Below are positions 1 through 42,809 of a stretch of DNA of 42,809 bases, one piece after another (position 1 is the first letter of the stretch; every line of letters begins with the position of its first letter). The DNA is taken from IMG/VR virus record IMGVR_UViG_3300037156_000046, positions 1 through 42,809 of that record; one strand, given 5' to 3'. Under the pieces are notes generated by a model, which saw nothing but the letters and a program-made list of their open reading frames with translations, was not told where the DNA came from and searched no databases. Source of the stretch: a virus. The position numbers and the translations under genes were made by a program.

Positions 1-248
1 CTAGTGGTGGGACGATGAGGCGGCTGTCCTCGTTCACGCTGCCTCCTTGATCCGGCCTCCGATCTGTTGCATGAGTTGATGGCCGATGAGTTCCGTGTAG
101 ACCGGCGGGATCGACTCAGTGATGCCGCGTCGCTTCTCCATCCAGTCCACGCCCATCGCATCACGTAGCGCGTCGATGTTGTGCCGCGCACCTGTCGCAA
201 CCGGGTTCACTATCCCGCGTAAACCTTTCTTACCGTCACGCTTTGTCG
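1..248. repeat. Contig-end overlap, copy 1 (circular genome)
   Basis: These bases recur at 42562-42809 with an offset of 42,561. The copies differ only at 128 (c) versus 42689 (t). This means the contig is circular or circularly permuted, with a unit length of 42,561 bp. The mismatch argues for two sequence variants in the sample rather than a packaged terminal repeat, whose copies would normally be identical. Confidence 0.93.
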
Positions 249-756
249 TCGTGACATATACGGCCGGGTAACCATCCTCTACAGAGTGTTGACATCGCGG
301 AACGGTCATCGGAAACGATGTCTCGAACAGCCGATGCCGGCGAACCTTGATCCCGAACATTGACCCGCAAAGCAGATAAGGGGTACGCAGTTCGTCTCGC
401 GCGCCTTCTACGTTCTCAATCACGTAAGGCAGTCCAGCCTCGATCAAGAGTTCGCGAACGGGACTTATGAGATCGGGGTGTTTCTCTCGCGAACCGGGAT
501 TGAGTTTCGCAGCGTGCGAGTATCTCTGACACGGCGGGGACGCGTGGATGCCGGCCAGATCACCAAGCCACCACGGGCCGCCTCCCCCAGCGATCAACCG
601 CTCAAGAAACTCCAGCGCATCCTCTTGTATGAAGTGATTTCCGCAGTATTCGGGTTGCGGGTCGATGTCTACGCCGATGACGTAGAACCCGGCGCACTGA
701 TAGCCCTTAGTACATCCGCCAGCGCCACAAAACAGGTCGAGCAGGCGCGGCCTCAC
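34..756 (-). CDS. DNA (cytosine-5) methyltransferase
   Basis: Transfers a methyl group from SAM to cytosine C5 in DNA. From a GTG start at 756 the protein is 240 aa. It shows motif I (LLDLFCGAGG, about residues 5-14), the catalytic motif IV SPPCQ with Cys76, motif VI ENV (114-116), motif VIII RRHR (139-142) and a C-terminal motif X-like IGHQL. No restriction nuclease is next to it, so it looks like an orphan methyltransferase for host mimicry, regulation or as the first step of a larger base modification. GTG at 756 is preferred to the ATG at 795 because it gives a GTGA overlap with the upstream stop. Its own TGA overlaps the terminase GTG in the same way across the contig junction. At residue 210 the two contig ends encode Arg (CGC) and His (CAC). 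Confidence 0.95.
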   Translation of the reverse strand: MRPRLLDLFCGAGGCTKGYQCAGFYVIGVDIDPQPEYCGNHFIQEDALEFLERLIAGGGGPWWLGDLAGIHASPPCQRYSHAAKLNPGSREKHPDLISPVRELLIEAGLPYVIENVEGARDELRTPYLLCGSMFGIKVRRHRLFETSFPMTVPRCQHSVEDGYPAVYVTTTKRDGKKGLRGIVNPVATGARHNIDALRDAMGVDWMEKRRGITESIPPVYTELIGHQLMQQIGGRIKEAA

Positions 757-1370
757 GCGGCGAGCCGCTGCGGCGCCAGTAGCTCCAAAGCGCACGGGTT
801 AGGCCCGACATGCTCGAAATACTCCACCCGAATGCCGCGCGCCGCAAACGGAGCCTCGTCCAAGTAGTTCCGCCCGCTCGGACCGCTCAGCCACACGGTG
901 CCGCCGAGTTCCGCGGTCATCGCGACGAGTCCTTCGCTCACGTCGTCGTAACGCCCGGCCGCAAGATGTGACTGCATGTGAGCGTCGGGCGGATACGTGT
1001 CCGTCTCGGCGACGGAAAGCATGAGGCGAAGGAGTGCCATGTTGAGTCCGACGAGCATTTCGTATGGTCGCCCGAGCTCTTGGGCGAGAAGAACGGCCTC
1101 GCGGCCCATCTTGTGTGTCAGCGTCCGGGCGATCTTGCGGCGCGCAAACCCCGACGGGTCAGCGATACGAACCTCGTTGAACGGGCGACGGTCGTCAGTC
1201 TCGTTGACGGGCACCGTCAGCCATGAGCCATCCGAGAAGCGGTTACGGTTACAGAACCCGTGCCGCTCGTACTGCATCAAGTCCATCCAGATCACGGCGT
1301 CGGCCGACATAACTTTGCGGATGACGCTCGCGCCGGGCAGGAAGTTGGGAGTGTGGCCGGTGACGACTAT
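753..1370 (-). CDS. WbqC-family protein, apparent ATA start
   Basis: WbqC-like proteins sit in polysaccharide and glycan gene clusters; their reaction is not settled. Family marks seen here are an N-terminal GHTPNFLPG (the counterpart of the usual HQPNYLPW), the CNRNRF segment, LTVPVN, and SGPSGRNYLDE near the C-terminus. The conserved N-terminus lies upstream of the first in-frame ATG (1310), and no ATG, GTG or TTG lies in frame between it and the upstream stop in this frame. The likely start is ATA at 1370, overlapping the previous TAG as ATAG, with GGCGG six bases before it. That gives about 205 aa. A short form from 1310 would lose the family N-terminus. It ends in RLAA and is coupled to the C5 methyltransferase by GTGA. 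Confidence 0.8.
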   Translation of the reverse strand: MVVTGHTPNFLPGASVIRKVMSADAVIWMDLMQYERHGFCNRNRFSDGSWLTVPVNETDDRRPFNEVRIADPSGFARRKIARTLTHKMGREAVLLAQELGRPYEMLVGLNMALLRLMLSVAETDTYPPDAHMQSHLAAGRYDDVSEGLVAMTAELGGTVWLSGPSGRNYLDEAPFAARGIRVEYFEHVGPNPCALELLAPQRLAA

Positions 1371-1531
1371 GACGAACCGCCAGCCACAATTCGGGCATCG
1401 CTATCCGTCAATCCCTCGGCCACCACGACTCGCAGGCCGCGCGGATTCGCGCCGACGCGTCGCCAGAAATCAACCCAGGACTGATTGACAACAATCCGTT
1501 GTCCGTTCTCGATGACGACGGCCTTGTTCAT
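1367..1531 (-). CDS. Small hypothetical protein (54 aa)
   Basis: Not recognised. It starts at ATG 1531, which overlaps the upstream TGA as ATGA, and has GGAG five bases before it. The sequence has no cysteines; it begins with a short hydrophobic and charged stretch (MNKAVVIENG) and contains WVDFWRRVG. Its TAG shares bases with the proposed ATA start of the WbqC gene. Its position between a MazG-like gene and WbqC is the only functional hint. Confidence 0.6.
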   Translation of the reverse strand: MNKAVVIENGQRIVVNQSWVDFWRRVGANPRGLRVVVAEGLTDSDARIVAGGSS

Positions 1532-1773
1532 GGGTTCTCCGTCAGGTCAAGTGCAAACCGAAGCGCCATCGCCGCGATCTGTATGGCCTCTTTTCGCGCC
1601 TCGTGGCCGCGCGCCGTGTCTGCTCGAACGTGCTCCCAAAGTTCGTCCAACTCCTCGCGAATCACCGCCCACCCCTCGTGAGGAGAGGCCATCGGTGCGA
1701 ATCGCTCGCAGGCCGCTATCAACTCAGACACGACGGCATCTCCGAGGGCGACAACATGCGTCCGTCTAGCCAC
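1528..1773 (-). CDS. MazG-like nucleotide pyrophosphohydrolase
   Basis: An 81-aa, all-helical protein with the pattern of small phage MazG-like proteins: a central REELDELWEHV (the metal-binding ExxE) followed by REAR/KEAIQIAAMALRF. MazG-fold enzymes hydrolyse NTPs or dNTPs to monophosphates. In phages they are thought to adjust nucleotide pools, alarmone levels or modified nucleotides. The start is GTG at 1773, overlapping the preceding stop by eight bases (GTGGCTAG). No catalytic test is possible from sequence; the second acidic pair is only partly clear. Confidence 0.7.
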   Translation of the reverse strand: MARRTHVVALGDAVVSELIAACERFAPMASPHEGWAVIREELDELWEHVRADTARGHEARKEAIQIAAMALRFALDLTENP

Positions 1774-2344
1774 GACGCAGCACCATCAGTAGATCGTTCG
1801 GCAGATAGCCCCGCTCCACCGAGAAGCTAGGCGACAACTCCCCGGCCAGCCGCGCAACCTCGCTGGGGTCGTACCGTAGACACGCCGGATCCGTGCCGCA
1901 ATACAGCGACACCGCCATAGCGCGCGTCGTGCGCGCCCACAACATCCGCACGAGCGCCCAGGTGCGCGCCTTGCTCCAGTTGTCGCGGAGGTTGAAGGTG
2001 CCGCAGCACACGACGAGATCCCAGGTATCGCCGTCCCGCAGCATCGTCGTGAACTTGGTGCCCTGATGCTCGCGCCTCGCGCGCTCCACCATGCCAAGCG
2101 ACCAGTCGAAGCCTAGATAGTCCATCTCTCCGAAGTAAGACTCCATCGCGCCAGGCCCACAGCCGTAGTCGAGCACCGTAAGCTTTGTGTTGTACCTCGG
2201 GGCAAGCGCGTCGCGGATCGTCTGAAACCTCACGGGCTGCGACTCGCGCGACCATCCCGCAGCCGCCCACGGCTCAACATGCTCCACCGCGCGGCGCGAC
2301 CATGCAGCCGGCGAGTTGAGGCAATCATCGGTAAGCACCGTCAC
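1766..2344 (-). CDS. Class I SAM-dependent methyltransferase
   Basis: A Rossmann methyltransferase of about 192 aa. It shows the SAM-binding motif I VLDYGCGPG, the strand-II acidic segment LGFDWS, and a WDLVVCC motif IV-like strand. Substrate unknown. There is no DNA-methyltransferase motif (no PPY/PPW or PCQ), so a small molecule, sugar, protein or tRNA substrate is more likely. Its place beside WbqC and the glycosyltransferases suggests sugar O-methylation, but that is inference. GTG at 2344 is chosen because it makes a GTGA overlap with the preceding gene; an ATG at 2389 would overlap by 49 bases. Confidence 0.8.
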   Translation of the reverse strand: MTVLTDDCLNSPAAWSRRAVEHVEPWAAAGWSRESQPVRFQTIRDALAPRYNTKLTVLDYGCGPGAMESYFGEMDYLGFDWSLGMVERARREHQGTKFTTMLRDGDTWDLVVCCGTFNLRDNWSKARTWALVRMLWARTTRAMAVSLYCGTDPACLRYDPSEVARLAGELSPSFSVERGYLPNDLLMVLRRG

Positions 2345-2517
2345 GCGCTGATCCGCTCGGCCATAAAGCCGCCCTGATTGCGAAGCCATGTGCCGAGATT
2401 CTTGGACGGCTGCCCAATGAACTTACGGGCAATCGGCGCAGCATTGACGATCAATCCGTCGCGCACTTCGGCACCAATCGTCATGCGTTCAGTCGATAGC
2501 CAGTACCAGCCGCTCAT
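2341..2517 (-). CDS. Small conserved-type phage protein (58 aa)
   Basis: Starts at ATG 2517 with an ATGA overlap with the small terminase stop. The protein has a beta-hairpin-like N-terminus (WYWLSTERMT), then DGLIVNAAPIARKFIGQPSKN and a tryptophan-rich end. This resembles small uncharacterised proteins often seen near DNA metabolism or terminase genes of siphophages. No function is assigned. Confidence 0.65.
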   Translation of the reverse strand: MSGWYWLSTERMTIGAEVRDGLIVNAAPIARKFIGQPSKNLGTWLRNQGGFMAERISA

Positions 2518-2933
2518 GCCCCGGCTCCCTTCTTCGTGCGCGGATCAGGCTTCGACCGCGAACCCTTCGGCACATCGGCAGGCGCGTCACCCGCAGGCGG
2601 CTTGATCGTCCAGCCCAGCCGGTCACGATCCGACACCGTTGCGCCGAGCTTCGCCTCAGTCGTCCGAATCTCCGCGTGCAGATTCGCCGCAGGAGTCTTG
2701 TAGTAGAGGTCATAGAGCAGGACAAGGCCGACAAGCACCTGCCAATCCAGGTCAGTGAAGAACGGGGCCTGCGGCGAAGCGACCCACGCGTTGTACCGCG
2801 CGATCGACTCCGGGCGATGCTCCCCGACGAGCTCCGGCGCGACGGCTGCCGCAGCCTCCATATTCTTCGGCTGCTGCTTCGGAGCGTGCCGCGTAATCGA
2901 ATCCGGCGACGGCTTCGGGCCACGCGCGCCTAT
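2514..2933 (-). CDS. Terminase small subunit (P27-like), apparent ATA start
   Basis: Recognises phage DNA and loads it on the large terminase. The C-terminal half carries AEIRTTEAKLGATVSDRDRL, typical of P27-type small subunits, and the N-terminus GARGPKPSPDS matches the usual family start. That N-terminus is upstream of the first ATG (2861). The start appears to be ATA at 2933, overlapping the previous TAG as ATAG, with GGAGG (2941-2945) seven bases before it. This gives 139 aa. It is separated from the large subunit by six genes and the contig junction, an unusual spacing for terminase subunits. Confidence 0.82.
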   Translation of the reverse strand: MGARGPKPSPDSITRHAPKQQPKNMEAAAAVAPELVGEHRPESIARYNAWVASPQAPFFTDLDWQVLVGLVLLYDLYYKTPAANLHAEIRTTEAKLGATVSDRDRLGWTIKPPAGDAPADVPKGSRSKPDPRTKKGAGA

Positions 2934-3079
2934 GACTGATCCTCCGCAGGCCCATTCGCCACCGCGCGAACCTCCGGACGCTCGCCCACGTAATCGCCAA
3001 GCTCATCCGCGAGACGGTCGGCCTCTACCTGATTCTCGGCGAGGAACCAAACCTCGATCGGGACGCAATACTCGGGCAT
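2930..3079 (-). CDS. Small acidic protein (49 aa), first gene of the terminase segment
   Basis: ATG at 3079 is preceded by GGTGG six bases upstream, in the string GGTGGTTCGCCATG. The protein has a strand (VPIEVWFL), a helix (AENQVEADRLADELGDYV) and an acidic tail. It follows a 165-bp noncoding gap, so it may be the first gene of a transcript. Its TAG overlaps the ATA of the small terminase. Function unknown. Confidence 0.65.
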   Translation of the reverse strand: MPEYCVPIEVWFLAENQVEADRLADELGDYVGERPEVRAVANGPAEDQS

Positions 3080-3244
3080 GGCGAACCACCTTCGATACGG
3101 GCGACGGGGCGAGGGTTAGCGACTACTTGCAGAATGTTGCGAATGATATGGGCGTTGCAAAGGGTAACTTGCACGCTACAAAGTCGCGGCCCGGACTGTT
3201 GCGCCCTCAACCTTCGAAAGCTTTTTTCGGCTCAACCATGCGGT
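3080..3244 (-). promoter_or_regulatory. Noncoding gap upstream of the small terminase segment
   Basis: One of the few gaps in the leftward gene chain. Reading leftward, a TATCAT hexamer near 3133 could be a -10 element, but no clear -35 lies 16-18 bases upstream. A late promoter is plausible from position alone. No strong hairpin seen. Confidence 0.25.
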
Positions 3245-3529
3245 TTACGCACCACCTTTGCGCTTGTTGCATGTTTCGTGTGCTGGCCGTAGGTTGTGGA
3301 GTGCGTGGGTGCCGCCGGTTGCAAGGCTCACAATATGATCTACTGTTCTTGCATCTTCGGGCTTGAACCATTTGCCGCAGAGGGCGCAGCGTGTGGCTGT
3401 GGCGAGCACCTGTTCGCGGTTGCGCCGGTACTCCGGATCGTCGTGGGTTAGCCCGGTGGTGCATCTGGCGCATGTGGCGCCGTGTGTGGTGGGTGTGCCG
3501 CAGACGACGCAGGGCACGCGCCGTGCTAT
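3245..3529 (-). CDS. HNH endonuclease
   Basis: A small HNH nuclease. It has two zinc-binding CxxC pairs (VPCVVCG and ATCARC), a third CxxC (RCALCG), then the HNH core DHIVSLATGG, HNLRPAHETCN and KRKGG. HNH genes beside terminase genes are common in long-tailed phages and often assist packaging or cutting. The start is uncertain: ATA at 3529 overlaps the preceding TAG as ATAG, but there is no clear ribosome site. GTG at 3517 gives a protein four residues shorter; an ATG at 3616 would overlap the upstream gene by about 90 bases. Confidence 0.85.
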   Translation of the reverse strand: MARRVPCVVCGTPTTHGATCARCTTGLTHDDPEYRRNREQVLATATRCALCGKWFKPEDARTVDHIVSLATGGTHALHNLRPAHETCNKRKGGA

Positions 3530-3690
3530 CGGATGGCCTGAGCGTGGCTTACGTGGCGTCCTGTGCCATGACAGTGCCCGCATTGAACCGGGTGGTACGC
3601 ACTCCACCCGACCCACACATCGCCGTAGCCATCACAAGGCTTACAACGCTCAGACTCAGGTATCGCGTCGCGTCGCGAGTTGCGCGTCAT
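3526..3690 (-). CDS. DnaJ-type zinc-finger microprotein (54 aa)
   Basis: Contains two CxxCxGxG-like knuckles, CKPCDGYGD and CGHCHGTGR, the arrangement of the DnaJ central zinc domain, without a J domain. It probably binds one zinc ion and a protein or RNA partner. ATG 3690 overlaps the glycosyltransferase stop (ATGA). Confidence 0.75.
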   Translation of the reverse strand: MTRNSRRDAIPESERCKPCDGYGDVWVGWSAYHPVQCGHCHGTGRHVSHAQAIR

Positions 3691-4367
3691 CGGTGCCATG
3701 CCTCCGTCCGTTGCGCCAATCGTGCCGACCGATACTCCTGCCGCGCCCTGTCGCGTGCCGGCCCACGGTTGTTGTGTTCGTGGTGCAGTAGCACCATGCC
3801 GCTAAGGTCACACGCTGGCTCGAGCGTTACGTGTGCACTGTCGCCATGTAGCCATCTGCCGTCGTTTGTCCTGTACCCGTTGTGTGCGGTGTCTACGGTG
3901 ACGCCTGTTGACGCGCGGTAGATGCGGCGTATGGCACCTGGCGTGTTTACTCCGTCGTGTCCGGTGGTTCGCTTATGCATGATGGTGGCCACATCGCAGG
4001 GGGTGAACGTGAGCGCGTGACGGACGGCTGCCGGGTCTGCTCGTTCGATCCATTCGTCGCCGTCGATGACGAGTAGCCAGTCTGCGCCTGTCTCGCCTGC
4101 TTCTAGCATTAGGTGGGCGCGCTTCTCGACTTGGCTGCCCCATGCTGTGTCTGGCGTGTAGATGGTGTAGGCGATCCCTGCTTCTTCGGCTGCGCTTGCG
4201 ATGGCTGCGGCTTGTGCGGGGTCGGATTCGGGTCGTGCGTGCGGGAACATGTCCCATGCGCCGTCGTAACAGATCGCTTCGTCTACCAGGCCGCGCAGCG
4301 ACGTGATGCACCGCGTCAGGAACGGCACGGGTTCTTCGTACCAGGCGAGACAGGCGACGATTCTCAC
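3687..4367 (-). CDS. Glycosyltransferase, GT-A / family 2-like (third of three)
   Basis: 226 aa. The N-terminus ACLAWYEEPVPFLTRCITSL and the acidic DGDEWI near residue 100 fit a GT-A nucleotide-sugar enzyme with a metal-binding DxD. The C-terminal half has HGDSAH and LLHHEHNNRG, seen in glycosyltransferase-like phage proteins. No membrane segment, so it should act in the cytoplasm on a phage or host acceptor before assembly. Start is GTG 4367 with GTGA overlap. Sugar and acceptor cannot be inferred. Confidence 0.82.
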   Translation of the reverse strand: MRIVACLAWYEEPVPFLTRCITSLRGLVDEAICYDGAWDMFPHARPESDPAQAAAIASAAEEAGIAYTIYTPDTAWGSQVEKRAHLMLEAGETGADWLLVIDGDEWIERADPAAVRHALTFTPCDVATIMHKRTTGHDGVNTPGAIRRIYRASTGVTVDTAHNGYRTNDGRWLHGDSAHVTLEPACDLSGMVLLHHEHNNRGPARDRARQEYRSARLAQRTEAWHR

Positions 4368-4681
4368 GCGCCGAACTCGCGCGCAATCGTCGCGACAGCA
4401 TCAGCCGCCTTGTCTGCTTCCTTCTTCGCCTCCATCGCCGCCCTGGTCTTTGTCACGGCCACGGCGCGGAGCCTGTCCGCTGTCTTGGCTGCCGCGTTGA
4501 GACGGCTAACGCGTTCCGCGAACGTACCCTTGTCGGTCGCGACGGGTTGAGGCTGCTCGCTCGCCCGCTGTTCGCGTCCCGTGCGGCAATGGTCGCAGTA
4601 CGAGTAGCGCCCGACGCGGCTACGCGCCTCGTTCGGACAATTCGGGGTGTGACAACTGAATGTCTCTAGGTCGATGCTCAT
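4364..4681 (-). CDS. Zinc-knuckle plus helical protein (105 aa)
   Basis: The N-terminal third carries a four-cysteine zinc motif (CHTPNCPN and YCDHC). The rest is alanine- and lysine-rich helix with coiled-coil character. Starts at ATG 4681 overlapping the PIG-L stop (ATGA) and ends overlapping a glycosyltransferase GTG. Probably a scaffold or nucleic-acid-binding accessory; function unknown. Confidence 0.7.
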   Translation of the reverse strand: MSIDLETFSCHTPNCPNEARSRVGRYSYCDHCRTGREQRASEQPQPVATDKGTFAERVSRLNAAAKTADRLRAVAVTKTRAAMEAKKEADKAADAVATIAREFGA

Positions 4682-5157
4682 GCGTAGAACTCCTCCAAGC
4701 CTCTGACGAAATGGGGCGCGTCCGACGGGTGCGAATACTGCGACGGGTAGCACGCCAACGCGCGCAGCTTCAACCCGATCCAGTCGAGCTCGTACGGGAC
4801 GGGTGTGCCGGCCGACTTGCCTGCCGGCGTGTACGTCATGTATTGCGTGAGCGCGTCAGGGAAGTGGCGTCGGACCATCGTCCCGATGTAGTTGTGTTCG
4901 GCGTTGCCTTCGGGCTCGGGCGTGGGGGCGTAGATGTGGTCGTACCGCCATTCCTCTAGCGCGTGAAAGATCCGGTCTACAGGCAGTCGCCATTGCTCCC
5001 ATGTGACGCCGAGGATCTGGCAGGCCGCCTCCGTTTCGGCTTCGCGTTCCGGCCCGCCTTGTGTGCAGATGATGACGTGTGGTTTGTGGCGTAGCAGCGT
5101 GAACGCGCCGAACAGGGTTTCGTCGTCCGAGTGTGGCGCGAGGAAGACGCTACTCAC
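4678..5157 (-). CDS. PIG-L (LmbE-like) family deacetylase
   Basis: PIG-L enzymes remove the N-acetyl group from GlcNAc-type sugars using zinc. The signature APHSDDE (residues 7-13) is intact and HNYIG supplies the third metal ligand about residue 88. The protein is 159 aa, somewhat shorter than cellular members, and has no signal peptide. Beside three glycosyltransferases and WbqC it would produce an amino sugar on a glycan or nucleotide sugar. GTG 5157 overlaps the upstream stop as GTGAGTAG. Confidence 0.9.
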   Translation of the reverse strand: MSSVFLAPHSDDETLFGAFTLLRHKPHVIICTQGGPEREAETEAACQILGVTWEQWRLPVDRIFHALEEWRYDHIYAPTPEPEGNAEHNYIGTMVRRHFPDALTQYMTYTPAGKSAGTPVPYELDWIGLKLRALACYPSQYSHPSDAPHFVRGLEEFYA

Positions 5158-5290
5158 CAGACTTCTCCCATGCTTTCGTCGCTATCTCGCGAATCGTCTC
5201 CAGTTTTGTGGCGTCAGTCATGGAGCCCGTCCACTCGTCCACCACATCTAGGATGTCCGCCAGAGCGTTACGTAGCGTCTCGTCGCTCAT
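5150..5290 (-). CDS. Small helical protein (46 aa)
   Basis: ATG 5290 overlaps the stop of the upstream glycosyltransferase (ATGA). Acidic N-terminal helix (SDETLRNALADILDVVDEW) and a basic second helix. No family recognised. Confidence 0.6.
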   Translation of the reverse strand: MSDETLRNALADILDVVDEWTGSMTDATKLETIREIATKAWEKSGE

Positions 5291-5964
5291 GGCCGCACGA
5301 TGTGTCCCGGCCACGTCTCGTCCAACGGCTCCCGCTCGCGCACGATCTCAGCGAGCATCGCAATACACCGATCGCGCCCCTCGCTCGCGTCGAGCGGCGA
5401 GCCCGTCTTGTACGCACTCTCCGTCCACATGGTGCGCGACCCCATCGGCTCGTAGTAGCCGAACCAGCGTGCGGGATGCGCGAGCACGACACGCGGGATG
5501 CCATCGCGGGCGGCTTTGAGTGCGAGCCATACGTCAGCGTTCTTCGTTTCGAAGTCGGAACGCGTGGGCCGAATCGCATCCACGCGGAACGCGCAAACAC
5601 CTGTACCGGCGACATGCACGTCTACGTCTTCCTCGACCGCTTCGAGACAGCGGTAGTTGTCTACGCGTTCGCCCGTGGCATCCATTGTCCAGCCGTGAAA
5701 CGACACGATGCAGCCGGGGTATCGGGCGAGTCCCGCGACGATGGTTTCCACGTAGTCGGGCGGATACACGATGTCGTCATCGACACCGAGGAAGATCACG
5801 TCTCCGTGCGCCGTGGGGCAGGCTGCGAACTTGGCTTGGTCGCCGAGGGTGTCGCCGAGCGTGACGATGAGCCGGTCGACTTGTGGTAGGAGGCTGTCGA
5901 TGCTCATGGCGCGACTGCCGGCGCGCTCGCTGAGGGTCGCCATGCCTGCCCATACCTCGGTCAT
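5287..5964 (-). CDS. Glycosyltransferase, GT-A / family 2-like (second of three)
   Basis: 225 aa. N-terminal ATLSERAGSRAMSIDSLLPQV and a DDDIVYPPDYV segment give the typical acidic nucleotide-sugar and metal site; GWTMDATGERV and a conserved-looking WFGYYEPMG follow. Cytoplasmic by absence of membrane segments. ATG 5964 has GGAGG upstream (GGAGGAATACGAATG) and an ATGA overlap. Part of the cassette with PIG-L, WbqC and two further glycosyltransferases. Confidence 0.82.
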   Translation of the reverse strand: MTEVWAGMATLSERAGSRAMSIDSLLPQVDRLIVTLGDTLGDQAKFAACPTAHGDVIFLGVDDDIVYPPDYVETIVAGLARYPGCIVSFHGWTMDATGERVDNYRCLEAVEEDVDVHVAGTGVCAFRVDAIRPTRSDFETKNADVWLALKAARDGIPRVVLAHPARWFGYYEPMGSRTMWTESAYKTGSPLDASEGRDRCIAMLAEIVREREPLDETWPGHIVRP

Positions 5965-6140
5965 TCGTATTCCTCCAACACGCCCCAGGTGACCGGACAG
6001 TGGTTGTCGATGTGGTCGGTCATCGTCGCTACGGTCACGAAACGCCCGCAGGCTCCGCACCGAAGACGCCTACCACACACGGAACAGATCCCTCCTGTGC
6101 CCCAAAAGCAGCCGGTAAGACATCCCTCGTCTAACCTCAC
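5961..6140 (-). CDS. Cysteine-rich zinc protein (59 aa)
   Basis: Seven cysteines, including CSVCGRRLRCGACG in the middle and a following H/H/C set (TDHIDNHC), indicate one or two zinc sites, C2H2/FYVE-like in look but not assignable. GTG 6140 overlaps the preceding stop as GTGA. Unknown function. Confidence 0.7.
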   Translation of the reverse strand: MRLDEGCLTGCFWGTGGICSVCGRRLRCGACGRFVTVATMTDHIDNHCPVTWGVLEEYE

Positions 6141-6217
6141 GCGTTCACCGGCCAGGCGAATACGACGATGGCGAGCGTGATGAACGCGAGCGACGCCAGG
6201 AAGGTTCGCCTAAGCAA
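6137..6217 (-). CDS. 26-residue single-span membrane peptide
   Basis: TTG 6217 overlaps the upstream TAG (TTGCTTAG) and the TGA overlaps the next GTG, so it fits the coupled chain exactly. After two arginines comes a continuous hydrophobic helix (FLASLAFITLAIVVFAW) of transmembrane length. Could modulate lysis or the envelope, or be a chance reading frame. Confidence 0.5.
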   Translation of the reverse strand: MLRRTFLASLAFITLAIVVFAWPVNA

Positions 6218-6413
6218 GAATGATCTCCGCGTCCGCGGCGTGCGACGGAATCACGTCAATGAGTCGCTCGTCACCAAAATAGGTGACATACAGGCGGACA
6301 GCACCACCAACCTCTGCGTCGATAACAACGCGGGCCACGCGCGCAGCGGCGACGAGCCCGGCCTCACCCAGAGCGTCGATGAGATTGTGTCCCACGATCA
6401 TCTTTTCAGGCAT
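6210..6413 (-). CDS. Small hypothetical protein (67 aa)
   Basis: ATG 6413 has AGGAG seven bases upstream and overlaps the glycosyltransferase stop by eight bases. Predicted helix then beta strands (VGGAVRLYVTYFGDERLIDVI). No family recognised. Confidence 0.62.
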   Translation of the reverse strand: MPEKMIVGHNLIDALGEAGLVAAARVARVVIDAEVGGAVRLYVTYFGDERLIDVIPSHAADAEIILA

Positions 6414-7137
6414 GGCGACTCCTATACATGGCTTCTGCCGCGTCAATGAACTCGGCCGGATACCTCTCGCGCAACACAGCCCACGGGTCGACGTGCTCAA
6501 CGCACGGGAAGCCGCACACGAGCGCGTCATACGAGTTGAGTTGGTTCGCGGGCGACTTGAACTCGACAATGGCGAGCGGATCAACGCTGTAGACGAACGA
6601 GTACCGCTCCGTCTGATTCAGCGTCATCCATACGCTCGTGTCGATCGCGCGCCGCTTGTGATCCTGTGCGGGCCGGTAGCCGCACGCCTTGAGGAGCGCA
6701 GCCGGGATGATGCGGATGCCGTCGCCGCCCTCATAGCCGATGGTGATGGTCGCTAGCCGCGTACCTGTCTCGTTGACGACGCTGGACGCGCGAGACGCGC
6801 GAACCTGGTTCGCCTCGGGGAGTTGCGCGAGGTAGTCAGGGTCAAGCCAGTCGTCTGTGCCGCAGGGCGCTACGTAGTCGGCGCCGTTGCGGCAGGCGTG
6901 CTCGTAGCCGTCGTTCCATTTGCGGCCGAGTGCACCGTTGGGACGCTCAAGGGTGTCGAAGCCGTTGGCGCGGGCTATGTCGAGGTTGTCGTCATCAGCG
7001 ACGACTACCGCGTGGCCCTCGATGCTGTGATCCCGACGAGCGTTGAGATCGTCTAGCGCCCACCGGAGTTGCGGGAACGAGACGGTGGTTACGTCGTAGC
7101 GCCCGTGCGCCGGGATGATGAGCCACAGGCTACTCAC
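6406..7137 (-). CDS. Glycosyltransferase, GT-A / family 2-like (first of three)
   Basis: 243 aa. It opens with LWLIIPAHGRYDVT, the nucleotide-binding strand of family 2 enzymes, followed by ADDDNLD and the acceptor-site-like GTDDWLDPDYL. Likely metal-dependent transfer from a nucleotide sugar, in the cytoplasm. GTG 7137 overlaps the stop of the preceding zinc protein (GTGA). First enzyme of the glycan cassette in transcription order, just downstream of the lysis block. Confidence 0.85.
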   Translation of the reverse strand: MSSLWLIIPAHGRYDVTTVSFPQLRWALDDLNARRDHSIEGHAVVVADDDNLDIARANGFDTLERPNGALGRKWNDGYEHACRNGADYVAPCGTDDWLDPDYLAQLPEANQVRASRASSVVNETGTRLATITIGYEGGDGIRIIPAALLKACGYRPAQDHKRRAIDTSVWMTLNQTERYSFVYSVDPLAIVEFKSPANQLNSYDALVCGFPCVEHVDPWAVLRERYPAEFIDAAEAMYRSRHA

Positions 7138-7307
7138 TTGCCGCGCGGTACAACCATCTTGCGCGGCCCGTCTCTCCACGTTCCCCATACCTCTTCACAA
7201 CGGCTACACCAAACCGCGTGCGCCGTAATCTTGCCGCGACTCATCGTGCGATGCTCCGAACGGTGGCCTTTGAGCCGACAAACGAGGCGATGGAAGAACC
7301 GGCGCAT
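7134..7307 (-). CDS. Small zinc protein, DUF1660-like (57 aa)
   Basis: A basic N-terminal helix ending CRLKGH, a linker, then CSRCEEVWG gives a C-H-CxxC site like the short prophage proteins of the DUF1660 type. ATG 7307 follows the membrane-protein stop by one base. Function unknown. Confidence 0.65.
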   Translation of the reverse strand: MRRFFHRLVCRLKGHRSEHRTMSRGKITAHAVWCSRCEEVWGTWRDGPRKMVVPRGK

Positions 7308-7308
7308 G

Positions 7309-7521
7309 TTACGCGACGGGCGGGACGGGAGAATCAGGATGCCGCGCCAGCCATGCGTTCGCCTGCACCAATCCGTACTTCGCAACCGCGTATCCGCCCG
7401 CGATACCCCCCAGCTTCAACGCGTTCAAATCCGTGAACGAGCCGAGCGTCAACGCGGCAAGGAACGCCTGCGCGAACGTCGCACCCGCACGCTCCACAAG
7501 ATCAACGAGAACCTTCTTCAT
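7309..7521 (-). CDS. Holin-like membrane protein (70 aa)
   Basis: ATG 7521 has AGGAG upstream. The protein has a basic start (MKKVLVDLVERAG), a hydrophobic helix (TFAQAFLAALTLGSF) and a glycine-rich second helix (LGGIAGGYAVAKYGL), a pattern found in short actinophage holins. It follows the lysin and another membrane protein, as expected of a lysis block. Confidence 0.68.
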   Translation of the reverse strand: MKKVLVDLVERAGATFAQAFLAALTLGSFTDLNALKLGGIAGGYAVAKYGLVQANAWLARHPDSPVPPVA

Positions 7522-7530
7522 GCGTTTCTC

Positions 7531-7797
7531 CTAACGAGTGAGAATGTGGATGATGATCGCGAACCCGCCAAGCAGCGCGGTAGCGATCAAGGCTGCGGCA
7601 GAAATCCGGAATATGAAATGGACAAGCAGCACAAGCATCAGCGCCTCAACGATCAGAGACACCGGCCACCAATCGGCCTCACCGATCCAGACCGTGCTAC
7701 TGAACGTCGGCCACGGTACGAGTCCCCAATGCGCGGGTAGCTCGAGCGTGAAGAACGCGACCGACCAGACGCACAGCCCCCAAACGAGACGCGCCAA
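7531..7797 (-). CDS. Holin-like membrane protein with three spans (88 aa)
   Basis: Three hydrophobic segments, about residues 5-20, 43-64 and 66-86, with few charges between. TTG 7797 directly abuts the lysin TAG. Adjacent to the lysin, it is the stronger holin candidate; the following gene could be a second holin or an antiholin. The family is not certain. Confidence 0.68.
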   Translation of the reverse strand: MARLVWGLCVWSVAFFTLELPAHWGLVPWPTFSSTVWIGEADWWPVSLIVEALMLVLLVHFIFRISAAALIATALLGGFAIIIHILTR

Positions 7798-8355
7798 CTA
7801 CGGAAGGTAGGAGCGGAAACGAACAGGCTGCCGGTTGTCCTGCGAGACGCGGCAATACTGCGGCCCTGCCTCCTGGCCGTGAGACACCGTGAGCGGGTCG
7901 GGGCCAGCCTCAACAACGATCGCCACATGAAACGCGGCACCAGGACCGTAAAACACAAGGTCGCCAGGCTGCGGACGCCGAACAGGCTTGCCGCGACCGA
8001 TAAGCGTCCCGGTGTAGCCGGTGCCGTTGTAGCTGAGCCCGTTCGGATCCGGTGCGCCCGCGAGCTTGTAGCAGAGCGTGGCGAATCCGGAGCAGTCCGT
8101 GGTGAGCGGCAGTTTCCAGGCGAGAGGCATGGGCCGCGTTTCGGCGTAGTGGATCTTCGGCTCGTTCGCGACTCCCTTGCGCGCCAACTCAACCACCTTG
8201 TCGCGGAGACTCACGGGCGCGGGGGTGTTGTCCAGGACGGTGATGCGTCCGGGTGCGAAGCGCCGCTTTAGCGCGGGCAGGATCGCCTTGACTCGTGCTG
8301 CGGGTGCAGAGCGCACGATGGGATTGCCCTTGGGGCCGAGGATGCGATAGCTCAT
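7798..8355 (-). CDS. Endolysin, NlpC/P60-type cysteine peptidase
   Basis: Cleaves peptidoglycan peptides at the end of infection. The catalytic Cys88 is in TDCSGF, the His143 in FHVAIV, and a third residue, His159, in SHG. PQPGDLVFYG is the usual strand between them. 185 aa. The N-terminal 80 residues contain a phage-type linker region rather than a recognised wall-binding domain. No signal peptide, so release needs a holin; two membrane proteins follow directly. ATG 8355 has AGAGG upstream. Confidence 0.9.
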   Translation of the reverse strand: MSYRILGPKGNPIVRSAPAARVKAILPALKRRFAPGRITVLDNTPAPVSLRDKVVELARKGVANEPKIHYAETRPMPLAWKLPLTTDCSGFATLCYKLAGAPDPNGLSYNGTGYTGTLIGRGKPVRRPQPGDLVFYGPGAAFHVAIVVEAGPDPLTVSHGQEAGPQYCRVSQDNRQPVRFRSYLP

Positions 8356-8358
8356 GCG

Positions 8359-8511
8359 TTACCTCTTTCGTAGTGCGCGGATGGTGACGGGCCACGCTTT
8401 GACGTAATCGCAGCGGGCACAGATGACGGTAGGCGCGGTGCTCGCGGAGTCGCCGCGAGGCTTGAGCACCATCGACGCCTTGACGCCACAGGTGTTACAG
8501 ACGAGGCTCAC
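8359..8511 (-). CDS. Zinc-ribbon microprotein (50 aa)
   Basis: Two CxxC knuckles (VCNTCG and CARCD) about 27 residues apart form a classic zinc ribbon. GTG 8511 overlaps the preceding TGA (GTGA). Sits between SSB and lysin. Confidence 0.72.
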   Translation of the reverse strand: MSLVCNTCGVKASMVLKPRGDSASTAPTVICARCDYVKAWPVTIRALRKR

Positions 8512-8660
8512 GGTGCGAAGTCCGAAACGACTTCGGCTAGACCAAGTGCGAGTGCCTCATCCGTAGAGAAGCCTTCCCACATGCCGCCAACCCCTGTTTC
8601 TGTTTCAAGCGGCGAGTCAGGAAGGGACGATTCCTTGTCCCATTCACTGTCGCCGCTCAA
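8508..8660 (-). CDS. Small acidic protein (50 aa)
   Basis: TTG 8660 lies three bases after the SSB stop; AGGGG precedes it closely. Acidic sequence with WEGFSTDEALALGLAEVVSDF at the end. Continuous with the GTGA chain. No family. Confidence 0.55.
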   Translation of the reverse strand: MSGDSEWDKESSLPDSPLETETGVGGMWEGFSTDEALALGLAEVVSDFAP

Positions 8661-8663
8661 CCC

Positions 8664-9041
8664 CTAAAAGGGAAGGTCTGAATCGTCGGCAGCGAACTCG
8701 CCCGACACCGAGTCGGCACTTCCCGCGTTGCCGCCGCCGATAAAGGTAACCGAGTCCGCGATGATCTCCGCCGACTCACGCTTCTGACCCTCATGCTCAT
8801 ACTGGCGAATCTCGAGTCGTCCCGTGAACGCAGCCTCGCGGCCTTTCGACAGGTATTGCGCAACACTCTCGGCCTGCTTGCCGAACACGGTGACGTTGAT
8901 GAAGTTGCCGACCTCCTGCCACTCGCCGTCGATCTTCTTCCGCGTGTTATAGGCGACGCGGAGGTTGCAGACGGGTGTGCCGGCGGCGTCCCTTAGTTCA
9001 GGATCCCGAGTGAGCCGCGCGACGAGGTTGATGGAATTAAT
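8664..9041 (-). CDS. ssb: Single-stranded DNA-binding protein, apparent ATT start
   Basis: Binds ssDNA during replication and recombination. The OB-fold signatures are clear: NSINLVARLTRDPELR, NLRVAYNT, NFINVTVFGKQAE, and GREAAFTGRLEIRQYE. The C-terminus is acidic and ends DDSDLPF, the usual partner-recruiting tail. The normal SSB N-terminus is MNxINLxG; here it begins at ATT 9041, with AAGGAGG (9048-9054) exactly six bases before it, and the ATT overlaps the upstream TAA (ATTAA). Starting there gives 125 aa. An ATG at 9071 would add ten residues not typical of SSBs and has no such ribosome site. Confidence 0.92.
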   Translation of the reverse strand: MNSINLVARLTRDPELRDAAGTPVCNLRVAYNTRKKIDGEWQEVGNFINVTVFGKQAESVAQYLSKGREAAFTGRLEIRQYEHEGQKRESAEIIADSVTFIGGGNAGSADSVSGEFAADDSDLPF

Positions 9042-9306
9042 GACGAACCTCCTTAACGGTGATACGAACATGGCGGACGCCCCACGCGCGAGCTTTCGCG
9101 CACGAGCGCATCCACAGATCAATGTGCAAGCCTTTGACGGCGCTGCCCGTGTCGAGCGCCACGCCCCGCCCGTAGCCGGGAACATGCAGTCGGCTGTGGA
9201 GCGGGATGATGCGCGGATCTGTGGCGATGGTTCCGGACGCGACGGTGGTGCCTGTTGCGGTGTGCCCGCTGAGGCAGTAGGCGGTTGCGAGTACGACGAG
9301 GATCAC
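9037..9306 (-). CDS. 3D-domain protein (lytic transglycosylase-like)
   Basis: 89 aa, nearly all one 3D domain, named for its three conserved aspartates: TDPRIIPL, ALDTGSAVKG and HIDLWM. This fold is found in MltA-type transglycosylases and resuscitation factors, which cut glycan strands. It is only the domain, with no signal peptide or wall-binding part, so it may act with the lysin or as a virion or host-wall factor. GTG 9306 has GGAG nine bases upstream. A 270-nt structured leader precedes it. Confidence 0.85.
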   Translation of the reverse strand: MILVVLATAYCLSGHTATGTTVASGTIATDPRIIPLHSRLHVPGYGRGVALDTGSAVKGLHIDLWMRSCAKARAWGVRHVRITVKEVRH

Positions 9307-9577
9307 GGCCTCATCTCCTCTCTAAGATGTTCGAACGGCGGCAGCCGAGCCCTGGAGCGCACACGCGGTTGTCGGCAGACCGCCTAGCGCGACTTATCCA
9401 CGAACTACCGCCGTTCGAGCGTTGAAAGTCGTCGGCCTCTTATCTCGCCAGGCCGACCCTGCGCGTCAGCCGCGGCCCGCAGGCGCGCGCTGAACAGTCG
9501 GGATACCCCATCGCCGTAAGGCAGCCCGACCGGCTCATACCCGGCGGGGGATCGCCGTTAGGCTGCCCCGCCGGGGA
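9307..9577 (-). ncRNA. Structured leader / candidate cis-regulatory RNA
   Basis: Noncoding and exceptionally foldable on the minus strand. Hairpin A (9540-9575) has a 10-bp stem of alternating C and G runs. Hairpin B (9497-9530) has a different stem, but both loops carry the same core, GCC-TwAC-GGC-GAT. Further stems are 9458-9483 (CCTGCG/CGCAGG), 9431-9457 (GTCGGCCT/AGGCCGAC, 8 bp) and a long-range 11-bp pair, 9331-9341 with 9408-9418. The paired loops with unlike stems suggest selection on RNA structure. It ends near the ribosome site of the 3D-domain gene, so riboswitch, leader attenuator or stable ncRNA are all possible. It does not visibly match a consensus I can recall. Confidence 0.6.
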
Positions 9578-10087
9578 CTAGACGAGCTCGCGGAACCGGG
9601 CGAGGAAACGCTCCTCAGCCTCAGCCGGTAGCCACGGCTCAATGCGATAATCCAAGTACGCGTCACCCGGCACTCGCAACACGTTCGGCATCAAATCCCG
9701 CTGCTCCGAACGCAGCAGCACGTCGTCGGCGAACTTGACGGCGGGCGGGTACGGGTAGACGAGGCCGAACTTCTCGGCGATGACGCGCTCTAGTTGCTGT
9801 TCGAACTCACGGTAGAACGCGCCAAACTCGGGATCGCGCTTGATCGGCCTGGACACGTCAGACAGGTAAGCCTCTGACGCGTCGTGCATGAGTGCCGTGA
9901 GCCTCCACTTTGCCGCGACAATGTTGCTACACAGGACGCTGTGCTGGCTCACGGAATAGAAGGTGCGCGTGTGCCCAGTGAAGCGGCAAATGTTGGCGAG
10001 GGCATGAGCGATGTCCTCAAGGCATATTGCGTCGGCGTTCGGCGCGAGCGGGTTGATGACCGCTCCGCTGAACGTGACAATGTTCAT
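9578..10087 (-). CDS. HD-domain phosphohydrolase, YfbR-like 5'-nucleotidase
   Basis: 169 aa. Marks: SGAVINPLAPNADAI, EDIAHALANICRFTGHT, FYSVSQHS, and the HD motif LMHDASEAYLSDV, followed by a distal D in KFADD. Such enzymes dephosphorylate deoxynucleoside monophosphates. In a phage this would shape the dNMP pool, either as salvage or to deplete a nucleotide before incorporation of a modified one. ATG 10087 overlaps the preceding TGA (ATGA). Confidence 0.9.
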   Translation of the reverse strand: MNIVTFSGAVINPLAPNADAICLEDIAHALANICRFTGHTRTFYSVSQHSVLCSNIVAAKWRLTALMHDASEAYLSDVSRPIKRDPEFGAFYREFEQQLERVIAEKFGLVYPYPPAVKFADDVLLRSEQRDLMPNVLRVPGDAYLDYRIEPWLPAEAEERFLARFRELV

Positions 10088-10392
10088 TTCTCCTGCTCGA
10101 ACAGCACGAGCGCGATGAGCGCATAGACGGCAATGTCCCGGAACGAATCCTCAGCCGACTCGTTCTCAAGCTTGCCGTTCGCGGCGAGCGCCTGCAACCG
10201 TCGCACCTTGTCATTGAGGCGGATCATCGCGCCCTGCCAGCCAGGCACGCCCCATTCGGCGGACGCGCGCACGTTGGCGAAGGGATCGTCGCCGCGCCCG
10301 TAGTCCCCCTGCTTTTTGTCGTGGAGCGCGCCTGTCTCGGCGAGTAGTTCGTGGAAACGTGCGCTGTTCGGGTGCCGCTGCGGAGGCGTCAC
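10084..10392 (-). CDS. DUF1599 / Nmad1-like protein
   Basis: 102 aa with the spacing of this small helical family: KKQGDYGRGDDPFANVR, IRLNDKVRRLQAL, then ESAEDSFRDIAVYALIAL. Related domains appear in phage gene sets for nucleotide modification and resemble the MazG fold. GTG 10392 (GTGA overlap). Directly followed by the HD nucleotidase, so a joint nucleotide-pool role is reasonable. Confidence 0.75.
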   Translation of the reverse strand: MTPPQRHPNSARFHELLAETGALHDKKQGDYGRGDDPFANVRASAEWGVPGWQGAMIRLNDKVRRLQALAANGKLENESAEDSFRDIAVYALIALVLFEQEK

Positions 10393-10565
10393 GCGATGAT
10401 CTCGTAAATGGCCGCGATGTCGTCAAGGCCAAGGTGCAACGGACGAGGCGATGCAGCCGACCACTCGGCGCCGGTCAATTCGCTACCACGCTTCGTCACT
10501 GTGAAGTCCTTGCACTCCAACTCGACCTGTGCGCCACTCTTGTAGATGATGAGCACCTTGCTCAC
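10389..10565 (-). CDS. Small beta-rich protein (58 aa)
   Basis: GTG 10565 overlaps the preceding stop (GTGA). Short strands at the N-terminus (KVLIIYKSGAQVELECKDFTV) suggest a small beta sheet, then LDDIAAIYEIIA helix. Not recognised. Confidence 0.62.
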   Translation of the reverse strand: MSKVLIIYKSGAQVELECKDFTVTKRGSELTGAEWSAASPRPLHLGLDDIAAIYEIIA

Positions 10566-10819
10566 GCGAACGCCATCCGTGGAACGCGCGCCACAACAAT
10601 CCGCGCCTCACCATCCGACATCGAAGACACCCGCAGAATGTCCGCGCGAGCCTGCCGCATCTCCTCCCACAGAAACCGCAGCCGCGCATCAAGCCCCGCG
10701 CGCTCGTCGGCGAGGTCATGGCAGAACACGTAGATGCCTTGCTGCCGGCGGTATATGTCGGCGCGTTCGGCGACGAGGCGTTCGATGTCGTACCGGATTT
10801 CGGTTACGCGGCGAGCCAT
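10562..10819 (-). CDS. Helical / coiled-coil protein (85 aa)
   Basis: Mostly charged helix with heptad character (EIRYDIERLVAERADIYRRQ), then a second helix. ATG 10819 overlaps the preceding gene by 16 bases. No family recognised. Confidence 0.62.
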   Translation of the reverse strand: MARRVTEIRYDIERLVAERADIYRRQQGIYVFCHDLADERAGLDARLRFLWEEMRQARADILRVSSMSDGEARIVVARVPRMAFA

Positions 10820-11106
10820 TGTTCGATGTCGACTCCTTCGCCTTCGCAGGCGTGGCTTCGGAACCAGGCGATTCCCCGGTCGGGCGTCTTAGCCTCGTGC
10901 GTGTAGCGCTCCCCGCAGAATCCGCAGGCGATGGTTGGCCGCGCGGCGTCTAGGTGTGCGAGCGCGTAGATGACATCTTCGACCGTCTCAACGATGTGCG
11001 CGGGCCGTACGATGTCGACCCATTCGCCTTCTGTCTTGTAAAAGGCGAACGGGTGGGATTCCGTTACTAATGATGCCGCGACGTTGGGGTCTGTCAAATG
11101 GCTCAT
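10804..11106 (-). CDS. Zinc-finger protein (100 aa)
   Basis: ATG 11106 gives an ATGA overlap. Residues 60-90 hold CGFCGERYTHE and FRSHAC, a C-C-H-C arrangement. The N-terminal part looks mixed alpha/beta. Ends EQWLAA, the last three residues matching the ClpX degron. Function unknown. Confidence 0.68.
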   Translation of the reverse strand: MSHLTDPNVAASLVTESHPFAFYKTEGEWVDIVRPAHIVETVEDVIYALAHLDAARPTIACGFCGERYTHEAKTPDRGIAWFRSHACEGEGVDIEQWLAA

Positions 11107-11252
11107 GCGTGTGTCGGGAAGAAGATGCCGCCACACGTGCACCCGCCGCCTTTGAGTATTGGGCATTTGGGATGGTGAATCGTCACGGTCGGCCGCATCG
11201 GTTCAGCGGCTATGCGCTTCATCGCTACGCGGATGTCGTCGGCAACGCTCAC
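11103..11252 (-). CDS. Cysteine-containing microprotein (49 aa)
   Basis: GTG 11252 with GTGA overlap. C-terminal KCPILKGGGCTCGG could bind a metal with a nearby histidine pair (IHHPK). No family. Confidence 0.62.
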   Translation of the reverse strand: MSVADDIRVAMKRIAAEPMRPTVTIHHPKCPILKGGGCTCGGIFFPTHA

Positions 11253-11524
11253 GCGTTCGCCATTGCCGCAAGTACGTCGCCGTGGCAGCGTTGCGGCGCG
11301 CACCAACACCCGAGCACCTTGCCGCGAAGCTCCGGTAACGCAGCCATGAGATGAGGCTGCGTCTTGATCCATTCGGCGTAGGCATCGACGGCTTCGTCGC
11401 GCGTGCCGACGACGAACGTGGCGAGTGTTCCTTTGCCGACTAGGTGCGTGAACGGGTTGCCCCATTTGGATGGTCGGCCGATGTAGATGTCATGCGGGTC
11501 GCGCTTGCAATGGACGACGGTCAC
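11249..11524 (-). CDS. DUF4326 family protein
   Basis: 91 aa, clearly this family: IYIGRPSKWGNPF, EAVDAYAEWI, ELRGKVLGCWCAPQRCHGDVL. DUF4326 proteins are widespread in phages and bacteria; the fixed Cys/His set near the end (CWCAP..CHG) suggests a metal or catalytic site. Biochemical role unknown. GTG 11524 gives a GTGA overlap. Confidence 0.9.
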   Translation of the reverse strand: MTVVHCKRDPHDIYIGRPSKWGNPFTHLVGKGTLATFVVGTRDEAVDAYAEWIKTQPHLMAALPELRGKVLGCWCAPQRCHGDVLAAMANA

Positions 11525-11691
11525 GCCCACTTCACCCCACTATCCCTGAACGCCGATAGCGCGCTGTTCGCGCGGTTTGCTGCGGCGATCATCGCGCTAG
11601 CAGAGTCGATGTCAGGCCAATGGTCGTGACGCCAGCACGCCCACTCGTAGTCACTCTCGGCCTCGGCTAATGCGATGTGTAGTTCACTCAT
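11521..11691 (-). CDS. Small helical protein (56 aa)
   Basis: ATG 11691 (ATGA overlap). Two helices with aromatic residues (DYEWACWRHDHW). Not recognised. Confidence 0.6.
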   Translation of the reverse strand: MSELHIALAEAESDYEWACWRHDHWPDIDSASAMIAAANRANSALSAFRDSGVKWA

Positions 11692-11996
11692 GCGGCTTCG
11701 TCCATGCGTAGCTGGTTGTCCTCGGGCGCAGGTTCGTACGCCTCAATTTCGGCGCGTACGTCCTCGTACCGGTGCGTAACTCTCACAAGTGACGTGTTGC
11801 GCCGCTCGTCCCAGCGCCCCTGAGCGCCCGCGTACAGCCTCCTAGCGCCCGTGTCGATGATCGAAGCGTCGAGGATCGCCTTGAGCTCGTGCAGGATGGT
11901 GGCCTCGTCGGGATACATGGTTGCGAGGTTGCGCATGGTGTTGCGTTCGGCTTCCGAGTAGTCGGCTGTGAGGCCACGCCAGGTGATCGGCGTCAC
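11688..11996 (-). CDS. Hypothetical protein (102 aa)
   Basis: GTG 11996, GTGA overlap. Helical, with ITWRGLTADYSEAERNTMRNL at the start and an acidic tail. No motif that I recognise; ends MDEAA. Confidence 0.62.
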   Translation of the reverse strand: MTPITWRGLTADYSEAERNTMRNLATMYPDEATILHELKAILDASIIDTGARRLYAGAQGRWDERRNTSLVRVTHRYEDVRAEIEAYEPAPEDNQLRMDEAA

Positions 11997-12157
11997 GCGC
12001 GTTTCACTATCATCGGGCAGCCAGGCTTGAGACAGCCACTACCGCCCGCTTTGCCACATCCCTGGCAGACCGTCGCGAGCAACGCGCGAAGCGATGGTCT
12101 AGCAGCATCGTATTGCGGCATTGACACGTAAACACCATCCTCGAGCATCCGCCTCAC
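11993..12157 (-). CDS. Zinc-knuckle microprotein (54 aa)
   Basis: Four cysteines (CQGCGKAGGSGCLKPGC) form a compact zinc knuckle. GTG 12157 and both ends overlap neighbours as GTGA. Confidence 0.7.
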   Translation of the reverse strand: MRRMLEDGVYVSMPQYDAARPSLRALLATVCQGCGKAGGSGCLKPGCPMIVKRA

Positions 12158-12396
12158 GCCGACGGCTCCCAATGCTCCACAAACGACAGAGCGGAGTCGC
12201 CGTAGCCCTCACGGAATCCTGGCGGCACGTTCGCCGTGTGGTGGACGACGAATTGCTGCTCGTCACGGAACCCTCCCGCAGGATCAGGGATGCGCTCCAC
12301 GCGAGACGTAAGCCGCGTAATCGTGGTCGCTTCGCGTGTGTGTTTGTTCGTCCACTGGACTCCGGGACGGATGGCCGCGAGTGCAAACGCACTCAT
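12154..12396 (-). CDS. Hypothetical protein (80 aa)
   Basis: ATG 12396 overlaps the preceding TGA (ATGA). Beta-rich core (REATTITRLTSRVERI, DEQQFVVHHTA). No family recognised. Confidence 0.62.
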   Translation of the reverse strand: MSAFALAAIRPGVQWTNKHTREATTITRLTSRVERIPDPAGGFRDEQQFVVHHTANVPPGFREGYGDSALSFVEHWEPSA

Positions 12397-12563
12397 ACCG
12401 GCAACGTCTCTGTCCGTCCGCAGCGCTCGCATCTATGAACACTGAGCTCGTAGACGGGGTTTCCGAGGTTTCCGTACCACGAATCGTCACTCTCGCGAAT
12501 GAAGTTGTGGCCGCGAAGCAGGCAGCGAAGGGCCTCGAACAGCGATGGGCTTACCTTGCTCAT
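12393..12563 (-). CDS. DUF1660-like zinc protein (56 aa)
   Basis: RCLLRGHNFIRES plus HRCERCGRTE gives the C-H-CxxC pattern of short prophage proteins, much like the gene at 7134-7307. ATG 12563 (ATGA overlap). Confidence 0.66.
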   Translation of the reverse strand: MSKVSPSLFEALRCLLRGHNFIRESDDSWYGNLGNPVYELSVHRCERCGRTETLPV

Positions 12564-13210
12564 GCCGCAACCAGCACGTCGCGCGGAAGAACAATCCGAC
12601 GCGGCATGAACGAGCTCAGCACATCCAACGCCAGCGACACCGGGCGCCGCTCCACCCCCACATCCCACCGCTCCACGATCGCCCGCACAAGCACCGACCG
12701 CGTACCCGGCTTCTGAGACACCAACGCGCGAGGCTGCGCAATCGCCTTCACAACCTCATGGTTGCCGCCACGATCCCACGTAGCTAGCGGCGCGTCTTGT
12801 CCTTTCGCGTTACGTGCCACGTCGTAGCGGATGATCTCACCGCCCGCATCGAAGCCGACGCTACGCGGCACAGCCTCGAAATAGACGCCGCCCCGGTTGA
12901 TCAGGTCACGGTTCAGAATCTCCGACATGAGATAACGCTCCCGGAGATGCCAGTAGTGGCGCGGACCCATCCCGTGCAGCTTGGTCAACGAGACGAGCAG
13001 TTGCGCGTACGTGGAGTTGCAGCGGATCCGCCCGTTGTCGTCCGGGATGAGGCAGTCTTTGGGGCAGCCGGCGTGCCACGCTTGCGGCATGGTGAGCATT
13101 TTGGAGCCGGGTTCGAAGCGGCCTCCTGCGTCTCCGCGTTGCAACGTTTCGCCTACGTCTCGTAGGCTGCGGAGTGTGGTGATGAGCATGTCGCGGCGTG
13201 CGTCGTTCAT
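12560..13210 (-). CDS. Hypothetical early protein (216 aa)
   Basis: ATG 13210 has AGGAGG six bases upstream, so it begins a translation unit after the iteron region. Contains CPKDCL and a lone Cys, a segment KLHGMGPRHYWHLRERYL, and a helical C-terminus ending VLVAA. Its place after the primase-helicase and origin-like repeats suggests a replication role, but the family is not recognised. Confidence 0.7.
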   Translation of the reverse strand: MNDARRDMLITTLRSLRDVGETLQRGDAGGRFEPGSKMLTMPQAWHAGCPKDCLIPDDNGRIRCNSTYAQLLVSLTKLHGMGPRHYWHLRERYLMSEILNRDLINRGGVYFEAVPRSVGFDAGGEIIRYDVARNAKGQDAPLATWDRGGNHEVVKAIAQPRALVSQKPGTRSVLVRAIVERWDVGVERRPVSLALDVLSSFMPRRIVLPRDVLVAA

Positions 13211-13373
13211 GCTGCCTCCTGTGGCGACGGTTTTGCACGATGTAGAAAGGGCGTGAGGGTGCGGCTTAGGGCGCACCCGGTGGGGGGTTTCAAAGGGGGG
13301 AGGACTGCAAGTGTTCGGGTGTTCGGCTCTATATATAGGCGAACACTTGCGCGAACACTTGGGGGCGAACACA
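13211..13373. promoter_or_regulatory. Iteron-like repeat region, possible origin or operator
   Basis: Five copies of a 7-bp CGAACAC element: GTGTTCG at 13311-13317 and 13319-13325, and CGAACAC at 13340-13346, 13352-13358 and 13366-13372. The two orientations flank a short AT-rich core, CTATATATAG (13329-13338), in otherwise GC-rich sequence. A hairpin GGGTGCG...CGCACCC follows near 13258-13279. This gap separates the primase-helicase gene from the next gene. Such a layout suits a replication origin bound by an initiator, or a repressor operator. Confidence 0.5.
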
Positions 13374-14942
13374 TCACGCGGCCAACTTCCCCTGCATCGC
13401 GTCCGCCCGACGCCACTCTGCCCGCTTGCCGATCATCTGCCGATCGACCCGCCCGTACGCAAGCAACTCGTTAAGCAGGTTCGACGCGCGAGCGCGAGAC
13501 ATGCCCGCAGCGTCCGAGATGTCGTACACGTTCTGCCACTCGTTAGTTACGTGGTCGTAGAGTTCGTCGGTCGCCCTACGGCGCTCCACCTTCTCGAACC
13601 CCTCGCCGCGCGTCCACTCAAGCAGCCACTCCTCCCCCATCTTCGGCAACTCAGGATCGCGCGTCTTCGCCCACGACAAGCGCGAACGGTTCCCCTTGAT
13701 CCGCTCGAACACCACAGCCGTATCGGCGGGCCGCTGAAACGCCTTGTAGCCGGACGCGTCACCAAGCCGGCCGACCTTCTGGCCCTTCTGCGCCTCGTTC
13801 GCATGGAACCCGACGACGACAGCCGTGCGCGGATTCCGCACCCGTAGCCCGTCAAGGAACGAGATCACCGTCCGCACGTTGCGCATACCCTCAGAGAGCT
13901 CGTCGGCAATCAGCTTGTACCACGGGTCGATGACGATGATGTGGTAGTCCTCCATGCTGTTTTCGATCATCTCCCGGTGTTCTGCGTTCCGGTCGACTTC
14001 GAGGCCGTCAGGGAGGCTTACAACGTCAAACAGGGGGCTTCCTGTGTCGAAGCGCGCAGCCTTGAGCGTGCCAAGCAGGAGTTCGCGTGGCATCTCGAGG
14101 TCGATATAGAGGGCGCGGATTCCGCCGCGTCCGCGCAAGCCGAGGAAGTCGCGGCCGTGGACGGCGCAGGCGGTCGCCTCAGCCATGAACGTGGTCTTGC
14201 CGTGGCCGATGGGGCCGATGACGTGTGTGCGTTGTCCGCCGCGGAATAGTGCGCCGAGGTAGTTGCGGGTTTCGTCGCGCGGCCCAACGCTGTCCGCGAA
14301 GTCGCCGAACGACTGAATGGGTAGGCGCGGGGGTCCGACCGGCTTGGCGGTGTCCTCGACGGTGACGAATGTTGCGGCGAACCGGGCCGGGTCGCGTTTC
14401 CACACGGTTGTCAGGTCGTCGCCATCGTTCGGCCAAGTGCCGCGCTTCACTGTGGCGACACGACAGAGCGCCTTCGCCCATTTCGCCGCAGCGGTATTGC
14501 CGGGCTCATCGTTATCGAACAGCACGAGCACGGTTTTCCCGGCGAAGCGCGCCGCGTCGGGGCGATGGTTTACGCCGGGGATCGCCACGCACGGGAGGCC
14601 GAGGCTTGTCCCGGTGATCGCGTCCGGCTCGCCCTCAACGATGACGAGGTAGTCACCTTCGACCATCTCGGGTGACGGGAACAGGTCGCGCGGATGATCG
14701 GGGAGCGCCCGCAGCTTCGGCCCGTTGCCGCGCCGTGCCGGGTTCGGGGCGTAGCGCAAGAGATTGACGATCGCGCCGGCTGCGTTGCGGACGGGGATGG
14801 TGACGTTGGGGCCGTCGATGCCGATGCCGAGTTCTGTGATGGCCGCGTGTGTCCAGCCGCGTAGTGTGGTGAGTCGTCCGATGAGGTTGTCGTCGGCGAG
14901 TAGTGCGGCGTGGAATGTTGCTGCGTCATCGGTGAGACTCAT
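13374..14942 (-). CDS. Bifunctional Toprim primase / RecA-fold helicase
   Basis: 522 aa. An N-terminal Toprim region has VEGEPDA (102-108), LFDNDEPG (141-148) and DGDDL (173-177), the metal-binding set of phage primases. A P-loop helicase follows with Walker A GPIGHGKTT (243-251), a RALYIDLEM strand and IIVIDPWY as Walker B; it is of the RepA/AAA_25 type. The C-terminus has a winged-helix-like VYDISDAAGMSRARASNLLNEL. No CHC2 zinc finger is present, so priming may rely on host primase or be lost. ATG 14942 (ATGA overlap). Ends KLAA, next to the iteron region. Confidence 0.92.
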   Translation of the reverse strand: MSLTDDAATFHAALLADDNLIGRLTTLRGWTHAAITELGIGIDGPNVTIPVRNAAGAIVNLLRYAPNPARRGNGPKLRALPDHPRDLFPSPEMVEGDYLVIVEGEPDAITGTSLGLPCVAIPGVNHRPDAARFAGKTVLVLFDNDEPGNTAAAKWAKALCRVATVKRGTWPNDGDDLTTVWKRDPARFAATFVTVEDTAKPVGPPRLPIQSFGDFADSVGPRDETRNYLGALFRGGQRTHVIGPIGHGKTTFMAEATACAVHGRDFLGLRGRGGIRALYIDLEMPRELLLGTLKAARFDTGSPLFDVVSLPDGLEVDRNAEHREMIENSMEDYHIIVIDPWYKLIADELSEGMRNVRTVISFLDGLRVRNPRTAVVVGFHANEAQKGQKVGRLGDASGYKAFQRPADTAVVFERIKGNRSRLSWAKTRDPELPKMGEEWLLEWTRGEGFEKVERRRATDELYDHVTNEWQNVYDISDAAGMSRARASNLLNELLAYGRVDRQMIGKRAEWRRADAMQGKLAA

Positions 14943-15262
14943 GCGGCCTTTCGTTCGATCTGCTTCAAGCGGAGGAACTCGTCTAGCGGTACGACGACGC
15001 GCCACGGCTGCCGGGACTGTCGGAACGCGACGACGGGCACGAGGCCGGGGCGTGCGTCTCCTTCGGCCTGCCGGAGCCATTGCGGGATCGCCAATGTCTC
15101 GCGGCGTTTCGCTTCTAGGTGTACGCCGGGGATGTCGTGTGTTACGTCTTCGGACGTGATGCCGTTGCGGCCGGTGCGTTCACAGGCGAAGCCGTGTGTC
15201 CGGATGATGCGCGCGAGCTCGCGTTCGCCGGAGGCTCCTTTACGACGTGACGGTGCGCCCAC
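14939..15262 (-). CDS. PD-(D/E)xK nuclease, Holliday-junction resolvase-like
   Basis: 107 aa. RRKGASGERELARIIRTHGF, then TEDxxHDIPG-type acidic residue and VHLEAKRRE, giving the catalytic E...D...ExK set of small phage resolvases, and WLRQAEGDARPG. Would cut branched DNA in replication or packaging. GTG 15262 shares a base with the preceding TAG. Lies between a methyltransferase and the primase-helicase. Confidence 0.86.
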   Translation of the reverse strand: MGAPSRRKGASGERELARIIRTHGFACERTGRNGITSEDVTHDIPGVHLEAKRRETLAIPQWLRQAEGDARPGLVPVVAFRQSRQPWRVVVPLDEFLRLKQIERKAA

Positions 15263-16371
15263 TAGGCGGCTTCGTCTAGCGCGAGTAGCGACAACTGCTG
15301 GAGGCGCTTCGCTGCGAGCCGCGCGTACTCCTCATTGAGTTCGATGCCGATACTGCGACGGCCGAGACGGCGCGCGACGAGGGCGGTTGTCCCGGACCCC
15401 ATGAACGGGTCGAGCACGATGCCGCCCGCGGGGCAGCCCGCCTTGATGCACGGCTCTACGAGGGCCTGCGGGAACGTGGCGAAGTGCGCTTCGGCGTAGG
15501 ATTCGGTGGCGATCTCCCAGACGGTGCGCTTGTTGCGGCCAACGTCGGCACGCAGGCGCGGGTTGTTGTTGAACGAACCTCCAACTGTGTCGCGGCGCTC
15601 GGACTCAGGGTTCGTTGCCTGGACGTTGCGACCGTTGACTCCCGCTGCGTCAGACTTACGCGCGGAGAGTTCGGCCTTCGTCTTCGGCTGCATCCATCCC
15701 ATCGACCCCGGGCCGACCGTCTGATCACCCCAACGCGCCCACTCGGCAGGCTCCCGGATCGCGTCCGCGTCATAGAAGTACCGCGCAGACTTCGTGAGCA
15801 GGAACAAGTACTCGTGCGCCTTCGTCGGCCGGTCCGTCACCGACTCGGGCATCGGGTTGGGCTTCGACCAGATGATGTCGCTGCGGAGATACCAGCCGTC
15901 TGCTTGGAGAGCGAACGCGAGCCGCCACGGGATGCCGACGAGATCCTTTTGTTTCAATCCTGGCGGGACGTGCCACTGGCCGCGAACCGCGTTCGCTTGC
16001 TCGATTCTCGCCCGCGTGTGCGCGTCATTTAGTGTTGCCCTGGAGAAATGCAGGCCGCTCTTTCCAAGCTTGGACTCAACGGTTTTTGATCCGCTCGGGG
16101 CACTAACGTATGAATCTCCGATGTTCAGCCATAGCGTCCCATTCGTTCGCAGTACGCGCCGAACCTCCGCGAACACACCGACCATCGCGGCGGCATACTC
16201 ATCAGGCGTCGGCTCCAGCCCGAGTTGCCCGTCCACGCCGTAGTCGCGCAGGCCCCAGTACGGCGGCGACGTGACGCAGCAATGCACCGATTCGTCCGGT
16301 AGCTCGCGCAGCACGTCGAGCACGTCGCCGACGTACAGCGTGAAGTCCGGGTCGCTCACGAATGGGGTCAT
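15262..16371 (-). CDS. DNA amino-methyltransferase (N4-cytosine or N6-adenine, beta class)
   Basis: 369 aa. The catalytic motif TSPPYWG (34-40) lies before the SAM motif DPFMGSGTT near residue 320, followed by GIELNEEY; that order is the beta class. SPPY is compatible with either N4-mC or N6-mA. The middle region holds the target-recognition segment. With no restriction partner it is another orphan methyltransferase. ATG 16371 (ATGA overlap). Confidence 0.93.
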   Translation of the reverse strand: MTPFVSDPDFTLYVGDVLDVLRELPDESVHCCVTSPPYWGLRDYGVDGQLGLEPTPDEYAAAMVGVFAEVRRVLRTNGTLWLNIGDSYVSAPSGSKTVESKLGKSGLHFSRATLNDAHTRARIEQANAVRGQWHVPPGLKQKDLVGIPWRLAFALQADGWYLRSDIIWSKPNPMPESVTDRPTKAHEYLFLLTKSARYFYDADAIREPAEWARWGDQTVGPGSMGWMQPKTKAELSARKSDAAGVNGRNVQATNPESERRDTVGGSFNNNPRLRADVGRNKRTVWEIATESYAEAHFATFPQALVEPCIKAGCPAGGIVLDPFMGSGTTALVARRLGRRSIGIELNEEYARLAAKRLQQLSLLALDEAA

Positions 16372-16904
16372 GCGGCCTCCAGTAGTGCCATACCGCGCCG
16401 ACGATGCGACAACTCGCCACGCGGGCCAACCAACTCGCGGCCAACCCGCACCGCGCCCCAATGGCCGCGCGCCCAAAAACCCGCAGCCTCAAGACCCGCG
16501 TTCCAGGAACCAAACCGCTCCTGAACCGTCTTGTTCGTCGGGTGGTTCACACCCGTCGTAACCCAATCCCGCGCCGCAGGAGGCTTACCGTCGTGCGCGT
16601 GCGCCCACTGTTGCAGCGCCTCGATGATCCGCTCGGTTGTCCAGTAGATCGTCCGCCGCTTGCCCGTCTCGCCGCCGCATGCGCCGAGGAACGTGGCCCA
16701 TGATCCGAACATGTTGCGCACGTAGTTTGCGGACGGATGCTCCGGGGTGCCCGCGCTCCAGGCTGCGGTATTCGGGAACGCGCCATGCGCCTGCTTGTGG
16801 GCGTGCGCTGCGGCGATCATCCGTGAGGGTGTCCAGTAGGCTTTCGGCTTCTGTCCGCAGCAGGTACAGCGGCCGGGGGCAACCGGGTACGTGTCGGGCG
16901 TCAC
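16368..16904 (-). CDS. Homing-endonuclease-associated repeat protein
   Basis: 178 aa. After a CTCCGQ zinc motif come two or three copies of the roughly 50-residue repeat found beside HNH homing enzymes: YWTPSRMIAAAHAH...NMFGSWATFLGACG, then YWTTERIIEALQQW...ERFGSWNAGLEAAGF. These are DNA-binding helices. No nuclease motif is visible here, so it may be a relic or a stand-alone DNA-binding protein. GTG 16904 (GTGA). Confidence 0.82.
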   Translation of the reverse strand: MTPDTYPVAPGRCTCCGQKPKAYWTPSRMIAAAHAHKQAHGAFPNTAAWSAGTPEHPSANYVRNMFGSWATFLGACGGETGKRRTIYWTTERIIEALQQWAHAHDGKPPAARDWVTTGVNHPTNKTVQERFGSWNAGLEAAGFWARGHWGAVRVGRELVGPRGELSHRRRGMALLEAA

Positions 16905-17125
16905 GCGCGGTAGTCGATCCCGTTTAGTGCGCGACGAGCCACTCCGCGGCAGCCCGCGAGGGTGTCCTTCATCGGCACCCCGGGCGTCTGACGTGCGTCT
17001 TTGATTATCTCTAGGGCTTCGATCGCTTCGACAAGTGCGGAGCATTCGGCCCGACCAAGGGACGCGCCGGGGTAGCCGAGTGCTAGTTCGGTGCCGCGGC
17101 GAAGCTTGGCGAGCAGCACGCTCAC
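16901..17125 (-). CDS. Small helical protein (74 aa)
   Basis: GTG 17125 (GTGA overlap). Helical, alanine-rich (ECSALVEAIEALEIIKDA). Not recognised. Confidence 0.6.
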   Translation of the reverse strand: MSVLLAKLRRGTELALGYPGASLGRAECSALVEAIEALEIIKDARQTPGVPMKDTLAGCRGVARRALNGIDYRA

Positions 17126-17295
17126 GCGGCCTTGAGTGCCGGGGTCGCGCCGAACAGGACGTGAGCCTCGAAGGCGTGCGTGTTGCAGTAGCCGACGACA
17201 ATTCCCGACGCGGTGATCCGTGCGGATGTGGTGGCGTGGTCGCATCCGCGTACGGCGCAGAGACGGTTGCCAAGGGCGGTTGAGTCGGTAGCCAT
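17122..17295 (-). CDS. Zinc microprotein (57 aa)
   Basis: RLCAVRGCDHATTSA and YCNTHAFEAH give a C-C-C-H site as in small phage zinc proteins. ATG 17295 overlaps the upstream TAA by one base (TAATG). Confidence 0.68.
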   Translation of the reverse strand: MATDSTALGNRLCAVRGCDHATTSARITASGIVVGYCNTHAFEAHVLFGATPALKAA

Positions 17296-17630
17296 TAGTG
17301 CTCCTTTCGAGCGTTTAAGCGCGCTGTGGAGGCTTCGTAGCCGCGGAGCCAACACGCCCCGCAGGCAGGTTCCTCGCCCCCATAGAACGTGGTATCCATG
17401 ATGCGGTCGTGTTCCGCGCACACGCCGTAGACGTTCATGTCGCTGCGGTAGTCCCGCTCGCTATCCCGTTCGACTAGCCATGACGGAAAACCATCGCCAT
17501 CCCACACGTACTGTTGAACCTCGGCGGCAAGGTCGTCGGGAACATCGCCGCCGAAGTAGCGGCGGCACGCGTCTTCGTCCACATCGAACCAGCGTTCCTC
17601 CGTCATCTCGGCACGAATACGACGGCTCAT
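17295..17630 (-). CDS. Hypothetical zinc-binding protein (111 aa)
   Basis: ATG 17630 (ATGA). Acidic N-terminal half; later CAEHDRIMDTT and CGACW provide C-H-CxxC. No family. Confidence 0.65.
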   Translation of the reverse strand: MSRRIRAEMTEERWFDVDEDACRRYFGGDVPDDLAAEVQQYVWDGDGFPSWLVERDSERDYRSDMNVYGVCAEHDRIMDTTFYGGEEPACGACWLRGYEASTARLNARKEH

Positions 17631-17764
17631 AGCGTCATCACCGCGGCATCACCGGGACACGGATAGGCGGCAGTAACGGCAGGCACGCCCCGCTTAACCA
17701 TGCGGCTAGGGCCTGGTTGCGTGCCTACGATGGTTCCAGCAGGGAACCGACCGAAACTCTTCAT
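17627..17764 (-). CDS. Microprotein (45 aa)
   Basis: ATG 17764 (ATGA overlap), ending in an ATGA overlap with the next gene. Proline- and glycine-rich, basic. Not recognised. Confidence 0.5.
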   Translation of the reverse strand: MKSFGRFPAGTIVGTQPGPSRMVKRGVPAVTAAYPCPGDAAVMTL

Positions 17765-17967
17765 GCCGTCCTGCCCGGCTTGCCCCATGACTTGAACCAC
17801 CCGCACCGGATACAGGCGATGCCCGTAGGGCCAAAGGTGCCGAGACTCACGGGTGAGATCGCCATGAAGCGATGGTCGTGGCCGTCGTCGGGGTCGTTCT
17901 CGTAGACGGTTCCGGGGGCAACGAACGGCGCCCAAAACGAGGTTCGGCGTTCGGCGGGAGTTACCAC
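17761..17967 (-). CDS. Hypothetical protein (68 aa)
   Basis: GTG 17967 overlaps the upstream TAA (GTGGTAA). A single CIRCGW motif and a HDH segment could bind metal. No family. Confidence 0.58.
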   Translation of the reverse strand: MVTPAERRTSFWAPFVAPGTVYENDPDDGHDHRFMAISPVSLGTFGPTGIACIRCGWFKSWGKPGRTA

Positions 17968-18098
17968 TTCTGGCCTGTGTTATCTGCAAGCCGCATGGTT
18001 GCGTAGGAATCGTGGAACGGAGGTTCGCTGAGATCCCTTAGTACGACCGGGAACACATGAAACTCACCAGGGCCTAGAATCTGCGGAATACTAGGCAA
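17961..18098 (-). CDS. Microprotein (45 aa), TTG start
   Basis: TTG 18098 overlaps the stop of the upstream gene as TTGCCTAG and the TAA overlaps the next GTG, fitting the coupled chain at both ends. It includes GEFHVFPVVLRDLSEPPF. No ribosome site of its own, so it would depend on coupling. Confidence 0.5.
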   Translation of the reverse strand: MPSIPQILGPGEFHVFPVVLRDLSEPPFHDSYATMRLADNTGQKW

Positions 18099-18345
18099 CT
18101 TTGCTCATTTGGTTGTCCCAAGTGGCAACGGTGAGGTTCGTCTCCGTGCCGTGTTCGATGGGGACCTCTAGGTAGTGATGTTTCTGAAAGTCGGCAAGGC
18201 GATCCTCGGGGGCCTGCTTCGTGAACCCGATCTTGACGCCGCTCCCGGAGCTAATGAAGTAGACGAACTCGCGTTCCCATCCGCGACCGGAGCGGTTCTT
18301 TTTCCGCACCGCGAGGACGAGTTCTGCTGCTTCTTCGACTGTCAC
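18091..18345 (-). CDS. Short GIY-YIG-like (T5orf172/MUG113) protein
   Basis: 84 aa. EFVYFISSGSGVKIGFTKQAPEDRLADFQ matches the start of the T5orf172/MUG113 subgroup of GIY-YIG domains. The later glutamate-bearing part of the nuclease core is not evident, so it looks truncated or diverged. GTG 18345 has AAGGAG upstream. Confidence 0.65.
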   Translation of the reverse strand: MTVEEAAELVLAVRKKNRSGRGWEREFVYFISSGSGVKIGFTKQAPEDRLADFQKHHYLEVPIEHGTETNLTVATWDNQMSKVA

Positions 18346-18364
18346 GCTAGACTCCTTTTTGTCC

Positions 18365-18447
18365 GGGCGGGCGCCGAAGTGGGAGAGTCGGGGCGGGCTG
18401 TAAACCCGTTGCCTCGTGCTGAGTGGGTTCGAATCCCTCCCCGCCCA
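18365..18447 (+). tRNA. tRNA-Tyr (anticodon GTA)
   Basis: An 83-nt class II tRNA. The acceptor stem is GGGCGGG/CCCGCCC, the D stem CCGA/TCGG, the anticodon stem GCGGG/CCCGT with GTA at 18400-18402, followed by a long variable arm, then a T arm with loop TTCGAAT. No CCA is encoded. Position 8 is C instead of the usual T and the T stem has one T-T mismatch, so it may be diverged. It is antisense to the flanking operon and about 340 bp from the integrase gene, so it may mark the attachment site. Confidence 0.85.
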
Positions 18448-18453
18448 TAGCGC

Positions 18454-18789
18454 TCACGCTTCACCCGGCGCAGGGCCAGTCCCTACGAAAGTGAACGAGA
18501 CTCCCGGCGAACTCTGCATCCAGGTATCGCCCAAGCAGGTTGTCTCGAAACGATCGCAGCCAATGACGATGATCCGCCCCTCTCTTCCATCGGGAAGCAC
18601 GAGCGAGGCTTCGCCTAGTTCCATGTCGAGGGGCGCGTCTAAACTGCCAGCCCACGAGCGAAGTCCGGGTATCCACTGGGTATCGCTAATCGGGATGCGA
18701 TCTTGCTTAAGTCGATAGGTGGCGCGAACCGCAACCGTCTCACCTTCCCGTACGAGCGTTGCGGCGCCGCTGTAGTCCGGCGCCCTCAT
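18454..18789 (-). CDS. Hypothetical protein (111 aa)
   Basis: ATG 18789 overlaps the integrase TGA (ATGA). Beta-rich: DYSGAATLVREGETVAVRATY, later LPDGREGRIIVIG. Family not recognised. It ends seven bases from the tRNA-Tyr. Confidence 0.62.
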   Translation of the reverse strand: MRAPDYSGAATLVREGETVAVRATYRLKQDRIPISDTQWIPGLRSWAGSLDAPLDMELGEASLVLPDGREGRIIVIGCDRFETTCLGDTWMQSSPGVSFTFVGTGPAPGEA

Positions 18790-19796
18790 GCCGCAGCCCT
18801 CTCCGGTTTCGCCCACGACAACCCACGTACCGGCTCCATCGCCGTAGCCTTCTCCAACTTCCGAAGATAGATCGCCGTCGTCGCAATAGACGAGTGACCC
18901 AGTAACTCCTGTAGGCCCCTCAGTTCCCCCGGATGCTGCTCCAAGTAGAACACCGCGAACGCCGCCCGGAGGGCGTGTACGTGCGTCACAACGCCCGCCT
19001 TAGCCCCCAGGGCGCGCACGATCTCCCAGATGCAACGGTCGTCACGCTCGCGCTTCCCGGCGAGGATGTCGGGCGCATAGAACGCGTACGGTGCCGGCGG
19101 TACAAGGAAGTCCGTCTGCTTGACGATCGCCCCTGCGGCTACCGCCCCGTCAATGAGCGTGCGGAGCTCGTCGGGTGCGGGCTTCCAGATGACCTTGTTG
19201 CCCTTCTCCCGAAACCTCAGTTGCCCCGCCTTCGTGTCATAGTCGCGTAGCCGGAGCCGTGAGACGGCGCGACGACGCGGCCCCATGTAGGCGAGGATGC
19301 CGATACAGCATCGGTGTGTCCACACTTCCCGGTCGGCGGTACCAGCTAGTGCGTCCAGGGCATCCGCAGCGGCGAACAGCTTGCGCACGTCGTCGGCGGA
19401 AACGCTCGTCACGTCGAGGTCCTCGGCGCGGATACGCTTGGTGCGGGCGAGCCTGTCCATCGGGTTCGCCTTGACCTTCTGATTTAGGTAGCACCACTTG
19501 AGCCAAGACGCGAGCACCGCTTCGGCGTGGGCGATCGTGCCGCGAGCGTTACCCTTCTTCGCCCCGAGGAACCGGCGGATGTTGTCCGTCTTGATTTCGG
19601 ACACGTCGCAGTCGACGGGGAGCGTGTCGCCGAACGCGTAGAGGACTCGCCTGTAAGTGCTGAGTGTGCGCTCCGACCATCCCCGGCGCAGGCCGTCATC
19701 GAGGAAGTCGTCCATGGCGCGATATGGGCTTATCATGCCGCGGATTATCGTCTCGAAGGGTTCCTGTGGTGAGGGCGCGGCCTGCCGGTTCCTCAT
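18786..19796 (-). CDS. Tyrosine-type integrase
   Basis: 336 aa from ATG 19796 (ATGA overlap). Core-binding helices occupy residues 20-120. The catalytic domain has Arg in GPRRRAVSRLRL (about 174-176), a Lys in EKGNK (198-201), HALR (His274, Arg277), LGHSS (His301) and the nucleophile Tyr310 in TAIYLR. It would join phage and host attachment sites. It is inside the leftward early operon, so it shares the regulated early promoter. No excisionase is recognised nearby. Confidence 0.93.
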   Translation of the reverse strand: MRNRQAAPSPQEPFETIIRGMISPYRAMDDFLDDGLRRGWSERTLSTYRRVLYAFGDTLPVDCDVSEIKTDNIRRFLGAKKGNARGTIAHAEAVLASWLKWCYLNQKVKANPMDRLARTKRIRAEDLDVTSVSADDVRKLFAAADALDALAGTADREVWTHRCCIGILAYMGPRRRAVSRLRLRDYDTKAGQLRFREKGNKVIWKPAPDELRTLIDGAVAAGAIVKQTDFLVPPAPYAFYAPDILAGKRERDDRCIWEIVRALGAKAGVVTHVHALRAAFAVFYLEQHPGELRGLQELLGHSSIATTAIYLRKLEKATAMEPVRGLSWAKPERAAA

Positions 19797-19993
19797 GCGT
19801 CCACCTCGCGCAGCCACATCTCTATGACCTGATAGCCCTCGTTGTGGCACGGGGCAAAGGACATCTGGAATGGTTCCCAACCGTCGAACCCAGCCTCCAG
19901 GGGGAAACCACGGTGCGCGTCCGGCCCATGCAACACGGATATAGGCACGGATATGGTGGCCCACCGGATGCGCGCGCGACCATTGGCTCTCAT
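19793..19993 (-). CDS. Hypothetical protein (66 aa)
   Basis: ATG 19993 with ATGA overlaps at both ends. Beta-rich with aromatic residues (FDGWEPFQMSF) and a Cys-His pair. Located just before the integrase, where an excisionase can occur, but no winged-helix pattern is evident. Confidence 0.6.
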   Translation of the reverse strand: MRANGRARIRWATISVPISVLHGPDAHRGFPLEAGFDGWEPFQMSFAPCHNEGYQVIEMWLREVDA

Positions 19994-20244
19994 GCTTCGT
20001 ACGCCTGGGCCATCTCGACCCCCGAATCGACCGCCGTCTCTCCGGCAGCCATCAGCATGTCGATCATCTCGGAACACTTCAAATCCCGCGACGTAGCCTG
20101 AAAACGTAGCTGCCCTGTCTCGGGTGAGAGGGTGACGAGTACGTAGGCTTCGCAGCGGCGTAGGTCGCTCATGGCGCGAGCGTGGTTCTGATCCCATGCG
20201 GCGATGGCTGCGGGGCCTTCGATGTGCTCTATCCCGTCGCTCAT
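19990..20244 (-). CDS. Hypothetical protein (84 aa)
   Basis: ATG 20244 (ATGA overlap). Two beta strands (AYVLVTLSPETGQLRFQA) and acidic helices. No family. Confidence 0.6.
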   Translation of the reverse strand: MSDGIEHIEGPAAIAAWDQNHARAMSDLRRCEAYVLVTLSPETGQLRFQATSRDLKCSEMIDMLMAAGETAVDSGVEMAQAYEA

Positions 20245-20504
20245 GCTGCAACCTTCAACTCGGGCACCATGCCGCACCGAGGACACGCCGCAACGCGCCG
20301 CTGCACATCCGTCCGCCGACCACGTGGAGGAAGCACCGCAGGCCCACGCGCCTCCGCAATCCGACCGCGCAGATCATCCCGGAACCGATAGAGCGGCGCG
20401 TTGCCGCGCAACTCCAAGTCGATGACGCGCTCAGCCTCGATGAGTTCGGTGAGCGTCGTACCGACAACTTCACCCGTGCGCGGATGGACACAGGGATCGT
20501 TCAT
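20241..20504 (-). CDS. Hypothetical protein with CxxC (87 aa)
   Basis: ATG 20504 (ATGA). Helical middle with ERVIDLELRGNAPL, basic linker and CPRCGM near the end. No family. Confidence 0.6.
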   Translation of the reverse strand: MNDPCVHPRTGEVVGTTLTELIEAERVIDLELRGNAPLYRFRDDLRGRIAEARGPAVLPPRGRRTDVQRRVAACPRCGMVPELKVAA

Positions 20505-20719
20505 GCCGTCATACCCAAGCCGCGAGAGCGATACCAGTCGCGGTCAGCCTTACAGGTTGCGCACTCACGGGATCCGTCCGACCTGCGGTACGTGTTCTCG
20601 GGCGTGAACCTGTGGCCTCGTCCGCAATGCGTACGGGCACGGCGTGCTGCGGCGATGCGCGCGACGTTGGCGAGCCTCTGAGATCGACGGGCGGGCGTTA
20701 ACACGAACACGCGCGTCAT
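20501..20719 (-). CDS. Zinc protein with HNH-like finger (72 aa)
   Basis: ATG 20719, overlapping the preceding stop, follows GGAAGG. HCGRGHRFTPENTYRRSDG and RECATCKADRDWYRSRG form a C-GH-CxxC finger common in small actinophage proteins and HNH relatives. The catalytic HNH core is not seen. Probably DNA or RNA binding. Confidence 0.7.
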   Translation of the reverse strand: MTRVFVLTPARRSQRLANVARIAAARRARTHCGRGHRFTPENTYRRSDGSRECATCKADRDWYRSRGLGMTA

Positions 20720-20787
20720 GCCGCCTTCCTTCCGTGTCGGGGACACATGGGATCCCACGCGTGCTTGCTACACGTGCAGGCGCTCAC
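20716..20787 (-). CDS. 23-residue Cys/His microprotein
   Basis: GTG 20787 overlaps the upstream stop (GTGA) and the TGA overlaps the next ATG. CTCSKH and CPRH could make a tiny zinc site. Very short, so support rests on exact chain fit and cysteine pattern. Confidence 0.42.
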   Translation of the reverse strand: MSACTCSKHAWDPMCPRHGRKAA

Positions 20788-20960
20788 GCTGTCACCCGGA
20801 GGTTCTTCGGATGAACAGCCTCGCGGAGCACGCGGTACCTGCGCGTGCGCTCGACAATCACATAGCCCGCGGGAGTGCGCCCCACGACTGCGACGGGTAG
20901 CGGAGTGACGACACGCGCGCCGCCCTTCTGCCGTCGCATCCAGATCGCCGTGTCGCTCAT
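20784..20960 (-). CDS. Small basic protein (58 aa)
   Basis: ATG 20960 overlaps the ERF TGA (ATGA). Basic and beta-rich (RVVTPLPVAVVGRT). No family. Confidence 0.6.
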   Translation of the reverse strand: MSDTAIWMRRQKGGARVVTPLPVAVVGRTPAGYVIVERTRRYRVLREAVHPKNLRVTA

Positions 20961-21601
20961 TGTGCGGCCACCGGGTACGACGTAATCTTCGCGACAACCG
21001 CGTCATACTTCCCGGCCGGAATGTCCTTCGATGACTCGACGCCCGCGAGCTCCCGGATGATGTTCTTTGCCGCGCCGGACGAGAGGCCGTGAACGCCGAC
21101 GAGCGTATGTAGTCGCGTGAGTTGCGCCGTGCTAATCGTGCCGCGCGCTGTCGTCTCCGTCTCGGGCTTCTCCGTGGAAGCCGCTGCGGGCTTACGTGCG
21201 CCACGCTGAGACGACGCGGCGTTACCATCGTCGTCCTCGTCCGCCGACAAGCCAAGCATCGACATAAGGCTGTAGCGGCGCGCATACGTGATCGCGGCAC
21301 CCTGACCCTGGGCGTCCGCCTTGGACGCGAGAAGCAGCATCGTCGTCTCCACCGTCTCGCCCGACTCGCCATGAATGAGGATCGTCCGCAGCGACGGCAA
21401 CGCCACACCGTCCGGGCTGAAACTGGCGGTCGGAAGTTGAACGAGCGCGAGGCCGTTGGCGTTCAGCACCGGGAGCACTTCCGCAAGAAGCGACTCCAGC
21501 GACAGATACCGCGACTTGAAATGCGGGTTCAACTTGTCGCGTTGCAACGCCGGCATGTCGGCTTGTGCCTTGACGAGTGCGGCTGCGAGCGCGGGAGTCA
21601 T
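20957..21601 (-). CDS. ERF-family single-strand annealing recombinase
   Basis: 214 aa from ATG 21601. Typical ERF region: KAQADMPALQRDKLNPHFKSRYLSLESLLAEVLPVLNANGL, LRTILIHGESGETVETTMLL, and AQGQGAAITYARRYSLMSMLGL, followed by an acidic linker (ADEDDDGN) and a helical C-terminal domain. Anneals complementary single strands in recombination-dependent replication; SSB and the resolvase-like nuclease are likely partners. An upstream ATG at 21724 would overlap two small genes, so it is not preferred. Confidence 0.92.
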   Translation of the reverse strand: MTPALAAALVKAQADMPALQRDKLNPHFKSRYLSLESLLAEVLPVLNANGLALVQLPTASFSPDGVALPSLRTILIHGESGETVETTMLLLASKADAQGQGAAITYARRYSLMSMLGLSADEDDDGNAASSQRGARKPAAASTEKPETETTARGTISTAQLTRLHTLVGVHGLSSGAAKNIIRELAGVESSKDIPAGKYDAVVAKITSYPVAAQ

Positions 21602-21678
21602 CGCCGCATCTCCCACCATGCGACCGCGAACGTCGTCGCGAGCGCCGCCATAACGATCGACTCCACCCAATACATCAT
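21598..21678 (-). CDS. 26-residue membrane peptide
   Basis: ATG 21678 overlaps the upstream TGA, and the terminal TGA overlaps the ERF ATG, both as ATGA. Sequence MMYWVESIVMAALATTFAVAW has one membrane-length span with a charged end. Resembles the peptide at 6137-6217 in size only. Confidence 0.5.
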   Translation of the reverse strand: MMYWVESIVMAALATTFAVAWWEMRR

Positions 21679-21881
21679 GAGACGACTCGCAGCGCGACAT
21701 GGCTGTAGTTGGGCGGGCCGTCAATCACGACGATCACACCATGCGCGGGCGACGCGACAACCTGCCGCACGTCACCGTTCGTCTCCAACGTGCGGAGCGC
21801 CGAGATGATCGTGTCGAGCAGGTGGTCCTCGGCCGCGACGTGTTCGAGCGTGGGCGCGGTCACTTCCGCGATGGCGTTCAT
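21675..21881 (-). CDS. Hypothetical early protein (68 aa)
   Basis: ATG 21881 (ATGA). N-terminal helices, then strands (GVIVVIDGPPNYSHVALRV). No family. Confidence 0.6.
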   Translation of the reverse strand: MNAIAEVTAPTLEHVAAEDHLLDTIISALRTLETNGDVRQVVASPAHGVIVVIDGPPNYSHVALRVVS

Positions 21882-22057
21882 GCGTTCCTCCTCTTAAGAA
21901 CCTTGCGGATGTCGCGTTCCACGTCCTCGATGTACTGCCCAAGCGCAACCGCCTCTGCGGTCGACAGATGTACTCCACTCGGGCTAGCGTGGCCGCGATC
22001 GGCCCGTCCGTGGACGAGCGCTATTTTTGCGAGCGCCGCTTCTAACACGGTCAACAT
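21878..22057 (-). CDS. Helical early protein (59 aa)
   Basis: ATG 22057 overlaps the upstream TGA (ATGTTGA). Helices LTVLEAALAKIALVHG and AEAVALGQYIEDVERDIRKVL. No family. Confidence 0.6.
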   Translation of the reverse strand: MLTVLEAALAKIALVHGRADRGHASPSGVHLSTAEAVALGQYIEDVERDIRKVLKRRNA

Positions 22058-22212
22058 GCGGCCTTCTTTTCGGGCTTGACGGTTGTCGCACGCTTGTTGC
22101 ACCGACGCTTACGCTGACCCTTGGTGACGGTTTCGCCGCAACGAACGGTGGCGTGGGGCGTCGTCTTGACGAGCAGACCATGCGTTGGGCAGTAGAACGC
22201 GATGAGCGTCAC
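22051..22212 (-). CDS. Basic Cys protein (53 aa)
   Basis: GTG 22212 overlaps the upstream TGA. FYCPTHG, VRCGETV and RRCNKRAT supply three to four metal ligands, followed by a lysine-rich tail. Likely zinc and nucleic-acid binding. Confidence 0.62.
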   Translation of the reverse strand: MTLIAFYCPTHGLLVKTTPHATVRCGETVTKGQRKRRCNKRATTVKPEKKAAC

Positions 22213-22517
22213 GCGACATCCTCTTGGGCGCAAACGTCGCGTGAGTCGCGCTCGCTGCACAGCGGACACGAACCGTGTTCGGGAGAGGTCGGAACTAGCG
22301 GCCCACCGCAGACACCGCATGTCCATGATGTAAACCGCCCAGCACCATCCTTGATGAAGCCGACATACGCTCTGTCGCGCCGCATGTCATCGATCGCGGC
22401 CTGTTCAGCGAGAGGAAGTGCCGGAGGCGTGGGAGGGACCGCGCCCCCGGCAGTAGCGCCCCGCGCGACGGTGACAGTCGTCCGCGAGACGCGAGCGACG
22501 CTAGGCCGCTCAAACAA
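22209..22517 (-). CDS. Zinc-ribbon early protein (102 aa)
   Basis: TTG 22517 overlaps the preceding stop (TTGTTTGA). Alanine- and proline-rich N-terminus; WTCGVCGGPL and CPLCSERD make a CxxC...CxxC ribbon about residues 67-90. No family. Confidence 0.65.
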   Translation of the reverse strand: MFERPSVARVSRTTVTVARGATAGGAVPPTPPALPLAEQAAIDDMRRDRAYVGFIKDGAGRFTSWTCGVCGGPLVPTSPEHGSCPLCSERDSRDVCAQEDVA

Positions 22518-22887
22518 GATTTCCCACCACGCGCTTCAACCGACAAACGAAGCGGCTAAACCGCGACCCCGATGGCCCCCATGCTCCGATGGGCACCGAA
22601 AGAGAGAGCGACCTGAAACCGAGATTGGGATTTCGCGTATCCGGCGGAAACGCACGGGCCGTTGCTCGATAGGTAAGAACGCTCTGGAAGCTGCGCTCGT
22701 TCAGCCACCCAATCTCTTCGGCGAACTCATGGAGCGACCGGGTAACGCTTCCATCGTGGGTGCCTCCTTTTGCAACCATGGGCACTGCTTCAAGAAACAG
22801 GTCCCCCCACGCCCATGAGCGATTCCGAGGATTCTCCTCTCGGAGCATCTTCTTGCCCTGTGCAACGAGTTGTCGTAGGGTTGCCAT
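22510..22887 (-). CDS. First leftward early gene, putative DNA-binding protein (125 aa)
   Basis: The first gene after the leftward promoter. ATG 22887 lies about 50 nt from the predicted start of transcription, with GGAAGG upstream. Contains SWAWGDLFLEAVPMVAKGG and SLHEFAEEIGWLNERSFQSVLTYRA, which looks like a helix-turn-helix of the kind seen in small actinophage regulators; the match is not close. Position is that of a cro-like or early regulator. Confidence 0.65.
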   Translation of the reverse strand: MATLRQLVAQGKKMLREENPRNRSWAWGDLFLEAVPMVAKGGTHDGSVTRSLHEFAEEIGWLNERSFQSVLTYRATARAFPPDTRNPNLGFRSLSLSVPIGAWGPSGSRFSRFVCRLKRVVGNLV

Positions 22888-22935
22888 AAACTCGGGCCGT
22901 CCTTCCTGGCGATGAGGGGCGATGTGCTCCTCAGG

Positions 22936-22947
22936 AAGTCCGGACTT
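22936..22947. promoter_or_regulatory. Operator 1, palindrome over the leftward -10
   Basis: AAGTCCGGACTT is a perfect 12-bp palindrome overlapping the -10 and start of the leftward promoter; its core is repeated at 22976-22983. Binding here would block leftward transcription. Confidence 0.65.
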
Positions 22948-22972
22948 TACACGGACACCCTGTATGTGTCAA
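22944..22972 (-). promoter_or_regulatory. Main leftward early promoter
   Basis: Read leftward: TTGACA (22967-22972), 17-bp spacer, TAAAGT (22944-22949), a near-consensus sigma70-type promoter. Predicted transcripts start about 22937 and run into the gene at 22887 and the whole early chain. Both GTCCGGAC sites abut it, so it should be repressible. Confidence 0.75.
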
Positions 22973-22975
22973 GAT

Positions 22976-22983
22976 GTCCGGAC
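22976..22983. promoter_or_regulatory. Operator 2, palindrome beside the regulator ATG
   Basis: GTCCGGAC lies just upstream of the leftward -35 and one base before the regulator ATG (22985). It could let the regulator control both its own gene and the leftward promoter. Confidence 0.6.
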
Positions 22984-22984
22984 T

Positions 22985-23362
22985 ATGTCCACCACATACC
23001 TCGAACTCTGCACGAGAATCCCTGTCGTGGCGTCATGGACACAGATAGGAACGGCGCGGCTAAACGAAGCCCAAGACGCGACAGGGCTCAGCAACGAATC
23101 AGTGGCGCGCCTAATCCCCGTCGTGGAGAAGACGTGGCGGCGTTGGAAAACCAAAGGCGCGATCCCGACCGCTGTCCTTCCCGCGGTCGCCAAAGCGCTC
23201 AACCTAGAGCTCGTCAGTCCAAAGGCGGCACCGCTGGAGGTTCCCCTCCACGGCTCTGACGCTTCGATACTCCAGGGACTAGCGAGAGTTGAGGCGGAGA
23301 TGCGGAGAGTGGCCGTGGCGCTGGAGTCTCTCCGAGAGCAGCCAGGATCCGCGCAGCAATGA
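22985..23362 (+). CDS. HTH transcriptional regulator, probable immunity repressor
   Basis: 125 aa. A helix-turn-helix spans residues about 24-75 (LNEAQDATGLSNESVARLIPV...VEKTWRRWKTKGAIP); the C-terminus is a coiled coil (ILQGLARVEAEMRRVAVALESL) suited to dimerisation. The ATG comes one base after operator 2 with no ribosome site, so the message may be leaderless or nearly so. An ATG at 22922 would run through the operators and is less likely. It is divergent from the early operon, as expected of a repressor gene. Confidence 0.8.
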   Translation: MSTTYLELCTRIPVVASWTQIGTARLNEAQDATGLSNESVARLIPVVEKTWRRWKTKGAIPTAVLPAVAKALNLELVSPKAAPLEVPLHGSDASILQGLARVEAEMRRVAVALESLREQPGSAQQ

Positions 23363-23484
23363 TTTCAATGGCCTCGATCCGACGCTCAATCTCGCTCATG
23401 CGGCCTCACTCCTCCGCCGCAGGTTGCGGAGAGTCAACGGTAGGCGCATCACAGTCCGATCGTCAATGCCTCGAAAGGAGCACC

Positions 23485-23913
23485 ATGAAACTCGTCCTGT
23501 CCCTAGCCATCATCGCCGCGCTGTCCGGGGCCGGGTACATCGCTTCCCCGGCAGCCGCAGCCAAACAGCCATCACCCGTACCCGCGCTCCGCGCCCAGGT
23601 GGCATCACTCAAAAGACAGGTCGCGCTCGAACAGGGACTCGTTGCGCGCCTACAAGCGCTCAACCTCACAGCAAACAACACCGTCCAGGATGACCTGACG
23701 CAACTAGCGTCCCTCCGCGCCCAACTCTCGGCGCAGCCCACGGCGCTTACTCTCGCGCAACGCCTAAACGTGCCCACCCTGTTCACCACAACCTTCGCGC
23801 CGCTACGCGAGTACCTTGCTGCCACCTATGGCCCGGCAGGGTCGTACAGCCGCTACCAGGGAAGCGGGGGCTACGTCTCGTACACCTTCACCTGCTTCAC
23901 TTGCGGCGGCTAA
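23485..23913 (+). CDS. Secreted coiled-coil protein, possible lysogeny gene
   Basis: 142 aa. ATG 23485 with AAAGGAG four bases upstream. A signal peptide (KLVLSLAIIAALSGAGYIA, Ala-rich cleavage near residue 27) is followed by a coiled coil (LRAQVASLKRQVALEQGLVARL) and a Tyr/Gly-rich tail with CFTCGG. It lies downstream of the repressor on the same strand, so expression in the lysogen is plausible. Could alter the envelope or exclude other phages. Its TAA overlaps the opposing gene's stop. Confidence 0.75.
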   Translation: MKLVLSLAIIAALSGAGYIASPAAAAKQPSPVPALRAQVASLKRQVALEQGLVARLQALNLTANNTVQDDLTQLASLRAQLSAQPTALTLAQRLNVPTLFTTTFAPLREYLAATYGPAGSYSRYQGSGGYVSYTFTCFTCGG

Positions 23914-24824
23914 ATACTGATGTGGAGATCGTGCTTCGTACCGTCAAGGAAAATCCTCGGAGCGCCCAGCCGTCCAGGCGAATAGCCCCGCTGTGCCGCG
24001 TAACGCTCATATCCCAGGAAGGAACCAGAGGAAACGAAGTAGCGCTTCTCGCGCACAATGCCCTGCGGTGACCGGACAAAGAAGTCCTCAGCCACAACCG
24101 CCTGCCGGTGCAAATGGCCGGTGACGTAAGCGTCGGCTCGAATGATTCCGCCCGACTTGGCGAGGCCCGCAAGTGCCTGCCCGGAACCCGTGCCGTGCCG
24201 CACGTAGATTTCGTATTCCTGGTTCCCCACCCTGTAGACGAACAGTGCGGCTGCCTCGATGTAGTTCACGTCTAGCTGGTCGCACACGTCCTCGATGGGG
24301 CAGTCGCCAATCGCCCGCGTGATGCGGTCCTCGTGGTTCCCTGGCATGAGTCCATCGATGCGGCCGGCGTCCGCGAGCGACTGCAACTGACGCCGCAGCA
24401 CGCGCTTGGCCTCTCCGACCGTCATTTGTTCGTCGTACACGTCAGACTTGGAGCCGACGATCGCGACGTTCAGAAAGTCTCCGGTGCCAAGCAGCGAAGC
24501 GTTCTCGCGCCCTTCCAGATAGCCGAGCCATTTCTCCCACTTCGCCCTGTTGTGCGTCTTCGCGCCCGCGTGAACATCCCCGAGCGGGTACAGGGAGTGC
24601 TTCTCCTCGTTGCGGTAGTCGCGGTAGATGACCTTGATTTCGGTTCCCGCTTCGAGTGTCGCGTCGCCTCTCTGCGCCTGGAGGTATGCGCGCAGTCCCG
24701 GCTGCCGGTTGATGTGATCCCGGAGCGTCGTACGCGGAACCTTGAGATGGTCGGCTAACGCCTGGTCGGAGCCGAACTGCTGCGACATCTTGAGCAGTTC
24801 GCCGTTCACGGGGAGGTCGGCCAT
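23910..24824 (-). CDS. HTH plus metallophosphoesterase
   Basis: 304 aa. The first 45 residues form a helix-turn-helix (FGSDQALADHLKVPRTTLRDHI). The rest is a calcineurin-like phosphoesterase: LGDVHAG, GTGDFL, PGNHEDR, RHGTGSG and VTGHLHRQ are the five metal-site blocks. Probably a DNA- or nucleotide-directed phosphatase or nuclease that binds DNA through its HTH. ATG 24824 abuts the preceding TGA. Last gene of the late operon, ending four bases into the opposing gene's stop. Confidence 0.9.
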   Translation of the reverse strand: MADLPVNGELLKMSQQFGSDQALADHLKVPRTTLRDHINRQPGLRAYLQAQRGDATLEAGTEIKVIYRDYRNEEKHSLYPLGDVHAGAKTHNRAKWEKWLGYLEGRENASLLGTGDFLNVAIVGSKSDVYDEQMTVGEAKRVLRRQLQSLADAGRIDGLMPGNHEDRITRAIGDCPIEDVCDQLDVNYIEAAALFVYRVGNQEYEIYVRHGTGSGQALAGLAKSGGIIRADAYVTGHLHRQAVVAEDFFVRSPQGIVREKRYFVSSGSFLGYERYAAQRGYSPGRLGAPRIFLDGTKHDLHISI

Positions 24825-25280
24825 TCACAGCCCTTTCGATTTCAGGTACGCATGGAAGATCGCATACAGGATGCTCACGACTGCCAGGATGGCCCACACG
24901 ACCGTGGCCTTGCTGCCGCGAATGTTCCACGTCCGGGTCGGAGTCTCCAATGCCTCAGCGCGGGCCTTTCGTACGGCCTCCGCTTCGACTCGACGGCGTT
25001 CCGTTTCCACCTGGAGCGTTGTGGCGGCAACCTCGCGCGCGAGCTCTTCTGCGCGGCCAGCCTCCTGCAATACGTCAATCTCCTTCTCGGCCTCCACGAT
25101 CCTCGCGACTGTCGCGTCGAGGTCGCTGCGAAGCGCCCGGAACACGCCTACAGTTACGCGGTCATCGAGCTTGAGGTCGATGGTGTCGAGTCGCTTGTTC
25201 ATGTCGTCGCGGAGGTCGCGGATGAGTTCGCGGACAGCCATGACGATGACGGGTTCCCGGTAGTCGGCTGGTTCGCCCAT
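24825..25280 (-). CDS. Coiled-coil membrane-anchored protein (151 aa)
   Basis: ATG 25280 with GGAGG upstream. Charged coiled coil (RDLRDDMNKRLDTIDLKLDDRV; ARIVEAEKEIDVLQEAG) followed by one membrane span near the C-terminus (ATVVWAILAVVSILYAIFHAYL) with a basic end. Could be a late lysis factor such as a spanin- or holin-like component. Confidence 0.7.
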   Translation of the reverse strand: MGEPADYREPVIVMAVRELIRDLRDDMNKRLDTIDLKLDDRVTVGVFRALRSDLDATVARIVEAEKEIDVLQEAGRAEELAREVAATTLQVETERRRVEAEAVRKARAEALETPTRTWNIRGSKATVVWAILAVVSILYAIFHAYLKSKGL

Positions 25281-25293
25281 TAGCCTCCGTTCG

Positions 25294-25692
25294 TCACGAA
25301 TAGTCGCCCGTCAAGTGCTGCAACACGCCGACCATCGACTGCATCAGGCCCTCAACGTGCGAGAGCTTCTGCGCATCCGTGAGGGTGCCCCACGCGCCAA
25401 GGTCAGCCTTAAAGTTCGCTATCCCGACTCGGGCTGCGGCGTGTAGCTGTTCGGCGTTCGCCGCTACCTGATCGGTGGTTGTGAACGAGGCGGCAAGATT
25501 TGCGGCAGCCATCCGCGTCTGCACGGCCGCGAGTTGAACAGGTGTGGGCGGCGGAGGATTGGCTGCGGCATACGCGGCAGCGTCCTGGTCGGCCTGCCAC
25601 AACACGAGCTCATCAGCGTCCATTGGGACAGCGTGACCGTCCGGGAAATCCAGGTCGACACGCCACACCATCGGCGCATCAGGCACGCTCAC
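25294..25692 (-). CDS. Minor tail-region protein (132 aa)
   Basis: GTG 25692. N-terminus VWRVDLDFPDGHAVPMDADEL, an acidic/aromatic segment, then long helices. Found between tail fibre genes and the coiled-coil gene. Possibly a fibre or chaperone; no family recognised. Confidence 0.6.
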   Translation of the reverse strand: MSVPDAPMVWRVDLDFPDGHAVPMDADELVLWQADQDAAAYAAANPPPPTPVQLAAVQTRMAAANLAASFTTTDQVAANAEQLHAAARVGIANFKADLGAWGTLTDAQKLSHVEGLMQSMVGVLQHLTGDYS

Positions 25693-25694
25693 TG

Positions 25695-26567
25695 TTAAGT
25701 CCCCATCGCGTACACCGTGACAGATGTCCCGGCTTCGAAGTTGCCCGACGTGGAGAGAGTGAGCCGACTAACCGCTGCGCTTGTTCCGCGATACGAGCCG
25801 AAGTCTAGTTCGGTCTGCGCGTCACCCGCCGAAGCACCCCATGTGAGGCCACTACGGGCAAGGATGGACTTGTTGTAACTGGCAGGATTATAGTTAGGGA
25901 TCTCGATGCTACAAGCGCCATAGATACCCCCGGGTGCCGACGCTGCGGGGATATAACCGACCAGCATGTTTGTTTGACCGTATAAATCCGCGGCACCGGG
26001 GGTAGCGCCGGTCGCGTAAAAGCGTTGGTAGTCATAGACGGTGCCACTATCATTGTTCAGCCGAAGAATCATCGCGGCCGAGGTCGCGACCGTTGTGGAT
26101 CGGGCGAATATTTCGATCAGCAGATTCTTGTAGAGGGCGGTGATCCCCGTGATATCGATTGAGGAAGCTGCGACAGGAAGCGTTGTGTCATAGATGGCAG
26201 TAACGCCTCTGCCATAACCAAGCGGCCCTCCATACGGCTGTTGGTGTGTCGAGAAGGCACCCGACGAAATTACGGCGCTAACAAGCGTATAGATACTGCT
26301 GGACACCGTTATCTGTGTCACTCCGCCAGAGAACGCTCCGACCGCCGTCACGACGAAAAACTTGTCAGTCGTCTGTGTCAGGCGGACCAGCATCCCTGGC
26401 GCAACCTCGTCGGTCACGTCCGCGTTCACCGAGAACACGAACGTAGGCGCGTCAGCCGACACGTACGCGAGCGTCGTCACGTTGAAGATCGCGAAGTCGA
26501 ACCATCCCAGAAGAAACGAGTTCAGGGTCGGCGCGTCCATGAAGTACCCCGTGGGGAATCCAGACAA
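25695..26567 (-). CDS. Tail fibre-type protein (290 aa)
   Basis: TTG 26567 with GGAGG six bases upstream. Begins LSGFPTGYFMDAPT, then Thr/Ser/Gly-rich beta sequence (SSSIYTLVSAVISSGAF) typical of adsorption proteins. Likely external, at the tail tip. Confidence 0.65.
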   Translation of the reverse strand: MSGFPTGYFMDAPTLNSFLLGWFDFAIFNVTTLAYVSADAPTFVFSVNADVTDEVAPGMLVRLTQTTDKFFVVTAVGAFSGGVTQITVSSSIYTLVSAVISSGAFSTHQQPYGGPLGYGRGVTAIYDTTLPVAASSIDITGITALYKNLLIEIFARSTTVATSAAMILRLNNDSGTVYDYQRFYATGATPGAADLYGQTNMLVGYIPAASAPGGIYGACSIEIPNYNPASYNKSILARSGLTWGASAGDAQTELDFGSYRGTSAAVSRLTLSTSGNFEAGTSVTVYAMGT

Positions 26568-26579
26568 GAAGCCTCCTAG

Positions 26580-27821
26580 CTAACTGAGTCGTGTGGTGAC
26601 GCCGAGCTCGGACTGTCCTGGCACGCCTAGCTGCCACAGGAAGTCACGCGCGGCCGGCGACAAGTCCCAGGTGACCCGTAGCGGCTCGCCCGGCTTGTAC
26701 GATTCGGTGACACGCTCGAGGAACACGCTGGCGGTGTTGCCGCCGCCTTCCCACGCAAACAGGTCACTGTTGCGGGCGTTGAGGATGACGGGCCATGTTG
26801 CAGGGTCGCGCCCACCGAGGATTTCCACGCTGCCGAGACGCTGTAGCGGTGCGCTGTAGCGTTGCGCGTACCATTGCGCGTTGCTGAGGGCCTCCGGCTC
26901 TGACGCGGCGAGCATGGACTGGTCTAGGCGCCGCTGGAAGTTGTCTTCCCACGATGCGGACGCCACGGCCACCTGTATAGCGCCGACAGAGGGCGTGACG
27001 GCGACGGTGTTCCAGAGGTATTCATTGTTGTCGTCCAGGTCGGCATCGACGTAGCGGATGTCGCCGGATGCTTCTCCGATCGTCCCGGATACGCCTGGGT
27101 CAGCGGTGAGCATGGATCGGTACGTGCGGTCTTGAAAGTCGATACTCCCGTCCGCCTGCGCGAACAACAAGCCTCGCTCGTCCGACTCGATCGCTTGTAG
27201 GTGCGACAGTCCGGATGTGGTGTCGGTTGCGGCGAAGGTGACGGCGGGACAGATGAGCGTCGGCTTGCCCGCGTCGATGCTGCCGATGGCGCACCCTACG
27301 TCCGCGAGGACGGCGGCTACGCGAGCGCCAGGAGCCTGGTCGGGGTAGGAGAGCTCCGACAGCGGGAACAGTTCGAGCACCTTCATGGCGTCGGCACCGA
27401 TCAGCGTGGCGATGTGGTCTTTGCCGCTCGCGGGGCGCGACTTGGGGAAGTCCTGCTTGATGCCTGTCCAGCGGACATAGGTGACGCCCGCGTATGTCAC
27501 TGAGATGCGGAACCAAAACGAGCGTGCTAGCGCCGGATAGAAGGGCCCGGCGGGATCGTCGCGGTTGAAGATGCCGTCTCTGTTGTCGAGGACAACCTGT
27601 GCGGTGCCGCCTTGTGTGCGCTCGGTTTCGGTGGCGCGGCCCGCCCTAGTCCAGTTGGCTGAGCGGACACGGTTGATGCCGTTGTAGCTGGTTACGTCTG
27701 TCCAGACGCGGACAGGATTCGTCGGCTTGTTGGTTACGTCGAGTTCGAGTTTGAAGAACGGGGCGATGGTGTCGGCCCCGAATACGCCTCCTCCGAATAG
27801 TCCGCCTCCGAAGCCTGTCAT
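26580..27821 (-). CDS. Distal tail / baseplate protein (413 aa)
   Basis: ATG 27821 with GGGAG upstream. Gly/Phe-rich start (GFGGGLFGGGVFG), then a mixed beta protein: FKLELDVTNKPTNPVRVWTDVT, RVRSANWTRAGRATETERTQ, AQVVLDNRDG. This resembles distal tail or minor tail proteins of actinophages. Position after the tape measure and before fibres supports a tip role. Confidence 0.7.
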   Translation of the reverse strand: MTGFGGGLFGGGVFGADTIAPFFKLELDVTNKPTNPVRVWTDVTSYNGINRVRSANWTRAGRATETERTQGGTAQVVLDNRDGIFNRDDPAGPFYPALARSFWFRISVTYAGVTYVRWTGIKQDFPKSRPASGKDHIATLIGADAMKVLELFPLSELSYPDQAPGARVAAVLADVGCAIGSIDAGKPTLICPAVTFAATDTTSGLSHLQAIESDERGLLFAQADGSIDFQDRTYRSMLTADPGVSGTIGEASGDIRYVDADLDDNNEYLWNTVAVTPSVGAIQVAVASASWEDNFQRRLDQSMLAASEPEALSNAQWYAQRYSAPLQRLGSVEILGGRDPATWPVILNARNSDLFAWEGGGNTASVFLERVTESYKPGEPLRVTWDLSPAARDFLWQLGVPGQSELGVTTRLS

Positions 27822-27878
27822 GTGTCTCCCTCGTTAGCCCTTGAGGGCGAAGGTCATCGAATCTCGATTCGCATCCCT

Positions 27879-28430
27879 TTATGGAATCAGCACGGCGTAG
27901 ACGGCAACCGTGCTGAGAGCGAGCGAGCCGACTGTGATTGACGAGGGAAGGTCGGACTGGCCACTTAGCACTGCTACGCGCCTCGGTCGATTACCTGTGC
28001 CCTGGGCAGCGGCTCCGGAGATAGAGGATCCGCTGACAATCGGAGCAGCTACACCCGTCACGATCAGATAACCGAACGCATAGAGAGTTTCGGCTGCCAG
28101 TGATGTCGCAACCGACAACGCTTTCGTGTACTCCGTGAATGTTGCGGCAAAGAGCGACGTGTCATTCGGCGTCGATCCTATGAGTGCCAGATTTCCGGAG
28201 GCGGCAATCGAATAGATCCCGAACCTGATGAGTGTCGGCGTTGCCGCAGCGGCCGTCCCCGCCGATGCGATCAACACCTGAGAGACTGTCTGCGCTTTCC
28301 GGTTCGCGAAATATGTGAGCCGGAGCGATGTCGAGGCCGGGGTTACCCCCCCTGACCCGATTGGCGAGCAAGTCTCGACCCCCTGCGACGGCGCGAAAGG
28401 GTCGAGGGTGTGCATCGGAATCTTTGGCAT
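27879..28430 (-). CDS. Tail fibre-region protein (183 aa)
   Basis: ATG 28430 overlaps the upstream TGA (TGATG). Ser/Thr/Ala-rich beta sequence with few charges, e.g. TLIRFGIYSIAASGNLALIG. Probably a receptor-binding or fibre domain. No enzymatic motif. Confidence 0.65.
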   Translation of the reverse strand: MPKIPMHTLDPFAPSQGVETCSPIGSGGVTPASTSLRLTYFANRKAQTVSQVLIASAGTAAAATPTLIRFGIYSIAASGNLALIGSTPNDTSLFAATFTEYTKALSVATSLAAETLYAFGYLIVTGVAAPIVSGSSISGAAAQGTGNRPRRVAVLSGQSDLPSSITVGSLALSTVAVYAVLIP

Positions 28431-29734
28431 CAGGTCACGATCCAGGAGTTGTCCGCGACGAGGCTGATCCCCATTCTCTTGCCGATGTGCGGTGCGAGCT
28501 TGTCCGCGATCTGTTTGTGCCCTTTCGAGTTCGGGTGCGGTGGCCCCTTGCTCGTATAGGTGAGGTGCTGGTCGGCAAGCGCATAGATGTCGCAGTTACC
28601 CGCCCCGGCGGGGGATGTCTCGTTGCCGGTGCCCTGGAAGACTTCCGTTGTGTCGATGAAGTGGTCGGCGTCGATCAGGTTCGTGATCGCTGTTTTCCAG
28701 GCTGCGTCGTAGGTGGTCATGTCGCCCTCAATGCCGTGTGGTGCGACGAGGTTGCCAACAGCGAGAATCAGCGCATCCGGATACTCGGTGAGCGCAGCTT
28801 GGATCGCGACTGTCGCAGCCGCTTGAACCTGTGCGGCTGTGAAGGCGAGGTCGTTCGAGGACGACTGGAAAACGATGCACGTCCCCTCACCAGACGGCTT
28901 CCGTACCATCAGCGGCAGATCGTTCTGCACGTTGCCTAGATACGGCAGCGTGCCGTCACCTGCGGTCGCGCAGACGCCTCGGCCGCCCATACAGATCCCT
29001 TGCGAGACATCCCAGAGTCCGAGCCGCCAGCCAAGCTGGAACACGAACGAGCCGTGCGGGTACGCGACGTTCTCCGTTGTCAGAATCGTGTCGGCGTAGT
29101 AGCCCTCGGGAATCGAATCGCCAATCCAGATCAACTGTCCACTCGCCTGCAAGGCGGGCGAATAAAGAAAGTCCGTGCTGGCGTGCTTAATACCGACCAG
29201 ACCCGCAGTCCCCACATCAATCATCAGCATGATTCGATACGGCGAACCAGCTGGAGCGGCTGCGCCATGATTGACCTTGAAGTGCTGCGTGTCGCCGGTG
29301 CTGGAGGTGATTGTCGGAGCAAGGGCGACGGGCTGCTCGTTCACCCACAACCAGTAGCGGATGCCGTTATTCGCCACGACGAACTCCCACAACTGGCCCG
29401 TGTAGTCGAACTCGTAACAGACGATCCGATCTCCCCTAGAGCGTGGAGACAACGACACATCTCCCGCCCATCCGTAAGGCTTCACAGGCTCATAGTCGCC
29501 GTGACCAGACGGAAGAAAAATCGCACTGTTTGACGAGCGAAGCTCCAGTGGGCTACGGAGCGCAATCGTCCCGCTAAGCCCAGTTGTAGTTCCCCCAGCG
29601 GTGATTGTCGGGGGAGACGTCATCACCGGGGAGTAAATGCCGTCCTCGGCGATGCGGTTGCGGATCGTTGGGTTGCCCGCGAACGCTGTCCGCTGCTTGA
29701 GCGGCCGAATGTAGCCGCCTACGAGGCTCGTCAT
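28430..29734 (-). CDS. Tail protein with SGNH/GDSL hydrolase domain (434 aa)
   Basis: An N-terminal beta domain of about 190 residues precedes an SGNH fold: block I LIWIGDSIPEGYY, a block II-type glycine (GGRGV), block III QSSSND, and block V HPNSKGHKQIADKL with the catalytic Asp/His region. Such tail esterases de-acylate host surface glycans during adsorption. Two bases separate its ATG from the preceding stop. Confidence 0.87.
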   Translation of the reverse strand: MTSLVGGYIRPLKQRTAFAGNPTIRNRIAEDGIYSPVMTSPPTITAGGTTTGLSGTIALRSPLELRSSNSAIFLPSGHGDYEPVKPYGWAGDVSLSPRSRGDRIVCYEFDYTGQLWEFVVANNGIRYWLWVNEQPVALAPTITSSTGDTQHFKVNHGAAAPAGSPYRIMLMIDVGTAGLVGIKHASTDFLYSPALQASGQLIWIGDSIPEGYYADTILTTENVAYPHGSFVFQLGWRLGLWDVSQGICMGGRGVCATAGDGTLPYLGNVQNDLPLMVRKPSGEGTCIVFQSSSNDLAFTAAQVQAAATVAIQAALTEYPDALILAVGNLVAPHGIEGDMTTYDAAWKTAITNLIDADHFIDTTEVFQGTGNETSPAGAGNCDIYALADQHLTYTSKGPPHPNSKGHKQIADKLAPHIGKRMGISLVADNSWIVT

Positions 29735-29735
29735 C

Positions 29736-29987
29736 TCAAGCCACCTTCCCGGTGATGATGTCGATGAGATTGCCGGAACCGTCTAGCTTGAACCAGACGT
29801 ACTCCGTGCCCGATGCGAGCGTCGGGGACGGGTCGGTATCACTCACGATGGGACGCGAACCGCCGAGCGCAGCCTGAACCGGCGCAGTCTGGAGCGTCCC
29901 GTCCGCGTTCGCGAACGACTCCAACCACGCAACCAGTTTCGTGCCCCATGAGTCCTTATCTCCGCCAATGGTCGGCAACGCCGTCAT
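29736..29987 (-). CDS. Small tail-associated protein (83 aa)
   Basis: ATG 29987 abuts the upstream TAG. Contains WGTKLVAWLESFANADGTLQ, reminiscent of the N-terminal attachment segments of tail fibres, and a short beta end (YVWFKLDGSGNLIDI). Possibly a hinge or adaptor for the SGNH protein. Confidence 0.6.
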   Translation of the reverse strand: MTALPTIGGDKDSWGTKLVAWLESFANADGTLQTAPVQAALGGSRPIVSDTDPSPTLASGTEYVWFKLDGSGNLIDIITGKVA

Positions 29988-30272
29988 CTAAACCCCCACT
30001 CGTTGAGCCGACACAATGAACGCCTGTTCGCCCGCAGCCCGGACAGTCCCGGTGCCCTCGAAGCGATACCAATGCCCACCATGAACCGTGGGCGCAAACG
30101 TGGCTTCCCACACCCCTGCCGAAGCCTCAGACGCGGTGACCGTCGTAACGGTGCCCGCTGGATCCATCACGCGACATGCGACAGCGAAGGGACTTGTCAG
30201 CACGCCGTCCAGATCCTTGAACGTCGCGCGCAACACAACATCGTCCCCGATGTCGTAGCGACCAACAGACAT
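29988..30272 (-). CDS. Ig-like small tail protein (94 aa)
   Basis: ATG 30272 with AGGAGG upstream. All-beta (DDVVLRATFKDLDGVL, GVWEATFAPTVHGGHWYRFEG) like a decoration or Ig domain. Follows the tape measure. Confidence 0.65.
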   Translation of the reverse strand: MSVGRYDIGDDVVLRATFKDLDGVLTSPFAVACRVMDPAGTVTTVTASEASAGVWEATFAPTVHGGHWYRFEGTGTVRAAGEQAFIVSAQRVGV

Positions 30273-30279
30273 AGCCCTC

Positions 30280-30426
30280 CTAGGTCAAAGAATCAGCAAG
30301 GTCGACCGTAGCGGCCGAATCGTCCAACGTCACAGCGGCCGACAAGTCCTCGAGCGTCACCGAGCCATACGTCTCGCCGACACCAAACAAGCCCGCGCCG
30401 AAGAAACCCTCACCGAAGTTAGGCAT
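30280..30426 (-). CDS. Gly/Phe-start microprotein (48 aa)
   Basis: ATG 30426 abuts the tape measure TAG. NFGEGFFGAGLFGVGE resembles the Gly/Phe start of the protein at 26580-27821, followed by short Asp/Ser/Thr repeats. May be part of the tip, or a linker peptide. Confidence 0.55.
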   Translation of the reverse strand: MPNFGEGFFGAGLFGVGETYGSVTLEDLSAAVTLDDSAATVDLADSLT

Positions 30427-33400
30427 CTACGGGCGAATGTCGGACTGCTTGATGTGGCCGCGCCGCGAACCCATGATCACGGCCGCGCTAACCGACTCCA
30501 GGACGGACGGATGCTTCAACGCCGCCGCGAGCTCGTCATGCGAACCCACATAGTTCGGCGCGTTGACCACGATGTTGATAGCGCCACCGCCGCCACGTCC
30601 GGCAGCCACATCGGCCGGCTGCACACGCTCGCCCGCGTGCAAGTACGCCAAGCCGTCCCGGAGGATGTCGCCGCCCGAAGCCATCTTCGGAATCGGGTTC
30701 AGCAGGAAGTAGCCTGCCGCTCCGCCTAGTCCCGCCGTCACGCTCGACTGGCCGGGCGCGATAGGCGTCTGCCATGCGATCGACTGGGCCGTCGCGGAAA
30801 CCTTCGCCGCATCCTTCCCGTCGCCCAACGCGGCCAACGCGGCAGCCTCGTCAAGCATCACCTGTGCGAGCGCCTGCGTGGCCGTACCAAGGTTGCCCAT
30901 GTCATCCTGGAACTGTCCGCCCGAACTGAGCAGTACCTCGCCCGTCGTCAGGCCGTATTGCGCCAGGATGCCCGGAAGGTCCCCGATGTAGGCGGTGCCC
31001 GCAGCGATCCCCTGGCCGAGCGCATTGAGTTGGTTCGTCATCGCGTGTTCCGCGTCCGTCCGCTGCTGCTGGTACTGCGTCACCGCGTTCGCATAGTTCT
31101 GATCCGCCGTCTTGCGTTCAGCCGTCGCATCGATCGACAACTCGTTCTCATCGATCATGCGTTGCGCCTGATCCACCGCAGCCTTATCCGCGGCGATGGC
31201 TGCCGGTGTCCCCTTCGGCCCGAAGATGTCGCGCGTCGCACCCGTCGAGATGTCCACGATGTGCTCGATGAGCGCACCGTTCATGTCGTCCGCTAGCGTC
31301 TGCTGTGCGCTCGCCAGACCGTCCGTAAGGCTCTTAGCGGTGTCGGCAGCCTGCATGTCCGCGTACTGCTGTTCCTTCGGCGTGAGCAGCCCGCCCTGCG
31401 AGAACTTCGGCCCGAGCGTGTTAGTGATGTAGTCCTGTGTCGCGGCCGAGAACGCGGTTTGCACGTCCGAGATGATGTTCGAGAACGCCGACGTGATCGC
31501 CTGCTTGTCGGTGGTGATCGCGGCGGCAGCGGCGTCGGTTACCGCCTTGATCTGCGCCTTGAGGTTCGCAGCGACAGTCTTGGTGAACGAGTCGTCCGCC
31601 TTCGTGATCTCGTTAGCTACCGACTGCGCCTTCGCCATCTGCCCGTGCGCCTTGAGGTCGGCTTCCTCTGTCTTGAGTAGCGAGTCGAGCGTGTCGAGAT
31701 GCGCCTGAGTAGCGCTGTCCCCGAACGTCTGCTGCGCCGCGCGGATCTTGGCTTCGAGCGCGTCGGGAATCTTGTAAAGCGGAGGCTTCTTCGGCTTAGC
31801 TGCCGCGCTCGAACTCGCACCGAACGAGACAGGGGCCATGCCGCCGCCCGCTGTGATAGCGCCACTAGCGCCCATGATTGACGAGATGTAGTTCTGCGTC
31901 TCGGACGGCATGGTGCCGCCGTTCTTCAAGTAGTTGTCTACGTTGCCGGAACCCCAGTTGTAGGCGGCAAGCGCGAGCGGCCAAGACTTGTATTTCGCGT
32001 AGAGGCCCGCCATCATCTGCGCGGCCTTCGGGAGCGCCTGCGCCGGGTTGTAGGGGTTGAACGTCGTACCCGACCCCATCGTGCCCGGCATGAACTGAGC
32101 GATTCCTGACGCGCCCGAAGCGTTATGTGCGGCCGGGTTGAAGCCGGACTCCTGCTTGATCTGCGCGAGGAACAGCGACGAGGGGACGCCGTACTTACTT
32201 GCCGCCTGCGCGGCCATGTTCTTTAGCGGGTCACTGCCAGGGATATAGCTCGCCCCGAAGCTACCAGGGAGATAGCTCGTCTGAGCCGCACTCGTGTTCT
32301 TCTCAGCAGCCGGCGCGAGCAACGAACCCTCGCCCAGAGCGCCACGAATCGCGTTACCCAATGCCCCGCTCTGTGTCGCTAGTCCACCGAGGAGCGGTAC
32401 GTGGCCGAGGAATCCGATCCCAGCCTTGTTGAGAACGGACTGCCCGGCAGATGATGTAGGGATGATGTCGAGCGCGATGACGAGCGCGAGAGGTCCGAGC
32501 GCCTTGAGTTTTCCGAGCGTCCCGAGCAGTAGACTCGACTCCGACGATGCCGCTCCGAGCGCGCTCGCGCCAGCAAACGCGATCATCTCTGTCGTCCAGC
32601 CCAGGACTATCGGCGCGAACTTCAACGCGACGAGCAGTTCTAGCGTCTTCTCGAAGCCGCCCGTCGCCTTGTCGATGTCATCGAAAGCCGTCCGGCCCGT
32701 CTTGAGAATCCCGGTCAGATCACCAACCGCCGTCTTTACGTCATCGGTAACCGTCTTCTGATTCTTCGACTTCGAGATCCAGTCCTCGATCGCCTTCGCA
32801 ATATGGTTTACCTCCGGGAGAAGCCCCTGTCCGACCTTCTCCTCAAGATCGTGGACGGTCGCGCCGAGTTGCATCGTCGCGGTAGTCGAATCCTTCGCCT
32901 GGCCAGCCCAACGCTGCTGCGCCTGCGTAAGCGCCGTCTCAACCGACTCACCCTTCTGCACGACGATGCCGTACCGCTGCAAAGCCGTCGTCTTACCGTC
33001 GATCGCCTTACCGACCGCCGTCGCCGCCGTCTGGAGCGAGATGCCCTTACCGCGCGCCAGATCCTCCACAAGCCCCATGTACGTCACGGCGTCCGTCGCG
33101 TTGCCCGTGATCAGCGTTAGCTGCTTGAGCCCGCCGAGAATGTCCGTGTTCGTGTAGCCGAGCTTCGCGCCACCATCGGCGAGCTTCGCGATGACCCCCG
33201 TGTACGCGGTGAGGTTGTCGCCCGAGTGAACGATCGCGCCGTCGAGTGACCGGAGCGCAACGTTGTAGTCTTGTGCGCCCTTAACGGCCGTCTTGATGCC
33301 CATAGCGACGCCAGCACCGACAATGAAGCCCCCGCTACCGAGCGCGAGCGCAGCCCCGAACTTGCCGAACGAGCCGGTGGCCTCTAGTGCACCACGCGAG

Positions 33401-33741
33401 AACTTTGCCGTCTCGGTTGTCGCAAGCGCCGTCTCGCGGGCAGACGAGCGTACCATCGCATTAGACGCGAGGACTTCCAGGCCAAGCCGCTTCTGTGCCT
33501 TCGCCGCAAGGTCGAGTGCGGCAACCTGCTCCGCCGAGCCAGCCTCCGCCGATGCCGCGACGCGCCCGTACTCGGCCGCGAGCGCCTGGAGCCGAACCTT
33601 CTGCGCCTCCGTACGCTCAATGTTCTTCGCAGCAACCGACTCGACGGTGACACCGAACGTCTTGGCGTTCGCGGATGCCTCTGCGAAACCAGCGGAGTTG
33701 TAGTCGGTCGCAATTTCGATTCCGAGCCTTGGCCCTGCCAT
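30427..33741 (-). CDS. Tape measure protein with SLT domain (1104 aa)
   Basis: Sets tail length and aids DNA entry. Long helical regions and several hydrophobic stretches (GAALALGSGGFIVGAGVAMG). Near the middle is a soluble lytic transglycosylase-like domain: QIKQESGFNPAAH (catalytic Glu), SGIAQFMPGT and LALAAYNWGSGNV. It would cut peptidoglycan during entry. It has an alanine-rich C-terminal half. ATG 33741, just after the chaperone extension. Confidence 0.93.
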   Translation of the reverse strand: MAGPRLGIEIATDYNSAGFAEASANAKTFGVTVESVAAKNIERTEAQKVRLQALAAEYGRVAASAEAGSAEQVAALDLAAKAQKRLGLEVLASNAMVRSSARETALATTETAKFSRGALEATGSFGKFGAALALGSGGFIVGAGVAMGIKTAVKGAQDYNVALRSLDGAIVHSGDNLTAYTGVIAKLADGGAKLGYTNTDILGGLKQLTLITGNATDAVTYMGLVEDLARGKGISLQTAATAVGKAIDGKTTALQRYGIVVQKGESVETALTQAQQRWAGQAKDSTTATMQLGATVHDLEEKVGQGLLPEVNHIAKAIEDWISKSKNQKTVTDDVKTAVGDLTGILKTGRTAFDDIDKATGGFEKTLELLVALKFAPIVLGWTTEMIAFAGASALGAASSESSLLLGTLGKLKALGPLALVIALDIIPTSSAGQSVLNKAGIGFLGHVPLLGGLATQSGALGNAIRGALGEGSLLAPAAEKNTSAAQTSYLPGSFGASYIPGSDPLKNMAAQAASKYGVPSSLFLAQIKQESGFNPAAHNASGASGIAQFMPGTMGSGTTFNPYNPAQALPKAAQMMAGLYAKYKSWPLALAAYNWGSGNVDNYLKNGGTMPSETQNYISSIMGASGAITAGGGMAPVSFGASSSAAAKPKKPPLYKIPDALEAKIRAAQQTFGDSATQAHLDTLDSLLKTEEADLKAHGQMAKAQSVANEITKADDSFTKTVAANLKAQIKAVTDAAAAAITTDKQAITSAFSNIISDVQTAFSAATQDYITNTLGPKFSQGGLLTPKEQQYADMQAADTAKSLTDGLASAQQTLADDMNGALIEHIVDISTGATRDIFGPKGTPAAIAADKAAVDQAQRMIDENELSIDATAERKTADQNYANAVTQYQQQRTDAEHAMTNQLNALGQGIAAGTAYIGDLPGILAQYGLTTGEVLLSSGGQFQDDMGNLGTATQALAQVMLDEAAALAALGDGKDAAKVSATAQSIAWQTPIAPGQSSVTAGLGGAAGYFLLNPIPKMASGGDILRDGLAYLHAGERVQPADVAAGRGGGGAINIVVNAPNYVGSHDELAAALKHPSVLESVSAAVIMGSRRGHIKQSDIRP

Positions 33742-33744
33742 CGA

Positions 33745-33993
33745 CTACCCCCCTTCGCTGGTATTCGCCTTCACGAACTCATGCAGCCCGAGAATCTGGC
33801 CGAACGTCATGCCTGCCATGTCTCCGCGCCGAACGCCGCACCAATGGCCCATCCACGCCGCCCAACAATCCGCCGGGTCGTAACGGGTGCCCAAACGAAC
33901 GCCGAGCACCCTCTCGACGCGTACCGCTAAGTCTCCGAAGCCTCCGTCACGTCGTCCTCCTTGGTAGGTCCCTCCTCGGCCTCCTTCGGCGCG
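33745..33993 (-). CDS. Tail chaperone extension in the -1 frame
   Basis: A second reading frame overlaps the end of the first chaperone gene and lies -1 relative to it. It is open from just after a stop at about 33994 to TAG 33745, coding GDLAVRVERVLGVRLGTRYD and FGQILGLHEFV, then the tape measure begins. This is the place of the lambda G/GT programmed frameshift. No standard X XXY YYZ heptamer is evident in the overlap, so the shift site or an independent start is unresolved. Confidence 0.6.
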   Translation of the reverse strand, partial: RAEGGRGGTYQGGRRDGGFGDLAVRVERVLGVRLGTRYDPADCWAAWMGHWCGVRRGDMAGMTFGQILGLHEFVKANTSEGG

Positions 33994-34307
33994 TCAGGGA
34001 ACTCCAAGACGATGCCATCCATGAGCGGAAGCTCGTTAATGAACTCCACCACGTCCTCCACCGAAGCGTCCCGCGCCCGCTGCAACGAAACAGCGAAGTA
34101 GCCGATCTTCGTGGACGCATGAGCCAGGCCGTGCTTGTTCAGCAGGCGAATCCAGGCGTCCCAATCCTTGCCGGTGACGGCCTCCACGAGCGCGATGTCA
34201 CCCTGCTTCCATTTCTCGTTCGGCACCAACGGGAAGAACAGTCCTTTGTCGCCGATGCCGCCGATGCGGAACCCGGCTTCCTTCGGCTTCTCAGTCTTTG
34301 CAGCCAT
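33927..34307 (-). CDS. Tail assembly chaperone (126 aa)
   Basis: ATG 34307 with AAAGGAA upstream. Acidic end and the sequence WKQGDIALVEAVTGKDWDAWIRLLNKHGLAH are as expected of a gpG-like chaperone, which keeps the tape measure soluble. It sits just upstream of the tape measure gene. Confidence 0.75.
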   Translation of the reverse strand: MAAKTEKPKEAGFRIGGIGDKGLFFPLVPNEKWKQGDIALVEAVTGKDWDAWIRLLNKHGLAHASTKIGYFAVSLQRARDASVEDVVEFINELPLMDGIVLEFPDAPKEAEEGPTKEDDVTEASET

Positions 34308-34379
34308 GGCGATTCCTTTCGTTCGTCAAACGTGGTAATGTCCCAGGCGTCAGGGTTCCCAACGTAAGGAGGCGTCGAG

Positions 34380-34625
34380 ATGTCATCTCCATTTATCGAT
34401 CCGCCCTCATTCCGGCGGTTTAAGCAAGGCGCAGCCCGACTACACGAGGCCAGGAAGATTGGCGAAGCCCGCCGGGCGATCCTTGGCTCACGCATCAACG
34501 ATCGAGAACTAACCGATGCTGTGACCCTCATCGACGCGTGGCTCAAGCGTCAACCCGCAGATGTCCGCGAGTACGCACTCGCCAAGCCGGAGCCTCGCAA
34601 GGTTGCGACGATGCGGGAACCCTGA
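34380..34625 (+). CDS. Plus-strand small helical protein, moron-like (81 aa)
   Basis: ATG 34380 has AAGGAGG eight bases upstream. Basic helices: SFRRFKQGAARLHEARKIGEARRAI, then DRELTDAVTLIDAWLKRQPAD. It runs against the tail operon, between the connector and chaperone genes, and a hairpin terminator follows. It therefore seems to be a separate transcript, possibly expressed in the lysogen. Promoter not certain; a TAATGT at about 34330 could be its -10. Family not recognised. Confidence 0.72.
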   Translation: MSSPFIDPPSFRRFKQGAARLHEARKIGEARRAILGSRINDRELTDAVTLIDAWLKRQPADVREYALAKPEPRKVATMREP

Positions 34626-34652
34626 CAAGCTCTCGCCTCTCGTCGCAACGTT

Positions 34653-34680
34653 CGGCCCTCGGCAACGGGGGCCGTTCTTT
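34653..34680 (+). terminator. Hairpin terminator after the plus-strand gene
   Basis: CGGCCCTC pairs with GGGGGCCG (8 bp, one T-G pair) around a six-base loop, followed by TTCTTT. It lies 28 bases after the plus-strand stop and between convergent genes. Confidence 0.65.
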
Positions 34681-34686
34681 CGGGCG

Positions 34687-35061
34687 TTAGTGAAAGTTGA
34701 CGGCCCGCTCGACCGCCTCCGCAATACGGGCCTTCGCCTCCTCCCCCTTCTCCTCCAGGGCAGGCAGGAACGCGTGCATCATCTGGATCACGCCCCAATC
34801 GGGACGCTTGCCCGTCGTCTTGCGTAGCTTCTGCTCCACCGTGACAAGCCCGGCGGAGCGGACTTGTGTTTTGACCCCTGCCGCCGACCGAGGAGACGCA
34901 GGCTTCAAGCCTTTCAGCCTGTCTGCTGCGTCCTTCGCCACAACATCGCCCGCCTCACGTTCAGCGGTGCGAAGTCGTATTGCGAGTTCCCGGTCGACGG
35001 CATTGAGGTCGGCGAACAACTCCGTGAGCCCCACAACGCGTAGCGGCTCCCGGCCGTTCAT
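34687..35061 (-). CDS. Head-tail connector / tail completion protein (124 aa)
   Basis: ATG 35061 abuts the previous TAA. Resembles the HK97 gp10-like group: ELFADLNAVDRELAIRLRTAERE, AAGVKTQVRSAGLVTVE, MHAFLPALEEKGEEAKARI. Expected role is joining the tail to the head. Confidence 0.72.
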   Translation of the reverse strand: MNGREPLRVVGLTELFADLNAVDRELAIRLRTAEREAGDVVAKDAADRLKGLKPASPRSAAGVKTQVRSAGLVTVEQKLRKTTGKRPDWGVIQMMHAFLPALEEKGEEAKARIAEAVERAVNFH

Positions 35062-35478
35062 TTAGGTGCCGGAGCGGGTGATTGCGCCCTGCACGGCGAA
35101 CGTAACCGGGCTTTCGAGCACCGCGCCAACCTGACCGCCAACCACATCGGCGTACAGCTTGCAGTTCCCGATATAGGACGGGTTGGTCGACGCGACAGTG
35201 GAGCCGCGCGGGACAACCTCCACCACGAACACCGACTCCGCCTCGTACAGGTTCGACAGGACGCGCTCCACGAGGGAGAAGTCCTGATCCTGGTAGAGGT
35301 CGATCGCGAACGTGTCCTTCGACAGTCCGTGGATGTCGGTCGTGCCGCCGTCGCCGGACGCGGTAACGTCAAGCTGCGCCTTGTTGCGGGTCACCGTGCA
35401 ACCCTTGACGTAGGTCGACCAGTCGTGGCCGTCCACGAACACCGCCGGGTTTTTCAGATAGGTCTTCTGTGCTGCCAT
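35062..35478 (-). CDS. Major tail tube protein (138 aa)
   Basis: ATG 35478 with GGAGG upstream. Beta-rich with AVFVDGHDWSTYVKGCTVTRN, DLYQDQDFSLVERVLSNLYEAE and YIGNCKLYADVVGG, typical of siphophage tube subunits. Size and place between connectors and tape measure agree. Confidence 0.82.
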   Translation of the reverse strand: MAAQKTYLKNPAVFVDGHDWSTYVKGCTVTRNKAQLDVTASGDGGTTDIHGLSKDTFAIDLYQDQDFSLVERVLSNLYEAESVFVVEVVPRGSTVASTNPSYIGNCKLYADVVGGQVGAVLESPVTFAVQGAITRSGT

Positions 35479-35542
35479 GTTCCTCCTCCCGGCCTAGAGC
35501 CGGAATACAAGCCCCGGCCTCATGCCGGGTCGGGGGATGCTG
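35479..35542 (-). terminator. Two hairpins before the tail tube gene
   Basis: CCGGC/GCCGG (35489-35503) and CCCGGC/GCCGGG (35513-35529) with five-base loops stand side by side in the gap. The second in transcription order lies just before the ribosome site. They may attenuate or protect the tube mRNA; no long T-run is seen. Confidence 0.5.
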
Positions 35543-35965
35543 TTACTCGCCGCTAGCGAGCATGTGAACCGTCCACGTCGAACCCAACGCCACACCGCGC
35601 GCCGTCTCAAACAGTTGGTGGCCCTTCGCCGAGATGACGCGGAGGTCGTCCACCGCGCCGCCCAACGTCGAATCAACCTCGAGCGCCGCCTTGATCGACA
35701 GACCACCGGACGATGCGAGCAACTGGTCGAGCCGCATCTGTGCGGCCTTCTCAATGTTGGCCGCAACGAACGCCTGCACAACCCACGTCCATTCGTCCGT
35801 GCCGCGCGAGCCTGTCCGGTCGTAGGTGATTCCGTCCGGCATGAACTGGATGACGTTCGCCACCGGGATAGAGAAGTAGTCCTGCGCCATGAACTGCGCA
35901 TCAGTGAACGCCGACGTTGATAGCGCCGCCTTGAGTCCCGCACGGATGAGAGCCGGATCGGTCAT
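35543..35965 (-). CDS. Tail terminator-like protein (140 aa)
   Basis: ATG 35965 (ATGA overlap). Helix-strand pattern with ALIRAGLKAALSTSAFTDA, DEWTWVVQAFVAANI and RVISAKGHQLFETARGVALGSTWTVHML, as in minor capsid / tail terminator proteins. Confidence 0.68.
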   Translation of the reverse strand: MTDPALIRAGLKAALSTSAFTDAQFMAQDYFSIPVANVIQFMPDGITYDRTGSRGTDEWTWVVQAFVAANIEKAAQMRLDQLLASSGGLSIKAALEVDSTLGGAVDDLRVISAKGHQLFETARGVALGSTWTVHMLASGE

Positions 35966-36579
35966 CCGACAAACAACGGCGCACGATCCAAGCCGCGCAC
36001 CATCCCAACCAAGTCAGGATCCTCCCGTGCGATACGGATAGCCGACTCGACGCCCATACTTACCGCGCCGAACGGGGCCATACGCACACGCTGGAGAAGC
36101 CTTGACGCCAGGATCTTCGTCAACGTCACCACGCGGTCGGGCGGCTCCGTCCATCCGAAGCTACCGACCACCTGGACGGCCCTGACCCCGCCGACTGGGA
36201 AGAACGAACTGGCCCGCTGCTTCATTACGAGCCGTTCCCACGGCTTACCGTTCAGGTCAGCATTGTCGGGGCCAAGTTCGAAGTCCGTCCCGAGAACCAG
36301 GGTCGTCTCGAACGTGCCGTCGCCGTCCTGGTCGGTCTGCACGCTGGTCAGGCTCACGCAGTCGTCAATCTCCAGCACGACGGGCCGTAGCGGCGTGTAG
36401 TACCGCGTCTGATCGTTCGACGCGTCAGCCAAGTAGAAGCGCCGGTCACATACCGCGTCGACCGCACGCGACGCCGAGGCTAGTGCCTCTATCAACTCAT
36501 CGTCAATGAAGTTGAAGTCGCTAATGCTCAGCGACGATTTCATCGCGTCCAAGGTCACGTAAACCGAAGGGTCAGACAA
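35962..36579 (-). CDS. Head-tail connector protein (205 aa)
   Basis: TTG 36579 has AAAGGAGG just upstream; a GTG at 36600 is less well placed. Begins SDPSVYVTLDAMKSSLSISDF, a gp6-like connector pattern, then VCDRRFYLAD, YYTPLRPVVLEIDDCVSL. Fits the first connector after the capsid. Confidence 0.8.
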   Translation of the reverse strand: MSDPSVYVTLDAMKSSLSISDFNFIDDELIEALASASRAVDAVCDRRFYLADASNDQTRYYTPLRPVVLEIDDCVSLTSVQTDQDGDGTFETTLVLGTDFELGPDNADLNGKPWERLVMKQRASSFFPVGGVRAVQVVGSFGWTEPPDRVVTLTKILASRLLQRVRMAPFGAVSMGVESAIRIAREDPDLVGMVRGLDRAPLFVG

Positions 36580-36603
36580 GCGCCCTCCTTTCGAGGGCAC
36601 AAA

Positions 36604-36636
36604 CCGCCCCAGCCGACAACCAGCCAGCCGGGGCGG
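36604..36636 (-). terminator. Hairpin after the capsid gene
   Basis: A 10-bp stem, CCGCCCCGGC with GCTGGGGCGG, and TTTG follow the capsid stop in reading direction. May reduce readthrough into the connector or stabilise the abundant capsid message. Confidence 0.6.
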
Positions 36637-36658
36637 TAAGCGCGGTCAACGTGCGGCC

Positions 36659-37975
36659 TTAGAAGGTGGTCACCGAGCAGAACGCGAACGCGCGCTGCAC
36701 AGCGAACGCGGCACGGAACTCCGCGAGCACCGTGATCATCCGCTTGATGAAGTCGTCCTCGTTCGAGTCCGAGATACGCACCGAAGCGCCGGCACGCACC
36801 CACAGGGTCGCGCCCTGCTTGAAGTTGCCGACCAGCGGGGAATGCTGAGTCGCCAGCGGGGTCACCACGACCGGGAGGCCGAAGATCGTCGGCTGTTCCT
36901 GCGCCAGCGCGAGGTTCGAGAGAAGGAACCCGCCCGACGTGGACTCCTGCAACAGCATCGTCTCGTAATCCGACGGGTGCATCACGATCGCGTCCGGCTC
37001 ATCGAAGAGCGACAAGCGGACGGCCGTGATGGCCTTGTGGATCGTGCCGATACGACGATCGTTCGTGTTGTCCGAGTCGATCGTGTAGCCACCGGCGAGT
37101 GCCGCCGGATAGATGCCGGTGAAGTTGATCCCGGTACCGTCACCGAGGGCGATCTGCCGCTCAGCCTCCAGGAGAACCCCTGCCGACAACTGACCCTCGA
37201 TGAGAGTCTGCAACGCCGCGATGTCCGCAAGGTTCTCGCGCGGAGCCTTCGCGTACTGGCCGATCGAGCGGACACTCACGTCCGCCGTCGTCCACGTGTA
37301 CGTCGCCTGGTCGTACGCGACGCCGACGCCTGCCGTGCCGACCGCCTTGATGGCCGCAACGTCCGTGCGGACGGTCTGCTTGCCGTACCGGACGAGATCC
37401 GAGTCCGTGCCGCCGACACTGATCAGGTCGATCAGGCGGAGCCGACGAACGGGGAGCTCAACCGGCGGGTACAGCCGCTGGTCGATCGGGATCAGGCTCG
37501 CACCGTCGCCACCCACGGCGAAGATGCCGCCACGGTTGCCGAGCAGGTACTTGAGGCTGTCCCTGTCCGTCATCTCGACGGCCGGGAGACTCCCACTGAG
37601 TCCGATCTCGCCCATACCCGCAAGCTGCTCGCGGGTCAGTCCGGTGCCAGCAATGAGACGCTCGATAAGCGAACCACTGTTGCCCTTCTGTGCCGAAGGT
37701 GCAGGCACGGAACTCGCGAACTTGCTAAGCGCCTGCGCCCGTCTTGCGTTGAGCACGGACAGCCGCGTCTTGTCGTTGTCCGCGTCGAGGTACATCGCCT
37801 CAACGACCTTTGCGGCCTCGTCGTCCACGAGCGGGTTGACGCCTGCGGCGCGATACTCTGCCACCTTGGCGTCTGCCGCCTCCTTCTTCGCCTGCGCGTC
37901 ACGAGACACGCTTGCGATTTCGTCCGTCAGCCCCTTGAGCTCATGCTCGAGGGCGCCACTGAGAATCGCGCTCAC
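36659..37975 (-). CDS. Major capsid protein, HK97 fold (438 aa)
   Basis: GTG 37975 with GGAGG upstream. The first 110 residues are a coiled, charged region (ELKGLTDEIASVSRDAQAKKEAADAKVAEY), probably a scaffolding delta domain cleaved by the neighbouring protease. The capsid core follows, with YLLGNRGGIF, LIDLISVGGTDSDLVRYGKQ, and VLLEAERQIALGDG, then LVVTPLATQHSPLVGNFKQG near the end. Confidence 0.9.
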   Translation of the reverse strand: MSAILSGALEHELKGLTDEIASVSRDAQAKKEAADAKVAEYRAAGVNPLVDDEAAKVVEAMYLDADNDKTRLSVLNARRAQALSKFASSVPAPSAQKGNSGSLIERLIAGTGLTREQLAGMGEIGLSGSLPAVEMTDRDSLKYLLGNRGGIFAVGGDGASLIPIDQRLYPPVELPVRRLRLIDLISVGGTDSDLVRYGKQTVRTDVAAIKAVGTAGVGVAYDQATYTWTTADVSVRSIGQYAKAPRENLADIAALQTLIEGQLSAGVLLEAERQIALGDGTGINFTGIYPAALAGGYTIDSDNTNDRRIGTIHKAITAVRLSLFDEPDAIVMHPSDYETMLLQESTSGGFLLSNLALAQEQPTIFGLPVVVTPLATQHSPLVGNFKQGATLWVRAGASVRISDSNEDDFIKRMITVLAEFRAAFAVQRAFAFCSVTTF

Positions 37976-37998
37976 GCGCTACCTCCTTGTGGGCCTAT

Positions 37999-38018
37999 GC
38001 CCGGTTGATGTTCCGGGC
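37999..38018 (-). terminator. Small hairpin between protease and capsid
   Basis: GCCCGG pairs with CCGGGC around eight bases, beside the protease stop. No T-run; likely RNA stability or processing. Confidence 0.4.
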
Positions 38019-38019
38019 G

Positions 38020-39075
38020 TTAGCGCCCGTTCGAGTTCGCCTCGCGGAACTCGCGCCGCGCGAGCAGCGCTTCCGCATGAGGGGCGAACGTGACGACTGT
38101 TTCGGTGTCGTCGTGCCGTTCCGCCGATGCTGCCGGCGAATCTTCTGTGTCGAGCGCGTCGATGGTCGAATCGTCCAGCGCGAGCGCGTACCGCTGCCCG
38201 TAGCCGCTCGTTGACGTACCAAGCATCTGTGCGACCACCTGATCGAACGTGGCGACACGATCAACCATCCCCAAGCCCGCAGCCGCCACCGCAGAGAACA
38301 TGCGGCCCTGACCGTACGAGTTGAGTACCTCCTGCGGGTCAACGCTGCGCCCCAGTGCAACCGACGAGACGAAGTTGTCGTAGCACTCGTCAACCATCGC
38401 CTGCAAGTACGCGGCAGCCGAGTCCGACAGCGGCTCAGTCGGGTTGCCCTCGACCTTGTTGTCGCCCGCCGAGATGTACGTCACCTTGATCCCGTCCTGT
38501 GCGAGCGCCCCGCTGTAATCGACGTGGCGCGAGTAGACGCCGATGCTGCCGACCATCGCGCTCGGTGACGCAACGAACTCGTCCGCCTGCGACGCGAGCC
38601 AGTACGCGGCCGACGCGCACGTCGTGTTCGCGATAGCCGTCACCGGCTTAGAACAGTCACGGATCATCGCGGCAGCCTCCGGGACAAGGCTCGCGCTACC
38701 GCCCGGTGAGTCCACGTCAAGGAGGATCTGTCCGACGCTCGGGTCAGCCTCCGCAGCCTTGAACTTCTCCATGAACGAGGTCAGCGCGCAGCCTCCGCCA
38801 CCGGAAAGATCTGACACGGGGCGCGGCAGGATCGTCCCGTAGATCGAGATGACCGCGACAGCCCCACCACCGGGCGCCTGGAGCGCGCTCGCGGCCGCGT
38901 GACGCTCTGCGAACTCCGCATTGGACTCGCGGACGATCTCCGCGATCTCGTCGCTAGAGAGCCTTACACCGGCTGCGCGTCGGTCGATGATCTCGCACAC
39001 GGTTTCGAACGCTTCGGGCGTGATCGCCCATGGCGCACTGAGGGCACGCAAGACGTGCCGCAAGCGGTCAGCCAT
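38020..39075 (-). CDS. S49 (SppA-like) head maturation protease (351 aa)
   Basis: ATG 39075 with AAAGGAA upstream. LDVDSPGGSA (about 120-129), catalytic Ser155 in CASAAYWLAS, and Lys207 in AGDNKVEGNPTEPLS form the S49 dyad. Processes the prohead, in particular the capsid delta domain. Its neighbours portal and capsid confirm the role. Confidence 0.93.
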   Translation of the reverse strand: MADRLRHVLRALSAPWAITPEAFETVCEIIDRRAAGVRLSSDEIAEIVRESNAEFAERHAAASALQAPGGGAVAVISIYGTILPRPVSDLSGGGGCALTSFMEKFKAAEADPSVGQILLDVDSPGGSASLVPEAAAMIRDCSKPVTAIANTTCASAAYWLASQADEFVASPSAMVGSIGVYSRHVDYSGALAQDGIKVTYISAGDNKVEGNPTEPLSDSAAAYLQAMVDECYDNFVSSVALGRSVDPQEVLNSYGQGRMFSAVAAAGLGMVDRVATFDQVVAQMLGTSTSGYGQRYALALDDSTIDALDTEDSPAASAERHDDTETVVTFAPHAEALLARREFREANSNGR

Positions 39076-39092
39076 ACAGGTTCCTTTCGTCG

Positions 39093-39332
39093 TTATCCGA
39101 CTCGCCGCGCGTCCCGAAGCGAACCGATGAAGTCAGCAATATCCGAGAGGCACCCCGCCGAGTAGAGCGTTTCACTCGACGGCCAGAAGGTGTACTGCCG
39201 CCAACGCCCGAACCAGCGCACGACGCCAAGCAGATCGCCGTACTTAGTCTCGACGCGCCAAATCTGCGTCTTACCGGAAGGGCTGTCGCCGACGAAAACC
39301 AGGACGATGTACTCGTATGAGCGGGTCAACAT
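39093..39332 (-). CDS. Small hypothetical protein (79 aa)
   Basis: ATG 39332 overlaps the preceding TGA (ATGTTGA). YIVLVFVGDSPSGKTQIWRV, GVVRWFGRWRQYTFWPSSETL and CLSDIADFI resemble a short phage protein with GKT near the start, common in phages and of unknown role; the GKT is not a full P-loop. Confidence 0.7.
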   Translation of the reverse strand: MLTRSYEYIVLVFVGDSPSGKTQIWRVETKYGDLLGVVRWFGRWRQYTFWPSSETLYSAGCLSDIADFIGSLRDARRVG

Positions 39333-39460
39333 CGACACGCCCGGATAGACCGCAAGCAGCCGGAGCAACGGATGGTGTAGCCGTCTTTGTCGTAGGTGCC
39401 GAGATACGTGCCCCACTTGCCACACCCACAGCGCGGCATTGGCATAACGGGTGTCGCCAC
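39326..39460 (-). CDS. Zinc-ribbon microprotein (44 aa)
   Basis: GTG 39460 follows the portal TAG by two bases. RCGCGKWGTYLG and RCSGCLRS plus CRC give a zinc ribbon. No ribosome site, so coupled translation is needed. Confidence 0.6.
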   Translation of the reverse strand: MATPVMPMPRCGCGKWGTYLGTYDKDGYTIRCSGCLRSIRACRC

Positions 39461-39462
39461 GG

Positions 39463-40842
39463 CTAGGCCGCGTTCGAGTCGGCGGGCGGATCGCCCGTCG
39501 TAGATTCGCCATCGGACGCAGGCTCAGCCGCAACCGGCACAAACGTCGTCATCGGTGACGTACCACGAGCAGCCCACGGAGCATCAGACAACCCCTCAAG
39601 ATTCAACGGCTCCAACCCCAGCCACTGCGTCCGCTGCTCATCCGGCGTCATCACCGGGGCCGTCCGCTGCATCACCAACGCCAACGCCTCAAGGTCCGGC
39701 CTCAGCAACTCCGCCAGATTGAAACGCACCGTCAACGTCGACCATGACGGTTGCTGCGGGAGCAACTGGGCCGCAAACTCGCCCTCAACGTCCGACGCCC
39801 ACGGACCAAGAGCATCGCGCCCGAACTGCTCCCGCAACTCCTTCACATTCGACTTAATCGCCTGATCCAAGATGCCGAGCACCGGGGGCGGCACCGAATA
39901 CGCCGCAGCGATCTCCTCGCGTGACAACTTAATGAGCTCCACAATCGCAGCCTGATCCGGGGCCTTCCCCATCTCCTGCCACGTCACCCCCGAAGCGGCA
40001 ATCACCTTGCCCGCGTTCTCCGGCGACGTATACAAGTCACGCAGGAACGTGCGGATCTCGTCGGCACGATCCTTGTTCAGATCCTTGTCTATCGACACGA
40101 ACCCCGAGGGTCGCGCGCTGTTCGAGAAGAACGCCACGAGATGCCTGACGAGCGCGTCATGCAACGCGAGCGTGTGCCGGCACGACTCCAGCGGCGACAA
40201 TCCGTACATGCCTTCCGGGTCGCTGCCCTGGCCGAAGTGGATTACGTCGCGCGCTTCAACCTGAACCAGCGGCCCGAACATGAAGCCGTTCCACGGACGC
40301 CACTCATACGCGAGCGGCATCCCGTTACTGTCGGGGATCACCCGGAGCACGTCACGCCACCGGATACGACGGAAACCATTGGGTGCGCCGAACGAGTCCC
40401 GCAGGATCAGCCACAGGCCGTTCCCGTAGACGAGCCGGTCGATCATCGTGCCGCCGAACATCGCGTTACGCGACAAGCCCGAGAAGCCGTTACGGAGCAG
40501 CTTGTCTAGCCGCTGCGGCCCTGTCGGCGCGCCCGTCGTGCCCGGAAGGTCGCCGCGCTCACGAACGAAATGACCCTTCGCGTCAGTCGAGAACGTGTGC
40601 AACGGCAAACGCGCGATGCCCCTGGAAAGCATGTTGACCGAGGCGTACACCCACGGGTTCGTCATGTAGACGCTGCGGTACGTCGCCCACCGCTGCGCCC
40701 CCATGCTCGGGGCCATCGGGAGGTTGCCGCGCGTCACCCAGCCAACCTGGGACGCGTAACCGGGGCTCATCGACGGGAACACTTCGGACGCCTGCATGTC
40801 GGAGCCGACACGGAACTTGCCTGCGACTTCGCGGAACCTCAC
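39463..40842 (-). CDS. Portal protein, HK97/phage_portal family (459 aa)
   Basis: GTG 40842 overlaps the upstream TGA (GTGA). NPWVYASVNMLSRGIARLPLHTF is the usual N-terminal helix, SPLESCRHTLALHDAL the wing region, and PDQAAIVELIKLSREEIAAAYSVPPPVLG the stem. Forms the DNA channel at one capsid vertex. Confidence 0.93.
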   Translation of the reverse strand: MRFREVAGKFRVGSDMQASEVFPSMSPGYASQVGWVTRGNLPMAPSMGAQRWATYRSVYMTNPWVYASVNMLSRGIARLPLHTFSTDAKGHFVRERGDLPGTTGAPTGPQRLDKLLRNGFSGLSRNAMFGGTMIDRLVYGNGLWLILRDSFGAPNGFRRIRWRDVLRVIPDSNGMPLAYEWRPWNGFMFGPLVQVEARDVIHFGQGSDPEGMYGLSPLESCRHTLALHDALVRHLVAFFSNSARPSGFVSIDKDLNKDRADEIRTFLRDLYTSPENAGKVIAASGVTWQEMGKAPDQAAIVELIKLSREEIAAAYSVPPPVLGILDQAIKSNVKELREQFGRDALGPWASDVEGEFAAQLLPQQPSWSTLTVRFNLAELLRPDLEALALVMQRTAPVMTPDEQRTQWLGLEPLNLEGLSDAPWAARGTSPMTTFVPVAAEPASDGESTTGDPPADSNAA

Positions 40843-40994
40843 TTGGCCCTCAGGTTCCAGCCGAAGTAGCCGACCCATGCTGCGAGCACAAGCCCGCCCG
40901 AAACGATCAACGCGGCCGGAACCGAGAAGAAGCCGACGCCCACCGCGAGCACAACAAGCGCCCCAGCGGGCGGATAGAGGCTAAAAGACTTCAC
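40839..40994 (-). CDS. Small membrane protein (51 aa)
   Basis: GTG 40994 overlaps the terminase stop (GTGA) and its TGA overlaps the portal GTG. Two hydrophobic spans (ALVVLAVGVGFF, PAALIVSGGLVLAAWVGYFGW). Placement between terminase and portal is unusual; role unknown. Confidence 0.65.
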   Translation of the reverse strand: MKSFSLYPPAGALVVLAVGVGFFSVPAALIVSGGLVLAAWVGYFGWNLRAK

Positions 40995-42598
40995 TGGCCG
41001 CTCCTCTCCTCGTTCGAGTCGTACACGATCACACCAATACCCTCGTTCATGTGCGCCCAATGCCACCGCGCACGATGCAACGCGACACACGTAGCGTCCG
41101 CCGCATCAATCTCCGGATCATCCGGCCTGTCCTTCGTGATCACCGTGAACGCGCCACGCTTCTCCGTCACCGCGTTATTCATGTGCTGCGCAATGATCGG
41201 CGAGCCGTCATGCGTCAGTGACTTGTCCCGGACACCCTGCTCCAAGTCGTCACAAGCGGGGCCGAAGCGGCGCGGCTGGTTCGTCTCGAACCTGACCACC
41301 GTCTCGCCGTACGTTTCCTCCCACGTCTCGATCTCGGGACGCCAACCAGGAGGATCGGGCGCGAACTCAAGCACCCTGTAGGTTTCCATCGCATCTTCCA
41401 CCGCCTGCAACACGCGGAGCACCGGCACACGCCAGTTCTTCTCTCCGGCAGGCCGCGCAAACGACGCGATGTGAAACACATGCGGGATGGCCTCGACGGT
41501 GCACCCGACAAGCTGCGTCGAGTCATGGTTGTACGAACCATCGAACGCCAACACGATCTCCGTGCCAGGCTCCACCGTCCGCTGCTTCGCCAGCGTCGGC
41601 CACAGGTAGGCGACAGGCCAGCGGTTGCTACTGCGCCGCCGCTGGTTCAACCAGTAACGCCGAAACTCGTTCTCATCCTCAGACGGATCATGGAACAAAG
41701 CCACGATCGAGTCCACGTCCGCCCACGCCGCAGCATCCCCCGAAGCCTCAACGATCGCCGCGCGCAACTCCTCATCCTTCGAGATGTTCCACTTCTCCGA
41801 CGCCTGCCGGTGGTCGAAGTAGAAGCGCGGATCCTTAACCTCACCGCGCAACACCGCAAGCGCGTACTCATGCGAATCCTCCGCAACCGAACCCTCGCCC
41901 GGGCCGTACATCGTGCTCGTCTCGAGCGTCCACGCGTCAGCCGCATACCGCTTCGGAATGTTGCGCAGCATCGTCGCGACCGCCTGCCGCACACGAACCG
42001 ACAGCATCCGGTGAGGCTCATCGAAATGCTGGAAGGTGGTACGCGCACCATCACGCGCCGAAGGACTGCCAGCGATCGACACGATGCGCCCCGTCGTATC
42101 CTTCGGCTTGATCCGCTCAAGAGTCAGGTCGTAGGTGTCGCCGAGCGCGCAATGCGAAAGGATCTCGTACACCGCTCGGTACGCGAGTTCCTCCACCTGT
42201 TCTTCGGTGAAGGCGAGCATCGGAATGTACGGGTCAACCACCGGGCGCCCTACGGGGTTCCCATGGGCGTCCCAGCCGTCGAAGCGCACGGGGCCGTTCG
42301 GGTCACACTCGACTATGGCGATGAGCGCGGCGTCCTCCGTCTTGGCGACACCCTTGCGACGGTAGTAGGCGCACCGTTTGAACCTGCGCCGGCCCTCCAT
42401 CTTGTGGTCGCGCGGGTAGATTTCGTATGAGCGGTAGAGGAACAGGCGTTCCTCATTGGATAGCGTCTTGGGTTGGCCGATGAGATCGCCGGGGCCGTGG
42501 CAGAGGTTGTCCTCGATGAAGTCGCAGACTTCGGGGCCGAGCGTGGGCCAGGGTTCGTCGTCTAGTGGTGGGACGATGAGGCGGCTGTCCTCGTTCAC
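40991..42598 (-). CDS. Terminase large subunit (535 aa)
   Basis: Motor and nuclease for packaging. An adenine/Walker A-like RRFKRCAYYRRKGVAKTE region (about 71-88), Walker B TTFQHFDEPHRM with Asp193/Glu194, and nuclease Asp353 in LAFDGSYNHDST with a distal DAADATC. GTG 42598 overlaps the C5-methyltransferase stop (GTGA), so packaging genes are coupled to the modification gene. The Walker A sequence is diverged from GxxGxGKT/S. Confidence 0.92.
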   Translation of the reverse strand: MNEDSRLIVPPLDDEPWPTLGPEVCDFIEDNLCHGPGDLIGQPKTLSNEERLFLYRSYEIYPRDHKMEGRRRFKRCAYYRRKGVAKTEDAALIAIVECDPNGPVRFDGWDAHGNPVGRPVVDPYIPMLAFTEEQVEELAYRAVYEILSHCALGDTYDLTLERIKPKDTTGRIVSIAGSPSARDGARTTFQHFDEPHRMLSVRVRQAVATMLRNIPKRYAADAWTLETSTMYGPGEGSVAEDSHEYALAVLRGEVKDPRFYFDHRQASEKWNISKDEELRAAIVEASGDAAAWADVDSIVALFHDPSEDENEFRRYWLNQRRRSSNRWPVAYLWPTLAKQRTVEPGTEIVLAFDGSYNHDSTQLVGCTVEAIPHVFHIASFARPAGEKNWRVPVLRVLQAVEDAMETYRVLEFAPDPPGWRPEIETWEETYGETVVRFETNQPRRFGPACDDLEQGVRDKSLTHDGSPIIAQHMNNAVTEKRGAFTVITKDRPDDPEIDAADATCVALHRARWHWAHMNEGIGVIVYDSNEERSGQ

Positions 42599-42809
42599 GC
42601 TGCCTCCTTGATCCGGCCTCCGATCTGTTGCATGAGTTGATGGCCGATGAGTTCCGTGTAGACCGGCGGGATCGACTCAGTGATGCCGTGTCGCTTCTCC
42701 ATCCAGTCCACGCCCATCGCATCACGTAGCGCGTCGATGTTGTGCCGCGCACCTGTCGCAACCGGGTTCACTATCCCGCGTAAACCTTTCTTACCGTCAC
42801 GCTTTGTCG
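42562..42809. repeat. Contig-end overlap, copy 2
   Basis: Repeats bases 1-248 with one difference at 42689. It holds the last 71 codons of the C5-methyltransferase (minus strand, 42595-42809), cut by the end of the window; the full gene is at 34-756. Confidence 0.93.

Follow-up and report, generated by a model that had tools for sequence, protein, structure and literature searches.

The SSB, terminase small subunit (TerS) and WbqC-family genes of an uncultured phage are probably translated from AUU, AUA and AUA codons, respectively. In the mechanism that we propose, the initiator tRNA would be used at all three, with a strong ribosome site compensating for the weak codon at SSB and with TerS and WbqC possibly served by reinitiation within a stop-start overlap. 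The predicted start positions of the three genes are shown by comparison with relatives, and this assignment is well supported by the alignment of those relatives' start codons, by the rarity of the codons involved, and by the placement of the ribosome sites.

The whole stretch of DNA analysed, referred to here as the window (G000), is IMG/VR record IMGVR_UViG_3300037156_000046 and comprises 42,809 bases with a G+C content of 63%; almost every gene lies on the minus strand. Its two ends repeat the same 248 bases with a single mismatch (128 C, 42689 T), and the window therefore looks like a phage genome that is complete and either circular or terminally redundant. Its closest large-terminase (TerL) relatives are phages and prophages of Actinomycetota, and the host is therefore probably an actinobacterium. 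A sister phage, G002 (IMGVR_UViG_3300037086_000074), shares 68% identity with the window in TerL, 64% in the portal protein and 68% in the integrase. Searches of IMG/VR with the SSB, TerS or WbqC sequence found no close relatives, and a DNA search of GenBank phages gave no match to the window. Locus L083 is identical to the window but spans just 31252-40690, and L084 covers just about 33356-38858. The features discussed below are collected in Table 1.

Table 1. Coordinates of the three genes, their putative starts and ribosome sites, and the genes upstream of them
Feature	Coordinates	Strand	Basis
WbqC-family protein from ATA, 205 aa	753..1370	-	PF08889 (E 5.1e-22); homologue starts
ATA start codon of WbqC, ATAG, 4-nt overlap with TAG 1369-1367	1368..1370	-	Sequence
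GGCGG before WbqC, a poor or missing ribosome site	1377..1381	-	Pairing score 9
54-aa ORF preceding WbqC, with its own start in an ATGA overlap	1367..1531	-	Ribosome site, 4-nt overlap
TerS from ATA, 139 aa	2514..2933	-	Terminase_7, PF25673 (E 1.2e-18); relatives' starts
ATA start codon of TerS, ATAG, 4-nt overlap with TAG 2932-2930	2931..2933	-	Sequence; no upstream in-frame NTG
GGAGG Shine-Dalgarno of TerS, 7 nt before ATA	2941..2945	-	Pairing score 14
49-aa gene preceding TerS, ordinary ATG, GGTGG-TTCGCC	2930..3079	-	Coding signal, ribosome site
SSB from ATT, 125 aa	8664..9041	-	PF00436 (E 8.5e-26); homologue NTG starts; ATC in G002
ATT start codon of SSB, ATTAA, 5-nt overlap with upstream stop	9039..9041	-	Sequence, overlap census
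AAGGAGG Shine-Dalgarno of SSB, 6 nt before ATT	9048..9054	-	Top pairing score, 22
Gene upstream of SSB, 3D-domain (peptidase-like) protein, TAA 9039-9037	9037..9306	-	PF06725 (E 1.5e-15)
Rival upstream ATG of SSB, adding ten residues	9069..9071	-	-5.8 kcal/mol; no G002 counterpart

The first-pass annotation had proposed AUA and AUU starts from the strings at the three junctions and from the identities of the genes. All of the strings are present on the minus strand, AAGGAGG-TTCGTC-ATTAA before SSB, GGAGG-ATCAGTC-ATAG before TerS and GGCGG-TTCGTC-ATAG before WbqC, and Pfam agrees with each of the three identities, its family profiles beginning at the proposed codons. A ribosome site had been claimed before every gene. 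The pairing score for SSB is the best of all sites scored in the genome, and the TerS site is also sound; at WbqC the claim is weak, as GGCGG is not convincing as a Shine-Dalgarno sequence. Among 6819 codons in the confident genes of the window, ATA occurs 7 times and ATT 56 times. From codon usage alone, two ATA codons and one ATT codon would be expected to fall by chance at family-predicted first residues about once in 10^8. As controls, the starts of other genes match between the window and G002 (TerL, GTG/GTG; the glycosyltransferase at 3687, GTG/GTG; the protease, ATG/ATG).

Alignment of homologues, which had been suggested as a check on the non-AUG starts, supports them: the ATG or GTG of relatives coincides precisely with ATA in TerS and WbqC, and about half of the distinct SSB homologues start at the ATT codon. 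The TerS frame opens at 3002 and holds no ATG, GTG or TTG before the conserved N-terminus, and its coding signal starts at 2930, right after the ATA. The sister phage has ATG at the codon occupied by ATA in the window, and the next residues are conserved (MGASGPIPSPNSITRHKPKQ versus IGARGPKPSPDSITRHAPKQ). These conserved residues come before the first internal ATG of the window, which places the start at or before the ATA. GTG stands exactly at this codon in L003, the closest terminase relative, and also in Thermobifida phage P318, where the annotated start is six codons further upstream. At the start expected from ATA, G004 has ATG and G003 has GTG, bringing the relatives with an aligned NTG to five.

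The WbqC frame opens at 1400, and no NTG precedes the ATA or the conserved N-terminus. The corresponding codon is ATG in Mycobacterium branderi, Mariluticola halotolerans, Azospirillum brasilense and Vibrio phage PG28. In Arthrobacter phage DanielleIgnace it is GTG, with the annotated start three codons upstream. None of the WbqC homologues checked begins one codon earlier, at the position of the window's GTC. No WbqC gene was found in the related phages, and G002 has no sister copy. The WbqC genes of M. branderi and Mariluticola likewise overlap the gene upstream of them by 4 nt.

At SSB, position 1 of the PF00436 profile corresponds to the ATT codon. The 80 SSB homologues in IMG/VR, about 40 of them distinct, all have an NTG start; it stands at the ATT position (as ATG, GTG or TTG) in about 18 of the distinct sequences and one to five codons earlier in the rest. 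Relatives in GenBank and the PDB often have Met one codon before this position, a pattern that would favour GTC. Because the homologues are split between the ATT position and the codon before it, SSB by itself does not fix the initiation codon. The question is decided by the sister phage, in which the codons from an in-frame TGA to the conserved core read CAG GCG CCA ACA CTT TCA ACA AAG GAG CAC GCC ATC AAT TCG. This segment contains no NTG and has GCC where the window has GTC. Its ATC lies 6 nt after AAGGAG, aligns with the ATT of the window, and overlaps no stop codon. The sister sequence thus supports a non-AUG start for SSB and speaks against GTC.

The codon preceding ATA or ATT is GTC in all three genes, and GTC is a proven start of sigR in Streptomyces, an actinobacterium (PMC5472188); initiation one codon earlier at every site therefore needed separate testing. 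The Met found one codon earlier in many SSB homologues fits such a start, as does the 4-nt spacing from the TerS site to GTC, the commonest spacing in this phage, although the equivalent spacing at SSB is just 3 nt. Spacing as a test between the two codons was discarded as uninformative, since the canonical sites in this phage are spaced 3 to 7 nt from their starts. The alignments argue against GTC: the ATG of four WbqC homologues and the NTG of five TerS relatives coincide with ATA and none with GTC, and GCC rather than GTC precedes the ATC of the sister SSB. Initiation at GTC would also make the placement of the very rare ATA in a 4-nt stop overlap a coincidence occurring twice, and we consider it quite unlikely. 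SSB could instead begin ten codons further upstream, at an ordinary ATG (9071) within the 3D-domain gene, with ATT as an internal Ile codon. The earlier statement that no usable NTG lies upstream holds for TerS and WbqC but needs qualifying at SSB, where this ATG, although poorly placed, is in frame and has a modest ribosome site (-5.8 kcal/mol versus -12.3 kcal/mol at ATT); a standard gene caller restricted to NTG would presumably select it. However, the ten codons so added contain AAGGAGG, the top-scoring site, which would then serve no other start. In addition, the SSB of G002 has neither such an extension nor any NTG, and a start at 9071 is silent on TerS and WbqC. It is an improbable account of SSB.

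The frames overlap upstream of each junction, and programmed frameshifting could in principle fuse the upstream genes to SSB, TerS and WbqC with no need for separate starts. However, the shift would have to be -1 for TerS and WbqC and +1 for SSB, and no slippery heptamer was seen on inspection of the junctions by eye. No upstream protein is related to its neighbour, two of the three junctions carry a strong Shine-Dalgarno sequence, and no overlapping gene precedes TerS or SSB in G002, making frameshifting barely credible. The remaining explanation is that the genes are damaged or wrongly assembled and that the true phages carry NTG at the three sites. The window is a single metagenome consensus whose end repeat contains one mismatch, and the IMG/VR searches with the three sequences revealed no second copy of these loci. 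However, three independent errors would all have had to strike first codons while keeping the upstream stop, the frames are intact and the domains conserved, and G002 independently lacks an NTG at SSB. Damage or misassembly is accordingly very unlikely, and initiation at AUU and AUA is the reading that we carry forward.

Each proposed start shares bases with the upstream stop, 5 nt at SSB and 4 nt at TerS and WbqC, and the first-pass annotation had concluded that preservation of this overlap forced the rare codons. The premise is correct. Replacement of the third base by G removes the upstream stop, extending the upstream frames by 25 (WbqC), 147 (TerS) and 13 (SSB) codons. A start overlapping UAG by 4 nt has to be NUA, and one overlapping UAA by 5 nt has to be NUU; exact 4-nt NTGA overlaps occur at fourteen NTG genes of this phage. 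The conclusion does not hold for SSB, for which the overlap is rejected as the cause, given that the sister phage starts this gene at ATC with no stop overlap and no NTG available. The cause must lie elsewhere, perhaps in dose control, and the weak AUU/AUC start would be a property common to the window and its sister, not a product of overlap. At TerS, the start is ATG without an overlap in the sister and ATA with the overlap in the window. This pattern is compatible with a trade-off between overlap and start codon in the window, although unproven. For WbqC, the proposal is possible. The overlap may thus keep the AUA of TerS and WbqC, because G at the third base would destroy the upstream stop; this, too, is possible but unproven. 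By reasoning only, a stepwise route from ATGA through ATAA to ATAG would retain the upstream stop throughout.

Our proposed mechanism has the ordinary initiator tRNA reading AUU and AUA with the third codon base mismatched. At SSB, the near-perfect Shine-Dalgarno sequence at ideal spacing would offset the weak codon, an arrangement that could conceivably serve a regulatory role. Reinitiation would not be required for SSB, because the gene in G002 has no upstream overlap. At TerS and WbqC, a ribosome terminating on UAG would already be located at AUA and could restart there. The 4-nt overlap leaves the terminating ribosome at the codon itself, which makes reinitiation a plausible route, above all for WbqC, which has no good ribosome site. 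The output of both genes would then be low and coupled to the gene upstream. RNA folding at the three sites is the same as in shuffled sequences and gives no structural support for coupling; on the same grounds, RNA structure hiding the TerS and WbqC ribosome sites was rejected. Reinitiation in E. coli proceeds with initiator tRNA and IF2, and an excess of IF3 inhibits it (PMC2268962); non-standard starts are repressed by IF3 (PMC5472188). As a tentative extension, which we think doubtful, selection may keep the AUU/AUC start of SSB so that SSB dose tracks the initiation stringency of the host (IF3), with AUA in UAG overlaps acting as a second, weaker coupling of the NTGA type in one member.

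To place these starts in context, 1.2 Mb of related phage loci and the window were screened for starts that overlap a stop and follow a good ribosome site, with coding signal on either side and no nearby NTG. Apart from the TerS ATA of the window, the screen gave a single plausible hit, a CTG in L003; the remaining rows were shifted offsets of these or implausible codons. Across the same loci and the window, an ATT that overlaps a stop by 5 nt behind a good ribosome site occurs only at the SSB of the window. Streptomyces prophages (L024 and others, 15445) also have ATAG behind a good ribosome site, but in-frame NTG starts lie close by, and they were dismissed as a parallel. A search for AUA or AUU starts in phages found nothing directly comparable in the open-access literature, most subscription journals being outside its scope. 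AUU, AUC and AUA starts, which occur in bacteria, and NTGA overlaps are known separately. The open-access papers searched describe neither their combination nor recurrent use of such starts within a single phage, nor a non-AUG start of SSB shared by two relatives. Because common gene callers take only ATG, GTG and TTG, genes with AUH starts would be truncated, extended or lost in phage catalogues. Three such starts in a compact phage, with one non-AUG start in two related phages, offer a natural test of the extent to which start-codon strength can be replaced by a strong ribosome site or by a ribosome that has just terminated, and the same phage could be used to ask whether phages set the dose of replication proteins through weak starts. 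The 4-nt overlap device would, by this reading, be open to UAG via AUA.

Among known systems, infC (IF3; AUU/AUC/AUA) and other AUH-started bacterial genes, namely ccpN, citZ and cvfC1 of S. aureus and pncA of Borrelia, resemble the phage genes in having AUH as the sole initiator, conserved in relatives and missed by standard annotation. In S. aureus, extended Shine-Dalgarno sites accompany the AUA or AUU of infC, ccpN and cvfC1, and ccpN, citZ and cvfC1 reporters with AUA or AUU give about 10-30% of AUG output (PMC13009471). An extended, strong Shine-Dalgarno sequence is common to these infC, ccpN and cvfC1 genes and the phage SSB. However, the AUH starts known so far belong to host genes, several with regulatory roles, whereas the three here belong to one phage and include replication and packaging proteins; moreover, each shares bases with the upstream stop, unlike the known cases. 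In the NTGA overlaps associated with termination-reinitiation (Huber et al. 2019, PMC6728339), the geometry is the same 4-nt arrangement within the end of the upstream gene as at TerS and WbqC, but at these two genes UAG takes the place of UGA as the stop, and AUA that of AUG or GUG as the start. The 5-nt overlap at SSB is impossible with an NTG start. Streptomyces sigR (PMC5472188) resembles the present case in being a non-standard start in an actinobacterium, and GTC also precedes all three sites here; unlike in sigR, the alignment of relatives puts the predicted starts at ATA and ATT.

In the closest terminase relative of the window phage (locus L003), a CTG at position 15865 is a possible start codon (LTETILRDTARTLEVTFYPP): it lies in a 4-nt CTGA overlap and has a ribosome site, with no NTG nearby. 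In Thermobifida phage P318, a GTG preceded by a GGGGGG ribosome site aligns with the other TerS starts. The annotated TerS start of this phage lies six codons 5' of the aligned GTG and is probably a mis-annotation.

The SSB start codon in the sister phage (IMGVR_UViG_3300037086_000074; L100/G002) is ATC. This contig comprises 39,662 bases with an end repeat of 134 bases containing one mismatch, and its ends cut through the SSB gene. Read from its own end repeat, the window genome looks complete, and either circular or terminally redundant. The sole mismatch between the repeat copies, C at 128 versus T at 42689, is possibly a population variant.

Coordinates of features in the window and in the P318 locus (L089)
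Feature	Location	Strand	Remarks
TerS start region, Thermobifida phage P318	L089 283-301		
Direct end repeat	window 1-248 and 42562-42809		248 bases, one mismatch
tRNA-Tyr gene, complete	window 18365-18447	+	
Tyrosine-type integrase	window 18786-19796	-	
Gene cluster: WbqC-family protein, methyltransferase, glycosyltransferases, probable PIG-L-type deacetylase	window 753-7188		
Probable PIG-L-type deacetylase	window 4678-5157		HSDDE motif, spotted by eye

The complete tRNA-Tyr gene adjoins the integrase, and may mark an attachment site or be a host tRNA captured by the phage.

The gene cluster that includes WbqC looks like a cassette for surface-glycan modification. A PIG-L or GlcNAc-malate deacetylase also adjoins the WbqC homologues of M. 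branderi and Vibrio phage PG28.

Follow-up and report, generated by a model that had tools for sequence, protein, structure and literature searches.

The DNA analysed here, referred to below as the window, is a virus record of 42,809 bases, and the gap of interest occupies positions 9307-9577 between two genes on the minus strand. The gene upstream of the gap encodes a deoxyribonucleoside 5'-monophosphate phosphatase (dNMP-phosphatase; 9578-10087; PHROG 318, E = 2.9e-60), whose stop codon ends at 9578. The gene downstream encodes an 89-residue 3D-domain protein (9037-9306; PF06725, E = 1.3e-15, above the cut-off) and starts with GTG at 9306, so that the gap adjoins a 3D-domain gene just as the original prediction had it. 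An SSB gene follows on the same strand (8664-9041, with the start assigned by eye; the PF00436 match spans 8664-9185, E = 5.2e-26). Within 9037-9055 the apparent ATT start of SSB (9041-9039) overlaps, again by eye, the TAA stop of the 3D gene (9039-9037); AAGGAGG stands 6 nt ahead of this ATT, which is a rare start codon. Given this overlap of the two genes, the leader in the gap heads a 3D-SSB unit and not a lone wall gene. Downstream of SSB, at 7531-8355, a hydrophobic 88-residue protein adjoins an endolysin-like protein, and the two possibly form a lysis cassette; by its motifs the latter looks like an endolysin of the NlpC/P60 type.

Matches in PHROGs were obtained for 18 of the 30 proteins compared, and all 18 are encoded on the minus strand, as are 28 of the 30 tested. 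One of them is an integrase (18786-19964; PHROG 1), which indicates that the phage is probably temperate. A tRNA-Tyr gene lies near the integrase at 18365-18447; its 3' part had no match in the genome collection when one position was left free, and no second copy of it of at least 14 nt is present in the window. Most matches to the large terminase (TerL) are actinobacteriophage records (1,295 of 1,987 are named Mycobacterium phage, including ten of the ten matches listed), making a GC-rich actinobacterial host plausible on sequence similarity. A search with the head protease returned a single match, L145, a contig of 9,439 nt assembled from a different metagenome; it is 100% identical to positions 31252-40690, and this virus has thus been assembled twice. 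The identity ends short of the leader.

We compared the codon content of the gap with that of 17 checked genes of the same phage, each left out of the reference in turn. These genes scored 0.13 per codon on average (lowest value −0.02) and their wrong frames averaged −0.32. The three minus-strand frames of the gap scored −0.15, −0.17 and −0.18 per codon and contain 2, 4 and 3 stop codons, respectively. These scores and stops rule out an overlooked coding frame on that strand, and the gap is noncoding there, as originally predicted. The plus-strand frames scored −0.05 (with one stop), −0.22 and −0.25, the first of these being less clear, and the open reading frames of at least 30 residues that touch the gap are either short or overlap other genes. 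The accompanying statement that noncoding space is rare in this phage received only a rough check, namely a coding fraction of 79% from a crude gene caller that overlooked some real genes, including the 3D gene.

Folding of the minus-strand RNA of 9307-9577 gave a predicted free energy of −145.9 kcal/mol (z = −3.85, with none of 200 shuffles equally low) and 95 base pairs, compared with −126.8 kcal/mol (z = −2.22, 5 of 200 shuffles) and 78 pairs for the plus strand. When the leader with its exact borders was placed among 157 other 271-nt minus-strand windows tiled along the DNA, with 20 shuffles each, it reached −144.1 kcal/mol and z = −3.72 and ranked first of the 158 by energy and second by z. 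The one tiled minus-strand window with a lower z lies at 29540-29810 (z = −4.95). In a scan of 1,138 windows of 150 nt on both strands, the lowest energy was found at 9451-9600, and the minus-strand 150-nt windows that lie mostly inside the gap had ordinary z-scores (−2.8, −0.6 and −2.0), which suggests that the stability of the leader stems partly from long pairing and from G+C content. Hairpins 2 and 5 described below each have one imperfect position, a G-U wobble in the minus-strand RNA that would become an A-C mismatch in plus-strand RNA. Together these folding models favour a structure formed by minus-strand RNA over one formed by the plus strand or by DNA.

The minus-strand fold comprises five stem-loops and a small hairpin over a ribosome-binding site, and the description of the leader as highly structured was upheld. 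Hairpin 1 (9540-9575), the first of the twin hairpins, starts 2 nt past the phosphatase stop codon and has a 10-bp outer stem and an inner GCC-UAAC-GGC element, with pair probabilities of 0.97-1.0; it is the fourth best minus-strand stem by score, and strong stems occur elsewhere too. Hairpin 2 (9496-9531), its twin, starts about 46 nt past the same stop codon at a spacing of 7-8 nt from hairpin 1 and is predicted to fold into a 7-bp outer stem with an inner UGCCUUA/UGGGGUA stem, an eighth outer pair having a probability of 0.045 in context. The minimum free energy (MFE) structure then contains the GC-rich hairpin 3 (9466-9493) and hairpin 4 (9431-9457; 8 bp, 11-nt loop, z = −2.85), and from hairpin 1 to hairpin 4 no interval between successive stem-loops exceeds 8 nt. 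Hairpin 5 (9331-9418) is a long-range stem that encloses 60 nt, with pair probabilities of 0.90-1.0. Its arms (9405-9418 and 9331-9344) pair over 14 positions, 13 by Watson-Crick pairs and one by a G-U wobble; the long-range pair originally predicted is thus present, but it is longer than the 11 bp claimed, with 93% complementarity over its 14 positions. Finally, a 6-bp hairpin in the MFE fold (9312-9329) covers AGGAG, the ribosome-binding site for the 3D gene.

Hairpins 1 and 2 are related in sequence by a direct repeat of 24 nt on the minus strand. The first copy (9551-9574) carries the core GCCTAACGGCGAT at 9551-9563 and the second (9510-9533) carries GCCTTACGGCGAT at 9510-9522; the copies are 83% identical, lie 41 nt apart and span the 5' arm and core of their respective hairpins. 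Only one of 500 dinucleotide shuffles of the leader matched the score of this repeat, and in the whole window, at spacings of 20-100, the score is reached at three places, the other two being within a 1,104-residue gene. The window contains the core in exact form only twice. A REP-like repeat spread through the phage was discarded as a candidate, since core matches with up to three mismatches (28) are about as numerous as expected by chance (26.6).

Comparison of the twin stems by eye, in the register of the repeat, revealed two stem columns that differ between the hairpins: where one goes from C to U, its partner in the 3' arm goes from G to A, and where the other goes from G to C, its partner goes from C to G. 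A further G-C pair of hairpin 1 corresponds to G-U in hairpin 2. The compensatory-looking variation within one molecule that had been proposed is therefore visible at two pairs; two such changes in two sequences of a single molecule give genuine though slender support for stem pairing. Given the core, the outer stem of hairpin 1 is among the best 0.03%, and that of hairpin 2 among the best 0.5%, of 12,200 random control positions. The inner structures differ, however. The inner GCC/GGC stem has a probability in context of 0.996-1.0 in hairpin 1 and of 0.0 in hairpin 2, where forcing it would cost about 6 kcal/mol and UGCCUUA/UGGGGUA pairs instead, and in an alignment of the twins the paired positions fall in different registers. 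The original picture of twin hairpins with the same core thus holds for the sequence common to both but not for their inner structure.

Relatives of the flanking genes were sought in several collections. The 3D protein was found at two loci in IMG/VR, and the same two contigs were recovered with a two-row alignment. The closest relative found (L002, 65% identity) lacks such a leader; only about 60 nt separate its 3D gene from a divergent frame. In the phage collection, 3D relatives occur in 160 records, all below 60% identity and mostly from Bacillus phages, whereas in the genome collection none of 37 pattern stretches was confirmed, a search that reaches genomes sharing exact short peptides. 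SSB matched 1,462 records in the phage collection, and homologue searches with the primase and SSB proteins returned no loci. For the phosphatase, 186 loci were found, of which 80 were kept (identity at most 53%) and 77 evaluated. The next frame usually follows immediately in these relatives (median gap −4 nt, 77 loci), and only 3 of the 77 have a gap of at least 150 nt or no frame found behind the phosphatase. In none of the 77 evaluated loci was a homologous leader found behind the phosphatase gene, and none of the 80 contains the core followed by GAT.

Searches with the nucleotide sequence gave a similar picture. The leader with its flanks matched eight phage records, none of them inside the leader, and the leader alone matched five phage records at E of about 3 and 79 plasmid records, the best 10 of the 79 covering 15-22% of the query with no E value below 0.07. 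The core pattern occurs in 61 stretches of IMG/VR when the phage's own loci (L001 and L148) are left out. In one of these, L093, the stem is better than that of hairpin 2 and weaker than that of hairpin 1, but it lies inside a 528-residue frame that we take to be an ssRNA-phage replicase. The complete twin pattern was found in four stretches (L149 to L152), none of them convincing. L149 and L150 were rejected as twin elements because both are within reading frames, and L152 occupies a gap that separates listed frames. At 5566-5701 of L151, another phage-like contig, three AACGCCTNACGGCA.. repeats are found between two longer frames; two of them have stems of 6-7 pairs, and the core resembles that of the twins. 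In our judgement this is probably a family of local repeats whose overlap with the twin pattern is due to chance. No syntenic relative of the leader region was found in these searches, the output of which may lack near records, and the element is thus known within them from this phage alone.

What function might such a leader have? The original prediction had mentioned riboswitches of the ydaO (c-di-AMP) type, and control of the 3D gene by this or another metabolite riboswitch would agree with the position of the leader ahead of that gene, possibly a cell-wall gene as for ydaO, and with the hairpin over its ribosome-binding site. The suggestion did not survive a comparison with Rfam. The ydaO family (RF00379) was not matched by cmscan at the gathering score, nor on 9250-9650 at E values up to 10, and no more than two Rfam matches appear at that limit, both of them inside the phosphatase gene and scoring far under the gathering threshold of their family. 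The ydaO and other riboswitches were rejected accordingly as lacking a covariance-model match to any Rfam family. Moreover, pair probabilities in the twin and long-range stems are near 1 except at end pairs, with no clear switch between structures, and the closest 3D relative found lacks the leader. We regard a riboswitch as highly improbable, and the proposed tie to wall genes is unsupported as well, given that relative and the 3D-SSB unit that the leader heads here. A separate trans-acting small RNA, made from the gap by its own transcription or by processing, would suit a noncoding region with a compact and stable fold over 271 nt, but neither a promoter-like site nor a U-tract terminator was found in the gap and no Rfam family matches it, making this very unlikely. 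The inverted repeats and direct repeat within a noncoding gap could also belong to an element that works as DNA, such as a replication origin or a recombination or packaging site. This appears even less probable than a small RNA: the strand-specific wobbles and z-scores point to minus-strand RNA, no turn in GC skew is evident near 9 kb, the integrase is located elsewhere (18.8-20.0 kb), and a better candidate for an origin or operator, the repeated GCGAACACTTG, adjoins a primase-like gene. That candidate, at 13307-13375, consists of two direct copies of GCGAACACTTG, a third at 82% and one inverted copy. Alternatively, the gap might have no regulatory role and be a spacer, possibly the remnant of a lost gene or of a local duplication, whose good folding reflects its GC-richness. 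The unremarkable z-scores of the 150-nt windows are consistent with this, as is the leader's lack of a tie to the phosphatase gene in 77 relatives or to the 3D gene in L002, but the 271-nt z-score is the second lowest of 158 and both repeat copies sit in good stems, and we consider this explanation unlikely.

The twin hairpins might instead be a cis-acting RNA recognition element that sets transcription or translation of the 3D-SSB unit, either as a protein-free antiterminator of the put type or as a site at which a phage or host protein recognises the shared core. Their adjacency, their conserved asymmetric core and the fact that their diverged stems still pair argue for such an element, but the core folds differently in the two hairpins and the pattern scans yielded no convincing second case, which leaves it possible but doubtful. 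To our knowledge, noncoding RNA has been poorly charted in phages other than coliphages. The nearest twin-hairpin phage element that we know of is the put RNA of HK022. Autoregulated SSB leaders also exist, for example that of T4 gene 32, and the structured leader here is likewise upstream of an SSB-coding unit, although SSB is the second gene of that unit. The put RNAs are described as about 70 nt long with two stem-loops, with putR about 270 nt beyond its start site (PMC9378689). The likeness to our element, in which both hairpins fit into the 80 nt of 9496-9575, is that of two neighbouring stem-loops in about 70-80 nt of a temperate phage; it is one of size and layout and does not imply antitermination here. 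According to the same source, put elements sit behind early promoters and not between internal genes. For put the similarity is between putL and putR, whereas here it is between two hairpins of one element. The only upstream promoter-like sites on the minus strand in 7500-13500, near 11.1 and 11.6 kb, are both 1.5-2 kb from the gap, and two such sites are about what chance would give (mean 1.2). A put-like element of a putative actinobacterial phage is in our view distinctly unlikely; its duplicated 15-nt core (CWGCCUWACGGCGAU), kept by compensatory stem changes, would be the recognition site through which it targets host RNA polymerase or is bound by a phage protein, perhaps SSB, and so controls the 3D-SSB unit. 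If the twin element did act on RNA polymerase or bind a protein, it would offer a short testable RNA part from a phage that has no close relative in our searches save one identical fragment.

The interpretation we prefer, with a rough probability of 0.42, is that the gap is a structured spacer in the minus-strand transcript that combines a terminator-like 5' half with a 5' leader of the 3D-SSB unit. Transcription would run through the gap. In the 5' half, hairpins 1 to 3 would constitute, from 2 nt past the phosphatase stop codon onward, a GC-rich hairpin cluster without a U-tract that might slow or partly terminate RNA polymerase and protect the 3' end of the upstream phosphatase message. The 3' half, with hairpins 4 and 5 and the hairpin over the ribosome-binding site, looks in the predicted fold like a translation-limiting leader and may repress translation of the 3D-SSB unit. 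A scan for a sigma-70-like promoter from which transcription of this unit could restart found none within the gap.

A classical Rho-independent terminator was rejected because no U-tract directly follows a stem; no U-tract terminator is present in the gap, and neither of the two terminator-like sites in 7500-13500 falls there. Hairpins 1 and 2 nevertheless show the spacing described for terminators of a different kind, at most 80 nt from the stop codon and less than 15 nt from each other. Across 13 bacterial genomes, two-thirds of predicted termination units were clusters with gaps of less than 15 nt, 98% of correctly identified termination sites were within 80 nt of a stop codon, and a poly-A/U trail was inessential, as one study reports (PMC8355165). 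For mycobacteria, a review describes terminators without a poly-U tail and states that intrinsic terminators are scarce and Rho dominant, and it also cites a paper whose title states that a U-tract is required (PMC12288462). The gap thus resembles hairpin-cluster or tail-less ('I-shaped') intrinsic terminators, as these sources characterize them, in having at least two GC-rich hairpins less than 80 nt from the stop codon, gaps of less than 15 nt and no poly-U. It differs from the cluster terminators of GC-rich bacteria in that its two hairpins share a 24-nt sequence, and termination here is a prediction only. A terminator needs neither such a shared sequence nor the compensatory upkeep of stems, which counts against terminator-plus-leader, as do the absence of a U-tract terminator and of a restart promoter from the scan of the gap and the strong stems seen elsewhere on the minus strand. 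Even so, 9307-9577 is probably an ordinary terminator plus leader, with a small chance of something new, and a terminator cluster would be an ordinary feature of a GC-rich genome.

Two other structures in the window are worth recording. Just past the major capsid gene, a 15-bp hairpin followed by TTTGT (36603-36637) is the top stem by score on the minus strand and likely a terminator. At 22937-22984, an operator-like palindrome, AGTCCGGAC...GTCCGGACT, lies near a possible switch of gene direction.
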